Shown in pieces: positions 1 to 64,000 of a stretch of DNA of 64,000 nucleotides (position 1 is the stretch's first letter; each line of letters begins with the position of its first letter). The stretch lies in NCBI RefSeq assembly GCF_008831155.1, contig NZ_WBKB01000008.1, positions 1 to 64,000 of the forward strand. The letters run 5' to 3'. The translations under genes and the position numbers were made by a program. Source of the stretch: Gulosibacter chungangensis (lineage in GTDB: Bacteria; Actinomycetota; Actinomycetes; Actinomycetales; Microbacteriaceae). The notes beneath the pieces are model-generated. The model saw only the letters and a list, made by a program, of their open reading frames with translations, ran no database searches and was not told the DNA's origin.

Positions 1-125
1 GATTGCGCTGGCTCACCGTCGATCGACAGTGCTGTTCGCGATGATGCGCGACGGCACCCTCTACGACGCACCGGAACCCCGACCGCTGGCATTAGCTGCT
101 TGACAGATCACATAGGGGCACCCCC
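1..125 (+). mobile_element. Right end of an IS110-family insertion sequence (cut by window edge)
   Basis: The window opens inside an IS110-type element. The transposase reading frame ends at position 103. It is followed at once by TTGACAGATCACATAGGGGC, which overlaps the stop codon and resembles the short right end I know from actinobacterial IS110 members (TTGACA..CATAGGGgCAC). IS110 elements lack long terminal inverted repeats, so the exact border cannot be set; I place it near 125. Everything further left lies outside the window. Confidence 0.6.
2..103 (+). CDS. IS110-family transposase, C-terminal fragment (5' end outside window)
   Basis: Only the last 33 codons and the stop are present. 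The visible residues include HRRSTVLFAMMRDGTLY, which matches the C-terminal tail typical of IS110 transposases (R-x-x-V-L-x-A-M-L-R-D-G-T). The catalytic RuvC-like DEDD domain and the Ser-containing transposase_20 domain would lie to the left. The family call rests on this short tail and on the element end just after it. Whether the gene is intact cannot be judged here. Confidence 0.6.
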   Translation: MALAHRRSTVLFAMMRDGTLYDAPEPRPLALAA

Positions 126-301
126 CAAGAGACTTTCCAAAATCAAGTGGCTTCGCCGAATTGATCCGCGGTTCGCGCCCAAAACATAAAACCCCAGGTC
201 GCGCGGTGGGGCCACGGTGACACCACCGGCACGGTTCACCCAGAAACAGGAAAACCCCTGATCCCACGCCCCCGCCACGGTGGCAGGACCGCGCGTGAGT
301 G

Positions 302-1030
302 TCAGTCGGAGGTCGTTGCCTCTGGCATCTTGATTCCCTCGAAAGGGGCCGCGTGGCGGATGAACTCGGCACGATCTGTTTCACTGATCGTCGTGATCCC
401 ATAGAACAAGGAAACACCCGCCACGAGTTCGTCGTCGCTCTCGCCCGCCTGGTAGTCAGGGTTGAGCGTTTCGTCCTGGATGGTGACGTCGAAGAACTCA
501 GTCCCGCGATAGAAGCTCCCTACCCGCATCCACTTTGGATACTCCTCGAAGTAGGTGTCGCGCACTTGGTCAGTGATCTCATACCGTTCCGCGATCTCTC
601 GAACGGTGTCGATAACCGCATCCCATTGTTCGATGGGGATTGTGACGTTCACCTCATGGCTTGCAGAGTTATAGGTGGTTAGCAGCGATTTGCCACCGTA
701 CCCGTTGCCTTCCTGTGGATACCAGCCACTTTCGTTTTCTACCGTCCACCCAGTGATGCCGTACTCACTTTCGAGAGTGTCCTGAACTTCGGCGATGAGC
801 TCGTCTGCTCGCGCCTCAACCTCTTCAGCAGCGGAGAGCATCAACACATCGTTTGCTGGGATGCCCGCGTGCGCCGGGTAGTCGACCCAATCAACGGTGA
901 CAGTGTTCCCCTCAGCGTCGGTCGTGGTCGTCGTCGGAGAGGGGGCGCAGGCAGACAGCAAAATCGCTGCCGCTACAGCAACTGCCGCGCCGAGCGCGAC
1001 ACGTGGCCGCAATCGTGTTTCGATCATCAT
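302..1030 (-). CDS. Putative lipoprotein, unknown function
   Basis: 242 residues. The N-terminus has basic residues, a hydrophobic stretch of about 17 residues and the lipobox LLSAC near residue 28, followed by CAPSPTTTTT, so this should be an exported, lipid-anchored protein with a Thr-rich tether. The mature part is soluble-looking and acidic, with several Trp and Tyr residues and no motif I recognise. The ATG is preceded by AGGAGA seven bases upstream. It overlaps the end of the upstream 371-residue gene by four bases (ATGA), so the two are translationally coupled and probably act together at the cell envelope. The function is unknown. Confidence 0.75.
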   Translation of the reverse strand: MMIETRLRPRVALGAAVAVAAAILLSACAPSPTTTTTDAEGNTVTVDWVDYPAHAGIPANDVLMLSAAEEVEARADELIAEVQDTLESEYGITGWTVENESGWYPQEGNGYGGKSLLTTYNSASHEVNVTIPIEQWDAVIDTVREIAERYEITDQVRDTYFEEYPKWMRVGSFYRGTEFFDVTIQDETLNPDYQAGESDDELVAGVSLFYGITTISETDRAEFIRHAAPFEGIKMPEATTSD

Positions 1031-2145
1031 GGTTGGTTCTCCTGCCTCACCCAGTCGGTGCGTTCGCCGTTCTCTTCGAGTACCCAGCGCAGGGGGTCGT
1101 CGATGTAGCGCACGTTCGGTGTGAACCAGAACGTCTGATCCGGGTCCCAGCCCGCGATCACGGTAGCGGCCTGTTCATCGACAGGGATCGCTGTTCCCGC
1201 CGCAGAAAGATACGCCTGTACCTGGAGGTGCACGGCGTCGTAGTGTTCGGCGACTTTCGCCCAGTCCGGGCTCACCCAAGCGCCATCTCGCCCGGTGGTG
1301 CGGTACCAGTCGTGACGCTTCTGCGCGGTGACCTCGATCGGGAACCGCGCGCAAAGTTCCGCCCACGCTTGTGCGGTGTCGATCTCGAAGATACGCAGCC
1401 CCGCGGGTATCCCCAGCCGCCGGGTATCCGCTTGCTCGTAGCCGAGGCTGTCTTCCACGAACCACAACCCGGCAGGACTCCCGTCGAACAGTGCTCTGGT
1501 GGTCGAGGGAAGCTCCCACGGTGGCCGCGACCACCACATCCCGCTCCAGTTCGCAGTCACATCCGACGGTCGCTCACGCTTGGCGGCCAGTTCTTCTTCG
1601 ATGATCTGATCCCGCACCTTGCGAAGTAGCGCCATCGGGTCTGTCATGATCTCGTGCGGGGGCGCGTCATCCCACTCCACCTGCCATTGGGAACACTCCG
1701 CTACCGGCTCGCCCCACCACTCGGCATGCACAGACGCGGCGACGTGCTCCGCGACGCGGCGAAGCGGGGCCTGCATCTCGACTGTCGCCGCGAGTACGTC
1801 GTTCCCGTCGGCTTCCTGCCAGTACCTTGCCGAACCGACCGACTCGGCGACGCAATCACGCAACAGTTCCGGCGTCACTTCGGCCAACGCCACAGTTTCC
1901 AAGCGTGCTGCAACCTCAGCGGGCGTGACCTCCTGAATCTCCGCACCGACGTCGCCGATCAACTGCACCGACGTGCCCTTACCTGGGTCGAGATGATACG
2001 AGGCGAGAAAGACTCCCGCGTTAAACGAGTCCTCACGGTACTCGGGGTCGTGGAGGCGATCAGACGCGATCGCGTACTCGAGGAGCAATCGTCGTCCCCG
2101 TGGCCCGCGCATGAGGAGGTCTGCCAGCGAGGTTGTGTTGTTCAT
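1027..2145 (-). CDS. Hypothetical protein, middle gene of a three-gene unit
   Basis: About 372 residues, soluble, acidic and Trp-rich, with no signal peptide and no membrane segment. I see no catalytic motif I can name. The start is supported by GGGAGGTG ending five bases before the ATG. It is coupled at both ends: its ATG overlaps the stop of the 71-residue gene, and its stop overlaps the ATG of the lipoprotein gene. The order small protein - cytoplasmic protein - lipoprotein resembles cargo units found in actinobacterial mobile regions, but that is a comparison from memory and not a homology result. Role unknown. Confidence 0.7.
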   Translation of the reverse strand: MNNTTSLADLLMRGPRGRRLLLEYAIASDRLHDPEYREDSFNAGVFLASYHLDPGKGTSVQLIGDVGAEIQEVTPAEVAARLETVALAEVTPELLRDCVAESVGSARYWQEADGNDVLAATVEMQAPLRRVAEHVAASVHAEWWGEPVAECSQWQVEWDDAPPHEIMTDPMALLRKVRDQIIEEELAAKRERPSDVTANWSGMWWSRPPWELPSTTRALFDGSPAGLWFVEDSLGYEQADTRRLGIPAGLRIFEIDTAQAWAELCARFPIEVTAQKRHDWYRTTGRDGAWVSPDWAKVAEHYDAVHLQVQAYLSAAGTAIPVDEQAATVIAGWDPDQTFWFTPNVRYIDDPLRWVLEENGERTDWVRQENQP

Positions 2146-2357
2146 GCGGACACCTCCCGTAGCACGTAGGAGTAGTTGCCGCGCAGCGTCTGATCGGAGG
2201 CCGGATCCAAGTCGGGGCTTGACCCCCAGTCCTGGCCGTCAAGCCGTGTCAAGGTGGAATCAGCCGCAGAGAGATCCCCGGTTGTCTCAGTACCGACACA
2301 CAACCCAATGCCGCAGCAAGCCTGAGCCCACTCGCTTTCCTCCACCAGAATCCGCAC
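2142..2357 (-). CDS. Small hypothetical protein, first gene of the unit
   Basis: About 71 residues starting at a GTG; a later in-frame GTG (VEESEW) is also possible. The sequence has a DWGSS turn in the middle and two cysteines near the start. The size, acidic composition and a central W-G pair recall small secreted or partner proteins of the ESX/WXG kind, but it is shorter than the usual ~100 residues and I do not claim membership. It may be truncated at its 3' end relative to a longer ancestor. The four-base overlap with the next gene supports real translation. Confidence 0.45.
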   Translation of the reverse strand: MRILVEESEWAQACCGIGLCVGTETTGDLSAADSTLTRLDGQDWGSSPDLDPASDQTLRGNYSYVLREVSA

Positions 2358-2466
2358 ACTCCGAGTCTACGAACTGCCCCTGAGAATCCGACTGCCTGGC
2401 TCCTCGGCTCTAACACCCCTCAGTCTCAAAGTGAGGCACGTATGCCACCGTGGGTGGGGCGTGCGC

Positions 2467-2498
2467 ACCTCCCTCATGAGACGACTCATGAGGGAGGT
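2467..2498. promoter_or_regulatory. Perfect 14-bp inverted repeat covering the relaxase ribosome binding site
   Basis: ACCTCCCTCATGAG (2467-2480), loop ACGA, then its exact reverse complement (2485-2498). The right arm contains AGGGAGG, the Shine-Dalgarno sequence for the relaxase ATG at 2503. In mRNA the hairpin would hide the site, a simple translational brake. As DNA, an inverted repeat just ahead of a MobF relaxase is also where an oriT-proximal binding site could lie. The two readings are not exclusive. Confidence 0.7.
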
Positions 2499-2502
2499 CG
2501 AG

Positions 2503-5500
2503 ATGAAGGGCGGTGTGATCCTGTTTCGCGGCAGCGGGGCTGCCGCGCGCCGTTATGTCGAGGCCGACCGCTCCCGCGCTGACGAGTACTACCTCGACGC
2601 GGACAACGCCGTGGCCGAGTACGCGGTGCTCGACGCCAGCGGCGAGGTCACGGACACCCGTTCCCTGACCGCCGAGGAGTATGAGGGTTGGGTGGACTGG
2701 ACGGAACCGATCACGGGTGAGTCGATGGGCACCCCGCGCAAGCCGGGTGAGGGGTCGAAGGGTTCGCCGTTGTTCGCGGAGATGACGCTCAACGCCCCTA
2801 AGTCCTTGTCGGTCGCAGCCGCACTCCACCCGGAGGTATCAGCAGCGCTCGATGCTGCGCAGCAGGACGCGCTGGCTGAGATTCGCCGGTGGCTCGGCCA
2901 GCACTCCGTCACCAGGGTCGGGCCGCGCGACCAACGGGAAGTGCTGCCTATCGAGCGGATGCAGGTCGTTGGTATTCGGCATAAGACCTCGCGTGCGGGC
3001 GATCCGCACCGGCACATTCATATGCAGATCGGCACGCGGGTGCGGGCGGCTGGGAAGTGGCGGGCGCTCGATACGGCGGCGTTGTTCAAACAGCAGGGCG
3101 TGATCCGTGCCCTCGGCACCGCGGTGATCGCCGCGCACCCGCACCTCGCGCAGACCCTTGGCGAGCACGGCCTGACACTCGACCCGGTTTCCGGTGAGGT
3201 GGTGGAGTTGCGGCCGTTCAATGGGGTGATGTCGAAGCGGTCGGCGCAGATCAGACGCAACCTTGACCGGCTCAAAGCCGAATGGGAAGCCGAGCACCCC
3301 GGCGAAGAGCTCGGCCCGGTGATGACGGCGAGGCTGCAGGGCATCGCGTGGACACACGAACGGCCTGGGAAGAAGCCTGCTGATTTGAAGAACGAGCAGT
3401 GGTGGGTGCAGGAACTCCGCGACGCCGGATACAACCCCGCTGCGCCGCAACGCAGCACCGTGCAGAGCCTGGTGCTGTTGGATGATCTTGCGGTGCAGGA
3501 GGTTGCATCGCGGGCGCTGGATCGCTGCGCCGCCGTATCATCAGCATGGACGAGACACACGGTGCAGGAGCATGTCACCCGCATCACCACCGAACACGGT
3601 GTGCAAGCAACCCCCGCTGAGCTGCGGGATTTCATCACGATGGCGACCGAGCTTGCGGTCTCGGACTGCTTCTCCATCCTGCCACCTGATGCGGCGACGC
3701 CGGAGCATGTCGCGCACTTGACCAGCCTCACCGTTGTCGCCGCCGAAACCGCGCTCCGTGACCGGCTCACCGCCGCCACACCGGAGCAAGAACTGGAGCA
3801 TCCGGACGTGACCGATGCTGCACGAGTGGCAGGGCTGGATGAAGGGCAGACGATGGCTGCTGCTGCGGTTGCATCCTCTGACCCGTTGGTGATCGTGGAG
3901 GGCGCGGCGGGCAGCGGGAAGACGACGATGCTGCGCACCGCCATCGAAGCCGCCGCCGAGCACGGGCGTGCGTCGCGGGTGGTTGCACCGACGCTGCGGG
4001 CGGCGCAGGTCGCGCACGAAGAACTCGGCGTCCCCGCAACATCCGTTGCAGCGCTCGTGCACGCGCACGGATGGCGCTGGAACTCCGATGGCGTATGGAC
4101 ACGCCTGAGCCCCGGCGACACCGACCCCGACACCGGACGCACCTTCACCGGGCCCTCAGCGGATGCAGTGCTGCGCCGGGGTGAGCGGGTGATCGTGGAC
4201 GAGGCCGGGATGCTCGACCAAGACACCGCCCACGCCCTCCTCACCATCACCGCCGAAGCAGGCGCGACCGTCGCGCTCGTCGGCGACCGCGCCCAACTCC
4301 CCGCCGTCGGCCGGGGCGGCGTGCTCGACATGGCCGCCCAGGTTCGTGGCCGCACCTACGACATGACCGAACTCCACCGGTTCGCCGACGCCGAGTACGC
4401 GGCACTCACCTTGACGATGCGCGACCGGGAGAACCCCGGCGAAGTGTTCGACCGGCTCGCAGCCATGGGCCTCGTAACACTGCACGCGGACGAGGAACAA
4501 GCCCAGCAGCACGTCACCGAGCACGCTACTGAGGGTGAGGCGATCACGGTCGCCTCGAACGATGAGGCCGCCACGTTGAACGAGCGCATCCGCACAGGAC
4601 GGGTTGAGAACGGTGAGGTCGATGACACGATTACGGCGTTCGGGAGCGACGAGCTGCCTATCGGTCGGGGCGATCTGATCCAAACCAGGAAGAACGACAC
4701 CGCGCTTGGCGTAGCGAACCGGCAACAGTGGATCGTCCAGCACATCGCTGAGGACGGCACCCTCTACGCGCGAGAAACAGCCAGCGGGCGCAGAAACCCG
4801 CGCACCGTCGCCCTGCCACCTGAGTACGTGAGTGAACACGCGCACCTGTCGTACGCCGCGACCGCGTACGGCGTCCAAGGCGCAACCGTCAACACCTCCC
4901 ACACGCTGCTCACTGAGGCGACGAGCGCGGCAGGCGTCTACGTCGGCATGACCCGAGGCCGCGAGCACAACCGGCTGTACGTCATCGCTGAGAATCTGGC
5001 GGATGCGCGTGCGCAGTTCGTTGATGCGATGGAACGCGACCGGGCAGACCGTGGTCTCACCCACGCCACCGTCCAAGCCGCCGAAGCAGTGCGGGGCATC
5101 ATCAAGAACGGCCCGATCCGCCGCGTCACCGAAGAACTCGCCAGACTCGACAGGGAGGCCGAACGTGTAGAGCGGCAAGCGGAGCGGTGGGATCAGATCG
5201 CCGCGCGCCTCGATGCCCAACGTGCCGCTCATCGGGTTGAGGATGACGAGAGCACCGCAGTTCTCCGCAAGGCCGAGGAAGCCGCCGAGCAGGTACGCAC
5301 CGAGGTCGCCGGGCCGCTCACTGTCCAGGCCGAGCGCGACGGCGCGGCATACCTCGCTGCCGTCGCAGACGAGGCCGCCGCCCGTGGCCGCCTCGCCACC
5401 GTAGGCAGGTTCGGCAGACGCAAAACCCGCACTGAGCACCAGGCCGCGACCGAACGCACCCAGACGTTGCGCGGGCAGGTCAGCACCGAGTGGGGCGCCA

Positions 5501-5958
5501 CGCCTGAGAATCCTGATCGGCTCATCGAATGGGCGCGCAAGGTTGCCGCGAAACGCGCGGGCGCCGACCCTCGCGTGGCCGAGGCAGCGCAGGTTGTCGA
5601 AGCCGCCAGGACCGGCCGCGAGGAAGTACGACGACGCCATGAGCAGGAACGCCGGGCGATGCTCGTGCGCGAGTACGGAGCCGACCAAGCGCGTCGCACT
5701 GATCTCGGAATTGGCGGCGTCAGCTCGCATCGTGTGGTGCGAGATGCTAAGACCCAGGCCGCTATGCTCCGTACCGAGGCCGACGAACTCCGTGCACTGC
5801 CCGTCAACGATGCCGCCCGGCTGATCGAGGCCAAACGTGCCGGGCAGGAGCAGCGCCGACAGCAGATGGCAGAACGAGCCCGTCGGCTCAGCGACCCCTA
5901 CGAGCATGAACTCCATCGTCACAATCCCGATCGCTGGCGGCCGACGCGCGGGCTATGA
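2503..5958 (+). CDS. MobF-family conjugative relaxase/helicase (TrwC/TraA type)
   Basis: About 1151 residues. The N-terminal relaxase domain has a tyrosine pair at 29-30 (nucleophile candidates) and the metal-binding cluster HRHIH at 169-173. The C-terminal half is a RecD2/TraI-like helicase: Walker A GAAGSGKTT at 467-475, Walker B VIVDEAGML, motif III LVGDRAQLP, and the UvrD-like C-terminal signatures YGVQGAT and GMTRGR. A charged coiled-coil-like tail follows. The enzyme would nick at oriT, stay bound to the 5' end and unwind the strand for transfer. I chose the ATG at 2503 because AGGGAGG lies five bases upstream and family members begin at the corresponding M-K-G-G-V; in-frame codons upstream run into the inverted repeat. 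No type IV secretion genes are in the window, so the element is partial or extends left. Confidence 0.9.
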   Translation: MKGGVILFRGSGAAARRYVEADRSRADEYYLDADNAVAEYAVLDASGEVTDTRSLTAEEYEGWVDWTEPITGESMGTPRKPGEGSKGSPLFAEMTLNAPKSLSVAAALHPEVSAALDAAQQDALAEIRRWLGQHSVTRVGPRDQREVLPIERMQVVGIRHKTSRAGDPHRHIHMQIGTRVRAAGKWRALDTAALFKQQGVIRALGTAVIAAHPHLAQTLGEHGLTLDPVSGEVVELRPFNGVMSKRSAQIRRNLDRLKAEWEAEHPGEELGPVMTARLQGIAWTHERPGKKPADLKNEQWWVQELRDAGYNPAAPQRSTVQSLVLLDDLAVQEVASRALDRCAAVSSAWTRHTVQEHVTRITTEHGVQATPAELRDFITMATELAVSDCFSILPPDAATPEHVAHLTSLTVVAAETALRDRLTAATPEQELEHPDVTDAARVAGLDEGQTMAAAAVASSDPLVIVEGAAGSGKTTMLRTAIEAAAEHGRASRVVAPTLRAAQVAHEELGVPATSVAALVHAHGWRWNSDGVWTRLSPGDTDPDTGRTFTGPSADAVLRRGERVIVDEAGMLDQDTAHALLTITAEAGATVALVGDRAQLPAVGRGGVLDMAAQVRGRTYDMTELHRFADAEYAALTLTMRDRENPGEVFDRLAAMGLVTLHADEEQAQQHVTEHATEGEAITVASNDEAATLNERIRTGRVENGEVDDTITAFGSDELPIGRGDLIQTRKNDTALGVANRQQWIVQHIAEDGTLYARETASGRRNPRTVALPPEYVSEHAHLSYAATAYGVQGATVNTSHTLLTEATSAAGVYVGMTRGREHNRLYVIAENLADARAQFVDAMERDRADRGLTHATVQAAEAVRGIIKNGPIRRVTEELARLDREAERVERQAERWDQIAARLDAQRAAHRVEDDESTAVLRKAEEAAEQVRTEVAGPLTVQAERDGAAYLAAVADEAAARGRLATVGRFGRRKTRTEHQAATERTQTLRGQVSTEWGATPENPDRLIEWARKVAAKRAGADPRVAEAAQVVEAARTGREEVRRRHEQERRAMLVREYGADQARRTDLGIGGVSSHRVVRDAKTQAAMLRTEADELRALPVNDAARLIEAKRAGQEQRRQQMAERARRLSDPYEHELHRHNPDRWRPTRGL

Positions 5959-6180
5959 CGTCACTCCTTCACGTGCGTGTCGCCTGGTGACCGCTGACCG
6001 CATGCGGGAGAATGAGAGGGACATCTAGCGAACAGTAGGTGACCGCGTCACCGGTAGGAGGTCTCCGCCAGGTGAAGTCACCCGAACAAACAACGGTGTC
6101 CAGTGGTCACCGCAGTACGCACCGAGCCCTCGGGTTCCCGAAGCGTGGTACCAACCCTAGCGACCGGCAAGGGAACCAAG

Positions 6181-7458
6181 ATGTCCGGTAGCAAGCAGAT
6201 CTCTGTCATCCGGCTCGGCGCGGATGATCCACTACAGGTTGACAGTTCAGGATCGTTGACCGCAGTTCAGACTCGTCGAGTCGAGGCGTGGCTAGCCGCT
6301 TTACTTCAGACCGAGCATCTCTCACTTCTGATCGGCAACGGTTTGAGCGCAGCGGCGGGCAGTATGGCGGGGAAACACCCACCCCTAATGTCTCGCCACA
6401 TCTCAGAAGACGAGGAAGCGCCATTTCCTCGGATAAGAGAGTACGCGAAGGAATCGGCTCAGAACGTCGGTCGAGACGTAAATCTTGAAGACGAGATTCG
6501 AGCTGCCATGATGCTCGCGGATGGCCTCGCTGTGCTCGGTGAGAAGTCCAACGAGAACTCAGTCAGAGATGCCATTGAGGCCGCCATGTCGAGCCTGTTG
6601 AATGAAGTTCTGGATTTCGAAAGAAACATCTGGGAGCACCACCAGAAGTCTGACAGCGAAGCCCTTAAAGTTGCGCGCGCCTTGACACAGTTTCTCGGAC
6701 CCTTCGTCGCGCGGCCAGCTCAACGCGATCGTCTGAACCTCTTTACGACTAACTACGATCGGCTATTGGAGTACGCGGCCGATGTACTTGGTCTACATCT
6801 GATAGACCGCTTCGAAGGCAGGCTCCACCCCAAGTTCAGCGCATCCAGAATCAACCTGGACCTTCATTATTCTCCGCCGGGGATTAGGGGCGAGCCCCGA
6901 CTGGTCGACGGCGTGGCAAGGTTCGCCAAACTGCATGGTTCTATCGACTGGAGCTTCGCAAGAGGGGAGATTTGGCGCGACTCGATTCCTTTCGGCGGGC
7001 CTCGCACAGCTTCGAAAACAGCAGCGAACGCAGTCATCTACCCCAATCCGGCAAAGGATGTTGAGACCCTGTCCTATCCTTACGCCGAGTTGTTCCGCGA
7101 CTTCGCCGCGGCTGTTTGTCGCCCAAATACGACACTGGTCACTTTCGGCTACGGGTTCGGCGATGGTCATATTAATCGCGTGATTGCAGATATGCTCCGC
7201 GTTCCGTCAACCCATTTGGTTGTTGTCTCGCGCGATCCTCTGAGCGCCCTCGATTCCTTCAAGGCCCGGACTCTGTTTCCTGTGTCGCAGACGACTGAAC
7301 TTTTGGGCCCGGATGTAGGAGGCCTTGAAGAGTTCTCCTCCTTGCTCCCCGCAATTACCTCGGATCGAATCCTTGAAGCTCAGTTCGAATACCTCAACAA
7401 GCGATCTAAACTTGAGGATGAAATCGAGCCGAAGAACGCCGACAATGAGGGCTCATGA
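6181..7458 (+). CDS. SIR2-family NADase-like protein of a SIR2-HerA defence pair
   Basis: 425 residues. SIR2-like NAD-binding features are visible: GNGLS at 52-56 in place of the classical GAGIS, TTNYD at 189-193, the catalytic-type LHGSIDW with His252, and GYGFGD at 323-328. This set is typical of phage-defence SIR2 proteins, which hydrolyse NAD+, and not of deacetylases. The ATG at 6181 is preceded by AAGGGA at a spacing of six; an upstream in-frame GTG at 6103 is less likely. It overlaps the HerA-type ATPase gene by four bases (ATGA). SIR2 and HerA form a complex in the known two-gene anti-phage system, where infection triggers NAD+ loss and abortive death. G+C is visibly lower than in the relaxase. 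Confidence 0.87.
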   Translation: MSGSKQISVIRLGADDPLQVDSSGSLTAVQTRRVEAWLAALLQTEHLSLLIGNGLSAAAGSMAGKHPPLMSRHISEDEEAPFPRIREYAKESAQNVGRDVNLEDEIRAAMMLADGLAVLGEKSNENSVRDAIEAAMSSLLNEVLDFERNIWEHHQKSDSEALKVARALTQFLGPFVARPAQRDRLNLFTTNYDRLLEYAADVLGLHLIDRFEGRLHPKFSASRINLDLHYSPPGIRGEPRLVDGVARFAKLHGSIDWSFARGEIWRDSIPFGGPRTASKTAANAVIYPNPAKDVETLSYPYAELFRDFAAAVCRPNTTLVTFGYGFGDGHINRVIADMLRVPSTHLVVVSRDPLSALDSFKARTLFPVSQTTELLGPDVGGLEEFSSLLPAITSDRILEAQFEYLNKRSKLEDEIEPKNADNEGS

Positions 7459-9485
7459 GCACACCATTCGATTTTCGCAAGAACCAGATCATCGGTTCAG
7501 TGGAGAGTGTCTCTCCCCGAGAGATTAGAGTCTCTCTATCGGACGAAGCACCAAGCGCAACGTCGTTGGATGCAGGCCTCGTGCAACGATTTCCCCGAAT
7601 CAACTCATGGGTGCTTATCCCCAGCGAGGTCGGTCATTTGGTTGGTGTTGTCACTTGGATAGGCATAGATAGCTCGATGCCCTTGGTGGCTGAACGTCAC
7701 GACCGAACGCTGCTCGACATCCCTTTCCCGCGGCGGCGAATGTCGGTCACCCCGTTAGGGACCCTGAGATGGGGGTCGACTCACGACACGTCGCCCGAAC
7801 TAGTTCGGGGTGTCGTCTCCTATCCGTCGGTAGGTGAGCCGGTATTGGTTCCCGATGCCGAGCAAATCCGAGCGATCGGCAGCGCAGGAGCTGCAGGCGG
7901 GAAGGTTGTACTAGGCACATCACCTCTCGCAGGCGATACGGATGTCGCATTCGATCCAGACCGCCTCTTCGGCAGACATTTGGCAGTCCTTGGATCGACG
8001 GGATCGGGCAAGTCATGTACCGTCGCTGGGCTTGTCCGCTGGTCACTATCGGCTGCACGCGAAGCGTCCAGCAACAACAAATCGCGTGCCAGGTTCGTAG
8101 TACTAGACCCGAACGGCGAGTACAAGGATTGCTTCAAAGACTTGACCGGCGTGAGGGTCCTCCGCGTTGAGCCCAGCAGCCAAGGCGAAGAGAGGCTCAC
8201 TGTTCCCGCTTGGTCCTGGTCAAGCGCTGAATGGGCCGCAATCACCAGAGCCTCCTTGCAGTCGCAACGGCCTCTGCTTCAACGCGCCCTCAGAAACCTC
8301 CGAAATAGTCTAGATCCAGAGATTGAGGGGATCGATCGTCTAGCAGTAGAGCTTCGGGCTCATTTCGATATATGGAACATCCTGCGAAGCGACATGCCTG
8401 CGTATTTCAACTTTCCGCGATACAAGGGTTTCACTTTGGTGCTGGAAGACATGGAGGGGGTCTTCTCTCCCTGGCAAGACGAAGACGGAATCCCAGAGCT
8501 TCTCGAGCATGTTAGGGATATGCAACAGCGCCATTCTTCGACTCGCCAATACGGAGAGAATAGCTATGTAAGCAGTGAGGTTGATGGACTTCTTGACTGC
8601 CTTCGTCGCGCCCTCACCGAGCTAGGCGAGCCGGAATCTTCCCCGAAGTATACGGAGGACATGCCAGTAGTTTTCGACCCACAGGATCTTCCGTCTCAAC
8701 TTGAAGCACTGCTGAGGACACCTGATTTCCAGAGGGATGCCGGATATGCGTCATCGTTCCAAATGAGAGTCAAAGGTTTGTTGGGCGATCTTCGTCATCA
8801 GCCGATCATTGCACCTGACGGTGATGAGACCCTTGCGGAATGGCTCAGCAAGTTTCTCGGAGACGAAGAATGTGAGAATGGCGAAGTCGCTGTCGTCGAT
8901 TTGTCGCTTTTGGCCCCAGAGGTCGTTCACACTGCGGTTGCAGTGATCGGACGTCTAGTTATGGAGGCCCTCCAGCACGTCAGAGCAATCACTGGCGAAG
9001 TTCTTCCGACTGTGCTGGTGCTCGAAGAAGCGCACAGTTTCGTAGCATCCGGCGTCAGCAGTGCAGATATACCGACCAGCGCTGATCTCTGCCGTGAGAC
9101 TTTCGAACGCATCGCGCGAGAGGGCAGAAAGTTCGGACTTGGTCTTGTGCTGTCCTCGCAACGCCCCTCTGCGCTTTCCCAGACTGTGCTCTCTCAGTGC
9201 AACAGCTTCCTTCTTCACCGCATCGTGAACGACCGAGATCAGGATCTGCTCGGACGATTGGTGCCTGACTCGCTCGGCGAGTTATTGCACGAATTGCCGT
9301 CGTTGCCACCACGCCAGGCAATCCTGCTTGGGTGGGCAGCGGAGGTACCGACTCTTGTCGAGGTAGGTCACCTTGATCGCAGCCAACGGCCGCACTCAGA
9401 CGACCCTCGCTACTGGGATACTTGGACTGTCGGCAAGACTATCGAGTTCGACTGGCAAGCAGTTGTCGATCATTGGACATCCTGA
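7455..9485 (+). CDS. herA: HerA-type DNA-translocating ATPase of the SIR2-HerA defence pair
   Basis: 676 residues. The first ~150 residues have the character of a HAS-barrel. The FtsK/HerA-type motor follows, with Walker A GSTGSGKS at 180-187, Walker B TVLVLEEAH at 519-527 and the sensor/arginine region SSQRPS at 567-572. HerA proteins form hexamers. In archaea they pair with NurA nuclease; in bacterial defence pairs the partner is an NADase or nuclease, here the upstream SIR2 gene, whose stop overlaps this start. A hand count of the 60-base line at 8521 gives 50% G+C against 67% for the line at 5161 in the relaxase, consistent with separate ancestry. Confidence 0.87.
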   Translation: MSTPFDFRKNQIIGSVESVSPREIRVSLSDEAPSATSLDAGLVQRFPRINSWVLIPSEVGHLVGVVTWIGIDSSMPLVAERHDRTLLDIPFPRRRMSVTPLGTLRWGSTHDTSPELVRGVVSYPSVGEPVLVPDAEQIRAIGSAGAAGGKVVLGTSPLAGDTDVAFDPDRLFGRHLAVLGSTGSGKSCTVAGLVRWSLSAAREASSNNKSRARFVVLDPNGEYKDCFKDLTGVRVLRVEPSSQGEERLTVPAWSWSSAEWAAITRASLQSQRPLLQRALRNLRNSLDPEIEGIDRLAVELRAHFDIWNILRSDMPAYFNFPRYKGFTLVLEDMEGVFSPWQDEDGIPELLEHVRDMQQRHSSTRQYGENSYVSSEVDGLLDCLRRALTELGEPESSPKYTEDMPVVFDPQDLPSQLEALLRTPDFQRDAGYASSFQMRVKGLLGDLRHQPIIAPDGDETLAEWLSKFLGDEECENGEVAVVDLSLLAPEVVHTAVAVIGRLVMEALQHVRAITGEVLPTVLVLEEAHSFVASGVSSADIPTSADLCRETFERIAREGRKFGLGLVLSSQRPSALSQTVLSQCNSFLLHRIVNDRDQDLLGRLVPDSLGELLHELPSLPPRQAILLGWAAEVPTLVEVGHLDRSQRPHSDDPRYWDTWTVGKTIEFDWQAVVDHWTS

Positions 9486-9646
9486 ATCGCGCGACACGCG
9501 AGTCCGTCTCGGAGACTTCTTGCCGCCACGGAGGAAGTGATCGCTAGAGCGGGTCTCGACTGCGCAAGTCGCGCATCACGAGTGTATCCGACAATCGTGC
9601 AAATCCAGTAACCTGGTACCGCGCACACGCGCAAGATCACAGGTAA

Positions 9647-10663
9647 GTGTGTTTGGGGTACCTCGGCTACGCCGTCACGGCACACCGGGCTCAAGGAATC
9701 ACGACCGACACCGCGCACACGGTTGTGACCGCGACAACGACACGGGAGAACTTCTACGTCGCGATGACCCGCGGCCGCAACGCAAACCACGCTTATGTCG
9801 CCGTGGACCGACCGGATGATGCGCACAGCCAGCTCCACCCAGGCGATAACACCGATGCCACTGCCAGGTCAGTGCTCTACGGAGTCATGCAACACGTCGG
9901 TGCTGAACTCTCCGCCCGCGAAACCATCACCGCGGAGCAAGAGCAGTGGGGCTCGATCGCCCAACTCGCCGCGGAGTACGAGACGATCGCGCAAGCCGCC
10001 CAACACGACCGCTGGGCGACCTTGCTACATGCGAGTGGCCTCACGCCTGAACAGGCCGAAGACGTGCTTGCCTCTGATGCATACGGTGCACTATCGGCGG
10101 AGTTGCGACGAGCGGAAGCGAATCACCACGATGTGGATCGGCTCCTGCCACGCCTCGTGCAGGCACGCAGCGTTGAGGATGCCAATGACATCGCCTCGGT
10201 ACTGCATGCCCGACTCGCTAAAGCGACCGTCCGCCCAGCCGGGTCAGGGCGGACGCGCAAACAGCCACGCCTGATCGCAGGACTTATCCCACCCGCAGAC
10301 GGAACCATGAGTCCAGAAATGCGGCAGGCACTCAATGAGCGACGCGAGCTGATCGAGCAACGCGCCGACGCCGTTCTCAACACAGCACTCGCTGACGGCG
10401 AAGAGTGGGTCGCCCTGATCGGGCCGATTCCAGAGGAACCGAAAGTGGCCACGGCATGGACTCGGCAAGCACGAGTGCTCGCCGCTTACCGTGACCGGTA
10501 CCAGATCAGCGGAGCGCACCCATTAGGTCCTGTACCCGAACGCACTGCGCAGAAGATCGCCCACGTCCGAGCACAGACCGCACTCCAACGACTCCAAGAA
10601 ATCCATACGCCCATGCAACGGCGCGACCACCAACGCGCCGTTAATCGCGCTCGCGGACTCTGA
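9647..10663 (+). pseudogene. 5'-truncated C-terminal piece of a second MobF relaxase/helicase
   Basis: The frame begins abruptly in the last helicase motif, LGYAVTAHRAQG, followed by YVAMTRGR, which in an intact MobF protein lie hundreds of residues from the start. About 300 residues of the normal helical C-terminal region follow, without internal stops. The relaxase domain, Walker A and Walker B are missing. The GTG at 9647 is only the first start-like codon in the frame. It differs from the C-terminus of the relaxase at 2503-5958 (HRAQGITT against YGVQGATV), so it is a relic of another element and not a duplicate. The break near 9650, just after the SIR2-HerA pair, suggests that the pair arrived by replacing the front of this gene. 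Confidence 0.8.
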
Positions 10664-10794
10664 AATCGACTGTCACCGCGTGTGTCGCTCCCTCCTTACA
10701 GCAGGGCCATGGGTGATACTTGATGACCATATGTATCTCTTAAACAAGTAGGCGATTCGCAGAGCCGAGTCATCGCCGGAGAGCGAGGCAGGCA

Positions 10795-12549
10795 ATGGCT
10801 ATTTCGCCCCCAACGATCAGGCTCTGGGATGATAATCCCAGCACGCTCGACTTTCTAGGATTCGACGCAGTGGTCGACCCGATCGTCGCAGCGATCCGTG
10901 AACACAAGATTCACCCCCTTACGCTCTCGGTGCAGAGTCCCTGGGGTGGCGGCAAATCCACCGTGCTCAAGCTCATCGAGGCAGAGTTCGAGAACGACGA
11001 GACTTGCTTCGTCGTCTCTACCAACCCGTGGGCATACGACGATCAGGATGACGTCAAGGGCACCTTGATTGCCGAGATCCTTCACGGCATTCAGGCTCAG
11101 ATTAAGGACTCTGGGGTCAAAGCGAATGTTGTGGCTAAGGCCAAGGAACTTCTGGATCGGGTTAGTTGGAGCCGTGCAGCAGTCGCGATTGCCAAGGGTG
11201 CTCTGACTTTCCAAATAGACCCTCAGCAGATCGCTGAGATATTCCGTCCGAAGGACCCGGCTGGTCCGGAGTCGATGGCGAGCTTCAACGATGCTTACAA
11301 GGACATGCTGGCATTGATCCCGAAAGTGGAGCGGGTCGTGGTGCTCGTCGATGATCTTGACCGTTGTCTGCCGGATGCGGTGACCGCGACGCTCGAAGCG
11401 ATCAAATTGTTCCTGTCGACCGAGAAGATGGTGTTCGTCCTTGCCGCTGACCAGGAAATGGTTCGTGACGCTATCTCGGTCAGCCTTGATGGTGCTCGAC
11501 GCGGCGACATCTTTGCCAAGCGTTACCTGGAGAAGATTGTCCAGCTCCCAATTGCACTTCCGCGCTTGTCCGGAGCGGACGCAGAGGCGTACATTGGCCT
11601 CCTGATTGCTGGGCGTTCGATGGAAAGCGACGACCTACGGAAACTTGCAGACCATGTTCGAACGCGTAGGAATTCCAACCAGACGCCACTGCTACACGGC
11701 CTAGATGACTTGGACGTCGTACCAACCGATGAGGATTTAGCGTTGGCGACCCAACTCGCAGAGGGCTTGAGCGCTGATCGTCGGTCTAATCCTCGACAGA
11801 TCAAAAGGTTTCTCAACGCATTCGGGGTTCGCGAGTCCATCGCGCTGGCGCGCGGTGTGAATGTTGCTCCATCAGTGATGATCAAACTGCTCCTGCTCGA
11901 AGAACTCTACAGAACCTCCTTCAATACGCTCGCTGCAGCACCCGTTCAAGATCGCAGAGCGCTTCTGGCCCGATGGGAGGGTTGGGCACGCCCCTCCGGA
12001 AAGGAGGGGGAGGACGCCACATTGCCTGACGGCATTGATGAAGGAACGAAAGAGTGGGCCGCCGCGCCCCCGTTCCTGAAGGATCTGAACCTCGATCCCT
12101 ACATCAGTCTCGCTGCCAGCCTTATCAACGTCAGCATGGGCGCGCAGGTTTCGGACGACCTGCTCGCCTTCATCAATGACCTGCTCAGCGAAAGTGAAGC
12201 AGTGCGCGATGTCGCCGCAGACGCTCTAGCTGACCGGGGACAAGATGAGCAACTCGCGGCGCTGGAGGTACTGATCGGTGCCACCAAACGTACCGACGAC
12301 GCAGAAGCAGTGATCCGTGGTGCAGTCGTGTGGGTTGGGAAAAACGCTGCACTCGAAGATGCCGCGGCGACAGGCATTGAGCTGCACTGCTGGGGAGCGC
12401 GACTCACACCGGGAGCGATCGTCGAACTTGCCAACAGCCGTCGGCCTGCGCTTGTTAATCTTGTGAAACGTGCTGCGCAAGATACCTCGCTACACCCTTC
12501 GACACAAGAAAGTGCACGCGACGAGCTGGGGCAGCTAAATGGGAACTAG
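10795..12549 (+). CDS. qatA: QatA: KAP-family P-loop NTPase of a QatABCD defence operon
   Basis: 584 residues. The KAP-type P-loop is at 48-56 (SPWGGGKST) and the Walker B region at 181-190 (VVVLVDDLDR), with the characteristic DDLDRC continuation. A region shortly after reads FAKRYLEKIVQLP, also usual for KAP NTPases. The C-terminal 200 residues are helical and mostly family-specific. KAP ATPases occur in several defence systems; here the identity as QatA comes from the three genes that follow. Its stop lies 11 bases inside the next gene. GAGGC precedes the ATG at 10795. Confidence 0.87.
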   Translation: MAISPPTIRLWDDNPSTLDFLGFDAVVDPIVAAIREHKIHPLTLSVQSPWGGGKSTVLKLIEAEFENDETCFVVSTNPWAYDDQDDVKGTLIAEILHGIQAQIKDSGVKANVVAKAKELLDRVSWSRAAVAIAKGALTFQIDPQQIAEIFRPKDPAGPESMASFNDAYKDMLALIPKVERVVVLVDDLDRCLPDAVTATLEAIKLFLSTEKMVFVLAADQEMVRDAISVSLDGARRGDIFAKRYLEKIVQLPIALPRLSGADAEAYIGLLIAGRSMESDDLRKLADHVRTRRNSNQTPLLHGLDDLDVVPTDEDLALATQLAEGLSADRRSNPRQIKRFLNAFGVRESIALARGVNVAPSVMIKLLLLEELYRTSFNTLAAAPVQDRRALLARWEGWARPSGKEGEDATLPDGIDEGTKEWAAAPPFLKDLNLDPYISLAASLINVSMGAQVSDDLLAFINDLLSESEAVRDVAADALADRGQDEQLAALEVLIGATKRTDDAEAVIRGAVVWVGKNAALEDAAATGIELHCWGARLTPGAIVELANSRRPALVNLVKRAAQDTSLHPSTQESARDELGQLNGN

Positions 12550-13417
12550 CGGCGCATACGGTGGCAGCAACTCCACCGCGTGGAATGAGTTCAGGGACGC
12601 GTGGTCCGGACTCGGCTCATCGGGCGACGGGGACGGAACGGAGGGAACTGATAATTCTAAGCCAGATCAACCTTCAGACACTCTCTTCGACCCGATATCG
12701 CCAGCGTCGAATCTCGACCGCGTCGGTCAAGCTCTAATCGATGCGCTCTGGCGCGACGACCCTTCGACTAGACGCAACACTGTGCCTCCGATTCCTCGAC
12801 CCCGCACCCCGGGACGACGAGGAGCAGGTGCCGGAGGAGCAAGTGGCGCTGGAGGAACTGGAGGACGCTCCGCAGGAACTGGACGATCCGGCAGCAGATC
12901 TTCCAGACAGGTCATTGGCGGAGCATCCCGCGGCGGCGCAACGATTGGGGCGGCTTACGCACTAAGGAACCGCGATACTCAGAGGCTAGCGGACTACGGC
13001 CTTTCGCTTGCCGAGTTCGACTCACTGACCCCGCGAGCACGCATCAGCAAACTCGTGGCCCTCATGATCGGCGACGATGGACACCCCGATGATCGAGCCA
13101 TCCGACGGGCAGCTACGGAACAAGTCAAGAGGATCGTCGCCACTGACGGCGAACCACCGACCGCTAACGAAGCGATCAAGGGGTTCGTAAGCGCTTACAT
13201 CTTCCAGCTCGGACTCGTCGAGCTCAAAGACCAGATCACGAGCGGCACACTCGACGGGAATGAAGCCTTAACCCGCGAAAGAATGTTGCGAGGCTGGATT
13301 GATGCCAAAGTCCGAGCACTTGATATTGATGCTGGCCCGGCCCTGTCGGCTAACGACCTGCATCAAACCGCCGCTGACCTCGCTCAACGAGCGATCCGCG
13401 TATTGAGGGCGAGGTAA
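12539..13417 (+). CDS. qatB: QatB-like protein, Gly-rich linker plus helical C-terminal domain
   Basis: 292 residues starting with Met-Gly-Thr-Ser. Residues ~80-130 are a very Gly/Ala/Ser/Arg-rich, surely flexible stretch. After that comes a compact-looking helical domain beginning with GGASRGGATIG. QatB has no enzymatic motif; it is defined by its position between a KAP ATPase and a QueC-like protein. QueC-like proteins of defence loci have been proposed to attach a deazaguanine to the N-terminal glycine of a partner protein; a second-position glycine here would fit such a substrate, but this is inference. It overlaps qatA by 11 bases and ends five bases before qatC. Confidence 0.78.
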   Translation: MGTSGAYGGSNSTAWNEFRDAWSGLGSSGDGDGTEGTDNSKPDQPSDTLFDPISPASNLDRVGQALIDALWRDDPSTRRNTVPPIPRPRTPGRRGAGAGGASGAGGTGGRSAGTGRSGSRSSRQVIGGASRGGATIGAAYALRNRDTQRLADYGLSLAEFDSLTPRARISKLVALMIGDDGHPDDRAIRRAATEQVKRIVATDGEPPTANEAIKGFVSAYIFQLGLVELKDQITSGTLDGNEALTRERMLRGWIDAKVRALDIDAGPALSANDLHQTAADLAQRAIRVLRAR

Positions 13418-13422
13418 CCAAC

Positions 13423-14706
13423 ATGCCACAGACTCACTTCTACATCTCAGGTCAAGATTCCACGCAGGACAGTCCAATTGCCTATCAACGATTGAGATGG
13501 CCGACCGGAGGAGGCGAGACTGAAACGATTAAGACTAGCCTGGGCTGGTGGCTCCCTTCATTGGGTCACGTCCCAGACCGAGCCGTCGACCTTGTTCGTA
13601 TTGCTGGAGCCGCGTATCTCGCAGATCGACTCTCTGCAAGGCCGTCCGCTTTCACGCGGAGTCTTCATCTCACCGTGGAGGTTGCTGACCCGGTTCCCTG
13701 GGACGGCGAAGGGGCGAATCAACTTGCTCAGCTCCTCTCTTGGCTCACTGGCGACGCGTGGGAGATCGACCTGATCCAGGACCCAACCACCAGATCCGAT
13801 TCTGGCGCTAGCGAATCACTCGATGTTGCGACGTCCGTCGCTCTCCTCAGTGGTGGACTCGACTCATACCTCGGTGCTTTACACCTGCTAGCAACGCTTG
13901 ACGAGGTACCCCTCTTCGTCAGCCACTACGACACCGCAACCGCAGTGCGACAAGCTCAGAACGCAGTCCGCTTCTGGCTTCAAGATTCCTACGAATCTGT
14001 ACCTTCCTGCACCCAGCTTGAGTTCACCCAGGTTCAGGAGAAGAAGGAACGCTCCAGTCGAAGCCGTTCGCTGCTTTTCGTGGCCTTCGGAGTCGCTGTC
14101 GCAACCAGCCGCCAGGCGACAACGTTATACGTACCCGAGAACGGCTTCACCAGTCTGAACCTGCCCCTGCACCCCAATCGTGCCGGTGCGCTCTCCACCC
14201 GCTCTACACACCCCGAGACGTTTTATCGTATCAATACACTTCTCCAGACCATCGGCCTGTCGGTATCCGTAACTAACCCGTTCGCCAATTACACCAAGGG
14301 TGAAGAGATGCGCCTCGTGGCGGACAGCCGCCCACCAGCAGGGTGGGTTCAGACTGCCAGCCTCACAATCTCGTGCAGCAAGCTCGACGGTGGTCGCATC
14401 AAAGGCGGCGACTCGACCCTTAACTGCGGCCTGTGCTACTCGTGCGTAACCAGGCGAGGCACATTCATTGCAGCTGAAATAGACGACTCGACGATCTACT
14501 TATCCGATAATCTCGTCGGTAATGCACGAGACGAACTTCTGCAGCGACGATTCAGCGACCGCGCGGCCATTAGCTACGCAGTCGTGCGTGGCATCGACGA
14601 GGACGAGATCGATGCGGGAACTTGGCCACCAGATGCAGACCTGGACGCCATCAGTGACCTAGCCGCACGTGGCCTCGCCGAGCTAGGGCAGGTAGACCTG
14701 ACATGA
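13423..14706 (+). CDS. qatC: QatC: QueC-like PP-loop enzyme of the Qat operon
   Basis: 427 residues, about twice the length of housekeeping QueC. The ATP pyrophosphatase loop SGGLDS is at 143-148. A four-cysteine zinc site is visible: Cys318, then Cys335, Cys338 and Cys341 in NCGLCYSC. QueC makes 7-cyano-7-deazaguanine in queuosine synthesis, but no queD, queE or queF lies nearby and the extra N-terminal domain of ~135 residues belongs to the defence form. It probably performs a related amide or nitrile-forming reaction on a partner rather than on free base. Five bases separate it from qatB, and its stop overlaps the qatD start (ATGA). Confidence 0.87.
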   Translation: MPQTHFYISGQDSTQDSPIAYQRLRWPTGGGETETIKTSLGWWLPSLGHVPDRAVDLVRIAGAAYLADRLSARPSAFTRSLHLTVEVADPVPWDGEGANQLAQLLSWLTGDAWEIDLIQDPTTRSDSGASESLDVATSVALLSGGLDSYLGALHLLATLDEVPLFVSHYDTATAVRQAQNAVRFWLQDSYESVPSCTQLEFTQVQEKKERSSRSRSLLFVAFGVAVATSRQATTLYVPENGFTSLNLPLHPNRAGALSTRSTHPETFYRINTLLQTIGLSVSVTNPFANYTKGEEMRLVADSRPPAGWVQTASLTISCSKLDGGRIKGGDSTLNCGLCYSCVTRRGTFIAAEIDDSTIYLSDNLVGNARDELLQRRFSDRAAISYAVVRGIDEDEIDAGTWPPDADLDAISDLAARGLAELGQVDLT

Positions 14707-15458
14707 TCGATAAAGACCTTCCAGCGCTAGACACTCACGCCCACATCGACCCGGACGTTACGCCAAGTCAGATCGCGGCCCTTGGTAACGCCGTTGTGTT
14801 CGCCGTGACCCGAAGCCTCCATGAAGCAAACCAGGTCAAGAACCGACGCGACTCCTCGCTAATCTGGGGACTCGGCGTCCACCCAGGAGTCTCTACCGCC
14901 CGTGCTGCTTGGGATCCGCAACAGTTCAAAAGCCTCCTCAGTTCGTTCGCTCTAGTGGGCGAAATCGGGCTCGACCGACGCGGCGGCGCACTGGCTGAGC
15001 AGAGGTCCATCTTTAAAGAAGTGCTCGCTATAGTGCGCGATGAGCCTGTGTTGGTCTCCATACATAGCTCCGGTGCATCGACGGAGGTCGTGCAGTCTCT
15101 CCATGACGCTGGGATGCGCGGCGCAATCTTGCACTGGTTCAACGGTGATCACACTGACGTCCAACGAGCTATCGAAACCAACGCGTACTTCTCTGTGAAT
15201 GCCGCGATGTCCCGAGAACAGATCCAACAATTTCCTCGCGAACGGGTGTTGTGTGAGACTGACTTCCCAGCGCGAAAGGTGCGTGCTCGTAAACCCGCAG
15301 ACATGGCGGCCATAGAACAGCTTCTGAGCGAAGTATGGAAAACGAGTCCGGAAGAAGTTCGGGCTGCAACATGGTGGAACCTGCGCACGTTGAGTGAACA
15401 ATCTGGAGCTATCGAACGCCTACCTGAAAGCATTGCAGACACGTTGTTGTATCTTTAG
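14703..15458 (+). CDS. qatD: QatD: TatD-family metal-dependent nuclease of the Qat operon
   Basis: 251 residues, close to normal TatD length. All metal-ligand motifs of the family are present: DTHAHID (His12, His14), GVHPG, GEIGLD with Glu87, IHSSG, LHWFNG and ETDFP with Asp187. TatD proteins are TIM-barrel DNases; in the Qat system the TatD-like member is required for phage protection. It is translationally coupled to qatC and is the last gene of the operon. I found nothing missing that would argue against activity. Confidence 0.87.
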   Translation: MIDKDLPALDTHAHIDPDVTPSQIAALGNAVVFAVTRSLHEANQVKNRRDSSLIWGLGVHPGVSTARAAWDPQQFKSLLSSFALVGEIGLDRRGGALAEQRSIFKEVLAIVRDEPVLVSIHSSGASTEVVQSLHDAGMRGAILHWFNGDHTDVQRAIETNAYFSVNAAMSREQIQQFPRERVLCETDFPARKVRARKPADMAAIEQLLSEVWKTSPEEVRAATWWNLRTLSEQSGAIERLPESIADTLLYL

Positions 15459-15496
15459 ACGGACGGTCCGTCCTCAGTGAGTTAGCCGAGTTTTTA
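15458..15496 (+). terminator. Weak candidate terminator after qatD
   Basis: GACGGAC and GTCCGTC are complementary arms around a single G (15458-15472), so a hairpin with a shorter five-base stem can form. A run of five T lies at 15491-15495, rather far downstream. It may instead be a protein-binding palindrome. Confidence 0.25.
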
Positions 15497-15737
15497 TCTG
15501 TCGTACGTTTCTGCTAATCACGAGGTGTTGTGACCTCAATCCCGTATTTTTCATCGGTCATGTCCTTGGGCTTTTAGAGTTCCGATCGGGTTACCTTCCC
15601 TCCTGTCAGTGCTTCGTCGTATCCTGGTGACAGAGGCGGATTCTCATTCCAACGCGCCACTTGTGGCAGATCCTTCAGGTCACTCTTCAACGCATCGCCT
15701 CGTCGGAGTTGTTTGTGCGATGGAGAGGAACGAGACC

Positions 15738-16121
15738 GTGATCCGCTTGCTCTGGACTGGAAGTGTCCTTACCCGAAATTTTCTGCGTCGGTACATGCCG
15801 ACCAATATCCTGCTTGATGCGATCCGCACCCCGCGCGGCCTCAAATGGGGCGTGCCAGCGATGCTGTTGGCGATCCCATACTTCGTGATCGCGGCAATCC
15901 TGATACAGGTCATCAACGATGGCGGCCCAGCTTGGCTCAATGTGCTTGTCCTGTCGAGCATTTGGAACGGACTCAAGATGTTGTGGATCGGTCCGTTAAG
16001 TCTGATGCTGCTTGCGCGTCTCCATGTCAACCGGCTCAAGACCGGAGCCAGAAGTCAGCAGAGGACCCAGGAAATGTTTGGCGAAGATACTGAATATTGT
16101 GATTTAGAAACGGCGCGCTGA
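15738..16121 (+). CDS. Small membrane protein of mobile-region type, unknown function
   Basis: 127 residues from the GTG at 15738, which has GGAGAGG nine bases upstream; the open frame extends to 15609 but the added residues look non-coding. The protein has the block RRYMPTNILLDAIRTPRGLKWG, abbreviated here by its ends R-R-Y-M and L-K-W-G, then two membrane segments and a charged tail. I recall similar small proteins in actinobacterial integrative elements, where they are often mislabelled as sulfate permeases; no transport domain is present. Role unknown. Confidence 0.65.
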   Translation: MIRLLWTGSVLTRNFLRRYMPTNILLDAIRTPRGLKWGVPAMLLAIPYFVIAAILIQVINDGGPAWLNVLVLSSIWNGLKMLWIGPLSLMLLARLHVNRLKTGARSQQRTQEMFGEDTEYCDLETAR

Positions 16122-16194
16122 TCCGCGTCATTATCTACACATGCATCACAAGACCAAACGATCCGTACTGCGATCGTTGATCTCGTAGGTTGCC

Positions 16195-17211
16195 TCAGAG
16201 ATCACGGTGAGCTGAATGAGCGGCACGAGCATGTGCCGAGTATCTGTCCATACGGAATGCTTCGGCGCTGAGTGGCGGCATCGAGCCTGAAGGCGGCTGT
16301 TTCTCGGAAAGTGCCCGTATGTCGTTGGCATTGGTCACGACACTGGCGACGCCCTGGGCAATGAGTCGATGCGGGCCATAACTCGTGGCACTTGTCACCG
16401 GCCCCGGCACCGCACCGACGTTCCGTCCCAGCGAGTATGCCTGTTGAGCCACCAGTAACGAGCCCGACCGTGAACCGGCTTCAATGATCGTCGTTGAACC
16501 AGAAAGTGCAGCTTCGATGCGGGCACGGGCCATGAACCGTGCTCGTGTCGGCGTGGCTCCCGGCGGCTGCTCGCTCACCAACAGTCCAACATCACTCACA
16601 CGTTCAAGCAAATCTCGATGACCCGCTGGGTATGGACGGTCAATTCCACCGGCCATCACCGCAATCGTATGACCCGCAACCGCCAACGCAGACCGGTGTA
16701 CTTCACCATCTATGCCGTATGCGCCACCAGCGACAATTACTTTCCCATCACTGGCAAGGTAAGCAGAGACATCGTTCGCGACCTGCACGCCGTAGCTGGT
16801 TGCCGCACGTGCACCCGTGATCGTGAAGCGATCGTTCTCTGGCATTGCCAGTAGCGACTCATCGCCTTTGACCCAGAGGACATAGGGGGCACTGTCGCCG
16901 AGATCGTGGAGCGACGCCGGATAGTTGCCATCGCTGGGAATAAGCGTCTTGAAGCCACCATGCTCAGTGAGGTCGAGTGCTTCTTGGATCAGTCGTGGTT
17001 CCACCCGGGGCATCAAGCGTTTACGCCACAGCTGAGCTTCCACGTTATCCAAACCGGGAACCGGTGCGTCGTCGGCAAGCATCGTGACAGTGTTGACCGC
17101 GCCGTGAACTGCAAGGAGATGCCCCGTTGTTGCATCAGTGGGGTCCGTGATCATGGTCAGGGCGATCCGTGCCGCACGTTCGTCCGTCGTGAATGCCAAG
17201 AGCGTGTCCAT
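16195..17211 (-). CDS. DprA/Smf-like DNA-processing protein, accessory copy
   Basis: 338 residues from the ATG at 17211, which is preceded by GAAGGGAACGGG. The Rossmann-like Smf domain is recognisable by GGAYGIDGEVH (about residue 175), GGIDRPYPAGH, SEQPPG and the following glycine-rich GSTTIIEAGSRSGS. DprA binds single-stranded DNA and loads RecA during uptake. The family's winged-helix C-terminal domain is not evident. The housekeeping dprA of actinobacteria normally sits beside comM-like and topA genes, so this is probably an island-borne paralogue protecting or processing incoming single strands. The frame extends to a TTG at 17265 that overlaps the stop of the HTH gene, but the internal ATG has the better binding site. 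Confidence 0.8.
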   Translation of the reverse strand: MDTLLAFTTDERAARIALTMITDPTDATTGHLLAVHGAVNTVTMLADDAPVPGLDNVEAQLWRKRLMPRVEPRLIQEALDLTEHGGFKTLIPSDGNYPASLHDLGDSAPYVLWVKGDESLLAMPENDRFTITGARAATSYGVQVANDVSAYLASDGKVIVAGGAYGIDGEVHRSALAVAGHTIAVMAGGIDRPYPAGHRDLLERVSDVGLLVSEQPPGATPTRARFMARARIEAALSGSTTIIEAGSRSGSLLVAQQAYSLGRNVGAVPGPVTSATSYGPHRLIAQGVASVVTNANDIRALSEKQPPSGSMPPLSAEAFRMDRYSAHARAAHSAHRDL

Positions 17212-17261
17212 GTTCCCGTTCCCTTCGTCGTTGAAGGGAAGGTGAGCATTCGACGCCCGGG

Positions 17262-17603
17262 TCAAGCATTCATTCGACGGCGGCCTTTGGGTCGAATCGT
17301 ACCCCCATTGGCTACCACGGCCGAGCGGACGGCTTCGTCGCCGATTCCCAACTGCGCTGAAACTTGACTGAGGGTGAAACCCTCGGCGTAGAGGCGTGCC
17401 GCCTCACTTCGTAGCTGTTGGGAATGTTCTGGGGCTCTGCTTGGGTGACCCGCTCGCCGAGCAATCTCTCGCACCGTCGCACGATGAACGTTGAACCTTC
17501 TTGCCAGCTCCTGAACCGGCACCCCCTCGGCGTACCCAGCAAGAAGCGCGACTCGACTCGAGGCACTCAAACGGGTTTGAGACTGACCCGAATTTTTACG
17601 CAT
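17262..17603 (-). CDS. Resolvase-like helix-turn-helix protein
   Basis: 113 residues from the ATG at 17603; the open frame extends to 17735 but I see no good start there. Two helix-turn-helix units of the Hin/resolvase kind can be read: GVPVQELARRFNVHRATVREI and later FTLSQVSAQLGIGDEAVRSAV (shown here only as landmarks G-V-P-V..R-E-I and F-T-L-S..S-A-V). There is no serine recombinase catalytic domain. The stop lies next to the dprA-like gene, and the two look like one transcription unit. It could be a regulator of that unit or the DNA-binding remnant of a recombinase. Confidence 0.6.
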   Translation of the reverse strand: MRKNSGQSQTRLSASSRVALLAGYAEGVPVQELARRFNVHRATVREIARRAGHPSRAPEHSQQLRSEAARLYAEGFTLSQVSAQLGIGDEAVRSAVVANGGTIRPKGRRRMNA

Positions 17604-17934
17604 CGGACCACGGGAATCAGCCGCGAGGTTGGTACCCCTACGTGTTTGCTGTGACTTCGATCCCTTGATAACACGGGAAATCAACGTTCTTCGCGGCTTG
17701 CTGGGGTTTGAGAAGTACCTATGGAGGCCCACCACGGTTCACCCCAGTGAATATAAAGAACCCCTGCCTCTCCCTCGTGGAGTTGGCGGGGGGGTCTTTC
17801 TCGCTTCCCGACCCCCAACGCGACCCCCTCGATAGTCGGCTTTAGGGCTTATAGGCCCGATTGTCCGGCTTCCCTCGAGAATGTTCGAGCTGCCGCGCAT
17901 TGGTAGCGCCTATTGCACCCAGTTTTGCGTCGTT
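17604..17934. other. Intergenic stretch at the right edge of the accessory region
   Basis: No convincing gene. It contains a GC-rich stem, GGGGGTC (17790-17796) with GACCCCC (17810-17816), and runs of G and C. This may be a terminator region or a scar at the island border. I found no tRNA or obvious attachment repeat. Confidence 0.4.
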
Positions 17935-20541
17935 CTAGGCCTTGGGGCGGAAGGTTGGTCCGCGGGTGTCCCAGGGCGCGTTCTCATATCCCGGGATCGG
18001 CACCGGTGGTTGCTCCTTCCGGTAACCAAGATCGAACCGCTTCCGGCCACCCAACCGCGGCTCACGCAGTGGATCGACGTTCGCCGGTGGGATGAACCAC
18101 ACGGTCCCGCCGCCTCGCTGTTTCGCGCGCTTCGCGGCGCGCTTGGATTTCGCCGGGTCATGGACGATCCGGATTTCCCAGCCCGCGTGCACCCGCCGAT
18201 GACACGAACTGCACAGCAGGATCCCGTTATCGAGATCAGTTTTCCCACCGTGCGCGGTCCAATACGCCATGTGGTGGGCTTCGGTCATCCCGGGTGGCAG
18301 CCCGCAGAATGCGCAGCCCCCGTCACGTTCGATCAGCGCGAGTCGCTGCCCACGGGTGAAGTGTCGTACTTCGCGGCCGAGATCGAGCACGACCGAGTCG
18401 TAGCCGAGCACGATCGGGATAATCCCAGCCGCGGCCGCGATCCGTCGCGCGGTAGCAACATCGATGATGGTGCCGCCCGCGGCACCATCGATCGTCGCGA
18501 TCCCAGTGTGCACCCGGTTCGGGTAACTCGTGCCTGGCTGGTTGGTGTTCGTGCAGTTAGAAGCTGCTGGGGAACGGAACGCCGCAGCCGGGTCACCGGC
18601 CACCGCGTCAGGGACACCAGCATTCACAGCGCCACCGACGTCACCAGCACCAGCACCAGCACCAGCACCAGCACCAGCACCAGGGTGTCCGGCATCAGCC
18701 GAATCATCAAAGTCGGCGTCGGCGTGAGTGTGATTGTCTGCACCCGGACGATCGCCGTCGGTCCCGGACGTGTCTACACCGTCGGCGCCAGCCTTGGCAC
18801 CAGCACAAGCCTCACAATCGCCACAACCAGCAGCAGGACCGCCAGTGGCTGTTCCAGAGATACTGGCCTGTAGTTCGGCGAGCTGCTCGGGTGGGAGGAA
18901 GTCTTCCAGCCCCATCCTCACGACCACGCTCATCGACGGGCCGGGAAGCTTCGAAAGATCACAGCCGATAATGTGCTTGGCGAAATCCACCATCGCATCG
19001 GCCTGGATCTGCGGGATCGACCTGGTTTCGACAGCAACTTGGTCACGCCGATACGGGTCCTTGCCCGAGTCATTCCGGAAGCTGCCATCAAGAAACGCTG
19101 CCTGCGCCACAGCATCGTCAGCCCCAGCACCGCCGGCCGCAGTATCGTCGGTCTCAGCATCGTCCGGAGCAGGATGTGTTGCCGGCTCGGCATCAGCAGC
19201 CAGGTCACTTCGTCCGTTACCGCCACCCTGCTGGTCAGAGCCGTCGGCGCGAGAAACAACGCTCTGCGCAGTAGTAGTGGCGTCAGGGTGGTCCGGGTCC
19301 AATACCAGGCCATCGGGGTGGTTGTTGCCACGGGAGGCGCGCAACGTCGCGGTGACGTACGCTTCGAACACCTGCAGCACCGTCGCACCGGATTCCGCAT
19401 CGAACTTCCCATTCATGTGCAGTATCCCGGTGTCCTGGTTCTTACGGAATGTGACACTGTTCTGCCGGCGTTGCGCCTCGATCGTCGGGGCAACCCCGTC
19501 CGGATCCAAATACCCCTCCAAATGCGCCATCGCGGCCCGAAACTCCTTCAACGGCAAGCCAGCGCAGGCGATATCCACCAGCAGTTGTTCGCCCTCGTCG
19601 ACCTCCTCCGGATCGACCCTCGCCTTTTCCCCAAGCTTCTCGGTAAGCCGAACAATGTCGTTAGCGTGCGCGAACCCCAGCTCCCCAGCACGCACCGCAT
19701 CAGCGACAACCTCGTTCTTCGCTTGAAGCCGTTCGCCGGTGAGAGCCCGTTCGCCAATGATGGCTTGCCCGAGCTTTGTGAGCACGAACGCGTCACGACG
19801 TTCAATCTGGACACAGTCCGCGAAGAACTGCGATGGAGACTTGTATCCGTATTGGAAGTCAAGCCGCTGATCCAGCAACTCACCCCGCGACCGATACGCG
19901 ACCTCCTGCGCGATCACCGCAAGCGTTGACGACAGCTGCCGCTGGTGAGCCGACACCACCTCGATCAAGTCCAGGAACCGGTCTTGCGAGGCCGCTTCCA
20001 GATCATCTTCAAGAACTCCGCGAGAGAACGGGAAACTGCGCGCGTACGAGTCGATGAAGCGAGCGAATGACTCGATTAACCGGGCAAGATCACCATCACG
20101 CGACATACCCTCCGGCAAAGTGAAACCCGACCCAAACACGAAAGCACCAGCATCGGCGCCAGCAGCACCAGCACCAGTAGCGGCACCAGCACAGGAACAG
20201 GAACCACCAGTGGCCCCAGTGCTATCGCCCGTGGGCGTGGTCGTGGCGTCGACAGATTCACGCCCTGCGGAGCCAGGGGACGTGAAATTGGGAGCGGGCT
20301 CAGGCACCGTAGCCCCTATTGCATCGACTTCGTCCCACGGGGAACGCCTGGAGAGCCCAGCGACGATGTCCTCAAACCCGGTACCGGGTGCGCCCAAGGC
20401 ACCCCAAGCATCCGACGCACCGGAAGCACCGGAAGCACCGGAAGCACCGGAAGCACCGGAAGCACCGGAAGCACCGGAAGCACCACGATACCTATTGAAG
20501 TCGTCGTCATCGTCGGCAAACGTCGAATCGCACACGGTCAT
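17935..20541 (-). CDS. DUF222 / 13E12-repeat protein with C-terminal HNH nuclease domain
   Basis: 868 residues, longer than the usual 400-550. The start is supported by GGGAGGTG before the ATG. After a low-complexity N-terminus made of repeated Gly-Ala-Ser, the DUF222 domain runs from about residue 150 to 420. A Gly/Ala/Asp-rich linker with a (Gly-Ala)n tract follows. The HNH domain is near the C-terminus: CAFCG, EAHHM, the DLDNG motif and CSSCHRRVH provide the zinc and catalytic histidine pattern. Such genes are abundant and repeated in Actinobacteria; their biological role is not settled. The linkers look like expansions of simple DNA repeats. Confidence 0.9.
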   Translation of the reverse strand: MTVCDSTFADDDDDFNRYRGASGASGASGASGASGASGASGASDAWGALGAPGTGFEDIVAGLSRRSPWDEVDAIGATVPEPAPNFTSPGSAGRESVDATTTPTGDSTGATGGSCSCAGAATGAGAAGADAGAFVFGSGFTLPEGMSRDGDLARLIESFARFIDSYARSFPFSRGVLEDDLEAASQDRFLDLIEVVSAHQRQLSSTLAVIAQEVAYRSRGELLDQRLDFQYGYKSPSQFFADCVQIERRDAFVLTKLGQAIIGERALTGERLQAKNEVVADAVRAGELGFAHANDIVRLTEKLGEKARVDPEEVDEGEQLLVDIACAGLPLKEFRAAMAHLEGYLDPDGVAPTIEAQRRQNSVTFRKNQDTGILHMNGKFDAESGATVLQVFEAYVTATLRASRGNNHPDGLVLDPDHPDATTTAQSVVSRADGSDQQGGGNGRSDLAADAEPATHPAPDDAETDDTAAGGAGADDAVAQAAFLDGSFRNDSGKDPYRRDQVAVETRSIPQIQADAMVDFAKHIIGCDLSKLPGPSMSVVVRMGLEDFLPPEQLAELQASISGTATGGPAAGCGDCEACAGAKAGADGVDTSGTDGDRPGADNHTHADADFDDSADAGHPGAGAGAGAGAGAGDVGGAVNAGVPDAVAGDPAAAFRSPAASNCTNTNQPGTSYPNRVHTGIATIDGAAGGTIIDVATARRIAAAAGIIPIVLGYDSVVLDLGREVRHFTRGQRLALIERDGGCAFCGLPPGMTEAHHMAYWTAHGGKTDLDNGILLCSSCHRRVHAGWEIRIVHDPAKSKRAAKRAKQRGGGTVWFIPPANVDPLREPRLGGRKRFDLGYRKEQPPVPIPGYENAPWDTRGPTFRPKA
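18643..18683. repeat. 6-bp tandem repeat (ACCAGC), nearly seven units, inside the HNH gene
   Basis: 41 bases of uninterrupted ACCAGC. On the coding strand it gives a (Gly-Ala)n tract in the linker ahead of the HNH domain. The unit length is a multiple of three, so slippage would change linker length without a frameshift. Confidence 0.9.
20417..20484. repeat. 9-bp tandem repeat (GCACCGGAA), seven full units plus part of an eighth
   Basis: Seven exact GCACCGGAA units at 20417-20479 followed by GCACC. On the coding strand each unit encodes Gly-Ala-Ser near the N-terminus of the DUF222/HNH protein. The units are identical at the base level, which indicates recent expansion. Confidence 0.9.
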
Positions 20542-20990
20542 CGCGGATCACCTCCCGGAAGGCTGGCTAGTGATTCCACACTATCGGATATCGAACGGAT
20601 AAACTAGTCCTACCTCGCAGCGTTGTCGAAAAGTCATTTGAATTTCGAATTGCAAGGCGGGCCGAGAAAGCGACCAATTTGCTACCCCTCAGGGTAGGAG
20701 TAGCCTCCGACGTTGAGTCTCGTTAGGCCTCTTCCATGCTCAACGGCCTGGCATTTTCTCCTGCAAACCGCACTGGCCATTCGTTCCGGTCAACCGCATT
20801 CGCTACTCGGTCCTGCTAACCGATGATGCCGTGCGCTGCTCGGCAGCCACATAGCGGCGACCAAACGAATGCATAAGGCTGACGCACCTTGCTGTCCACG
20901 CCTCGGATTCTCGAGCCTCGGCAAGGTGCCTATCATTGAACGGATCACAGGCCGAGTCCATCACCGGACAAGCGAACCGAAGGCGGACGA
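20542..20990. other. Intergenic stretch, no gene seen
   Basis: Divergent spacer between the HNH gene and the GAP-like membrane protein gene. A small hairpin, CTACCC-CTCA-GGGTAG, is at 20682-20697, and an ATCCG/CGGAT-rich block lies near 20582-20600 close to the HNH start. No tRNA and no open frame worth calling. Confidence 0.5.
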
Positions 20991-21743
20991 GTGCAAGAAG
21001 TGCTGAAGTGGCTCAGTGCAATACCGATGTTGCTTGGCATCGGACTCTCGCTCGGAAGTAACCCGGCAATCTACGGCGCGTTGATCGACATGCTCGCACG
21101 AACCACCCGAGCACTCCCCCGGTTGCTGTGGTTAATGGCCGGTCTAGTAACCGGCGTCACGATTCTCTTCGTGGTCTTCCTCTTCTTCAACCCCACCGAC
21201 CTGGTCACCCTATTACGAGGCAAAGTCGACCACGTCCTACTCAATCGCAGCGTGGATATCGCCGGCGGCATCCTCTGCCTGGTACTCGCCGCGGCACTAT
21301 GGATCTGGCGGCTGCGCGTCCCAGTACGGCCCACACGACCAACGAAAAAGACCAGTCAGGAACCCGCAAATCCGCGAATGCTGGGGTACTACTCAATTGG
21401 GCTCAGCGGCGGTATCGTCGGCTTCACCACACTGCCGTTGATGTATCTCACAGGCCGAGTCATCACGGGGCTGACCGCCGATTGGGCCCTCCGTGTCGTC
21501 GCCTATGCGATATTTCTCGTCGCGCTGACTGGCCCGTTCTTCCTTATCGCCTGGCTCTGGCGTCAGTTCCCCAAACTCAGCGTGAAGATTTCGGCCGTCT
21601 ACCAGCGCGTAGTCTCCTGGGACTACCGAATCGTCGCCGCGATCATCCTCGCCCTCGGAGGGCTGGCCTTCTTCGGCCTGGCAATCTTCGAGTGGCACGC
21701 CCAGTCCTCCTCGACCACGACTACCTCCACAATCTCGCACTAA
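20991..21743 (+). CDS. GAP/Sap-like integral membrane protein
   Basis: 250 residues starting with a GTG. Six hydrophobic segments can be counted: around residues 8-28, 42-62, 82-102, 128-150, 160-180 and 215-235, with a charged loop (RPTRPTKKTSQE) in the middle and a Thr-rich tail. The topology and the N-terminal I-G-L-S-L-G-S-N-P motif resemble the GAP (Sap) family linked to surface-lipid export in mycobacteria. The function here is not known. It stands alone. Confidence 0.6.
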   Translation: MQEVLKWLSAIPMLLGIGLSLGSNPAIYGALIDMLARTTRALPRLLWLMAGLVTGVTILFVVFLFFNPTDLVTLLRGKVDHVLLNRSVDIAGGILCLVLAAALWIWRLRVPVRPTRPTKKTSQEPANPRMLGYYSIGLSGGIVGFTTLPLMYLTGRVITGLTADWALRVVAYAIFLVALTGPFFLIAWLWRQFPKLSVKISAVYQRVVSWDYRIVAAIILALGGLAFFGLAIFEWHAQSSSTTTTSTISH

Positions 21744-21882
21744 TCGTGCTCTGACCAAGGATTTTCTTGACGCAATTTCTCACCAATCGCGGCTACTTGG
21801 CCTCGTAGATTCAAGGTCAACCTCGCAAGGCCCTGTTCACTAACTCCATTATTTTTGCATCTGAGGGCACTACGGTAGTTCC

Positions 21883-22707
21883 ATGGTTGACCCCCGTACT
21901 TCCGCAGATCCCGGCGAACTCGACCGCGAGCATCCTGGCGAGTCGCAGCACAACGATGAGCTGCCCGAGCGCACTTCCCAGAGCACTTCCCCGAGCGCCG
22001 CGCAGGATCCCGCGTGGGGACTGCCGGGCATCCCCCTCGTCGAGGAGGCAGCCGAGCATCCCCCACAGGATGTAAAGCCCACCTGGCGAGGTTGGATCCA
22101 CGCGGGCACCTTCCCGGTGACGATTGCCGCGGGAATCGTGCTGATTTCGCTGGCTGACGGGGCCGCCGCGAAGTGGTCCTCCGCGGTGTTCATGCTCACT
22201 TCGATGCTGCTGTTCGGGATTTCGGCGCTCTACCACCGGATCAATTGGAAACCGAAAACCAAGCAGCTATTTCGGCGACTCGACCACGCGAATATTTTCT
22301 TGCTCATCGCTGGCACCTACACGCCACTTGCGGTACTCGCGCTGCCACCACACAAGGGTGTCTTGCTGCTGAGTTTGGTGTGGGCGGGCGCGCTGCTGGG
22401 GATCGGATTTCGTGTCTTCTGGGTGACCGCGCCCCGCTGGCTCTATGTGCCCTTGTATGTGCTGCTGGGGTGGGCGGCCATGATGTACATCGTCGATCTG
22501 GTGGAGGCAAACGTCGCGATGATGGTGCTCGTACTAGTCGGCGGGCTGCTCTACACGCTCGGTGCGGTGGTGTACGGCATGAAGCGGCCGAATCCCATTC
22601 CCGGGGTGTTTGGTTTTCACGAGCTCTTCCACACCGCGACGGTACTCGCGTTCCTCTGCCACTGGACGGCAATCCTCCTGGTCGCGATCAACCCGCCCTA
22701 CGTCTAA
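21883..22707 (+). CDS. Hemolysin III / PAQR-family membrane protein
   Basis: 274 residues. An acidic, Pro-rich cytoplasmic N-terminus of ~65 residues precedes seven membrane segments. Family zinc-site motifs are present: SALYHRIN after the second segment, RLDHANIFLLIAGTYTP, and FGFHELFHTATV near the C-terminus with the His-x3-His pair. Despite the name, bacterial members are probably lipid-modifying or membrane-homeostasis enzymes and not toxins. The N-terminal extension is longer than in the Bacillus protein. Monocistronic in appearance. Confidence 0.88.
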   Translation: MVDPRTSADPGELDREHPGESQHNDELPERTSQSTSPSAAQDPAWGLPGIPLVEEAAEHPPQDVKPTWRGWIHAGTFPVTIAAGIVLISLADGAAAKWSSAVFMLTSMLLFGISALYHRINWKPKTKQLFRRLDHANIFLLIAGTYTPLAVLALPPHKGVLLLSLVWAGALLGIGFRVFWVTAPRWLYVPLYVLLGWAAMMYIVDLVEANVAMMVLVLVGGLLYTLGAVVYGMKRPNPIPGVFGFHELFHTATVLAFLCHWTAILLVAINPPYV

Positions 22708-22779
22708 CTCACACTCGACCTCCGATGTCGAAGATCCGATACCGCATTCACAGACGACCAGAAATCAGGGAGATCCGCG

Positions 22780-23466
22780 ATGGCAACTACACCGGGCGAA
22801 ACGCTCACTGTCGCCGAAGTCCTCTCCGAGCTCGCTGCGCTCGAGAACCCAAAAGTTCGCGCCGTCAATGAGAAGCACGGCGATAATCATGGTGTGAAGC
22901 TGAGTGAAATTCGCGCGATCGCGAAGCGGCTCAAGACACAGCATGACTTCGCGCTTGCACTCTGGGCCACCGGTGACACCGGTGCTCGGCTGGTGGCGCT
23001 ACTGATCTGTCGGCCGAAAGCTTTCGACTACGAGGAGCTCAACGCCATGTTGCGGGACGCCCGTGTGCCCAAGGTCCAGGATTGGCTTGTCAACTACGTC
23101 GTCAAGAAGAGCAAGCACGCGGATGCATTGCGCCAAGAGTGGTTCGCGGACCCTGATCCGATTGTGGCAAGTGGCGGGTGGGCGCTCACGAGCAATCGGG
23201 TTCTCACGGACCCAGATGGGCTCAATCTCCCCGAGCTGCTCGACACTATCGAGTCAGAGATGAAGGATGCTCCGGAACGCCTGCAGTGGGCTATGAACGA
23301 GAACCTCGCGCAGATTGGCATCACCAACGAGAGGCTACGACCGCGGGCCCTCGAAATCGGAGAGCGACTCGAGGTACTCAAGGATTACCCAACGGCAGCC
23401 GGATGCGTCTCGCCCTTTGCTCCGATCTGGATCACCGAGATGGTGAAGCGCCAGAAGTCGCAATAG
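22780..23466 (+). CDS. DNA alkylation repair protein (AlkD-like HEAT-repeat fold)
   Basis: 228 residues, all helical in character and with no membrane segment. The block KVRAVNEKHGDNHGVKLSEIRAIAK near residues 24-48 (landmarks N-E-K-H-G and G-V-K-L-S-E-I-R) is typical of the AlkD-related DNA alkylation repair family, as is WLVNYVVKKSKH further on. AlkD removes N3- and N7-alkylated purines using a HEAT-like repeat cradle. GGGAGATCCGCG precedes the ATG. It ends 17 bases before the converging sugar operon. Confidence 0.82.
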   Translation: MATTPGETLTVAEVLSELAALENPKVRAVNEKHGDNHGVKLSEIRAIAKRLKTQHDFALALWATGDTGARLVALLICRPKAFDYEELNAMLRDARVPKVQDWLVNYVVKKSKHADALRQEWFADPDPIVASGGWALTSNRVLTDPDGLNLPELLDTIESEMKDAPERLQWAMNENLAQIGITNERLRPRALEIGERLEVLKDYPTAAGCVSPFAPIWITEMVKRQKSQ

Positions 23467-23483
23467 CCCCGTAAATCGCTCCG

Positions 23484-24452
23484 CTACTGCACTGTCTCAA
23501 ACACTGCCGCGGCAGTGTCATAGGCGATTTTCGCCGCTTCTTCCAGCGAGCGCGCGCGATGTTCGGCCGAGAGGATCTCTACACCCCACGGGCCGGTGTA
23601 GCCGACCTCGCGCATGGTCCGAATGAACCCGACCACGTCCTGGTCACCCTGCCCGATCAGCGTGCGATGATCGCGGGTATCGGCGAAGAGCGTCTCGCCG
23701 CGAATATCGGCGTGGGCATCGCTGAGTTCCACCCCGAACACGATGTCCGCAGTGAGCGATCTCGCGAGTTCCTCCAGCGAGGTGCCTGCGCGGAACACAT
23801 GCCAGAAATCGACCACGAGTCCGGCCGCGGGATGGTCCACGGCGCGGATGAACTCGGCGCCGAATGGCATCGAAGCAAACCGTCCAAAGGGCAGCGGTTC
23901 CAGCGCCACTCGGGTACCCACGGCCTGGGCTTCCTCGGCAAGACTTCGGAACGGGGCGACGTAATCGCTGAAGTCCGTGAGGGGGTCAGCGAAGTCGGTA
24001 CCGGCTTTAATGAACGCGGCGCCGAGATCCCCTGCTGCTTCCAACAGCAGTTCCCAGTTTTCGCGCCAGTCGCCGTCTTCTTGCCACCAGTTCGAGACCA
24101 GTTCAACCTCAACGTGCGTTAAGCCCGCGTCCTCGATCTCCTGCCGCAACGCGGCAAAGCCGATGGTGTCCCGAATTTCCCGCACGTCATCCTGACCGAA
24201 GCCAATCCCGGACCAGCCGTTCTCGGCGGCCGCGCGCACGCGCGCCACCGCCGAGAACGGGCTCAGTTCGGATGCGGCAGCCGGCATCGCGCTCCCGGCA
24301 GTCGTCCAGCAGGTCGCGACCAGCGGCGGCAGCGCAATCGCTGCCGCCGCTGACTCAGCCGCCGCACTGGGCTTCGCGCCGAAACCGAGACCGGCAGCCG
24401 CACCAGGCTCAGTCCCCGGCTCGGCACCCGAAGTCATCGACGACTCAGTCAT
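23484..24452 (-). CDS. Sugar phosphate isomerase/epimerase-like TIM barrel, last gene of the cyclitol operon
   Basis: 322 residues. A xylose-isomerase-like TIM barrel follows an unusual Ala/Gly/Pro-rich N-terminal extension of about 45 residues. Metal-site style motifs include VALEPLPFG, VVDFWHVFRAG, GVELSDAH and GVEILSAEH, which carry the Glu-Asp-His-Glu ligands of this family. It is likely to isomerise a keto-sugar or inosose. Its start overlaps the stop of the IolG-like gene by four bases. The substrate cannot be read from sequence. Confidence 0.8.
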   Translation of the reverse strand: MTESSMTSGAEPGTEPGAAAGLGFGAKPSAAAESAAAAIALPPLVATCWTTAGSAMPAAASELSPFSAVARVRAAAENGWSGIGFGQDDVREIRDTIGFAALRQEIEDAGLTHVEVELVSNWWQEDGDWRENWELLLEAAGDLGAAFIKAGTDFADPLTDFSDYVAPFRSLAEEAQAVGTRVALEPLPFGRFASMPFGAEFIRAVDHPAAGLVVDFWHVFRAGTSLEELARSLTADIVFGVELSDAHADIRGETLFADTRDHRTLIGQGDQDVVGFIRTMREVGYTGPWGVEILSAEHRARSLEEAAKIAYDTAAAVFETVQ

Positions 24453-25462
24453 GCGCTCAGGTCAACCTTGACGGTGATGCCCTCGGCTGCCGACTTTTCG
24501 GCGGCATTGGCGAGCAGCAGTGCCGCACGGCCGTCTTCGAAGCCGGGGCTTGCGGGCGTGCCGGTACGGATCGCCTCGATGAAGGCTGCCAACTCCAGAC
24601 GGTACGCCGCGGCGTACCGCTCGAGGAAGAAGTTCTCATAGGGAACCTGTGCCTCAACGAGTTCATCGTTGTAGAGACGCACCGTGGTGGGGCCGACGTT
24701 CGTGGCCTGCACCATCCCGAGCGACCCGAAGGCCTCGAGGCGCTGATCGTAGCCGTAGCTGCTGTGGCGCGAGTTCGTTATGGTGATGAGCTCGCCATCT
24801 TGACCGCGCAGGGTCACGACGGCCGAGTCGTAGTCCCCCGCCGATTCGATGTCGCTGCTGAACTGGTTACCACCGCGTGCGGTCACCTCAATAATATTCG
24901 GCACGAAGAAGCGTGCCATGTCGAAGTCGTGAATCGTCATGTCACGGAAGATTCCGCCCGAAACCTTCACGTAGTCAAGCGGCGGCTCGGCCGGGTCGCG
25001 GCTGATGATGGTGAGCTGCTCGAGCTTCCCGATCTGACCGCTTTCCACGCGACGGCGGATCTCGGCGAAGTGCGGGTCGAAGCGACGGTTGAAGCCGAGC
25101 GCGATCGGGGTTTTCGCCGAGCGCGCCTTCTCGCGCAGCGCGTCCACTCGTTCGATGTCGAGGTCGATCGGCTTCTCGCACAGCGCAGGCACTCCGGCGT
25201 CAATCGCCGCCGAGATGAGGTCGACGTGGGTAGGTGTCGGGGATGCAATCACCACCGCATCCACGTCGCCCGAGTTAATCAGCGCGAGGGGGTCCTCGGT
25301 CACGTTTGGCACGCCGTACTCGGCGGCGACGGTCTTAGCTCCGTCAATAAACGGATCTGCAACCCACTGCAGCGTGGTGTCGTTTAGCGCGGCAATGCTG
25401 CTCGCGTGCACCTGGCCGATACGGCCGGTGCCAATAAGACCGATCTTAAAGGGAGAGGTCAT
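24449..25462 (-). CDS. iolG: Inositol 2-dehydrogenase-like oxidoreductase (Gfo/Idh/MocA family)
   Basis: 337 residues. The N-terminal Rossmann motif GLIGTGRIGQVH, the catalytic CEKP lysine loop and GGIFRDMTIHDFDMARF are the pattern of inositol dehydrogenases, with the His/Asp pair in the catalytic helix. NSRHSSYGYDQR and EAFGS are also characteristic of IolG. It should oxidise myo- or scyllo-inositol, or a related sugar, to the keto form with NAD+. It is fourth in the operon, 75 bases after the upstream Gfo/Idh gene. The symbol is given by similarity; substrate is not proven. Confidence 0.82.
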   Translation of the reverse strand: MTSPFKIGLIGTGRIGQVHASSIAALNDTTLQWVADPFIDGAKTVAAEYGVPNVTEDPLALINSGDVDAVVIASPTPTHVDLISAAIDAGVPALCEKPIDLDIERVDALREKARSAKTPIALGFNRRFDPHFAEIRRRVESGQIGKLEQLTIISRDPAEPPLDYVKVSGGIFRDMTIHDFDMARFFVPNIIEVTARGGNQFSSDIESAGDYDSAVVTLRGQDGELITITNSRHSSYGYDQRLEAFGSLGMVQATNVGPTTVRLYNDELVEAQVPYENFFLERYAAAYRLELAAFIEAIRTGTPASPGFEDGRAALLLANAAEKSAAEGITVKVDLSA

Positions 25463-25537
25463 TTCGCGTCCTTTGCGAATTTAAAGCGAATAGATTGCAA
25501 GTAATTTTCGAGTCACTTGCGAAAAAGCAGGGCGGGT

Positions 25538-26590
25538 TTAGTCGAGGTCTACCGGCAGGCCCGTGCGGAGGGATTTATCCGCCGCGAGCGCGATTCGGAT
25601 CGCGCCAAGCCCGGCACGCGGCGGCGTGTGGTTTTCACCCTCGCCGCGAATGAGGTCCACGAAGGCCTGGGCCTCAGCTCGGAAAGCGCGCTCGTACCGA
25701 TCCATCGACTGGTCGTAGGGTTCGCCGGGAGCCGCAACACCGGGTTCGGTGGAGTTCATCGGGGTGCGCGCCTCGAGACCGGCCGCGTAGGAGTTCTCCG
25801 AACCGAATACCTCCACGCGCATGTCCTGACCGGCATCATTGCGACGCATCGCGCTCACGGTCGCCACAGCGCCCGATTCGAGCACCAGCGCGGCCATTGC
25901 CGAGTCCACATCGCCGTGTTCGGCGTGCGCGGGCTGGTCAAGTACCGAGCCGGTAGCCCACACGCGCTTGACGCGCTGCCCGGTGACCCAGGGAATCGCG
26001 TCGAAGTCATGGATCGCCATGTCGAGCCACATGCCGCCGGAAGTGGGGATGTAATCCACCGAAAGCGGCAGCCGGTCGTGCGCGGTCGCCGTCACGGCAC
26101 GCAGGGTACCCACATCACCGTCGGCGATGTGCTTGCGCAGTGCCTGGTGGCCCGGGTCATAGCGACGGTGGAAGGCAACCATGACTTCGGTGCCGGTGGC
26201 GTCGAGGTCATCGGCGAGCTTTTCGAGCACTTCGAGATCGAGCGCGAGCGGCTTTTCGACGAGCACGGGTACCCCCGCGCGGGCCGCCTGCAGCGTGAGC
26301 TCCGGGTGGGTGGCGGTGGAGGTGGCAATCATCATGCCGTCCACAGTTTCGAGTGCCTCTTCGTAGCTGCCACCGACGGTGATTTTCGCCGGCTCGCGGT
26401 CGGGTGCGAGTTCGCCAGCAAGGTCCGCGGACGCGCCGGGCGCAAGTGCCTCGGCGAGTTCCGCGGCGGCGGCCGCCACCTTTTCGGGGTCGCGGCCGAG
26501 CAGCACGACCTCGTCAACGCCTTCAGTCTGCGCGAAGTTGCGCGCGTGCATCAGCCCGATGCGACCGAGACCAATGATGCCAATTCGCAT
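25538..26590 (-). CDS. Gfo/Idh/MocA-family oxidoreductase
   Basis: 350 residues. It has the Rossmann start GIIGLGRIGLMHARN, the VEKP lysine loop and GGMWLDMAIHDFD, again with the catalytic Asp-His pattern. It differs from the neighbouring IolG-like protein by an Ala-rich insertion around residues 45-75. It probably acts on another step or isomer of the same pathway. It lies three bases after the IolE-like gene. Confidence 0.82.
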   Translation of the reverse strand: MRIGIIGLGRIGLMHARNFAQTEGVDEVVLLGRDPEKVAAAAAELAEALAPGASADLAGELAPDREPAKITVGGSYEEALETVDGMMIATSTATHPELTLQAARAGVPVLVEKPLALDLEVLEKLADDLDATGTEVMVAFHRRYDPGHQALRKHIADGDVGTLRAVTATAHDRLPLSVDYIPTSGGMWLDMAIHDFDAIPWVTGQRVKRVWATGSVLDQPAHAEHGDVDSAMAALVLESGAVATVSAMRRNDAGQDMRVEVFGSENSYAAGLEARTPMNSTEPGVAAPGEPYDQSMDRYERAFRAEAQAFVDLIRGEGENHTPPRAGLGAIRIALAADKSLRTGLPVDLD

Positions 26591-26593
26591 GGG

Positions 26594-27499
26594 TCAGCTC
26601 TCCTGGTCCGCAGCGGCAAGTTCGCGCAGCACCGAGCGGAGGTATTCCACGCTCGCGCGGGCATCCTCGATCGGGCCTGCGCCTTCGGCCGGGTCCTCCC
26701 GCACAACCTTGTCCTGTTCGAGCACGAACCAGCCGTCATAGCCGGCAGCGACGAGACTCGAGACGATGGCACGCACATCCACGTCGCCCTGTCCGAGGGG
26801 ACGATAGAGGCTGTCGACCTCGATGGCGTCGTAGTACGTGACCTCACCGTTCTTCACGCGCAGCATGCCCTCGGTGGCAACGTCCTTGAGGTGCGTGTGT
26901 GCGATGCGCGAGGCATATTTCTCGGCGAATGCAACCGGGTCGGTGCCGCCGATCATGAGGTGGCCCGTGTCGAAGCAGAACAGCGCACTCGAACCATCGG
27001 CCACGCGCTGGACCTCTTCGGCCAACTCCACAACCGTGCCCACGTGCGGGTGCAGTGCCGCGGTCACACCGCGTGACTGGGCGAGTTCGCGGATCGCGTC
27101 GAGGTTGCCAAAGAGCGTCGCCCACTGTTCTTCGGTGAGCGGTTCGCGCTCGATGTCGTAGCCATCCTGACCGGTGACCGCGGCGACGATCAGCACGCCA
27201 GCGCCGGCGGCGTCGTAGTCATCCAGTTCGCGTTCGATCCGCGGCAGCGGGTCAACGTCGGCGTCGTGCAGGACCACCGGCACGAAGCTGCCGATGGCCT
27301 TCATGTCGAACTTCGCGAGTTCCGCAGCCTTGTCGGCGGGTGCTTCCGGGAGGAAACCTTCCGGGCCGAGTTCGGTGGCTTCGAACCCGAGCTCACGCAT
27401 TTCGCGCAGCACGCGCTCGGGGCGCAGCTGAACGCCCCAGTCGGGAACCTCACTGATGCCCCAGCTGATGGGTGCGGTAGCAATCTTTGGTGCAGCCAT
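26594..27499 (-). CDS. Inosose dehydratase-like TIM barrel (IolE type)
   Basis: 301 residues. It starts with APISWGISEVPDWG, the hallmark of inosose dehydratases, and later has ALHPHVGT, FDTGHLMIGGTDP and HTHLKDV, which supply the metal-binding Asp, His and Glu. IolE removes water from 2-keto-myo-inositol. It sits between two Gfo/Idh genes with only 3-4 bases on each side, so it is made together with the dehydrogenases. No iolB, iolC or iolD is in the window, so the downstream fate of the product is unknown. Confidence 0.8.
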   Translation of the reverse strand: MAAPKIATAPISWGISEVPDWGVQLRPERVLREMRELGFEATELGPEGFLPEAPADKAAELAKFDMKAIGSFVPVVLHDADVDPLPRIERELDDYDAAGAGVLIVAAVTGQDGYDIEREPLTEEQWATLFGNLDAIRELAQSRGVTAALHPHVGTVVELAEEVQRVADGSSALFCFDTGHLMIGGTDPVAFAEKYASRIAHTHLKDVATEGMLRVKNGEVTYYDAIEVDSLYRPLGQGDVDVRAIVSSLVAAGYDGWFVLEQDKVVREDPAEGAGPIEDARASVEYLRSVLRELAAADQES

Positions 27500-27503
27500 G
27501 AAC

Positions 27504-28748
27504 TTAGGCCTCCTTACGCGTGTTGCTGGTGTTGCCTGGGACGACTGGGGTGTCTACCCACTGGCCGGTCTTTGCGGATTCTTCCGCGGCGGTGAGGACC
27601 TGTGCCGAGGCCAGGGCGTCGTGGATGTTGGAGCTTTCGCTGTCGTCGCCGGTTACTGCGCGCAGGAACTTGCTGGCTTCGATGATCTTGAGGTCGTCAT
27701 ACCCCATCGAGGTACCGGTCGAGGGCTGGAAGCGTGCGAAGTCGGGGAAGGTGGGGTTGGCAAACAGGCGCGTGTAGTTGGCGGCGCCGTTTTCGTCGCG
27801 GAAGGCGACCTCGAGCTCATTGAGGCGCTCGAAGTTCCAGCGCAGCGAGCCTTCGGTACCGAAGATTTCGATCGAGTATTCGGCCTGCGGGCCGAGGGCG
27901 ATCCAGGATGCTTCGAGGCTGCCGAGTGCGCCGGCCGCGAGCGCCGACTCGTCGAACTTCAGCAGCATATTCGCGTAGTCCTCGTTCTCCACGGGCAGGA
28001 GCTTGCCCTCGTCGGGGCTGCCCTTCATCGCCGGGCGTTCGGTGATGTAGGTGCCGGTGGATGCGGTGATCGAGCCGATCGGGCCGAGCAGGAAGTGAGT
28101 GAGGTCGACGAGGTGGCCCATCAGGTCGCCGAGCACGCCCGAGCCGGCGTATTCGCGGATGAAGCGCCAGGCGAGCGGGAAGTTGGGGTCAGCGTTGAAT
28201 CCGCCGAAGAAGCGACCGCGCACGTTGGTGATGCGACCGAGCTTGCCCTCGTTGATCAGGTTGCGGGCGTACTGGATGGCGGGCGGCTGACGGTAGTTGA
28301 AGCCGATTGCCGAAGCCACACCGGCTTCCACGACGGCGTCCCGGATTTCAGCGGTCTCGTGTGCGCCACGGCCCACGGGCTTTTCGATCCAGATGTGCTT
28401 ACCCGCCTTGGCAGCGGCGATGCCCAGCTCGGCGTGCAGGAAGTTTGGGGCGCAGATCGAGACGACTTCGACCTCGGGGTTCGCGAGCACCTCGCGGTAG
28501 TCGGCCACGGCCTGCTCGAAGCCGAGCACATTTACGGCGTAGTCCTGGGCCTGCGGGGCGGTGTCAGCGGCGACAACCAACCGCGGCTGGATGCCGAGGT
28601 CCGGGTAGAACGTGGGCAGGTTGCGGTAGGCGCGGCTGTGGAGTTTGCCCATCCAGCCAACGCTGATGAGGCCAACACCGATGGTGCGCTGTTCGACGGC
28701 AGCGTTCGACGATTCGTCGGAGCGCGGAGTCGAGAGGGATGCGGTCAT
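27504..28748 (-). CDS. Gfo/Idh/MocA-family oxidoreductase, first gene of the cyclitol operon
   Basis: 414 residues from the ATG at 28748, which has GGAGGT six bases upstream; the frame continues to 28796 but without a binding site. Rossmann motif VGLISVGWMGKLHSRAY, lysine loop WIEKPVG, and a substrate domain with GDLMGHLVDLTHFLLG, which replaces the Asp-x-x-x-His of typical inositol dehydrogenases by a His/Asp-containing helix. The chain is longer than the other two dehydrogenases of this operon and belongs to a separate subgroup. Promoter and operator lie 120-160 bases upstream. Confidence 0.82.
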   Translation of the reverse strand: MTASLSTPRSDESSNAAVEQRTIGVGLISVGWMGKLHSRAYRNLPTFYPDLGIQPRLVVAADTAPQAQDYAVNVLGFEQAVADYREVLANPEVEVVSICAPNFLHAELGIAAAKAGKHIWIEKPVGRGAHETAEIRDAVVEAGVASAIGFNYRQPPAIQYARNLINEGKLGRITNVRGRFFGGFNADPNFPLAWRFIREYAGSGVLGDLMGHLVDLTHFLLGPIGSITASTGTYITERPAMKGSPDEGKLLPVENEDYANMLLKFDESALAAGALGSLEASWIALGPQAEYSIEIFGTEGSLRWNFERLNELEVAFRDENGAANYTRLFANPTFPDFARFQPSTGTSMGYDDLKIIEASKFLRAVTGDDSESSNIHDALASAQVLTAAEESAKTGQWVDTPVVPGNTSNTRKEA

Positions 28749-28870
28749 GTCGACCTCCTGAGTTCGGGGCACGTGTGCCTGTGGTGCGGCGCGCACGCAA
28801 ATCTGGAAGCAAGGCTGAGGCCATTCCGATCTACGCGACGCTGCGCTGTATATGTATTAGCGTCCATTTC

Positions 28871-28882
28871 TGGACCGGTCCA
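28871..28882. promoter_or_regulatory. LacI-type operator of the cyclitol operon
   Basis: TGGACCGGTCCA, a perfect 12-bp palindrome with the central CG step typical of LacI-family operators. It lies one base downstream of the -10 element of the operon promoter, so a bound repressor would block initiation. A near-identical copy is at 30055-30066. Confidence 0.85.
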
Positions 28883-28883
28883 A

Positions 28884-28912
28884 ATCTATGCCCGACAAGA
28901 GAAGCGTGTCAA
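28884..28912 (-). promoter_or_regulatory. Promoter of the cyclitol operon
   Basis: On the minus strand: TTGACA (28907-28912), spacer of 17, ATAGAT (28884-28889). The -35 is a perfect consensus. The promoter lies in the last 100 bases after the lacI stop, so the operon can be transcribed independently of lacI. Confidence 0.7.
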
Positions 28913-28947
28913 GCGCAGCGGCGCGAGAATTTGCCGAGAACTTCGCG

Positions 28948-30018
28948 CTAAGACAATTCCGATGGCGCAACACTCGATCGCCGCACCACCAGGGAGGGTT
29001 CCACCAGTGTTTGCGTTTCTTGGACAGCCCCGGAGGCTTCCAGTTCGAGGATGCGTCGAGCCGCTTCGTAACCGATTCTCGCGTTGTCGGGGTCGATGCT
29101 CGTGAGTGAAACCTGCCGCAGCCGTGCTTGCGCCGAATTGTCATATCCGGTCACGGCAATTTTGCCCGCAAGTCCCGAATCCTCAATTGCGGCGAGCGCA
29201 CCGATTGCGGCCGGGTCATTAATCGCGCAAATTGCCGTCGGCACGGAATCGCCGGCGAGCAATTCCCGCGTCGCAAGGTAGCCGCTGCGCTCAGTGAAGT
29301 CAGCGTCGGCGATCTGGATGTATTCGGCAAGACCGTGCTGAGTCATCGCATCCCGATAGCCCGAAACTCGATTCTGCGCGACGATCCCGCCCTCGACACC
29401 GCCACCGATGTGCGCAATCCGGCGATGGCCGAGCGCCACCAGGTGGTCAATGATCAACTGAATACCGCGCTCATCATCGGTGCGCACGGTTGCCAGCGCT
29501 GAAATCGTCGGCGCGATCGTACTCGCCACGACCACCGGCACCCCCGGCACCACCCGTTCGAGGTCTTCCAGCCCCGGCATCGTGCCAACCACGAGCATGC
29601 TCCGTGGCCGCAGATCACCGAACACCTGCAGGGCGCGCCGATCGAGCTGCAAATCACCCTGGGCATCCGGAATCGAGGCGGAGCTGAAGAGCACTCCCCT
29701 GCCGTTCGCAGAAAATTCCTTCCGTGCGGCGTCGACAATGTCCGAAAAAATCGAGTTGTGCAGGTCCGCGACGAGGATGCCGGTGAAGTCGCCATCTGCC
29801 GCCGCGAGCGAGCGCGCGGTCATATTCGGTCGATAGCCGAGTTCTTCGGCGGCGATGAGCACCCGTTCACGTCGCGCGTCACTGACCCGACCGCCGGAAA
29901 ACACGAGCGAAACAAGCGACTTGGAGACGCCAGCGAGCGCGGCGACGTCGCGAATTGTCGGCCGCTTGGCCGGCTGAACCACGGCATCATTGCCGTCACG
30001 CGTATTTGCGGAAGCCAT
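28948..30018 (-). CDS. LacI-family transcriptional repressor of the cyclitol/sugar regulon
   Basis: 356 residues. Helix-turn-helix PTIRDVAALAGVSKSLVSLVF-like at about 20-42, then the hinge-helix region with RPNMTARSLA, then the periplasmic-binding-protein-like ligand domain. It should bind the palindromes at 28871 and 30055 and release on binding of a pathway sugar. It lies between the operon and the divergent sugar porter gene, and its own promoter region overlaps the second palindrome, which suggests self-regulation. Confidence 0.9.
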   Translation of the reverse strand: MASANTRDGNDAVVQPAKRPTIRDVAALAGVSKSLVSLVFSGGRVSDARRERVLIAAEELGYRPNMTARSLAAADGDFTGILVADLHNSIFSDIVDAARKEFSANGRGVLFSSASIPDAQGDLQLDRRALQVFGDLRPRSMLVVGTMPGLEDLERVVPGVPVVVASTIAPTISALATVRTDDERGIQLIIDHLVALGHRRIAHIGGGVEGGIVAQNRVSGYRDAMTQHGLAEYIQIADADFTERSGYLATRELLAGDSVPTAICAINDPAAIGALAAIEDSGLAGKIAVTGYDNSAQARLRQVSLTSIDPDNARIGYEAARRILELEASGAVQETQTLVEPSLVVRRSSVAPSELS

Positions 30019-30054
30019 GGGTCCATTATGCAGTACCGTTGAGCTAATGCTGAT

Positions 30055-30066
30055 CGGACCGGTCCA
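30055..30066. promoter_or_regulatory. Second LacI-type operator between lacI and the sugar porter
   Basis: CGGACCGGTCCA, matching the 28871 operator in 11 of 12 bases; the inner ten (GGACCGGTCC, 30056-30065) are a perfect palindrome. It sits in the divergent spacer between lacI (start 30018) and the porter gene (start 30178), so it can control both. Confidence 0.82.
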
Positions 30067-30084
30067 AATATTTCCCCAAAGGGC

Positions 30085-30113
30085 TTGAGACCCGGTTAGT
30101 CCTAACGTATCGT
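30085..30113 (+). promoter_or_regulatory. Candidate promoter of the sugar porter gene
   Basis: TTGAGA (30085-30090), 17-base spacer, TATCGT (30108-30113). It lies 20 bases downstream of the palindrome and 65 bases upstream of the ATG. Moderate match only. Confidence 0.45.
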
Positions 30114-30177
30114 TCCGTGGACAAGCCGTCCGGGAAGCGATGAAGCCGCTCCGGATGTACGAATAAGGAGTCTCGCC

Positions 30178-31629
30178 ATGACCGCATCAACAGCGGACCA
30201 TACGCAAACCACCTTGCCCCCGCTCAGCACCGGCCCGCACCGACGTCGAATCGGTGTCATCTCGCTGATTGCCTGTTTCGGTGGCCTGCTCTTCGGGTAC
30301 GACACCGGTGTCGCCAACGGCGCCGAGCGTCCCATGCAGCTCGAGCTGGGATTGAGCGATCTTTCGCTCGGTGTCGTGATCTCCTCGCTCGTCTTCGCCG
30401 CCGCGTTCGGCGCGCTCTTCGCTGGCAAGATTTCGGATGCAATCGGTCGCCGCAAGACGATCATCATTCTGTCGATCATGTTCTTCCTCGGCACCGTATT
30501 GGTGGTCACTTCCCCCGGCTTCGAACTGCTCGTCGCTGGTCGCATCATGCTCGGTCTCGCGGTGGGTGGCGCATCCACCGTGGTGCCCGTGTACCTCGCC
30601 GAGCTCGCACCCTTCGAAATCCGCGGTTCAATCACCGGCCGCAATGAGCTCGCTATCGTCAGCGGCCAGCTCGCGGCCTTCGTGATGAACGCCATCATCG
30701 GCAATATCTGGGGCCACATTGATGGTGTCTGGCGAATCATGTTCGCGCTCTGCGCGGTTCCCGCGGTCTGCCTGTTCATTGGCATGCTGCGGATGCCGGA
30801 ATCCCCGCGCTGGTACGTCGAAAAGGGCCGCAATGACAAGGCGCTCGAGGTCCTCAAGACCGTGCGCACCGAAGAGCGCGCCATCGCTGAAATCGCCGAC
30901 ATCGAGCGCATTGCCGCGGAAGAGAATCGCGAGAAGAGCCACGGCGGCCTGCGTGCGATCCTCTCGAATAAGTGGCTGATCCGCATCGTGCTGATCGGTA
31001 TGGGCGTCGCAATGGCCCAGCAGCTCACGGGTATCAACTCGATCATGTACTACGGTCAGCGCATCCTGATCGATGCCGGCTTCGCAGAAAACGCGGCCCT
31101 GATCGCGAATATCGCCCCCGGTATTGTTGCCGTGATCGGTGGCATCATCGCACTGCGCAATATGGACCGCCTCGACCGTCGTACCACCTTCGCAATCGGT
31201 CTGAGCCTCACGACCTTCTTCCATCTCTGCATCGGTATCGCCTCGATCCTGCTCCCCGAGGGCATGGCGGCTCGCCCGTGGATCCTGCTCGTGCTGATTG
31301 TCGCGTTTGTGTTCTCGATGCAGACCTTCCTGAATGTCGCGGTATGGGTGTGGCTGGCGGAGATCTTCCCGCTGCACATTCGCGGCCTCGGCATCGGTAT
31401 CTCGGTGTTCTTCGGCCGGACCGTGAATGGTATCCTCGCGCTCTACGTCCCCACGTTGATCGAAAACATGGGCATCACCGGTACCTTCTTCCTCTTCGCC
31501 GGTGTCGGCGTGATCGCCCTGATCTTCGTGATCACCCAGGTGCCCGAGACTCGCGGCCGCACCCTCGAGGCGCTTGAGGAGGACGTCACCACCGGTGCGA
31601 TTCACGTGCACCACTCGAAGAAGCGCTAG
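30178..31629 (+). CDS. MFS sugar porter (inositol/sugar:proton symporter type)
   Basis: 483 residues, 12 membrane segments. Sugar-porter motifs are clear: GGLLFGYDTGV in the first segment, DAIGRRKT between segments 2 and 3, PESPRWYVEKGR before the central loop, QQLTGINSIMYYG in segment 7 and PETRGRTLE at the C-terminus. AAGGAG lies seven bases before the ATG. The sugar is likely the substrate of the neighbouring operon because the same operator sequence stands upstream. A strong hairpin follows the gene. Confidence 0.9.
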   Translation: MTASTADHTQTTLPPLSTGPHRRRIGVISLIACFGGLLFGYDTGVANGAERPMQLELGLSDLSLGVVISSLVFAAAFGALFAGKISDAIGRRKTIIILSIMFFLGTVLVVTSPGFELLVAGRIMLGLAVGGASTVVPVYLAELAPFEIRGSITGRNELAIVSGQLAAFVMNAIIGNIWGHIDGVWRIMFALCAVPAVCLFIGMLRMPESPRWYVEKGRNDKALEVLKTVRTEERAIAEIADIERIAAEENREKSHGGLRAILSNKWLIRIVLIGMGVAMAQQLTGINSIMYYGQRILIDAGFAENAALIANIAPGIVAVIGGIIALRNMDRLDRRTTFAIGLSLTTFFHLCIGIASILLPEGMAARPWILLVLIVAFVFSMQTFLNVAVWVWLAEIFPLHIRGLGIGISVFFGRTVNGILALYVPTLIENMGITGTFFLFAGVGVIALIFVITQVPETRGRTLEALEEDVTTGAIHVHHSKKR

Positions 31630-31660
31630 CCAGTCGAACAAACAAGAACCTAAATAATGG

Positions 31661-31706
31661 CACCGCGGTGGGCCCGAGGCAGTCGCTTCGAGTCCACCGC
31701 GGTTTT
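31661..31706 (+). terminator. Terminator after the sugar porter gene
   Basis: ACCGCGGTGG (31662-31671) pairs perfectly with CCACCGCGGT (31694-31703), followed by TTT. The stem is 10 bp with a 22-base loop. Confidence 0.75.
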
Positions 31707-31850
31707 CGTTGCGCGCATCCGCCAATGTTTTGGCAGAAATCAGCGCTATTCTTGCCGCACCAGTCCATAATTACTCAGGCGTCGGTACATGATTTTGAAC
31801 GTACCGGAAGATTACGCGGCATTCGCGCGCACGAAGAAGGAGCCGAATCA

Positions 31851-32399
31851 ATGGCTATCGACCCCCAGTACGCCGGCAATTGGATGATCGACGCGGCGCA
31901 CTCTCGAATCGGTTTTTCGACTCGCCACGCCATGATCGCCCGCGTTCGCGGCGCGTTCAATGAAGTCTCCGGCGAAGTTCACCTCAACCCCGAGTCATTC
32001 GACCAGTCAACAGTCCGCGTGGTGATTCGTGCGGCCAGCATCGACACTCGTGAGGCCGATCGCGATAATCACATCCGCAGCGCCGACTTCCTCGATGTCG
32101 AGCAGTTCCCGGAGATCACCTTCGTGTCGAACTCGATTGACGAAATTAGCGACGAAAACTTCATTGTCGCGGGCGAACTGACGATCCGCGGCATCACCCG
32201 CCCGGTTTCGGTGCCGCTCGAATTGCTCGGCATTGAGTCGGACCCATCCGGCGCCCTGCGCGCCGGTTTGGAAGGCACGCGCCGCATCGACCGTCGCGAC
32301 TGGGGTGTCACCTGGAACACACCGCTCGATTCGGGTGGCATGCTCGTGAGCGACAAGATCACGCTCGAATTCGAGCTCTCGCTCGTGAAGCAGCAGTAA
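31851..32399 (+). CDS. YceI-family lipid/isoprenoid-binding protein
   Basis: 182 residues. The lipocalin-like YceI fold is shown by the start GNWMIDAAHSRIGFSTRHAMI, by the block IDTREADRDNHIRSADFLD and by FEITFVS-like EQFPEITFVS. There is no signal peptide, so unlike the E. coli protein it stays in the cytoplasm. The start at 31851 has AAGGAG nine bases upstream; the frame is open for a further 61 codons upstream but these look like the terminator and spacer of the previous gene. Function: probably binding of polyprenoid or similar lipids. Confidence 0.9.
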   Translation: MAIDPQYAGNWMIDAAHSRIGFSTRHAMIARVRGAFNEVSGEVHLNPESFDQSTVRVVIRAASIDTREADRDNHIRSADFLDVEQFPEITFVSNSIDEISDENFIVAGELTIRGITRPVSVPLELLGIESDPSGALRAGLEGTRRIDRRDWGVTWNTPLDSGGMLVSDKITLEFELSLVKQQ

Positions 32400-32455
32400 G
32401 CAGTATCAACGCGCCATTCCAGCAATGCGCTGGAATCTGGGCATACACTGCCCGC

Positions 32456-33481
32456 ATGGTTGCTTCGCTGTTGAAGACAGAACTCCCCCTCGTCGCCGCG
32501 CCGATGGCGGGTGGCCCCAGCACGGTGGCCCTCGCCAAATCGGTCGCGGCGACCGGTGGTTTTCCGTACCTGGCGGGCGGCTATAAAACCCCAGATCAGC
32601 TCTTCGACGAGATCCGACAGGTGCGCGCCTTCACCGATGAATTCGGCGTCAACCTGTTTGTGCCCCGCCAGGGCGTGCTCGATTTGGATGCCTTCGACCG
32701 GTTCGCGCAGGCCCTGCAGCCGATTGCTGAGCAGTTCCAGGTAGCAATCTCCCCCGAGCCCGTGGTCCACGACCACGATCTTTGGGAAGAAAAGCTCGAC
32801 CGGCTCGTGCAGGACCCGGTGCCGGTGGTTTCGTTTACGTTCTCGCTACCGGAAGCGAGCGAAGTTACCGCGCTGCGAGGTGTGGGAACACGCACTATCG
32901 CCACGGTGACCACCGTGGACGAGGCTAGGGCCGCGAGCGCCATCGGCGTGGATGGACTTGTCGTGCAGGGCCCCGCGGCGGGCGGCCACAGCGCCACCCA
33001 CGACCCGACTCGGCCAATCACACCAATGGCCACTGAAGATCTGGTGCGTGCGGTGCGCGCGGCTGTGGACCTTCCCATCACCGCGGCTGGCGGAGTCGAC
33101 GGACCGACAGCGGTGCGGGAGCTGCTGAGTGCCGGTGCCGAAACTGTGGCCGTCGGCACCTTGCTGCTGCGCAGCGACGAATCGGGTGCATCCGTCGCCC
33201 ACAAGGATGCGCTCGCCGAACCGCGGTTCACCGAAACTTCCCTCACGCCGGTCTATACCGGTCGGCCGGCGCGGGCCTTCCACAATGAATTCATGGACCG
33301 CTTCCACCATCTCGCCCCGATCGCCTACCCCGCGGTGCACCACCTGACCCGTCCCATTCGACAGGCGGCCGCGAAAGCTCACGATTTCGACTGGTTGCAC
33401 CTGTGGGCCGGCACCGGCTACCGCGAGGCCCGTACCGGCCCCGCCGCGCGCATCCTGGAGCACCTCGCGACTGAACTCTGA
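32456..33481 (+). CDS. Nitronate monooxygenase (2-nitropropane dioxygenase family)
   Basis: 341 residues, FMN-binding TIM barrel. APMAGGPST at the N-terminus, VVQGPAAGGHSATHD in the middle with the catalytic His, and ITAAGGVDGP for phosphate binding of FMN are family signatures. It oxidises alkyl nitronates (for example propionate 3-nitronate) to carbonyl compounds and nitrite or nitrate, a detoxification. Alone in its transcription unit, 56 bases after the YceI gene on the same strand. Confidence 0.88.
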   Translation: MVASLLKTELPLVAAPMAGGPSTVALAKSVAATGGFPYLAGGYKTPDQLFDEIRQVRAFTDEFGVNLFVPRQGVLDLDAFDRFAQALQPIAEQFQVAISPEPVVHDHDLWEEKLDRLVQDPVPVVSFTFSLPEASEVTALRGVGTRTIATVTTVDEARAASAIGVDGLVVQGPAAGGHSATHDPTRPITPMATEDLVRAVRAAVDLPITAAGGVDGPTAVRELLSAGAETVAVGTLLLRSDESGASVAHKDALAEPRFTETSLTPVYTGRPARAFHNEFMDRFHHLAPIAYPAVHHLTRPIRQAAAKAHDFDWLHLWAGTGYREARTGPAARILEHLATEL

Positions 33482-33618
33482 CCGAAGCCTCGTGCTTCGC
33501 GCCCCGACAGCCGCAGCCGCGCATCCCACCCCACGCTGCCGCGCAACGTCACATCAGGACACCTTCATCTTGCGGGGTCGTAGAATTCCTGAAGGTGTCG
33601 CTGATTCGGGAGGGACGA

Positions 33619-34632
33619 ATGACCAACGATCAGACTCCCGAAGAGCTTGGGGCAAAGACGGGGTTCATTCCCGTGTTTTCAGAGTATGTGCCCGGTTCAC
33701 CCGAGGCTCGCTCGGAGCAGCTTCCGGCGCACTATACAAATGAGCCCCGGCCTCGAGATGAGGGTGACCACTGGGCAGTAGGCCCTGACGGCACGCGAAT
33801 GTGGGGCAAGTTCGGCGCCGCGGGTCTGCTCACGCTCGATCGTAACCGCGGCGTGTTGATGCAGCATCGCGCGCTCTGGAGTCACTACGGAGGTACCTGG
33901 GGCATCCCCGGCGGGGCCCTCAACCGCGGCGAAAGTGCCCTCGATGCCGCGGTCCGGGAAGCCCACGAAGAGGCCCTCGTACCGCCGGATGCCTTGGAGC
34001 CGCTCTTGTCTCGGGTGGTTGACCTGGGGTTTTGGTCGTACACGACCTATGTCGTCGAGACCACTCGCCCCTTCGAAGCAGAGATTACCGATGATGAATC
34101 GGCAGGCCTTGCGTGGGTTGTACCGGGCGAGCTCCGCCGACTCAAGCTGCATCCCGGATTCGCGAAGGCCTGGCCAGTGCTCGAACCGCTGCTGTCCTTC
34201 CGTCCGGTGGTGATAATCGACGTCGCGAACCTGCTCGGGAGCAAGCCGAACGGCTGGTGGCGCAACCCCGCCGCAGCGGCCCGCAAGCTGATCCACGAGC
34301 TCGCCACGATCGCGACCGCGGGTGTCCCCGGCTCGCTCTTCGACATGGATGCGCAGACCAGCTGGCCAGCGTTGACCTGCGTGGTCGAAGGCAAGCAGCG
34401 GGATGCGGTGGTCGGATTGGGCGATCTTCCCGGCCGAGTGGATGTGCGGGCAGCGGATGCTTCGGGCGACGATGAGATTGTCGAGACAGTTCGGGCAAGT
34501 CGCCTCGCACAGCCGCTGGCCCCGGTGCTCGTGGCCACGAGTGACCGGGAATTGCGCGGCCGCGTTGAAGCGCTCGGTGCAACCACAGTCGGAGCGGCAG
34601 CATTTCTTGAGCGAGCCGGGAGCGAATCCTAA
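33619..34632 (+). CDS. NUDIX hydrolase fused to a NYN/PIN-like nuclease domain
   Basis: 337 residues from the ATG at 33619 (GGGAGGG upstream). Residues ~55-190 are a NUDIX domain with the box GGALNRGESALDAAVREAHEEA (landmarks G-G-A-L and R-E-A-H-E-E-A, matching Gx5Ex7REUxEE). The C-terminal ~140 residues begin VVIIDVANLLGSKPNGWW and end VLVATSDRELRGRVEALGA, the pattern of the YacP-like NYN domain with its acidic metal residues (Asp in IIDVAN, Asp in TSDREL). NYN domains are RNases. The fusion suggests a role in hydrolysing or trimming a nucleotide-derived RNA end or tag. Its partners are unknown; the genes around it are unrelated. Confidence 0.8.
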   Translation: MTNDQTPEELGAKTGFIPVFSEYVPGSPEARSEQLPAHYTNEPRPRDEGDHWAVGPDGTRMWGKFGAAGLLTLDRNRGVLMQHRALWSHYGGTWGIPGGALNRGESALDAAVREAHEEALVPPDALEPLLSRVVDLGFWSYTTYVVETTRPFEAEITDDESAGLAWVVPGELRRLKLHPGFAKAWPVLEPLLSFRPVVIIDVANLLGSKPNGWWRNPAAAARKLIHELATIATAGVPGSLFDMDAQTSWPALTCVVEGKQRDAVVGLGDLPGRVDVRAADASGDDEIVETVRASRLAQPLAPVLVATSDRELRGRVEALGATTVGAAAFLERAGSES

Positions 34633-34748
34633 CTCGGAAGTGAAAGGATGCTCTCCGTGACCTAGGAGGTCGCTTCAGAAATGCGACGTAGAGTCACTTC
34701 ATGCTCAAGTCGCCGTTCGACTGAGTCCACGTCTTAACCGGGGGAAGT

Positions 34749-35936
34749 ATGTTTCGCAATACCAGTGAGGTCGCCGCGGAAGCCTTCACCGCGGTATTTG
34801 GCGACGCTCCAGAGGGCGTGTGGTCGGTGCCGGGACGCGTGAGCCTGATGGGCGACCACACCGATCTCGAAGACGGGCTGACCTTCGGCTATGCGCATCC
34901 GGCTCGATCCGCTGCCGCGGTCTCGCGCCGCGATGACAATGTGGTGCGCGTGGTCACGGACCTCACCTCGGAACAAATTGAGATCACGCTGCCGGAGATC
35001 GCACCGCAGCAGGACCACAGTTGGCGCGACTATCCGCTGGGCACGATCTGGGCCGCAAGCAAACACATCCAAGAAAATCAAGATGTGGAAGACTTCCCCG
35101 CCGCAGCCCCCACCGGGTTGAATATTTTCATCACCACCGACCTGCCGATCGGTGGCGGGCTCGCGTCAAGCGCATCCATTTGCGGCGCCATCTCACTCGC
35201 GATTAATACACTCTGGGAGCTGCGGCTGAGCAACCAAGACCTCGCCCACTTTGGCTACCGGGTAGAAAACGAATACATCGGGGCATCAACGGGGATGTCC
35301 GATCACGTCACCGTGCTCTGCGCCGAGGCCGGGAAGGATGTGTTCTACGACTCGCGTGGCTCGGACGTCTCGCTCATCGAGGGCCCCGACCTCGCCGACG
35401 AAGGATTAGCGCAGATTCTGGTGGAGACCGGGCAGGTCCACCGCAACTGGGAGAACGTGGTCATTGACCGCCATCAAGCGTGCACTCGGGTGGCAAAGAC
35501 GCTCGGCTATCAGTATCTCCGCGAGGCACAACACGAAGAGGTCGAGTCGGCGGCGCACATTGACGAAGTCGACCGCCGTCGCGCGAGCTACGTGATCAAT
35601 GAGATTCAACGCGTGCTCGATCTGGTGCGACTTGTGCGCACGGAGGGCGCGAAGTCCACCGGGCACCTGTTCAACGCTTCCCAGCGCTCGCTGCGCGAGG
35701 ACTTCGAGGCCACCTCGGAGCGAATCGACGTCACCACCGAGCTGGCCCTCGCCGCGGGTGCGATCGGGGCGCGGATGACCGGCTCGGGGTTCGGCGGCTC
35801 GGTGTACGTGCTGATTCCGGCTGAGCGTGAACCGCATTTCCGGCAGACGCTCGCGGCCGCCTATGCCGAATATGGCTGGGATGCGCCAAAGGTCTACGAG
35901 ATCTCGTCCTCCGCAGGGCCCCGCCGCGACGCCTAG
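34749..35936 (+). CDS. galK: Galactokinase-like GHMP kinase
   Basis: 395 residues, normal galactokinase length. Motif 1 is PGRVSLMGDHTDLEDG at about 28-43, a variant of the usual GRVNLIGEHTDYNxG: Asn, Glu and Tyr are replaced by Ser, Asp and Leu. The ATP loop GGGLASSAS is intact, the catalytic region reads TGMSDH in place of GIMDQ with the Asp retained, and GSGFGGSVYVL is at the C-terminus. These changes leave room for a different sugar. No galT or galE lies nearby. A strong bidirectional terminator follows. Confidence 0.78.
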   Translation: MFRNTSEVAAEAFTAVFGDAPEGVWSVPGRVSLMGDHTDLEDGLTFGYAHPARSAAAVSRRDDNVVRVVTDLTSEQIEITLPEIAPQQDHSWRDYPLGTIWAASKHIQENQDVEDFPAAAPTGLNIFITTDLPIGGGLASSASICGAISLAINTLWELRLSNQDLAHFGYRVENEYIGASTGMSDHVTVLCAEAGKDVFYDSRGSDVSLIEGPDLADEGLAQILVETGQVHRNWENVVIDRHQACTRVAKTLGYQYLREAQHEEVESAAHIDEVDRRRASYVINEIQRVLDLVRLVRTEGAKSTGHLFNASQRSLREDFEATSERIDVTTELALAAGAIGARMTGSGFGGSVYVLIPAEREPHFRQTLAAAYAEYGWDAPKVYEISSSAGPRRDA

Positions 35937-35961
35937 TGAAGGGCGATTTCGACGCTCACAA

Positions 35962-36001
35962 ATAAGGCTGACCGAGGTAAATGCACCTCGGTCAGCCTTA
36001 T
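35962..36001. terminator. Bidirectional terminator between galK and folD
   Basis: A 17-bp perfect stem (35962-35978 with 35985-36001) with the loop AAATGC. The arms read ATAAGGCTGACCGAGGT and its complement. It lies between two converging genes. Confidence 0.88.
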
Positions 36002-36038
36002 GTTGTGAGCCGGGATATGTGCCCGGCGACGCACTGCT

Positions 36039-36941
36039 TTAGGCGCCGGCCTCGCGTTCGGCGGTCTCAACCACGTTTGCGAGCAGCAGCGCACGGGTCA
36101 TCGGCCCCACTCCACCGGGGTTCGGCGACATGTAGCCGGCGATTTCCCAGGCAGCCGGGTCCACGTCACCGCGCACCTTCGACTTGCCGGTTTCCGGGTC
36201 CTCAACGCGTGAGACACCAACGTCGAGCACAGCCGCTCCTGGCTTGATCCACTCGGCCTTGACGAGGCCAGCAGAACCTGCCGCCGCAACCACCACATCG
36301 GCGGTCTTGATGACCTCGCCGAGGTTCTTGGTGCCCGTGTGGGTCAGTGTCACCGTGGCGTTGTACTGGCGACGAGTAAGCAGCGAACCGATCGAACGGC
36401 CCACGGTCACGCCGCGCCCCACGACCAGAACGTGCTTCCCATCGAGCGAGATCCCGTTGCGTTCGAGCAACTCGATGCAGCCGCGCGGAGTGCACGGTAG
36501 CGGCGAGGTGATCGGCTTGTTCACGTTCAACACCAGGCGACCGAGGTTGGTCGGGTGAAGACCGTCGGCGTCCTTATCCGGATCAATGCGCTCAATGACC
36601 GCATCCTGATCGAGGTGCTTCGGCAACGGCAGCTGCACAATGTAGCCGGTGCAGGCCGGGTCCGCATTGAGCTGGTCAATTGCGGCGTTCACTTCCTCCT
36701 GCGTTGCCGAGGCGGGAAGGTCCACCCGAATTGACTCGATGCCAACCTCAGCACAGTCACGGTGCTTGCCCGCGACATAGAGCTGCGAGGCCGGGTCTTC
36801 CCCAACCAGCACGGTCGCGAGCCCGGGAACCACGCCGCGAGCGCGCAGCGCCGTTACCCGTTCGCGAAGCTCTGCCTTGATCTCGGCAGCGGCTTTCTTG
36901 CCGTCGAGCCTTACCGCTTGTGCCGCGGATGCTTCGCTCAT
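36039..36941 (-). CDS. folD: Methylenetetrahydrofolate dehydrogenase/cyclohydrolase
   Basis: 300 residues. It has [25 protein letters not shown]-type signature (catalytic Lys in Y-V-A-G-K), [23 protein letters not shown] for NADP binding and [10 protein letters not shown] near the C-terminus. FolD interconverts 5,10-methylene-THF, methenyl-THF and 10-formyl-THF, supplying the formyl donor for purN and purH. It overlaps the glyA stop by four bases, so the two are one operon behind the ZTP riboswitch. Confidence 0.96.
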
Positions 36942-38212
36942 GCGTAGACCAGGCCTTCATAGAGCGGGAACTTGTCGGCGAGTGCCGCGGTGCGGGCACG
37001 CAGCGGTGCGAGGTCGGCGCCGGGCTTGAGCGTCTCCGCGATCACGTCGGCAACCTCCCGGAATTCTTCGTCGCCGAAACCGCGGGTGGCAAGCGCCGGG
37101 GTGCCGACGCGCAGGCCCGAGGTGACCATCGGCGGACGCGGGTCATCCGGCACCGAGTTGCGGTTTACCGTGATGCCGACCTCGTGCAGCAGGTCTTCGG
37201 CTTGCTGCCCGTCAATCGGCGAGTTGCGCAGGTCCACGAGCACGAGGTGCACGTCGGTGCCACCGGTGGTGAGCGCAACGCCTGCCTCGCGGACATCGTC
37301 CTGCAGCAATCGCTCCGCGATGATCTGCGCGCCGCGCTTGGTGCGAGCCTGGCGGTCCTTGAACTCGTCGGTCATGGCGAGCTTGAACGCGACGGCCTTA
37401 CCCGCGATGACGTGCATGAGCGGGCCACCCTGCTGCCCCGGGAACACTGCCGAGTTGATCTTTTTCGACAGGTCGGAGTCGTTGGTCAGGATGAAGCCCG
37501 AGCGGGGGCCGCCAATGGTCTTGTGCACGGTGGAGGACACCACGTGAGCGTGCTCGATCGGGTTCGGGTGCAGGCCCGCGGCGACGAGGCCCGCGAAGTG
37601 TGCCATGTCCACCCAAAGGTAGGCGCCGACCTCGTCTGCGATCTCGCGGAAGAGCGGGAAGTCGAGTTCGCGCGGGTATGCCGACCAGCCGGCGATGATG
37701 ACCTTCGGCTTGTGTTCCTGCGCGAGTCGACGGACCTCATCCATGTTGATGCGACCGGTCTCGTTGTCTACCCCGTAGGCAGCGACGTTGTAGAGGCGGC
37801 CGGAGAAGTTGATCTTCATGCCGTGGGTGAGGTGGCCACCGTGGTCGAGCGAAAGACCGAGGATGGTGTCGCCGGGCGTTGCGAGCGCGTGCAGCACGGC
37901 AGCGTTTGCGGTCGCACCCGAGTGCGGCTGCACGTTCGCAAACTTCGCGCCGAAGAGTTCCTTGGCGCGGTCGCGTGCGAGGTTTTCGGCAACGTCAACG
38001 ACTTCGCAGCCGCCGTAGTAGCGACGCCCCGGGTAGCCCTCGGCGTACTTATTGGTGAGCACGCTGCCGGTGGCTTCGAGCACCGAGCGGGGAACAAAGT
38101 TCTCACTCGCGATCATCTCGAGCGTGTTGCGCTGACGGTTCAATTCATCGCCGAGCACGGCGGCGATCTCGGGGTCTACCTGCGAAAGCGGCAGATTCTG
38201 ATAGTCGGACAC
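36938..38212 (-). CDS. glyA: Serine hydroxymethyltransferase
   Basis: 424 residues from the GTG at 38212, which has AGGAG six to seven bases upstream; an alternative GTG at 38242 has no binding site. Signatures: [20 protein letters not shown], the PLP region [15 protein letters not shown] with the Schiff-base lysine, and PGQQGGP. It transfers the serine hydroxymethyl group to THF, giving glycine and methylene-THF. Its expression is likely raised when ZTP builds up, through the upstream riboswitch. Confidence 0.96.
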
Positions 38213-38277
38213 TTGCGACTCCTTAATCGGATTCCAGTTCACGCGACCGGATGGTCAACCGGGCGGTCATGAGTGTC

Positions 38278-38352
38278 GGCGAGCCCAGGCGTGCGGCTCG
38301 TGATCCGTGTGCCGCTCCCCGATGGTGCCCCACCTGACGCCAGTCGCGACCA
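38278..38352 (-). promoter_or_regulatory. ZTP (pfl) riboswitch upstream of glyA-folD
   Basis: On the minus strand the conserved pfl elements appear in order: GACTGGCG (38338-38345), GGTGGGGCACCA followed by GGGGAGCG (38313-38320), and CGCCTGGGC (38283-38291). This is the known consensus of the ZTP riboswitch, which senses ZMP/ZTP, the signal of 10-formyl-THF shortage, and turns on one-carbon genes. glyA and folD, the most frequent targets, lie directly downstream. About 65 bases separate it from the glyA start. Confidence 0.9.
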
Positions 38353-38368
38353 CATCAGTCTAAACGCT

Positions 38369-39619
38369 TCACGCGCTTCGTTCTCGGACGGTTTTCAGAT
38401 CGACGACCACATTGATGATCACGCCCACAATCGTGAGCGTCAGGAACGAGACCCCGAGGGCGCCCATCCCGTACTGGTCAAGCAACAGCGCACCCACGAG
38501 CGCACCGAGGCCGATACCGCCGTTGAATGCGGAGGTATAAATGGCGCTGGCGAGATCCCGGTGCTTGGAGGGCGCGATTGCCAGCAGCCGCGATTGCAGC
38601 AGGGTTGGCAAGAAGCCCATCCCAAAGCCCCATAGCCCCAGCCCGATCAGTGGAATGACCGGCACACCGGCGAAGAGTGCCAGCGATCCCCCGCCGAAGA
38701 CGAAAAGGCCAAAAGCCACGTAGAAGCCCAGGCCCGCACGCCCCGTGAAGAGCGCTCCGGTGAGTCCGGTGGCGAGCGCCGAGGCGATGCCGTAGCCAAA
38801 CAGCGCAATCGGCAATAGGACTTCGGCGAGCCCCACTGGGCCGAGCAGATACGGCGAAATATAAGAATAGAAGGAATAGTGCCCGGTCATTACCGTCATG
38901 ACCAGGACACACAGCACGATCACCAGGCCCATCGATTTGCGCGGTCGACGCGCAATCGGGATGCTGGCGGTGATCGCTTCGACGTCGCTGAGAGCTTGCG
39001 GGGTGGGCAGTTCCACCGCGGTCGTTGCCGGTGCGGGGCGGTCACCAATCCCCTGCGGCAGCACCTTCCATAGGGCCGCGGCGACGATCAGGCAAACCAC
39101 GGCGAGCACAATGAAGGTCGTCCGCCAGTCGAGCCACTGGCCAAGCGCGGTACCGAGCGGCACACCGAGGACGAACGCGAGCCCGCCGCCACCGCCAGTG
39201 ATGGACACCGCCTTCGTAAGGTGCTGCGGTGCCACGAGTGAGCCGGTGTACGAGGTGACGGATGACCAAAACACGCCGTGCGCGACACCGTTGATGATTC
39301 GGCTCACGAGCACCAGCGCATAGGTGGGCGCGAGCGCGGTCATAACTGTGCTCAGCGAGAAAAAGGTCAGTACGCCCACCAGGAGGTAGCGCTTTGGGAT
39401 GTTCCGCAGCAGCATTGTCAGCGGCGTCGAGGTAATCACCACGGCAAACGCAAACACCGACATGAGCAGACCAATCTGCCCGTCGTTCACTCCGAGATCC
39501 CGAGCCATGAGGTGCATCAGACCGGTCGGGAGCATCTCGATCGTGATCGACATGAAGATCGCGGTGGCCAGCGTAAACAACGGCCCCAACGGGAGCTTCG
39601 AGGTCATATCAGTCTTCAC
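38369..39619 (-). CDS. MFS transporter, arabinose-efflux/drug-exporter type
   Basis: 416 residues, 12 membrane segments. After a short N-terminus the first segment reads TIEMLPTGLMHLMARDLGV, common in the YdhP/AraJ group, then TPLTMLLRN and FFSLSTVMTALAP with SRIINGVAHGVFW. There is no sugar-porter signature, so export of a small molecule or drug is the likely role. The start may be the GTG at 39619 or the ATG at 39607. It stops just before the ZTP riboswitch on the same strand, and is divergent from purU. Confidence 0.83.
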   Translation of the reverse strand: MKTDMTSKLPLGPLFTLATAIFMSITIEMLPTGLMHLMARDLGVNDGQIGLLMSVFAFAVVITSTPLTMLLRNIPKRYLLVGVLTFFSLSTVMTALAPTYALVLVSRIINGVAHGVFWSSVTSYTGSLVAPQHLTKAVSITGGGGGLAFVLGVPLGTALGQWLDWRTTFIVLAVVCLIVAAALWKVLPQGIGDRPAPATTAVELPTPQALSDVEAITASIPIARRPRKSMGLVIVLCVLVMTVMTGHYSFYSYISPYLLGPVGLAEVLLPIALFGYGIASALATGLTGALFTGRAGLGFYVAFGLFVFGGGSLALFAGVPVIPLIGLGLWGFGMGFLPTLLQSRLLAIAPSKHRDLASAIYTSAFNGGIGLGALVGALLLDQYGMGALGVSFLTLTIVGVIINVVVDLKTVRERSA

Positions 39620-39677
39620 TGCTCGATCCTACTGCTCAATAGCAAAATCCGAGTCGTTCTCCCGTACTCTATCGACT

Positions 39678-40583
39678 GTGACCGAATCGAACTCTTCAGC
39701 ATCCAACGCCGCAGAATCGTCGACCGCTCAGGCCTCGACCACGCACCGAGTACTCACCCTCGTGTGCCCCGATAAGCCCGGTATCGTCCACGCGATGACC
39801 GCGGCGATTGTTGCCTCGGCCGGAAATATTGTCGAGCTGCAGCAGTTTTCCTCGCTCGATACGGACCGATTCTTCATGCGGATCGAAGTCGACTCTCCGG
39901 TGACGCGCGGCGCACTGCTGGCCGAGGTGAACCCGGTCGCCGAACGCTTCGGCGCAAGCATCCACCTCGACGAAGTCGGTCGCCCGATCCGCACCCTCGT
40001 GCTCGGGTCGACCGCCGAGCACTGCGTCAATGACCTGCTCTTCCGCCAGCGCACCGGTCACCTGCCGATCGAGGTCACGCGCCTGATGGCGAACCACCCG
40101 AACCTAGCCAACATCGCCAATTTCTACGGCGTCCCCTTCGAGCACCTGCCGATCAAGGGCCCAGAGCAAAAAGCTGCCTTCGAAAACCGCGTGCGCGAGA
40201 TCATCAAGGAAGACGGCATCGAACTCGTCGTCCTCGCCCGCTACATGCAGATTGTCTCCCCGGAACTGTGCGAAGAGCTTGAGGGAATGGCGATCAACAT
40301 CCACCACTCCTTCCTGCCCGGGTTCAAGGGCGCAAACCCCTACCGCCAGGCGCACGAGCGCGGCGTGAAGGTGGTCGGTGCGACCGCGCACTTCGTCACC
40401 ACCGACCTCGACGAAGGCCCCATCATCGAACAGAACGTGCGCCGCGTGGACCACACTGACACGGTCAAGCAGCTGCAGGCTATGGGCCAGGACGAGGAGT
40501 CACGCACACTCACGCAGGCCGTGAAGTGGTTTGCCGAGCACCGCATCCTGCTCGACGGTCACCGCACGATCGTGTTCCGCTAG
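39678..40583 (+). CDS. purU: Formyltetrahydrofolate deformylase
   Basis: 301 residues from a GTG. An N-terminal ACT domain (VLTLVCPDKPGIVHAMTAAI region) precedes a formyltransferase-like hydrolase domain with NIHHSFLPGFKGANPY, VGATAHFVT and DLDEGPIIEQ, giving the catalytic His and Asp. PurU releases formate from 10-formyl-THF and balances the one-carbon pool. Upstream in-frame codons overlap the divergent MFS gene and are not used. It stands beside folD and glyA, so the local theme is one-carbon metabolism. Confidence 0.95.
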   Translation: MTESNSSASNAAESSTAQASTTHRVLTLVCPDKPGIVHAMTAAIVASAGNIVELQQFSSLDTDRFFMRIEVDSPVTRGALLAEVNPVAERFGASIHLDEVGRPIRTLVLGSTAEHCVNDLLFRQRTGHLPIEVTRLMANHPNLANIANFYGVPFEHLPIKGPEQKAAFENRVREIIKEDGIELVVLARYMQIVSPELCEELEGMAINIHHSFLPGFKGANPYRQAHERGVKVVGATAHFVTTDLDEGPIIEQNVRRVDHTDTVKQLQAMGQDEESRTLTQAVKWFAEHRILLDGHRTIVFR

Positions 40584-40627
40584 CGCGAAGCTGGCTGACC
40601 GGAGCAAGGGCCAGTCCTCAAAAGTTA

Positions 40628-40685
40628 GAAGGCGGCGTATTGAAGGCTGCGCGTAATTGCGCGGCCGCTTCGATACGCCGCCTTC
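40628..40685. terminator. Long stem-loop terminator between purU and the converging gene
   Basis: The outer arms GAAGGCGGCGTATTGAAG (40628-40645) and its complement at 40668-40685 pair over 18 bp with one G-U. An inner GC-rich stem continues into the loop. It lies between two convergent genes. Confidence 0.8.
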
Positions 40686-40737
40686 GGCGTCTACTCAGCG
40701 AGCAGAGTGTTATGCCTTCGGCGTCTCCTCAGCGAGC
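40680..40737. repeat. 24-bp direct repeat, two copies
   Basis: The 24-base sequence starting GCCTTCGGCGTCT and ending CTCAGCGAGC occurs at 40680-40703 and 40714-40737 with one mismatch. The copies are ten bases apart, in the spacer between the stem-loop and the stop of the downstream gene. It may be a small dispersed element. Confidence 0.75.
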
Positions 40738-40743
40738 GGGACT

Positions 40744-41877
40744 TTAGGCCATCGCCGGGGTGTCCCACAGCGGCAGGCTGGTGCCGATGCCGCGCTCGAG
40801 GGCGTTGCGGTAGACGACGGTCCCCCAGGCCACGTCTTCGATCGGCAGTCCGCCGATTGACACGAGCACGATCTCCTCGGGGTTGCGGCGGCCCTCGGCA
40901 CGTCGCTCGACCACAGGGCCGAGTTCTTCGATGTCCCAGTGGCGGATCTTGCCCTCGGCAACCAGGTCGAGAAACTTATTACCGATGATGCCCACGTGGT
41001 GGTGGGTGGGCGTTGGGAACTCCAAGCCCCAGGCCTCATAGAGGCCGTAGGAGTCAACCACCTTGCGCACGTCCTGCGCTTCTAAGCCCTCATCGATGTC
41101 AGCGGCAGCCGGCATCGTCACGAGCGCACCTGGCTCCAACCATTCGCGGCGGATGAGCGGATAGGTTTCCAGATCCCCCGCCTTGGTCGTGGCGCAGACC
41201 GTGACGACATCGCAGCCGCGCACCGCTGCCTCATCCGAGTCAACCTGGATGATCTCGCGGATCTGTGGCACATAGGTCGCAACCCAGTTCTTGAAGTCTT
41301 CAATGCCTTTCTGGCTGCGGCCACGAACCTTCACGGTGTCGAGCATCGGGCAGGCCACGGCAAGAGCCGCAAGCGAGGTGCGCCCCATCACACCCGGGCC
41401 GATCACGCCGGCGACCCGCGCATCCCCGCGGGCGAAGTGGCGCGCCGCGACTCCCGAAACCGCACCGGTGCGCATCGCCGAAAGCAGGTTCGCGGACATC
41501 ATCGCGAGCGGCGCAGCCGTTTCGGTGTCATTAAGCATGAACATGAGGATCGAGCGGGGCAGCCCGCGATCGCGATTCGCGAGATTCGACCCGTACCACT
41601 TCATCCCGGTAGTGCCGAAGCTACCCCCGAGATAGGCGGGCATAGCAGTAAACCGGCGATCATCACCGTTCTTAGGCATCGTCGGAAACCGCGGCTCATC
41701 GGGGAAAATCATGCGCGCCCCGTGCGAGTCGTTATTCGGTCCGGCCATGCGGTAATCCCCCGCGGCATACAGCGCGAACGTTTCTTCCATCGCGTCTACA
41801 CAGCTGGCCATATCCATTACACCGGCCTCGATCATGTCGGGCTCGGAGAGGTAGCGGAAGTCGATGCGGTTGGTCAA
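40744..41877 (-). CDS. Ornithine cyclodeaminase-family protein, tyramine oxidase subunit B-like
   Basis: About 377 residues from the TTG at 41877 (GAGGACC upstream); the frame is open to a GTG at 41910. The family features are the N-terminal IDFRYLSEPDMIEAGV, TGMKWYGSN, the Rossmann motif VAGVIGPGVMGR and RTGAVSGVAARH. This subgroup, which I remember as tyramine oxidase subunit B, works with an amine oxidase subunit. No such partner is in the window. It is therefore an orphan or acts on another amine or amino acid. Followed downstream by the 24-bp repeats. Confidence 0.72.
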   Translation of the reverse strand: MTNRIDFRYLSEPDMIEAGVMDMASCVDAMEETFALYAAGDYRMAGPNNDSHGARMIFPDEPRFPTMPKNGDDRRFTAMPAYLGGSFGTTGMKWYGSNLANRDRGLPRSILMFMLNDTETAAPLAMMSANLLSAMRTGAVSGVAARHFARGDARVAGVIGPGVMGRTSLAALAVACPMLDTVKVRGRSQKGIEDFKNWVATYVPQIREIIQVDSDEAAVRGCDVVTVCATTKAGDLETYPLIRREWLEPGALVTMPAAADIDEGLEAQDVRKVVDSYGLYEAWGLEFPTPTHHHVGIIGNKFLDLVAEGKIRHWDIEELGPVVERRAEGRRNPEEIVLVSIGGLPIEDVAWGTVVYRNALERGIGTSLPLWDTPAMA

Positions 41878-42039
41878 CCAGGTCCTCAATTCATGCCAAG
41901 TGCGCACCACTTACCGCGGCACGCATCCATTACGGGCGCGGATGCGCGCCGAAGGGAATATTACGGTGAAAAATTCCCTCGCGTAAAGCAAAATTTTGGC
42001 GAACTCGAGACCAATCTCCGGTCGCGAAGAAACCCCAGG

Positions 42040-44181
42040 TCAGCTGGCTGTTACTGGGGCTGGAATCCGCTGGATTACGGCGTCGATAATGCGGTGCCCG
42101 GCACGGTCGCGCAGGGTCATGAGCGACTCCGGGTGGAACTGCACCGCATACCAGCGTTTTTCGGTGACTTCCACGGCCTGCGGAATGCCGTCATCGTCGC
42201 TCGCAATGATCTTCAAGCCTTCCGGCACGGTCTGCGGATCGATGTACAGCGAGTGGTAGCGCCCGGTCACGAAGCGCTTCGGCATCTCGTCGAGGAACCC
42301 TTCACGGACCACCTCAACCTCGCGCTCCTGACCGTGCAGCGGATAGTCCAGCTGCCCGAGCGAGGCGCCCATATACTCCCCGATGGCCTGTTGGCCGAGG
42401 CACACGCCAAAAACCGGCAGGCCGCGAGCATCCAGCTCGGCAAGGATTTCCCCGTCGCGGAAGTCACTGGGCGAGCCAGGCCCGGGCGACATCACCACCA
42501 GTGTCGGGTCGAGCGCGTCGAGCTGCTCGCGCACTTGCTCGATCGGCACGCCGCCCTTCGGCACGCGCACGGTGCGCACGAGCGCACCCGTCTCGCGCAT
42601 ATAGCCGGCAAGCATCTGCACGAAGGAGTCTTCGTGATCGAAGAACAGGATGCGGTGGTCGGCGCCAATTTTCGCCTCGGGTTCGTCCGTGGCTGCGGTT
42701 TTTTCAGCCGGTCGCGCGGCGATCGCTTCGAGGAGTGCCGAGGCTTTCATTTCGGTCTCGCGCTCTTCGTCCTCGGGAACCGAGTCGATCAGCAGGGTGC
42801 CGCCCGCACGGACCTCCGCGATGCCTTCCCGGATCATCGCGGCGCGGATCGTCAGCCCCGTGTTGACGTCACCGTTTGCGTACAGCACACCGAGGGCCCC
42901 GGCATACCAGGTGCGCGGTGAGCGCTCGTGCTCGTCGATGAAGCGCATCGCCCAAATCTTCGGGGCACCGGTGACGGTGACGGCCCACATGTGCGTGGCA
43001 AAGGCATCTAGCCCGTCGAAGTCCTCGCGCAGCGTACCTTCCACGTGGTCGACCGTGTGGATCACCTTCGAGTAGAGCTCGATCTGGCGGCGTCCGATAA
43101 TGCGCACCGAACCCGGTTCGCAGACCCGCGATTTGTCATTGCGGTCCACATCGGTGCACATGGTCAGTTCCGACTTGTCCTTCTCGCTATTGAGCAGGGT
43201 GCGGATCTGGTCGGAGTCTTCGATCGCGTCAGCGCCGCGGGCAATCGTTCCCGAGATCGGCGCGGTCTCAACCCGGTCGCCCTGCACCCGCACGAACATT
43301 TCGGGGGATGCGGTGACGAGGAATTCATTCTCGCCGAGGTTCATGATCGCCCCGTAGGGCGCGGGGTTATTTGCCACGAGGTTGCGGAAGATGGCCGAAG
43401 GCGAGGTGCGCACCGGCTCACGGAATGCCTGCCCGGGCACCACCTCAAAGAGATCGCCGCGCGCGAAATAAGCCTTCGCATCCCGCACGAGCGCCGCGTA
43501 CTCACCCTTTTCATGGTCGCGCGAAGCGGTGGCTTCGGCGGCCGGGCCGATAAACGGCGCGGGCACTTCCGTGCGCGGAAGGACGGCGGTGCTCTGACCG
43601 CCGTAGCTGAATTCAAACTCATAGCGGCGGGCGTCGCCGCGCTGTCGGTCCACCGCGATGATGCTGTCCGGGAGGTACATTACGAGGTCCCGCTGGGCGC
43701 CGCCGCTCGGCTCATTGAGCTGTTCAATTTGGCGCACCAGGTCATAGCCGAGGGAACCGTAGAGCCCCAAGTGGCGCGCGTCCTCCGGCAGTGCCGAGAG
43801 CACGTGCCGCAGCACCGCGAAGGAGGACCGGCGACGGGTGCGCTCTTCCTCCGGAAGAATGTCATCGCGCTGCGGGGCGATCTGGATGGTGGTTTCGCGC
43901 TCGGCCGCGGTCACGGTGAAGCCGTCGACACCTTCGAGCAGTTCCGTGAAGGCTCGCAGGGGCACGAGTCCCCGGTCATTGAGCGCGCGCATCCGCACCG
44001 TGAAACCGCGACCCTCGATGACCAGCGGCGGGTCAATGAAGCCCATGTCCCATCGCGTGTAGCGCCCCGGGTATTCGACGCCCGAGGCAAGGACGACACC
44101 CGCACGGTGATCAAGACCGGCAATGATGTCGTCGATCTCGGAGGGAACGGCAACACGATCGGAAGCAACTACGGTAAGCAC
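42040..44181 (-). CDS. trpEG: Fused anthranilate synthase, TrpE and TrpG domains in one chain
   Basis: 713 residues. Residues 1-~510 are the chorismate-binding component I, with PISGTIARGAD, ELTMCTDVDRNDKSRVCEPGSV (landmarks D-V-D-R-N-D-K and C-E-P-G-S-V) and VTVTGAPK. Residues ~525-713 are the class I glutamine amidotransferase, with FDHEDSF, SPGPGSP, the nucleophile loop GVCLGQQAIGE and HPES. The protein makes anthranilate from chorismate and glutamine. A fused form is known from Rhizobium and from phenazine-type (PhzE) enzymes; most related actinobacteria keep trpE separate. Start is a GTG with a weak binding site. No other trp gene is nearby. Confidence 0.88.
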   Translation of the reverse strand: MLTVVASDRVAVPSEIDDIIAGLDHRAGVVLASGVEYPGRYTRWDMGFIDPPLVIEGRGFTVRMRALNDRGLVPLRAFTELLEGVDGFTVTAAERETTIQIAPQRDDILPEEERTRRRSSFAVLRHVLSALPEDARHLGLYGSLGYDLVRQIEQLNEPSGGAQRDLVMYLPDSIIAVDRQRGDARRYEFEFSYGGQSTAVLPRTEVPAPFIGPAAEATASRDHEKGEYAALVRDAKAYFARGDLFEVVPGQAFREPVRTSPSAIFRNLVANNPAPYGAIMNLGENEFLVTASPEMFVRVQGDRVETAPISGTIARGADAIEDSDQIRTLLNSEKDKSELTMCTDVDRNDKSRVCEPGSVRIIGRRQIELYSKVIHTVDHVEGTLREDFDGLDAFATHMWAVTVTGAPKIWAMRFIDEHERSPRTWYAGALGVLYANGDVNTGLTIRAAMIREGIAEVRAGGTLLIDSVPEDEERETEMKASALLEAIAARPAEKTAATDEPEAKIGADHRILFFDHEDSFVQMLAGYMRETGALVRTVRVPKGGVPIEQVREQLDALDPTLVVMSPGPGSPSDFRDGEILAELDARGLPVFGVCLGQQAIGEYMGASLGQLDYPLHGQEREVEVVREGFLDEMPKRFVTGRYHSLYIDPQTVPEGLKIIASDDDGIPQAVEVTEKRWYAVQFHPESLMTLRDRAGHRIIDAVIQRIPAPVTAS

Positions 44182-44253
44182 TCTCGAATCCTACGCTGAG
44201 AAGCGGCTCGAAGGCGAAGCACCCCGCTTCCGGCGGGCTACAGCCCCTGTCTG

Positions 44254-46176
44254 CTACAGCCCCTGCGCGATGACCGCGGCCGCGTGACGCCAGGCCTCAC
44301 GCGTCGCCGGCTGCAGGTTCGGGATGTTCAGCTCGCCACCACCGACAAATTCTTGGTCATAGGGCACCGAAACCACCGCACGGGTGAGCTTCTCAAAGTG
44401 GCTGTGGAGCTTGTCCGTGAGCACCGGGTCCTCCTTCGAGGAGGGCGAGGAGAGGATCGTCACCGCGTTCGCGAGCAGCTGTCCGTAGCCGCGCTCGCGC
44501 AGACCGTCGGCGAGCCACGCGGCGGATGCGGCGGTGTCCTCGCGAGCGGTCGACACGATCACGAGCTGGTCAGCCACATTGAGCGCCGCTTCCCAGTTGG
44601 ATGCGCGCATATTGTTGCCGGTGTCGATCACCATGATGCGGTAGAAGCGCGAGAGCACCCGGTGGAGCCGGTGGAAGGCGTCATCATCGATGATCGCGGC
44701 CGAGGCGGCATCGTCATCGCTCGCGAGCACGTCAAACTTCGCGTCGCCCTGGTTGCGTACGAAGCGGTCGATATCCGAGATGGTCGCACCACCCGAGACT
44801 TCGAAGTGCGGCAGTTCGCGCAGCAGGTCCACCGCGGTGTTCGAGGTCACTCCGGCACGGGAGCGCCATCCGAGCGTGCCACGAGTCTCATTGTTGTCCC
44901 ACGCGAGGGTGTAGCCACCGCGCATGGTGCCGAAGGCGGCCGCGATCATCAAGGTCGCGGTGGTCTTGTGCGCACCACCCTTCGGGTTCACCACCACGAT
45001 CGTGCGGGTGCCGTCGAAGACCTTCTGAATCTGATCCATCTCCTCGCGCACCGTGCGCTCTTGCTTCCCCGGGCCGAGCTTAATCAGCCCGCCGGATGCT
45101 CGGCGCAACCTCGCTCGCCAGCCCTGTTCGGCAAGTTTCGCCTGGTCAGACTGCTTTGAGGAGAGGAAGTCGTCGAGGGTCGGCACCGCTTCGTGCGGTG
45201 TGGCGGTCGCGGGGCGCAGCTGTGCCCGCGGCTGCTGGCCTCCCGTAGGTGCCGCCGAGGTACGCGTTTCGGCACCGGAGAGGAGGTCCTCGTGCTCTTC
45301 CGTTGTCGCGGGTGGCTCCGGGCTGCGACGCTCACCGCGGGTGAACTGCGGCCGCCAGTCGTCCACCGGTGGCTCGCCCGCTTCGGTTGCATCCTCCGTC
45401 AGCGCGGATGCAGCGAGGCTTTTGTCAATCGGCGTGCTGGGCTTGGCTGCGGGAATTGGCGTCGGCGCGGTTTCCTGCGAGCCGGTCACCCCAGGCCCGG
45501 TCACCCCCGGCCCGGTAACCCCCGAGGCTTCGGCAGGCGCATCCTGCAGATCGTCGAAGTCGTGGTCGAGGCCTTCCTCGTGAATCTCTTCTTCGAGTTC
45601 CTCGTCTTCGCCCAAATCAGCTGAGCCCAGGTCCGCGCCGCTCACGTCCGCAGTATCAGCCGCGGCATCCGAAGCGAGTAGTCCGTTGGCGACAATCGGC
45701 TCATCCCCCACATCGGGGAAGCGCTCGTCACGGTCCTCCACCTCGAAGTGCTTTGCGAGCATCCCCTCGCGCGGCAGCTGAATCGTCTCGTGCAGGGAGT
45801 CAGCGGTCGTCTTCTCGTCACTCTCATCGTGACCGAACAGCTCCGCGTAGCCGCCGTCGGCTGCCTTTGTGTCTGCTTGCGGAGTGAGTTCGGTGTCGCC
45901 CGGGCCGAGCGGTAGCACATCGCCAACCTGTTCAAGGTTGCCGTTCGGGAAACACACCAGCGAGTAAATGCCGTCCACGTCGATGGTTTCGAGGTCAACC
46001 TCGCTCCCCTCGTCCACCGCGATCGCGATCGCGCGCTCCATCAACTGTCCGCGCAATTCGTCGGCATTGCTGGCGTTCATTCGGATGACGCGGTTCCCGT
46101 CACGTAGCTCACCGTGACCGTCGACTCGAACCAGTGCCACGAGTGAGCGACCGGTCTGCGACATTTCTTGCGTCAT
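44254..46176 (-). CDS. MinD/ParA-like ATPase with long acidic N-terminal region
   Basis: 640 residues. The first ~70 residues look folded, ~75-340 are acidic, Pro/Ala-rich and probably disordered, with GVTGP-GVTGP-GVTGS repeats near residue 222-236. From about residue 390 there is a ParA/MinD ATPase: deviant Walker A NPKGGAHKTT, then VIDTGNNM for the switch region. The middle of the ATPase has a DDAASAA stretch. Similar proteins in Actinobacteria are linked to ESX secretion or to chromosome and cell-pole positioning, but no ESX genes are here. No membrane segment is visible. Confidence 0.78.
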   Translation of the reverse strand: MTQEMSQTGRSLVALVRVDGHGELRDGNRVIRMNASNADELRGQLMERAIAIAVDEGSEVDLETIDVDGIYSLVCFPNGNLEQVGDVLPLGPGDTELTPQADTKAADGGYAELFGHDESDEKTTADSLHETIQLPREGMLAKHFEVEDRDERFPDVGDEPIVANGLLASDAAADTADVSGADLGSADLGEDEELEEEIHEEGLDHDFDDLQDAPAEASGVTGPGVTGPGVTGSQETAPTPIPAAKPSTPIDKSLAASALTEDATEAGEPPVDDWRPQFTRGERRSPEPPATTEEHEDLLSGAETRTSAAPTGGQQPRAQLRPATATPHEAVPTLDDFLSSKQSDQAKLAEQGWRARLRRASGGLIKLGPGKQERTVREEMDQIQKVFDGTRTIVVVNPKGGAHKTTATLMIAAAFGTMRGGYTLAWDNNETRGTLGWRSRAGVTSNTAVDLLRELPHFEVSGGATISDIDRFVRNQGDAKFDVLASDDDAASAAIIDDDAFHRLHRVLSRFYRIMVIDTGNNMRASNWEAALNVADQLVIVSTAREDTAASAAWLADGLRERGYGQLLANAVTILSSPSSKEDPVLTDKLHSHFEKLTRAVVSVPYDQEFVGGGELNIPNLQPATREAWRHAAAVIAQGL

Positions 46177-46355
46177 TACTTGTCCTCCATGTGCGTGGAC
46201 ACGCTAAGACACGTTCGGTCCACCAAAAATTCTGCTTCGCTGATTCTAGAGCGGTGCTGTTGATTTGCCGTCGCACCCCGCTGAAATTTGCGTCGGAGTG
46301 CCGGAATGAATCGCCATCAGCCTAATTTCCGCATGTTGGGGGTACCCTGCATGAC

Positions 46356-46814
46356 ATGACTTCGTTGCGCCTTGCCCCGCTTACCGCTGACAACATCGTG
46401 GCCGCGAACGCTCTCTCGCTGAAGCCCGGCCAGGAAGCTTTCGTAGCCCCGGTCTCGCATTCGATCGCTGAGGCCTATGTAAATCAAGACACCATGTGGC
46501 CCCGCGTTGTCGTCAGTGGTGACGATGTCGTGGCTTTCATCATGGCTACCTTCAATCACGAATCGGACGACCCGCTGTACCGGGCGACGATTCTTCGCCT
46601 GAATGTGGATGCCGACCATCAGCGGCAGGGCATCGGTGCCTTCGCGGTGGATGCGGTGCTCACCGAAGCGCTGGAGCGCGGCTTCAATGCCGTGGTTGCG
46701 GTGTGGGAAGAGGGCGAGCTCGGTCCGGGTCGCTTCTTCCAGGCCATGGGCTTCAAGATCGTCGGTGAGACCCCGTACGGTGAGGTGATCGGCGAACGCG
46801 CGCTCAAGGCGTAG
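46356..46814 (+). CDS. GNAT-family N-acetyltransferase
   Basis: 152 residues, ordinary GNAT length. ILRLNVDADHQRQGIGAFAVDAVL (landmarks V-D-A-D-H and R-Q-G-I-G) gives the acetyl-CoA pyrophosphate-binding Q-x-x-G-x-G/A loop, and FFQAMGFKIVGETPYG the C-terminal strand. The substrate, perhaps a polyamine or amino group on a small molecule, cannot be told. Followed by a very strong terminator. Confidence 0.85.
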   Translation: MTSLRLAPLTADNIVAANALSLKPGQEAFVAPVSHSIAEAYVNQDTMWPRVVVSGDDVVAFIMATFNHESDDPLYRATILRLNVDADHQRQGIGAFAVDAVLTEALERGFNAVVAVWEEGELGPGRFFQAMGFKIVGETPYGEVIGERALKA

Positions 46815-46822
46815 TCGTTCCA

Positions 46823-46868
46823 ATAGCAAGAGGCGAGACCCGATGATTCGGGTCTCGCCTCTTGCTAT
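46823..46868. terminator. Bidirectional terminator after the GNAT gene
   Basis: A perfect 21-bp stem (46823-46843 with 46848-46868) and a TGAT loop. It separates the GNAT gene from the converging membrane protein gene. Confidence 0.9.
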
Positions 46869-46886
46869 ATCTGCTTCGAACGCTCG

Positions 46887-48146
46887 CTAGTCGCGGGAGC
46901 GCAGCGACATCCGCGGAAGCGTGCCGCCGGCGGCTTCGAAGGCGCTGATGTCGAGCACCTGCGTCTGGTAGCCGAGCGAAGTCACGAGCTTCACCGTCGC
47001 GGGGGCTGAGGCGGGTACGGCCACCGTGTGCTCATCCAGTACGAGGACCGCAGCTCCCCGGGGCTCCTCCACGGCGATCTGCTCGCCCAGGACTTCCGGG
47101 TGCTCGATCGCGGGCTGCCACACAAGCTTGGTGCCGTCGGGAAGTATCGACAGCGCATCCGAGAGCGCAAATTTGCCGGCCACGGGCACGGCGACCACGC
47201 GGTAGCCACGGTCAGTGACCACCTTGCGCAGACCCCGCAGGGCGGATGCGTTCGTGTTCCCACCGACACCGACGTAGAGCACGCCCTCGGCTTCGACAAC
47301 ATCGGCCGGGTCAAAGATCGCCGGAGCTTCAAGGTCATCAAATACTGCGCCGGCGTTGTCGAGCGTTTCGCGCACCGTGGGAAGTTCCCCGCGTCGTTCA
47401 TCCCCCTTGGGTTTTGCGAACACGACCTGCTCTCCGAGCACGAGGGCCGTGTCACCGACGAACACCGCGCGCTGTTCACCCGGTTCTTCCGGGATCGCCT
47501 GGGTGCCCCAGCCGTGTTCCTCGAAGGCGGTGACCATGGCTTCCCACTGCTCATTGGCCTGTTCAATTGCAGCTTCATCCTTGCCCTCAAGCATCGCTTC
47601 CGAGGGAATCCGCACAAAGGCCGAACCGCTATCCGTGATCGATGAGGGTGCGGCTGGGGCTGCGACGTAGCGCGCGGCGGCGCCGGGGACCGGCTCGCCG
47701 CTCGCCGCGCGATAAACGGGCGGGCACAGGAGTGCTGCGGCGACGATTCCCATCACCGTGAACGGGAAGTTCAGCCCCACGAATTCACCGAAGATCGCGT
47801 TCCAGGCTTCACCGTTGAGTTCGAGGCCGTTCGAGACAATCTGGATGATGTATGCGGCGGTGCCGCCCAGCAGCACCGCGAGCAGGCCCGCGAGTGCCGA
47901 GGTCCACCAACTGCGAAATACGCCAATAAAGCCGAGCGCAATCAGCACGATCAGGTAGATCCCCACCGCGGGCGCGGCGAGCCCAAAGGCGCTCGAGAAG
48001 GTCTCCCACGGCGAGAGCACGAAGGTGAGGTCGCGCTCATTCGTGGAAAACAGCGTGCCCAGCAGGGTGATCGCCGAAGCGGCGAGCGAAGCGCTGAGAA
48101 TCGCGTTGAAGCGGAATCCAGTGGGGGCCTGAGCGGGGTATGTCAC
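46887..48146 (-). CDS. Membrane protein with a degenerate dimethylargininase-like C-terminal domain
   Basis: 419 residues. The first ~135 residues form four membrane segments. From about residue 175 the sequence follows the dimethylarginine dimethylaminohydrolase (DDAH) pattern: FVRIPSEA, AVFVGDTALVLG, YVGVGGNTNASALRGLR, VVAVPVAGKFALSDALSILPDGT. In active enzymes the acidic site is a D/E-G-G-D motif, here FDPADVV; the catalytic His of the L-H-L-K-S motif is Ala in KFALSDA; and the C-terminal catalytic Cys is missing, the end reading GGTLPRMSLRSRD. So the domain should not hydrolyse methylarginine and may be a sensor or scaffold. Follows purH by 60 bases on the same strand. Confidence 0.8.
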   Translation of the reverse strand: MTYPAQAPTGFRFNAILSASLAASAITLLGTLFSTNERDLTFVLSPWETFSSAFGLAAPAVGIYLIVLIALGFIGVFRSWWTSALAGLLAVLLGGTAAYIIQIVSNGLELNGEAWNAIFGEFVGLNFPFTVMGIVAAALLCPPVYRAASGEPVPGAAARYVAAPAAPSSITDSGSAFVRIPSEAMLEGKDEAAIEQANEQWEAMVTAFEEHGWGTQAIPEEPGEQRAVFVGDTALVLGEQVVFAKPKGDERRGELPTVRETLDNAGAVFDDLEAPAIFDPADVVEAEGVLYVGVGGNTNASALRGLRKVVTDRGYRVVAVPVAGKFALSDALSILPDGTKLVWQPAIEHPEVLGEQIAVEEPRGAAVLVLDEHTVAVPASAPATVKLVTSLGYQTQVLDISAFEAAGGTLPRMSLRSRD

Positions 48147-48206
48147 GTTGTCCTTTATAGCCTGGATGGAGGTGCCTGGATGGAGGTTCCCGGAGGGCTG
48201 CGGGGC

Positions 48207-49838
48207 CTAGTGGAAGAAGTGGCGTTCGCCGGTGAAGTACATGGTCACGCCGGCCTTTTCGGCAGCGGCCTTGACCTCATCATCCCGGATGGAACCACCG
48301 GGTTGCACGATCGCGCGAACCTTCGCGGCGGTGAGCACCTCGAGGCCATCGGCAAACGGGAAGAAGGCGTCGGATGCGGCGACCGAACCGGCGGCACGTT
48401 CACCGGCACGGTTCACGGCGAGGTGGCAGGAGTCCACGCGGTTGACCTGCCCCATGCCAACGCCGACCGAAGCGCCGTCGTGTGCGAGCAGGATCGCGTT
48501 GGATTTCACTGCCCGACCGGCGGTCCACGCAAATTCGAGGTCGCGCAGGGTCTGCTCATCGGCAGCCTCACCGGTAACGAGTTCCCAGTTGTCGCTGAGG
48601 CGACCTTCGCGGGGGAAGGTGTCCGGGGTCTGTGCGAGGAAGCCGCCGGAGATCTGTCGCAGTTCGATGTCTTCGCGGGCGAAGTCGGTCGGTACCGCAA
48701 GCAGACGAATGTTCTTCTTCTGCGTCAGCAGCGCCACGGCGTCTTCGGTGTAGCCGGGGGCAACCACGACCTCGGTGAAGATTTCGCTGAGGGTCTGGGC
48801 CATTTCGAGCGAGACTTCGCGGTTCGCGGCGACCACGCCACCGAAGGCCGACAGCGGATCGCAGGCGTGTGCCCGACGGTGTGCCTCGGCGATGGCGGCA
48901 GCCTCGTCGAGCCCTTCCGGCGCGATTGCGATACCGCAGGGGTTCGCGTGCTTGATGATCGCCACTGCGGGAGCGACGAAATCGTAGGCCGCGCGCAGTG
49001 CTGCGTCAGCATCCACGTAGTTGTTGTACGACATTTCCTTGCCGTGCAGCTGCTGTGCCTGCGCAATACCCCGACCGGTGTCATTGCGGTAGAGCGCCGC
49101 CTGCTGGTGCGAGTTCTCGCCGTAGCGCAGGGTCGCTTCGCGCTTGACCTCAACCGCGAGGGATGCGGGGAAGGTCAGCTCGGCAGCGTCCACCGCGGCA
49201 TCGTCCTGCGCGGCCAGCTGCTGCGCGAACCAAGCCGAAACATTGGCGTCGTATTCGGCGGTGTGCGCGAAGGCAGCCCCTGCGAGCTGACGGCGCTGCG
49301 CGAAGGTGGTGCCACCGTTGGCGGCAGCATCGATGATTTCCGCATAGCGTTCTGGCGACACCACGATCGCCACATTCGCGTGGTTCTTTGCCGAGGCACG
49401 CACCATAGCGGGGCCACCAATGTCGATCTGCTCAACGACATCTTCTGGCGCCGCACCCGAGGCCACGGTCTGCGCAAACGGATAGAGGTTGACGACCACG
49501 AGGTCGAAGGGCTTGATCTCAAGTTCCTGCAGCTGCTGCTCGTGGCTTTCCAAACGCAGGTCGGCAAGGAGGCCCCCGTGCACGTTTGGGTGCAGCGTCT
49601 TGACGCGACCGTCGAGAATCTCGGGGAATCCGGTGACTTCCGAGGCTTCGATCACGGCGACACCCGCATCCCGAATCTTCTGCGCGGTCGAGCCGGTCGA
49701 GACAATTTCAACCCCGGCCTCGCCGAGCGCCTTCGCGAGCTCTTCCAGACCGGTCTTGTCCGAGACCGAAATCAGCGCGCGGCTGATCTTGACCTGGTCA
49801 CGTTCGCGACGGTGTTCGGTGATTTTCGGTGCGCTCAT
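48207..49838 (-). CDS. purH: Bifunctional IMP cyclohydrolase / AICAR transformylase
   Basis: 543 residues. The N-terminal MGS-like cyclohydrolase domain (about 1-200) begins [21 protein letters not shown] and the C-terminal AICAR transformylase has [11 protein letters not shown] with the catalytic K-x-NPCG. It carries out the last two steps of IMP synthesis, using 10-formyl-THF from folD. It overlaps the purN stop by four bases. Its substrate AICAR (ZMP) is the ligand precursor for the riboswitch upstream of glyA. Confidence 0.97.
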
Positions 49839-50440
49839 GCGGCGATCTCCTTGAGGTTGATGGTGCCCAATGCCAGGTTGCGCACCGTTTCTGTCAGTAG
49901 TTCACGTTCGACGATCTTGATGCGCTCGTGGAGCGAATCCTGATTGTCATCGGGGTGGATGGGGATGCGACGCTGATCGATGATCGGACCGGTATCTACA
50001 CCGTTGTCGACGATCATGATTGTCGCGCCGGTTTCGCTCGCGCCCGCGGCAAGCGCGTCACGCACGGCGTGGGCGCCCGGGAATTCCGGCAGATAGGCCG
50101 GATGCGTGTTCAACAGGTGCGGGGAAAGCGCCTCGACCACGCGCGGCGGCACGAGTCGCATGAAGCCGCTGAGGATGGTCGCATCCGGCTGCCAGCGCTG
50201 GATTTCTGCGAGCAGCGCATCGCCCCAGGCGGCGCGATCGGGAAAGTCACTCGGCTGCACCAGGAAGGTCGGGATGCCCCGCTCGGTGGTGAGCGCCAAA
50301 TTGGCTTTCGGGGTGTCGGCGCCGATGGCGACGACTTCGGCATCGATTGGCTGATCACTGTCGCGACTGGCTTCGATGGCGTCGAGTAATGCGCGGAGGT
50401 TCGACCCCGTGCCAGAAATGAGTACGACGAGCTTGAGCAC
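49835..50440 (-). CDS. purN: Phosphoribosylglycinamide formyltransferase
   Basis: 201 residues, normal length, GTG start. [14 protein letters not shown] at the N-terminus, [12 protein letters not shown] with the catalytic His, and [11 protein letters not shown] with the catalytic Asp. It formylates GAR with 10-formyl-THF in purine synthesis. First of the purN-purH pair; the DUF6350 gene ends 28 bases upstream on the same strand. Confidence 0.96.
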
Positions 50441-50467
50441 TAACCGATCTTAGCGCGTCCCAAATGT

Positions 50468-52141
50468 TCAGCGCTGATCCTCATCCAGGTCGATGTCAGC
50501 GTAGATATCCGGCTCATCCGGTCGCTGCACGGCATCGCGGAGTTCCAGGCGCGCTCGGGGGCGCGCGTAGGGACTGGGTTTGGCGGGCCAGCCTGCGGTG
50601 TGGTCGGACTCTGCGTCGCTCTCCCCCGAAGCTTCGCCTCGATGTTCACGGTCGTCCCGGGACTCGTTCGTGCCCACGCCCGCGCTTTCGTCAAAGTCTT
50701 CAGCCGAGTCTTCGTCACGGTCGCGGTCTTGATCGTCATCCTCAGTGTCATCGCGAGGTTCGCCGAGGACTCGACCGAGAATATTGCGGAAGGGAATGAG
50801 GTGGGGCCGCGTGCGCGGGTTCGCGCCATCAAGGTCATCATCCTGCTCGTCCGTGCCTCGAGCATCCTCCCCGTGAGCGCTCTCCCCCGGTCGCCCCGCT
50901 CGCCCTGCTGCATCCGCTCGTTCCGCTGCCTCGGCCGACTGCGCTGCCGGAGCCGCCTCCGATTCGCTTGCTTCGAGGGGCAAGAAGGCACCGATTGCTC
51001 CACCGACGAGGAAGATCCCGAAGGCGGCGAGCAGCATCCACCACGGCTGCGGACCAAATTCCAGCAGCCGCCCGGGGCCGATTGCGCCACGTGCCAGCTG
51101 TGCGAAGATCGCCAGCGCGAGAGCCGCGAGCAGCGCGCCAGCCGCCGGGGGCAGCAGTCGTTCCCACCACACCCGCCCATCGATGCCGGGGTTTCGCGAG
51201 CGCGAGATCAACGCGATCACCGACGCGAGCGTGACCGGGAGCGCAAGCGCCGCCCACAGATACGGCGAAGATTCCTCCGGCAGGAGCCCCAGCAGCGGCA
51301 CAATCGGCAGCGGTCCCGCATCCGTCCCGCCAAGCGTCGCGAGTGAGCCTTCCCCGAGCTGGATGCCGGGGCCCATTAGCCAGGCCGTGGCCCAGACGAT
51401 CAGCGTGGGTAGGTACGCGAGTTGCAACAGCCCCATGCCGATGACACCCGCAAAGTCGAGTTGCAGCGACTCCATGAGCCCGATGACGCGTCCCATGCTG
51501 GTCACGAGCCCGATGAGCAAGAACGCCGTTGCCAGCCCGAAGACACCAACCACGAGACCAACCGCGATGCGCACGGCGCGGGCTGCGAGATCGGCAATGT
51601 CATCGATCCGCTCGCCAACCCAGCGGGACCAGGGCAGGTACTCCCACACCCGCGTGCCGATGAGCAACATCACAGCCCAGGTAACGGTGCCGACCGTCAC
51701 GGCGCCCTGGACATCAATGCGGATCACGTCCGTACCCGCGAAATTTGTCGAAAGCCATGCGGCCAGCACGAAGGCGACAGTGCTTCCCGCGAGTCCCGTC
51801 CACGGTTCATCCTCGTGGCTGAGCCGGTCCCCCGTCCGCCAAGCCATCCAGGCGATGAATGCGGTGAACACCAGCGGCGCAATCGAGACCACGAAGGTGA
51901 ACGGCTCTGCGATACCGAGTCCCGGATAGGTTTGCGGGTCGATCGTGAACCCGACTGCGCCGCCGAGACCCAGCGCCCACACCGCGGCCGCAATCGTTAG
52001 CGGCACCTCAAAGGCCGTCGACTGGAATCCACCCGTGATGAGCCAGCTCGCGATGGTCACTGCGAGCGGGACGGCGAAGCCGATTGCGACGGTAAGCGCC
52101 GCGTCAGCGATGGCGGCGATAAGAGACGATATGCGGGTCAT
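50468..52141 (-). CDS. DUF6350-type integral membrane protein
   Basis: 557 residues from the ATG at 52141; the open frame reaches 52252, but the extra part crosses the terminator of sucD's neighbour and looks non-coding. About ten hydrophobic segments fill residues 1-400, followed by a hydrophilic, acidic and Arg-rich tail of ~150 residues (EDDDQDRDRDED). In Micrococcales this gene regularly lies between sucD and purN. It has been linked with cell division in the annotation name PerM, but that is not established here. Confidence 0.78.
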   Translation of the reverse strand: MTRISSLIAAIADAALTVAIGFAVPLAVTIASWLITGGFQSTAFEVPLTIAAAVWALGLGGAVGFTIDPQTYPGLGIAEPFTFVVSIAPLVFTAFIAWMAWRTGDRLSHEDEPWTGLAGSTVAFVLAAWLSTNFAGTDVIRIDVQGAVTVGTVTWAVMLLIGTRVWEYLPWSRWVGERIDDIADLAARAVRIAVGLVVGVFGLATAFLLIGLVTSMGRVIGLMESLQLDFAGVIGMGLLQLAYLPTLIVWATAWLMGPGIQLGEGSLATLGGTDAGPLPIVPLLGLLPEESSPYLWAALALPVTLASVIALISRSRNPGIDGRVWWERLLPPAAGALLAALALAIFAQLARGAIGPGRLLEFGPQPWWMLLAAFGIFLVGGAIGAFLPLEASESEAAPAAQSAEAAERADAAGRAGRPGESAHGEDARGTDEQDDDLDGANPRTRPHLIPFRNILGRVLGEPRDDTEDDDQDRDRDEDSAEDFDESAGVGTNESRDDREHRGEASGESDAESDHTAGWPAKPSPYARPRARLELRDAVQRPDEPDIYADIDLDEDQR

Positions 52142-52217
52142 GCTTTGCAAAAGAGTAGTCGAGAGCGCTTGAGGGATCGCTAAGTCGTGACTGGATGCGC
52201 GAAAACAGTTGCGACAA

Positions 52218-52280
52218 GAAAAAATGCCGCAGGCGGTGATCCGACACGACATATTGCGCGTGTCAGTACCGTCTGCGGCA
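52218..52280 (-). terminator. Rho-independent terminator of the sucC-sucD operon
   Basis: On the minus strand the arms TGCCGCAGACGGT and ACCGCCTGCGGCA (52268-52280 with 52225-52237) pair over 13 bp with one mismatch or wobble. An inner GACACG/CGTGTC stem adds to it. The exit side reads GCGGCATTTTTTC, a proper T tract. Confidence 0.9.
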
Positions 52281-52325
52281 CTTGGTAGCGGCGCCGCTAG
52301 GGCGACCGCTTGAGAGCTTGGCGGG

Positions 52326-53213
52326 CTAGAGGCTCGCGAAGATCTCCTTCATGATGTTTGCGGTCTCGGTCGGGGTGGTCCCCACACGAACACCGGCAGC
52401 CTCGAGGGCTTCCTTCTTCGCGGCAGCGGTACCGGCCGAACCGGTCACGATCGCACCCGCGTGACCCATGGTCTTACCCTCGGGAGCGGTGAAACCTGCC
52501 ACGTAGCCGACAACGGGCTTGGTGACGTTGGCCTTGATGAACTCTGCGGCGCGCTCCTCAGCGTCACCACCGATTTCACCAATCATCACGATCGCCTTGG
52601 TCTCAGGGTCAGCCTCGAACGCCTCGAGCGCGTCGATGTGGGTGGTGCCGATGACGGGGTCGCCGCCGATACCGATGGCGGTCGAGATACCGATTTCACG
52701 CAGCTCGTACATCATCTGGTAGGTCAGGGTGCCCGACTTCGACACGAGACCGATGGGGCCGGTGCCGGTGATGTTTGCCGGGGTGATACCCGCGAGCGAG
52801 ACGCCCGGGGTGATGATGCCGGGGCAGTTCGGGCCGATCAGGCGGGTCTTGTTGCCCAGCTCCTGCACGCGTGCCCAGGCCTCGGCCGAGTCCTTGACCG
52901 GGATGCCCTCGGTGATCGCCACGGCGAGGGGGATCTCAGCCTCGGCGGCCTCGACGATCGCGCTCTTAGCGAAGGCCGGCGGCACGAAGATGACGGTGAC
53001 GTTCGCGCCGGTTGCCTCCATGGCTGCCTTCACGGTGCCAAAGATCGGCAGTTCCTTGCCGGCGAGTTCGATGGTCTGCCCGGCCTTGCGGGGGTTCGTG
53101 CCACCTACGACATTCGCGCCAGCTTCGAGCATGCGGGTGGCGTGCTTCGAACCTTCCGAGCCGGTGATGCCCTGAACGATGATCTTGGAGTTCTCGTCAA
53201 GAAAAATCGACAT
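52326..53213 (-). CDS. sucD: Succinyl-CoA synthetase, alpha subunit
   Basis: 295 residues. CoA-binding motif [17 protein letters not shown] at the start, GPNCPG in the middle and GHAGAIVTG near the C-terminus with the phosphorylated histidine. With SucC it makes succinate and ATP or GTP from succinyl-CoA in the TCA cycle. It lies 34 bases after sucC, and a strong terminator follows. Confidence 0.97.
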
Positions 53214-53247
53214 AGTTCTTTAAATCCTTATTCCGTGTTTGGCGCGC

Positions 53248-54414
53248 TTAGGCGTTCGCGAGTTCTGCGGCCTTGTCAGCGGCCTCGTCCATGGTCGGGA
53301 CAACGGTGACAAGCGGGTGGTTGAAGTCGGCGAGGATCTGGCGACCCTCTTCGACGTTGTTGCCGTCGAGACGGACCACGAGCGGCTTGCTCGCTGCATC
53401 CCCCAGGGTCTTCAGCGCGCCGACGATACCGTTTGCCACGGCGTCGCACGCGGTGATGCCACCGAACACGTTCACGAATACGCTCTTGACCTGCGAGTCA
53501 CCCAGGATCACGTCGAGGCCAGCGGCCATCACCTCAGCCGAAGCGCCACCACCGATGTCGAGGAAGTTAGCGGGCTTGACGCCACCGTGCTTCTCGCCAG
53601 CACCGGCAACCACGTCCAGGGTCGACATCACGAGGCCAGCACCGTTACCGATGATGCCCACCTGGCCGTCGAGCTTGACGTAGTTGAGGTCGTTTTCCTT
53701 GGCCTTCTCTTCCAGCGGGTCGAGGTTGCCAGCAGCCGCCTGCAGTGCAGCGTGGTGCTCGTGACGGAACTCGGCATTGTCGTCGAGAGTCACCTTGCCG
53801 TCGAGTGCGATGATGTCGCCCTCGGCGGTCTGCACGAGCGGGTTCACCTCAACGAGGGTGGCGTCCTCGTCACGGTAGACCTCAAAGAGCTTGACGAAGA
53901 CGGGAACGAGCTTCGCGATCTTCTCGTCGTCAAAGCCGGCGGCACGAGCGATCTCTTCCGCCTTGGCTTCGTCGATGCCGACGATCGGGTCAACGGCGAT
54001 GCGAGCGAGTGCCTCGGGGCGTTCCTCGGCGAGCTGCTCGATCTCCATGCCGCCCTCCTTGGAGCACATGGCGAGGTAGTTGCGGTTCGCACGGTCGAGC
54101 AGTACCGAGAAGTAGTATTCCTCTTCGATATTGGCGCCAGCGGCAACCATGACACGCTCTACGACGTGGCCTTTAATGTCGAGCCCGAGGATGGCCTTGG
54201 CAGCCTCAAACGCCTCATCAGGGTTCTTGGCTACCTTGACGCCACCAGCCTTGCCGCGACCACCGGTCTTCACCTGTGCCTTGACAACGGTCACGCCGCC
54301 AAGCTTCTCGGCGGCCGCTTTGACGTCCTCCGGGGTGTCCGCCACGATGCCGGCCAATACCGGTACACCGTGAGCTTCGAACAGGTCGCGCGCCTGATAC
54401 TCGAAAAGATCCAC
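53248..54414 (-). CDS. sucC: Succinyl-CoA synthetase, beta subunit (ADP-forming type)
   Basis: 388 residues from the GTG at 54414, which starts the typical [19 protein letters not shown] and has GGGAAG upstream. The ATP-grasp domain is seen in [18 protein letters not shown], and [14 protein letters not shown]-like and NIFGGI-type [10 protein letters not shown] give the C-terminal ligase domain. Upstream in-frame codons lengthen the frame to 54537 but are not needed. Divergent from the exporter genes. Confidence 0.96.
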
Positions 54415-54681
54415 GTTTCTTCCCATCCACGGCAATTGCCGCGTTGTATCGCTCGATGGAGCCTTCAGCTCGACCGAGCACGAAATTTGTGAGTAAGGAT
54501 GGACCGGCCATGCACCGGATTTGGGCGTTGCACTCAACTATCCGACGCATCAGCGCATCCGACCCCAAAGCCTACTCCACCAAATCGGCGACTTTGTAAT
54601 GTATCCCCCAGCATCACCGCGGGCAACTTCTCCACCCTTCGTCGGACAGCGCTCGGTTGGGGAAGGAAGTACGCTCTTGAG

Positions 54682-55770
54682 GTGGCTTCCTCTACTGCGT
54701 CCCGAAAACCGCTGTTCTTCCGGTTGATCTGGGTCTTCTTGACACTCATCATCGCGATCGCACTACTCAAACTGGCGTTCTTTTCCGGCAGCTCATCGGA
54801 GGCTGCAGAACCCACCGGCACGCTGGAAGCACCGCTGGTTGCGGTAGAACGTTCCACCATTACAAACACCTTCGTGGTGTCGGGATCGGTGAGCGCAGAT
54901 TCCGGCGTTCCGGTGCGCGCCACCGAACAGGGCACTGTCACGGAGATCTATGCCGCCAACGGGGCGAAAGTTGCTAAGGGTGACACGCTCTTTGAGGTCC
55001 GCGAGCAGACCGGCGAAACCGAGCCGCGCATCCTCACCGAAGGTGACCCCGAGGCGGGAATCGAGCCCACCTATTCCGAACCGGAGCCGATCTATTCCTA
55101 TTACACGGTGACCGCCCCCGCGAGCGGCACGCTCAGCGGGTTTACGCCGCTACCCAAAATGAGCGTCAGCATCGGCGAGGAAATCGGCCAGATCGGCCCC
55201 GGGACGTTCACGGTCGTGGCCGATCTCACCGCCGCAATGCAGTATCGGATGCTCGACCAACCCGCCAGCGCCACGATCACGATCTCGGGTGGCCCGGCCC
55301 CCTTCGACTGCTCGAGTCTCGAGATCGGCGCTCCGATCGAGCAGGATGCGCCGGAGCCGCAGATGGTGGATCCCTATGCCTATGACCCGTATCTCGCCGA
55401 AGAGTCTTCCGGCGCCGCGAATGTCACCGGACAGATTCGCTGCGCCGTCCCCGAGGGTGAATCGGTCTTCGCCGGGCTCAATGCCGAGATTGAAGTGACT
55501 GCCGGTGTTGCCGAGGATGTACTCGTGCTGCCGGTCACCGCGGTGCGCGGCGACTACGCGACCGGGATTGTCTATCTCGCCGCCGGGTCGGATGCGCAGG
55601 GCGATCTGGCTGGCGCCGACGCGGTCGAGGTGAACGTCGAGCTCGGGCTGACCGATGGCGTCTACGTCGAAATCACGTCAGGCTTGGAGGAATCCGCCCT
55701 GGTGCTCGAATACGTACCGAGCGAAGTGCCGGTCTATGACGAGTACGCCATGTACGAAGAGGTCTACTAG
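54682..55770 (+). CDS. Membrane-fusion (MacA-like) adaptor of an ABC exporter
   Basis: About 362 residues from the GTG at 54682; the start is uncertain because the binding site (GGAAGG) is far. An N-terminal membrane segment (LIWVFLTLIIAIALLKLAFF region) anchors it. The rest has the biotinyl-lipoyl-like pair SGSVSADSGVPV...GAKVAKGDTLFEV and later a beta-barrel part. It contains Tyr- and acidic-rich stretches (DPYAYDPYLAEE, YDEYAMYEEVY at the C-terminus) that are unusual for the family. Its stop shares one base with the start of the ATPase gene. Confidence 0.82.
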   Translation: MASSTASRKPLFFRLIWVFLTLIIAIALLKLAFFSGSSSEAAEPTGTLEAPLVAVERSTITNTFVVSGSVSADSGVPVRATEQGTVTEIYAANGAKVAKGDTLFEVREQTGETEPRILTEGDPEAGIEPTYSEPEPIYSYYTVTAPASGTLSGFTPLPKMSVSIGEEIGQIGPGTFTVVADLTAAMQYRMLDQPASATITISGGPAPFDCSSLEIGAPIEQDAPEPQMVDPYAYDPYLAEESSGAANVTGQIRCAVPEGESVFAGLNAEIEVTAGVAEDVLVLPVTAVRGDYATGIVYLAAGSDAQGDLAGADAVEVNVELGLTDGVYVEITSGLEESALVLEYVPSEVPVYDEYAMYEEVY

Positions 55771-56531
55771 TGAGCGAGCCGGTGCTCGAGGTCAGCGAGG
55801 TAACCCGTGCGGTGACTCTCCCCGACGGCAGTGAGCTGAGCATCCTGCGTGGCGTGAACCTGCGGGTCTTCGCAGGTGAGCGGGTCGCGATCCTCGGTCG
55901 CTCCGGCGCCGGGAAAACTACCCTGCTGAATTTGCTTGGACTCATCGATCGCCCGACCTCCGGATCGATCAGGTTTCGGGGTCAGGATGCCGCGGCGCTC
56001 AGTGAGGCGCGGTTGGCGAAGCTGCGCGGAGCATCCGTCGGGTTCGTGTTTCAGCAGTTCAATCTGCTGGAGAACCGCACCGCGCACGCGAATGTCGTGA
56101 TGCCGCTGCTCTACGGGTCACCGAAGCAGTTCTGGCAGCGCGAGCGGCTCGCGCTCGAGGCCCTCCGCGCCGTTGAGCTCGCCGACCGTGCCGATCAGCT
56201 CCCCCGGCAGCTTTCCGGTGGTGAACAGCAGCGGGTGGCGATCGCGCGCGCACTCGTACGGCAGCCAGCACTGTTGCTCGCCGATGAGCCGACCGGAGCG
56301 CTCGATGTCGGCACCGGACAACTCGTGATGCGGCTGCTGGCGCGGATGAGTGCCGAAACCGGGTCGGCCCTGGTCACGATCACCCACGATCTGTTTGTCG
56401 CGGCCACGGCCGAGCGCATCCTGCTGCTGCAAGACGGGGTGCTGCGCGAATGCACTCTCGATGAGGCGGAGCAGGCGCTGCGGGCGGATGCACGCGAGCG
56501 GGAAGCAACCGAACTGCGAGATCGCGTATGA
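55770..56531 (+). CDS. ABC transporter ATP-binding protein, MacB/LolD type
   Basis: 253 residues. Walker A GRSGAGKTT, Q-loop FVFQQFNLLENRT, signature LSGGEQQRVAIARAL and Walker B LLLADEPTGALD. Such ATPases pair with FtsX-like permeases to move substrates or peptides across the membrane or to signal mechanically. Coupled to adaptor (1-base overlap) and permease (ATGA). Confidence 0.93.
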   Translation: MSEPVLEVSEVTRAVTLPDGSELSILRGVNLRVFAGERVAILGRSGAGKTTLLNLLGLIDRPTSGSIRFRGQDAAALSEARLAKLRGASVGFVFQQFNLLENRTAHANVVMPLLYGSPKQFWQRERLALEALRAVELADRADQLPRQLSGGEQQRVAIARALVRQPALLLADEPTGALDVGTGQLVMRLLARMSAETGSALVTITHDLFVAATAERILLLQDGVLRECTLDEAEQALRADAREREATELRDRV

Positions 56532-57790
56532 GCACCCGAGCCAAAAAGCCTCGCCGCTCGCGAATGAACGCGGACGATCGGCAGTCTCATCAGCCCGGCG
56601 AACGAGCCACCGCATGGATCGCGATGCTCGTGGATGCGTGGAGTGAACTGCGGGTCAACCGGCTGCGGATCCTCCTCGCACTCGTGGGCATCATGGTCGC
56701 CGTAATTGGGCTCACCGGCGCGCTCGGGGCGGGCAGCATCCTCAAGGACACCCTCATTGAAACCGGCGAACGCCAATCAGGCCGCACCGCGACCGTCAGC
56801 GTTTCGCTGAGCCCAAGCAATTCGGTTACGCCGCAGCAGCAGCTTGAGCTGCTCCGGAGCCTGCCGACCGACTATGGCGTCTCCGATTGGTCGATCGTCT
56901 CCTCCCAAATCGGCACGGTGCTCACCCCGCAAAACCGACACTCGGTCAGCGTGACGGGCGTCGATCCTGCCTATCAACAGATCTATCGCGTACCGGTGGT
57001 GCAAGGCCAGTTCTTGACCGCGCAGGATGCGGATCGGCTGGCACCGGCGATTGTGGTGAATGATAAACTTTGGGAACGGCTCGGGTCGCCCAATCTCGCC
57101 ACGAATCCCGGCGTCACCTTCCTGGTTGATCATCACGAGCAGACCGCGGTGATTGTCGGGGTTACGGCCAATACCAGCGAGTGGGATGAACCGCTCGCCT
57201 ATGTGCTCAACGAACAGCTGTCGCTCCTCACCGCCTCGGATTCGATCGACTCCACCCGACTGTCGATGTGGGTGCCGGAAGCAATCGCGGATGAGCTCGC
57301 CATGCAACTATCGACACAGCTTGAACCGCTCGGTATGTTCACTTCGCGCGATGACTGGGCGAAAGACAATGCCGCCGCGATCGTCGGGCTGCAGTGGGCG
57401 GTGATTGCCGCGGCCGCCGGTATGTTCGGGCTCGGCGCGCTGGGGCTGGTGAATATCAACCTCGTGACCATGCAGCATAGGGTGCGCGAAATCGGGATTC
57501 GACGCAGCTACGGCGCGACCACCGGACGAATCTTCCTCGGTGTGCTGCTGGAGTCGGTAGTAGCCACCTTTGTAGCCGGGTTCGCGGGAGTTCTGATTGC
57601 GGTGCTGCTCGTGCAGAATCCGCTGGTCGAGTCGCTGCTGCGTTCCATCGGGGTATATGAGCCGAGCCCGTTCCCGCTTCAAGCGGCATTGATCGGCTTG
57701 GGCGCCGCCACCCTCGTCGGCGCAATTGCTGGGGCGCTTCCCGCGTTGACGGCCACCCGGGTACAGATTGTGGATGCAATCCGGTACTAG
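56528..57790 (+). CDS. ABC transporter permease, MacB/FtsX type
   Basis: 420 residues. One membrane segment near residue 50 (ILLALVGIMVAVIGLTGALGAGSI), a large extracellular domain of ~230 residues (MacB-type periplasmic core), then three segments at the C-terminus with the FtsX signature REIGIRRSYGATTGRIF. With the two upstream genes it forms a MacAB-like unit, probably exporting an antibiotic, lipid or peptide. Confidence 0.9.
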   Translation: MSTRAKKPRRSRMNADDRQSHQPGERATAWIAMLVDAWSELRVNRLRILLALVGIMVAVIGLTGALGAGSILKDTLIETGERQSGRTATVSVSLSPSNSVTPQQQLELLRSLPTDYGVSDWSIVSSQIGTVLTPQNRHSVSVTGVDPAYQQIYRVPVVQGQFLTAQDADRLAPAIVVNDKLWERLGSPNLATNPGVTFLVDHHEQTAVIVGVTANTSEWDEPLAYVLNEQLSLLTASDSIDSTRLSMWVPEAIADELAMQLSTQLEPLGMFTSRDDWAKDNAAAIVGLQWAVIAAAAGMFGLGALGLVNINLVTMQHRVREIGIRRSYGATTGRIFLGVLLESVVATFVAGFAGVLIAVLLVQNPLVESLLRSIGVYEPSPFPLQAALIGLGAATLVGAIAGALPALTATRVQIVDAIRY

Positions 57791-57800
57791 CCGGGTAGCC

Positions 57801-59129
57801 TCAGTCGGTCTCGGAGACCTCGATCGTGTCGATCAGGCCCGACTGCAGATCGGGGCCTCGCAGGAGGGCCGCCGCAACCGGATCCGGTTCGCGCTCCTCC
57901 AGGGACGGTTCGATCGGCACTGGCAGTTCAGCGAGCGGGATATCATGCCCGGTCTCGCCATGGCCCTCTTCGCTCACCGCTACCGTGTCGTCAGCATTCG
58001 TGCCGTCAGCGAGCAGATCGGAATTCGCTGCTTCGGGGATCGGCACGACCAGCGCGAGCTGGCCGGTGTGGGTGCCGAGTTCGCTGATGGCCGCAATATC
58101 GGCCTGGCCGAGGGTGCCAACCTGCGGCTCGAACTCGGGCTGTGCATCCTTCGCAAGATACGGCAGCGTGATTGGCGCCGTGATCGGGTCCAGCGGCGCA
58201 GCCACGGTGACCATGTCGGGTGCCAGACGAACGCAAATCACGCCGCCAACGACCAGGGCGACCCCAACTAACTGCACTTGGGCCGGCACTTCGCCGAGCA
58301 GCAGGACGGAGATCACGATCGCTGCGACCACTTCGAGGAGCCCGAAGAAGGACGCCATGCGGGAGCCGAGGATGCGCGCGGCTTTGATGCCACCGAGGTA
58401 TGCGAACGCGGTGCCGAGCACCACCACGAACAGCAGCGGCACCCACCAAGCGACCTCGCCGCCGAACATAGTCACCGTGCCGAAGGTCGCGGTAATTGGC
58501 GCGAGCCCCAGGGCGGCGAGCACAACCATCATCACGGTGCCGACCAACATTGCGCCGCCGATCAGCGCGGCCGGCGGCAGGTCTTCGGGCACGGCGGCCG
58601 CCATGAGGTAGTAACCGCAGGTGGTGAGCGCCGCGCAGGCCGCGAAGCACACGCCCGCCCAGTTAATGCCGCCCTGGTTGCCGAAAATGTCGAGCGCGAG
58701 CAGCAGCCCGAGGATGCTCAGCCCGGCACCGATGAGTGACATCACCGCCGGTCGGATGCGCGTGCGCGCCCAGGCGAGAAAGAGCAGCAGCACCGGAGCG
58801 AGGTACATGATCAGCAGGGCCAGGCTCACCGGGAGCAGCTGGACTGCCGAGAAGTAGAGCAGCTGACTGCCGCCAACCGCCACGATGCCGTATCCGGCGA
58901 TCCAGCGTGCGCGTCGTAGCCACACCCTGGGATCGTGTCGAGTCTGGATGAGCCCGAGCGGCAGCAGAATAGCCGCGGCTCCCAGAAGTCGTGCGAGGAC
59001 GGCCGCGGTTGGCGACCAGCCTTCAAGTAACAGTGGTTTCACGAAAGGCCCACAACATGCAAAAGCGACCGCCGTAAGTACAGCGATCGACATACCCGTG
59101 GCCTGCCGGCGTTCCAACACCGCCACCAC
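57801..59129 (-). CDS. EamA/DMT-family transporter with acidic C-terminal tail
   Basis: 442 residues. Ten membrane segments in two repeated halves (about 15-150 and 155-300), with LLEVVAAIVISVLLLGEVP-type EamA signature in the last pair. After residue ~305 comes a hydrophilic, acidic tail of ~130 residues with no motif. Start codon uncertain (several GTGs in GGTGGTGGCGGTG). Likely a metabolite exporter; substrate unknown. It converges with the ABC permease gene with only ten bases between. Confidence 0.82.
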   Translation of the reverse strand: MVAVLERRQATGMSIAVLTAVAFACCGPFVKPLLLEGWSPTAAVLARLLGAAAILLPLGLIQTRHDPRVWLRRARWIAGYGIVAVGGSQLLYFSAVQLLPVSLALLIMYLAPVLLLFLAWARTRIRPAVMSLIGAGLSILGLLLALDIFGNQGGINWAGVCFAACAALTTCGYYLMAAAVPEDLPPAALIGGAMLVGTVMMVVLAALGLAPITATFGTVTMFGGEVAWWVPLLFVVVLGTAFAYLGGIKAARILGSRMASFFGLLEVVAAIVISVLLLGEVPAQVQLVGVALVVGGVICVRLAPDMVTVAAPLDPITAPITLPYLAKDAQPEFEPQVGTLGQADIAAISELGTHTGQLALVVPIPEAANSDLLADGTNADDTVAVSEEGHGETGHDIPLAELPVPIEPSLEEREPDPVAAALLRGPDLQSGLIDTIEVSETD

Positions 59130-59234
59130 CTTTCCAAATTCAAAACGCCAACATGGTTCGGATGATCGTAGAAGCGAAAAGAGGCGACACGCAATCGTTA
59201 TGAGATCTGAGAATATTGTTTTCTGTGCGCGCTT

Positions 59235-62042
59235 TTAAGAATGTTTAATTCGGCGGAAAAGTTTGACCAATTCCTCTGCCCACAGCACAATCGAGGCCAT
59301 CGCGACGGCGATAATCCAGTGCTGCAGATCGAGCGCCGCGGTGCCGAAGGCGACCTGCATGAAAGGCACGTGCACCACCGCAATTTGCAGTACCACCCCG
59401 AGCACCACTGAGGCCCACAGCCAGCGGTTGGTGAACAGGTGCGTGAACGCCGATTGGTCGGCCGAACGCGAGTTGAACACGTTGAAGAGCTGCGCCATCA
59501 CGAGTGTGGTGAACCCGGCGGTGCGGGCGACTTCGAGCGAGTCGCCACCCTCAATGAGGCCACCCGGCAAGAACATGTCAATGGTCAAGAGGGTGACCGC
59601 GCCCATCACGAGTCCAATGAAGATCACCCGTTCCCACATCGCCCGGTCAATCACGTGGTCATCGAGGCGGCGGGGTTTTCGTTCCATAACCCCGTCCACG
59701 GCCGGATCGAGACCGATCGCGAGCGCCGGGCCGGAATCGGTAACGAGGTTGATCCACAGCACCTGCGTGGCCAGCAGCGGCAGTACCACTCCTGCGCTGT
59801 CGGGGTGCTTCAGCCCGATTATCCCGGCGAGCAGCACCCCGAAAAACACCGTGCACACTTCGCCCATATTGGAGCTCAGCAGGTATCGCAAAAACTTCTG
59901 AATATTGTCGAACACCACCCGCCCGCGTTTGACCGCCGAGACGATGGTGGCGTAGTTGTCGTCGGCGAGAATCATCCGCGCGGCTTCCTTGCTCACCTCG
60001 GTGCCGGTGATTCCCATAGCGACCCCGATGTCGGCGGATTTCAGCGCCGGGGCATCGTTGACGCCGTCGCCGGTCATCGCGACGATATTGCCGTCGCGTT
60101 GCAGCGCATCCACGAGCCGCAGCTTGTGTTCCGGCGCGACGCGAGCGTAGACATCCACCTCGTGCGCCGCAGCCTTCCGCGCTTCGGGGCTCAGCGCATC
60201 CACTTCGGCACCGGTGAGGACCCGTCCCGCCTCCCCGGATATGCCGAGTTGGCTCGCGATGCTCGCGGCGGTGACAGGATGGTCGCCCGTGATCATCACG
60301 GTGCGGATGCCCGCCCGATGTGCCTGCGCGATGGCTTCCTTGGCTTCTTCCCGGGGCGGGTCGATGATGCCGACCACGCCCATGAAGCACAGTTCGCGTT
60401 CATCGGCTTCGGTGAACTCGGCCTCGGTCTCGGGGACCTCCTTGTAGGCCGTCGCGAGGGTGCGCATCCCTTCGGCAGACAGGTCGGTGATGGCTCGCGA
60501 GATCTCGGCGCGGCGCGCTTCAGTGAGGGGGCGGATGCTCGTCCCCACGCGTTCTTCCGTGCACAGCTCCAGCAGCACATCGGGGGCACCCTTCGTGTAG
60601 AGCCGCCCGAGGTGCACCACCGACATGCGCTTTCGGGTCGAGTTGAAGGGCACCTCCGCGATGCGCTCCCCCGGCATGCCTCGTTTCGAGTCGAATTTGG
60701 GCCAGGCCACGAGGAACGCGGCCTCGGTGGGGTCGCCAAGAATCTGCCATCCCGCTTCGCCGCGATCCAGTTGCGCGTTATTCGCGACGGCACCGATAAA
60801 CACCGTCGCTTCGGCTTCTGCGATTGCGGCTTCTGCGATGTCGGCGCCGTTCGATGAGGCTGCCGCCTCACCTTCGGTCGGGTCATAGCCACTGCCGCTG
60901 AGTGTGACGGTGCCGCTTGCGGTCACGATCCGTCTGAGGGTCATCTCATTGCGGGTGAGGGTGCCGGTTTTATCCGAGCAGATCACGCTGGCGGCGCCCA
61001 GCGTTTCAACCGAGTGGAGGTCTTTCATCACCGCATTGCGCCGGGCCAGCGCCTGCACTCCGATGGCGAGCACGAGCGACAAAATCGCGGGCAAGCCTTC
61101 GGGTACGGCGGCCACCGCAAGCGAAACTCCAAGCACGAGGATGGCCACCCAGTCGCTCGGATTCTGCAGGTCGCTCACGAGTGCGAGCACGACCATGACG
61201 ACCACCGCGATGGTGACGACGACGATTCCGAGCCACCGCGAGATCCGGCGAATCTCGCGCTTGAGGGGTGAATCTTCCTGCGCGGTACTCTCCAGCAGGG
61301 TCGCGATCGCGCCCATTTCGGTGCGCATCCCGGTCGCCGTCACCACTGCTCGCCCGACGCCTTCTACGACGCCGGTGCCCTTGAACACGCAGTTGCTGCG
61401 ATCGCCGAGCGGCGGCGGCGCGGCATCGGGGTCCACACCGCCAATCGCGGCAAGGTCTTTGTCCACCGCTTCCGACTCGCCGGTCAGCGAGGCTTCTTGG
61501 ATGCGCAGATTGGTCGCCTCGAGCAGGCGCGCATCGGCACCGACCGCATCGCCTTCTTCCAGCAGCAGGATGTCGCCGGGTACAAGTTCGCTCGAGGGCA
61601 CGCGGGCTTTCTGGCCGTCCCGCAGTACCGTCGAGGTCGCCGCTGACATTTTCGCGAGCGCCGCGACCGCATCCGCGGCCTTGTTTTCCTGGACATAGCC
61701 GAGCACCGCGTTCAGCACCACGATCGCGGCGATGACCACTGCATCCACAGGGAGGCCTCGCGCTCCTTCGAGCAGCCAGGCGAGCAGTGAGATCGCGATC
61801 GCGATGAACAGCAGCGATACGAGCGGATCGCGGAACTGTTTGAGGAAGCGCTGCCAGCGAGTCTCCTGGCCCGACTCCTGCAAGTCATTCGGCCCGAAGC
61901 GCTCCTGCCGGAGCGCGGCTTCGGTCGCGGTGAGGCCGTGTGTGTCGTCCGCCCCAAATGCGGCAAGCGCCTCGGCGGCCGAGAGTTGCCAGGCAGGTTG
62001 GATGGCGGCTTGCTGCTGGTGCTTACCGTCGTCCGTGGTCAC
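59235..62042 (-). CDS. P-type cation-transporting ATPase, calcium-pump type
   Basis: 935 residues. The phosphorylation motif CSDKTGTLTRNE, the TGES loop (LTGESEAVD), KGAPDVLLELC for ATP binding, and TGDGVNDAPALK in the P domain are all intact. The N-terminus (LSAAEALAAFGAD) and C-terminal membrane part match the PacL/SERCA-like group exporting Ca2+ or another divalent or monovalent cation. The membrane helices 1-4 and 5-10 surround the cytoplasmic domains as usual. It stands alone; 21 bases separate it from the helicase gene upstream. Confidence 0.92.
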   Translation of the reverse strand: MTTDDGKHQQQAAIQPAWQLSAAEALAAFGADDTHGLTATEAALRQERFGPNDLQESGQETRWQRFLKQFRDPLVSLLFIAIAISLLAWLLEGARGLPVDAVVIAAIVVLNAVLGYVQENKAADAVAALAKMSAATSTVLRDGQKARVPSSELVPGDILLLEEGDAVGADARLLEATNLRIQEASLTGESEAVDKDLAAIGGVDPDAAPPPLGDRSNCVFKGTGVVEGVGRAVVTATGMRTEMGAIATLLESTAQEDSPLKREIRRISRWLGIVVVTIAVVVMVVLALVSDLQNPSDWVAILVLGVSLAVAAVPEGLPAILSLVLAIGVQALARRNAVMKDLHSVETLGAASVICSDKTGTLTRNEMTLRRIVTASGTVTLSGSGYDPTEGEAAASSNGADIAEAAIAEAEATVFIGAVANNAQLDRGEAGWQILGDPTEAAFLVAWPKFDSKRGMPGERIAEVPFNSTRKRMSVVHLGRLYTKGAPDVLLELCTEERVGTSIRPLTEARRAEISRAITDLSAEGMRTLATAYKEVPETEAEFTEADERELCFMGVVGIIDPPREEAKEAIAQAHRAGIRTVMITGDHPVTAASIASQLGISGEAGRVLTGAEVDALSPEARKAAAHEVDVYARVAPEHKLRLVDALQRDGNIVAMTGDGVNDAPALKSADIGVAMGITGTEVSKEAARMILADDNYATIVSAVKRGRVVFDNIQKFLRYLLSSNMGEVCTVFFGVLLAGIIGLKHPDSAGVVLPLLATQVLWINLVTDSGPALAIGLDPAVDGVMERKPRRLDDHVIDRAMWERVIFIGLVMGAVTLLTIDMFLPGGLIEGGDSLEVARTAGFTTLVMAQLFNVFNSRSADQSAFTHLFTNRWLWASVVLGVVLQIAVVHVPFMQVAFGTAALDLQHWIIAVAMASIVLWAEELVKLFRRIKHS

Positions 62043-62063
62043 GTGGCCCGCGTTCTTTGTGCC

Positions 62064-64000
62064 TTAGAGCTTTTCGAGGGGTGCGACCTTGATCAGCAGC
62101 TTCTTGCGGCCGACCTCATCAAATTCCACTTCGGCGATGCGCTTGGCTTTCATGCCAGTCACGGCGCGCACGGTGCCCTCACCGAAGTCGGTGTGCTTGA
62201 CCCGGTCCCCCGTCTCCAGCACGAGGTCGGCGTTGTCCTTCATCGCCCCGGTGATCTGATTGTCGAAGGTGCGGTTGCCGCGAGTGGGTTTGAATTCGCT
62301 TTTGAGCCCGGCGCCCTGCGGCATATCGCCATAGGAGCGCGAGCCCACCGCCCGCCGGCCGCCAAACCCGCCACCATTCCCGTAGCCCGAGCCGTAGCCC
62401 GTCGCGTTGAGCGCCCGCGGCCGCTCGCCACCGCGTGAGGTGGCGATGCCGGGCGACTGCCGCCAGGCGATGAGCGCTTCTGGAATTTCCTGCAGGAAGC
62501 GGCTCGGCATCGCGACCGAGGATTCCCCGTACTGCGTGCGAGTCAGCGCGAGCGAGAGGTGCAGGATCTTCCGCGCGCGGGTGATGCCCACGTAGAAGAG
62601 GCGACGTTCTTCGGCGAGCCCGCCCGGTTCATCCGCGCTCATCTTGTGCGGCAGCAGCTCTTCTTCCACGCCGGTGATCCAGACCGCGTCGTATTCGAGG
62701 CCCTTCGCGGTGTGGAGTGTCATGAGCGACACCGCACCCGATTCGTCATCGAGTTCGTCGGCGGCTGCAACCAGCGCCACCTCCGTGAGGAAATCAACGA
62801 GCGTACCGTCCGGGTGCTGCTTGTCGAATTCCTTCGCGACGTTGATGAGTTCTTCAACGTTTTCGGCGCGCGCGTCATCCTGCGGGTTGTTCGTGGCGCG
62901 CAGCTTTTCAATGTAGCCGACGCGCTCGACGAGTTTCGCAAGCATGTCGGAGACCGGCACGGCGCCGGTGTTCCGCGCCGGGTCAATCGACTGTTCTGCC
63001 TCGACGAGCACGTGTTCCAAGTCGAGGATGGCGTTCGTCACCTTCGGACCGAGGCCGAGTTCGCGAGCGCGGCCCATCGCCTCGCGGAAGGTGATGTCAT
63101 TGTCCTGCGCGAACAGCGAGATCGCCGTCTCCGTCGAGGGCCCGATCCCTCGCTTGGGTGAGTTAATAATGCGTCGCACCGAGAGCTCATCCGCGGGGTT
63201 CGCGATCGACATCAGGTAGGCGACGATGTCCTTCACCTCGGCACGCTCATAGAACTTCGTGCCGCCGATCAGCCGGTAGGGCACGGCCGAACGGATCAAA
63301 ATTTCTTCCAGCGCACGGGTCTGCGCGTTGGTGCGGTAGAACACCGCCATGTCGTTGAAGTTCGTGCCCTGATCGTGCAGTTTGTGAATCTCATCCGCCA
63401 CAAACTGCGCTTCATCGTGCGCCGAGTAGCCGGTATAGCCGACGATCTTCGCGCCCTCCCCCGCGGCGGTCCACAGGTTTTTCGGACGGCGATCGAAGTT
63501 GTTGCCGATGACGGCGTTCGCGGCATCGAGGATGTGCTGGGTCGAGCGGTAGTTCTGCTCGAGCAGGATCGTTTCGGCGCCCGGGAAGTCCTTCTCAAAC
63601 TCGGTGATATTGCGAATATCGGCACCGCGGAAGGCGTAAATCGACTGATCCGAGTCACCCACGACGGTGAGCGAGGCGGGCGGGATCGACCCATCTGCAG
63701 CGAGCCGGATGCGGGTATCAGCGGGCACGTGCTGCGGCTCGCTGCCGCGGGTGAGTTCGCGAATCAACGCGTACTGCGCGTGGTTCGTGTCCTGATACTC
63801 GTCGACGAGGATGTGCCGGAAGCGACGCTGATAGAGCGCGGCGATCTCCGGATAGGCACGGAAGAGCCACACGGTCTGGGCGATGAGGTCATCGAAGTCG
63901 AAGGCCTTATTGCGTTCGAGCTGTCGCTGATACTGGCGATAGATTTCCAGGATGAGCTGATCGCGCGGGTTCGTGGAATCCACCTGGCGCGCAAAGCCGT
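62064..64000 (-). CDS. pcrA: ATP-dependent DNA helicase PcrA/UvrD, C-terminal part (5' end beyond window)
   Basis: The frame stays open to the right edge (GFARQVDSTNPRDQ is read across the GTG at 63983), so the start and Walker A lie outside. Visible are FDFDDLI, VDEYQDTNHAQY, VGDSDQSIYAFRGAD (motif III/IV), LLEQNYRS, GGTKFYERAEVKD, MTLHTAKGLEYD and the C-terminal Tudor-like HTDFGEGTVRAVTG segment, all typical of PcrA. It unwinds DNA in repair and plasmid replication. A Gly-rich linker (GYGSGYGNGGGFGG) lies near the end. Confidence 0.95.
   Translation of the reverse strand, partial: GFARQVDSTNPRDQLILEIYRQYQRQLERNKAFDFDDLIAQTVWLFRAYPEIAALYQRRFRHILVDEYQDTNHAQYALIRELTRGSEPQHVPADTRIRLAADGSIPPASLTVVGDSDQSIYAFRGADIRNITEFEKDFPGAETILLEQNYRSTQHILDAANAVIGNNFDRRPKNLWTAAGEGAKIVGYTGYSAHDEAQFVADEIHKLHDQGTNFNDMAVFYRTNAQTRALEEILIRSAVPYRLIGGTKFYERAEVKDIVAYLMSIANPADELSVRRIINSPKRGIGPSTETAISLFAQDNDITFREAMGRARELGLGPKVTNAILDLEHVLVEAEQSIDPARNTGAVPVSDMLAKLVERVGYIEKLRATNNPQDDARAENVEELINVAKEFDKQHPDGTLVDFLTEVALVAAADELDDESGAVSLMTLHTAKGLEYDAVWITGVEEELLPHKMSADEPGGLAEERRLFYVGITRARKILHLSLALTRTQYGESSVAMPSRFLQEIPEALIAWRQSPGIATSRGGERPRALNATGYGSGYGNGGGFGGRRAVGSRSYGDMPQGAGLKSEFKPTRGNRTFDNQITGAMKDNADLVLETGDRVKHTDFGEGTVRAVTGMKAKRIAEVEFDEVGRKKLLIKVAPLEKL

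What the first reader, a model, noticed from the sequence alone, without database searches (positions are those of the whole stretch)
10795..15458. Complete QatABCD operon with all catalytic motifs kept
Seen: KAP P-loop, Met-Gly QatB with a Gly-rich linker, SGGLDS plus a four-Cys site in QatC, full TatD metal ligands in QatD, and overlaps or a five-base gap between genes. Known: QatABCD is a described phage-defence system. No other queuosine genes are nearby.
Basis: partly seen in the sequence, partly recalled or inferred. Interest (0 to 1): 0.82.

Follow-up and report, generated by a model that had tools for sequence, protein, structure and literature searches.

The report
Qat phage defence without deazaguanine supply
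This stretch holds a complete four-gene bacterial anti-phage system of a known type (Qat), but no genes were found in its host to make, import or use the queuosine-type base that the system's key enzyme has been proposed to attach to its partner protein, which casts doubt on that proposal and makes it easy to test.

Summary
In detail: 10795-15458 is a complete qatABCD operon with its catalytic motifs intact. It is a divergent member. All four proteins score under the NCBIfam cut-offs, and QatB is securely recognised only by profile. QatB keeps the MGTS start. QatC has Ser at the position published as invariant Thr280, as in 25 of 88 QatC rows.

The most useful result is genome-wide. The host genome (99.71% complete) has no QueC, QueD, QueE, TGT or YhhQ match; its one PF06508 match is GMP synthase. 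Of 57 QatC-bearing genomes, 35 lack QueD, 44 lack a clear QueE, and 16 lack QueD, QueE, TGT and YhhQ. By contrast, 63 of 69 genomes with canonical QueC have QueD. Key QatC active-site residues are kept in all 16 of those hosts.

Best reading: a probably working Qat system whose QatC modifies QatB Gly2 with a donor other than host-made 7-carboxy-7-deazaguanine. The identity is near certain, the donor is inferred, and function was not tested.

The parts
10795..12549 (+). qatA: KAP-type P-loop ATPase, 584 aa
   Evidence: PADLOC QatA 2.3e-71; NCBIfam QatA 285.9 bits, cut-off 600; KAP_NTPase 1.9e-43
12539..13417 (+). qatB: 292 aa, MGTS N-terminus, Gly-rich linker, helical C-terminal domain; putative substrate of QatC
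   Evidence: Profile matches to solved QatB 4.3e-64 and to other QatBs; model with QatB as top PDB match, moderate overlap
13423..14706 (+). qatC: QueC-like ATP-dependent enzyme, 427 aa; SGGLDS, STRSTHP (Ser at P. aeruginosa position 280), four-Cys site
   Evidence: PADLOC QatC 1e-67; solved QatC 4.2e-44 by sequence, 6.5e-20 by fold
14703..15458 (+). qatD: TatD-type hydrolase, 251 aa
   Evidence: PADLOC QatD 2.5e-32; TatD_DNase 3.7e-30

Best explanation
10795-15458 is a complete, probably working QatABCD anti-phage operon carried in a mobile, relaxase-bearing region. Shown in print for P. aeruginosa and E. coli relatives: QatB and QatC form a complex that alone can stop some phages, QatC's ATP site and QatB's N-terminal Gly are needed, and QatA and QatD affect the phage range. 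Inferred here: after removal of Met, Gly2 of QatB enters the QatC site; QatC activates a donor with ATP and joins it to the Gly amine; modified QatB, helped by QatA and QatD, blocks the phage. The donor is probably not host-made 7-carboxy-7-deazaguanine (CDG), because no genes for it were found in this genome or in most of the 57 QatC-bearing genomes tested with all markers. A common carboxylic acid, or the adenylyl group of ATP itself, is more likely. Identity as Qat about 0.97; non-CDG donor about 0.6.
For: Identity. Host: no match to QueD, QueE, QueC (TIGR00364), TGT or YhhQ in a 99.71% complete genome, the one PF06508 match being GMP synthase. Carriers: QueD in 22 of 57, QueE at 41 bits or more in 13 of 57, TGT in 32 of 57; 16 of 57 have none of the three, and 0 of those 16 have YhhQ against 17 of 19 TGT-only genomes. 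Control: 63 of 69 genomes with QueC have QueD against 2 of 8 QatC carriers of the same draw, Fisher p 9e-5. The gene-free host state needs at least 14 changes on a tree of 57 QatCs. Listed active-site columns are kept in 16 of 16 gene-free hosts. In print: Thr/Thr replaces the Tyr/Asp pair that holds CDG, and a crystal grown with CDG and ATP showed ATP only (PMC13279940).
Against: 13 of 57 carriers have QueD and QueE, and QueD is in 18 of 29 further carriers, mostly metagenome-assembled, so 40 of 86 overall. QatC carriers do not differ from the rest of their draw in QueD (p 0.48): absence of the pathway is common there anyway. Imported or phage-made CDG is not excluded. Completeness is unknown for the 49 genomes reached through loci. 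6 of 69 genomes with QueC also lack a QueD match, so a miss does not always mean that the pathway is absent. PMC13329287 describes QatC as proposed to carry out carboxydeazaguanylation. Defence by this operon is untested.
Confidence: 0.6

Rival explanations
1. QatC does use CDG, as Cap9 does, but in hosts like this one the base comes from outside: scavenged from neighbouring bacteria, or made by an infecting phage that carries deazaguanine genes, so that the phage's own metabolite arms the system.
For: QatC shares the fold of Cap9 (9nto_B, E 8e-4), QatB has the N-terminal Gly of a Cap9 substrate, and G2D abolishes defence in P. aeruginosa Qat (PMC13279940). That some phages make deazaguanines is stated in PMC13329287.
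Against: No YhhQ in any of the 16 gene-free hosts, though CDG is not known to me to be its cargo. The Tyr/Asp pair that holds CDG is replaced (PMC13279940).
Confidence: 0.2
2. QatC joins nothing to QatB. It binds ATP and the QatB tail as a regulated scaffold or ATP-driven switch, and release of the QatB tail upon infection is the signal.
For: Authors report that QatC catalysis could not be reconstituted in vitro, and that ATP binding barely changes the complex (PMC13279940).
Against: ATP-site and Thr278/Thr280 mutants abolish defence (PMC13279940); catalytic columns are strongly kept across 88 QatC rows.
Confidence: 0.13
3. The operon is an idle passenger in this host, carried on a mobile region without its needed donor.
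For: Low-GC island (0.578 for 6001-17800, 0.635 for 20000-64000) with a complete relaxase gene and the C-terminal remnant of a second.
Against: All four frames are open with motifs kept. The block stays alignable at 71-79% DNA identity over 4.7-4.8 kb in four other genomes (L020, L022, L023, L024). Active-site columns are kept in 16 of 16 gene-free hosts scattered over the tree. Selection (dN/dS) was not measured.
Confidence: 0.07

Closest known systems
QatABCD of P. aeruginosa and E. coli (PMC13279940; solved QatB/QatC 9y01, 9y02, 9zee, 9zef, 9vlk, 9vll)
   Same: Four genes in the same order; KAP ATPase, MGTS-start QatB, QatC with SGGxDS and four Cys, TatD-type QatD
   Different: All four under the NCBIfam equivalog cut-offs; Ser instead of Thr280 in QatC; no Pro-x-aromatic segment at QatB residues 12-26, absent from 18 of 18 Ser280-type QatBs found; no deazaguanine genes found in the host
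Type IV CBASS Cap9/Cap10 with CD-NTase (PMC11996544, abstract read; PMC13279940)
   Same: QueC-type enzyme paired with a protein starting Met-Gly; fold match to Cap9 at 8e-4
   Different: No Cap10 match at E 1e-20 in the own genome; QatB matches solved QatB, and no CD-NTase was found among the 10 window proteins scanned around it
Housekeeping QueC (TIGR00364)
   Same: ATP-pyrophosphatase-type core with SGGxDS and Cys site
   Different: 427 aa with N- and C-terminal extensions; 13.2 bits on TIGR00364; no QueD or QueE in the genome

Membership tests
QatABCD | KAP-type ATPase QatA | tested here: met
   PADLOC QatA 2.3e-71; NCBIfam 285.9 bits, under its cut-off of 600
QatABCD | QatB with N-terminal MGTS motif and QatB helical domain | tested here: met
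   MGTS start; profile matches 4.3e-64 and 98.8%; single-sequence NCBIfam E 0.0063, under cut-off; fold overlap moderate, TM-score by target 0.44-0.46
QatABCD | QatC with QueC core and extensions, SGGxDS, Cys zinc site | tested here: met
QatABCD | Thr278 and Thr280 of QatC, called invariant in PMC13279940 | tested here: not met
   Thr278 kept (T259), Thr280 is Ser (S261) here and in 25 of 88 rows. As the change occurs across a clade that is Qat by all other tests, I take it as variation within the family, not a defining feature
QatABCD | TatD-type QatD in the operon | tested here: met
   PADLOC QatD 2.5e-32
QatABCD | Protects against phages | not testable with these tools
   No experiment possible
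Canonical QueC (queuosine) | QueC equivalog score and company of QueD/QueE | tested here: not met
   13.2 bits, cut-off 150.3; no QueD or QueE
Type IV CBASS | Cap10 (TGT-like) partner | tested here: not met
   No match to PDLC00913 at E 1e-20 in the own genome
CDG-dependent protein deazaguanylation | Host supply of CDG (QueD and QueE) | tested here: not met
   supply from outside not excluded
CDG-dependent protein deazaguanylation | Deazaguanine adduct on the N-terminal Gly | not testable with these tools
   Needs mass spectrometry

The most novel reading that the evidence does not exclude
Across the family, QatC joins something other than a deazaguanine to the N-terminal Gly of QatB: a new ATP-dependent N-terminal protein modification, evolved from QueC, that spread freely into bacteria with no deazaguanine metabolism.
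Probability: 0.5. Interest if true: 0.75.

Novelty: new member of a known kind. Interest (0 to 1): 0.5.

Why it matters
What QatC does to QatB is called unresolved in print (PMC13279940), with CDG attachment by Cap9 as the guiding analogy. This genome and 15 further QatC carriers in which no deazaguanine gene was found mean that host-made CDG cannot be a general requirement, unless the operon is idle in all of them. The open question becomes a plate assay in standard E. coli deletion strains, and this operon, from a host without CDG genes, is a natural test case.

Tried and rejected
Rejected: QatC as housekeeping QueC. The PF06508 match at C20:71696-72214 as a queuosine gene: it is GMP synthase, 774.8 bits. 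A link of Ser280 with missing deazaguanine genes: Ser in 7 of 16, 7 of 19, 7 of 9 and 3 of 13 rows of the host classes none, TGT only, QueD without QueE, QueD with QueE. Depletion of QueD among QatC carriers: none (2 of 8 against the rest of the draw, p 0.48), so the argument is lack of a requirement, not avoidance. Type IV CBASS as a positive control failed for numbers: 1 Cap10 carrier in 396 genomes; it has QueD and QueC. Promoter and terminator scan: fewer sites than in shuffles, uninformative. QatA has no solved relative by sequence at E 0.01. QatB alone has no PDB match at E 1.

Limits: the QueE line of 41 bits was drawn after seeing the scores; weaker matches (35 bits or less, apart from fragments beside strong ones) cover only about 80-125 residues. 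Of 18 genomes with a QatC match I used 8 (216 bits or more) and dropped 10 (3 partial at 84-95 bits, 7 at 18-21 bits). Of 530 QatC loci 80 were kept by the tool, best matches to the window's QatC first, so distant QatCs are under-sampled; 49 went into the full marker set, chosen mostly as isolates (L023 is labelled MAG), 29 more into QueD alone; L040 and L094 were not held. Genome completeness is not told for genomes reached through loci. The genomes are related in part, so the 57 are not independent. In the QatC alignment a few rows outside the 16-host class lack or alter active-site columns; only the best-scoring open frame was used. The tree is a quick one; G023 and G178 sit on very long branches. 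Structure models rest on 25 and 7 sequences.
Full report
What is there. Four + strand ORFs lie at 10795-12549, 12539-13417, 13423-14706 and 14703-15458, overlapping by 11 bases, separated by 5 and overlapping by 4. PADLOC names the first QatA (2.3e-71), the third QatC (1e-67) and the fourth QatD (2.5e-32); the second has no PADLOC hit. Pfam gives KAP_NTPase, QueC (C-terminal part) and TatD_DNase. NCBIfam gives all four Qat names, each under its equivalog cut-off: 285.9 of 600, 16.5 of 100, 261.1 of 280 and 126.4 of 230 bits, so automatic annotation may miss the system.

QatB. Alone it matches nothing in the PDB at E 1. A 25-row QatB alignment with the window's protein first (A2) matches solved QatB 9zee_A at 4.3e-64 and 9vll_A at 1.2e-57. 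As A2 contains five rows of the other type, I also compared 20 rows of the window's type (A4) with 18 others (A3): 98.8% probability, E 6.4e-17, over 170 columns of the C-terminal domain. The predicted structure (mean pLDDT 75) has QatB 9y01/9y02 as the only confident PDB match (probability 1.00; next best listed near the top 0.12), but with E 0.03-0.05, TM-score by target 0.44-0.46 and rmsd about 6, so the overlap is moderate. QatC matches solved QatC at 4.2e-44 by sequence and 6.5e-20 by fold, with Cap9 third at 8e-4.

Relatives. A scan of genome contigs found 530 QatC relatives and kept the best 80. By single-sequence search with the window's proteins QatA is found in 74, QatB in 37, QatD in 77 of the 80; the genes found are in A-B-C-D order on one strand in 79 of 80. 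A QatB start of the form start-Gly-Thr-(Ser/Lys/Asn/Gln) is found before QatC in 73 of 80 loci: MGTS 57, VGTS 7, MGTK 5, MGTN 2, MGTQ 1, LGTS 1, V and L being alternative start codons; the seven without are L021, L025, L026, L048, L052, L055 and L080. A Pro-x-aromatic segment at residues 12-26, as in the published Pro16/Trp18 region, is in 23 of 73 and in 0 of the 18 paired with a Ser280 QatC. QatC reads T-(R/K)-T-T-H-P in 58 of 80 and T-(R/K)-S-T-H-P in 22 of 80. By the alignment with 9zee_B, whose numbering fits the N265, R272, L273 and H282 of the paper, the varying position is Thr280, called invariant in PMC13279940. With the window and seven more genomes, Ser is at 280 in 25 of 88 rows, with two changes on a tree of 57, one of them the long-branch row G023.

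Surroundings. The window is the start of contig C20 of a 3.24 Mb genome (99.71% complete, 1.23% contamination). Region 6001-17800 has GC 0.578 against 0.635 for 20000-64000 and 0.652 for 1-6000. Upstream lie a complete MobF-type relaxase gene (2431-5958), a SIR2-HerA pair and the C-terminal part of a second TraA (9647-10663). L029 (Microbacterium) and L044 (Tessaracoccus) carry a much longer second TraA frame (1239 and 1084 codons, the latter cut by the locus end), qat, and a homologue of ORF 15609-16121; qat comes before that ORF in L029 and after it in L044. So qat looks like cargo of related mobile regions. The block shared with L020 runs from 10682 to 15458 at 79% DNA identity.

Deazaguanine genes. 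Cap9 attaches 7-carboxy-7-deazaguanine (CDG), made through QueD and QueE (PMC13279940 and PMC13329287). The own genome has no QueD, no QueC by TIGR00364, no TGT, no QueE and no YhhQ importer; its single PF06508 match is GMP synthase, 774.8 bits. I then tested other carriers: 57 genomes, 8 and 49 through loci. QueD is in 22, TGT in 32, QueE at 41 bits or more in 13. Combined: none of the three 16; TGT only 19; QueD only 7; QueD and TGT 2; QueD and QueE 2; all three 11. YhhQ is in 0 of the 16 and 17 of the 19: the 16 show no trace of the pathway, while the 19 look like salvagers. In 29 further carriers, mostly metagenome-assembled, QueD is in 18, so 40 of 86 overall.

Controls. In one draw of 396 genomes of the window's phylum (taken to be Actinomycetota), QueD is in 160 and QueC at 138 bits or more in 69, 59 of them over the cut-off. 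Of the 69, 63 have QueD; of the 8 clean QatC carriers in the draw, 2 have QueD and none has such a QueC (Fisher p 9e-5). QatC carriers do not differ from the rest of the draw in QueD (p 0.48). The one Cap10 carrier, G062, has QueD and QueC; one case proves little. In the 14 named control genomes QueD rings in 9 and QueE in 10. On the quick tree of 57 QatCs the gene-free host state needs at least 14 changes and QueE 9, so QatC passes freely between hosts with and without the pathway. The clade of seven rows around the window holds gene-free hosts (window, L022, L024), TGT-only hosts (L021, L023), one with QueD and TGT (L020) and one with QueD and QueE (L025). In all 16 gene-free hosts D68, SGGxDS, R213, R215, E239, T259 (Thr278), T262, H263, P264, T291, K292 and the four Cys are kept.

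Reading. For P. [quoted passage not shown]). That paper saw ATP but no CDG in the crystal, notes Thr/Thr in place of the Tyr/Asp pair, and calls the reaction unresolved. PMC13329287 (parts 1-3 of 5 and find passages read) describes protein carboxydeazaguanylation as proposed, and tested QatC for tRNA queuosine complementation and in phage assays. Of PMC11996544 only the abstract was held. The present data add that hosts often seem unable to make CDG. A different donor is the simplest reading; outside or phage supply is the main rival; a non-covalent role of QatC and an idle operon are less likely.

Whether this is already in print. Searches for QatABCD, deazaguanylation, QatB, QatC, and QatC with CDG or QueE and finds in the two papers showed no co-occurrence analysis and no que-deletion test of Qat. 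Two further structural studies cited there were not seen: Oh and Bae is not held, and the preprint of Z. Gao and others was not looked up, as preprints are not held. Supplements were not open to me. So such a test may exist.

Verdict.

Noticed in passing
window 6103-9485: SIR2 (6103-7458, PADLOC SIR2 7.7e-188) overlapping HerA (7455-9485, PADLOC HerA E 0, 1042.7 bits): a second defence-type pair just upstream of qat.
   Followed up: partly
window 2431-5958 and 9647-10663: A complete MobF-type relaxase gene (NF041492 132.5 bits, over its cut-off) and the C-terminal part of a second TraA, with SIR2-HerA lying where its front part would be by comparison with L029 and L044.
   Followed up: partly
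window 15609-16121: 170-aa ORF without Pfam, PADLOC or NCBIfam match that recurs near qat in L029, L044, L056 and L065.
   Followed up: no
window 16195-17735 (- strand): DprA-like protein (ShosA model 5.4e-47; DprA 187.7 bits, just under its cut-off) overlapping a helix-turn-helix protein: possibly another defence pair.
   Followed up: no
window 17935-20541 (- strand): 868-aa protein with long Gly/Ala/Asp-rich stretches and a C-terminal HNH endonuclease domain (PF01844 5.2e-9).
   Followed up: no
L092:4071-7124: In a Verrucomicrobiaceae contig a SIR2-like and a HerA-like gene follow qatD directly (5e-9 and 4e-42), the same company as in the window.
   Followed up: no
L100 (from genome G410, Actinokineospora): QueD-type, radical-SAM and TGT-like (144 bits) genes beside ATP-grasp, dioxygenase and ABC-transporter genes: looks like a deazapurine natural-product cluster rather than queuosine synthesis.
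   Followed up: partly
L036 and L037: Two Streptomyces with identical QatC, one host with none of QueD, QueE, TGT, the other with a QueD-family gene but no QueE or TGT.
   Followed up: no
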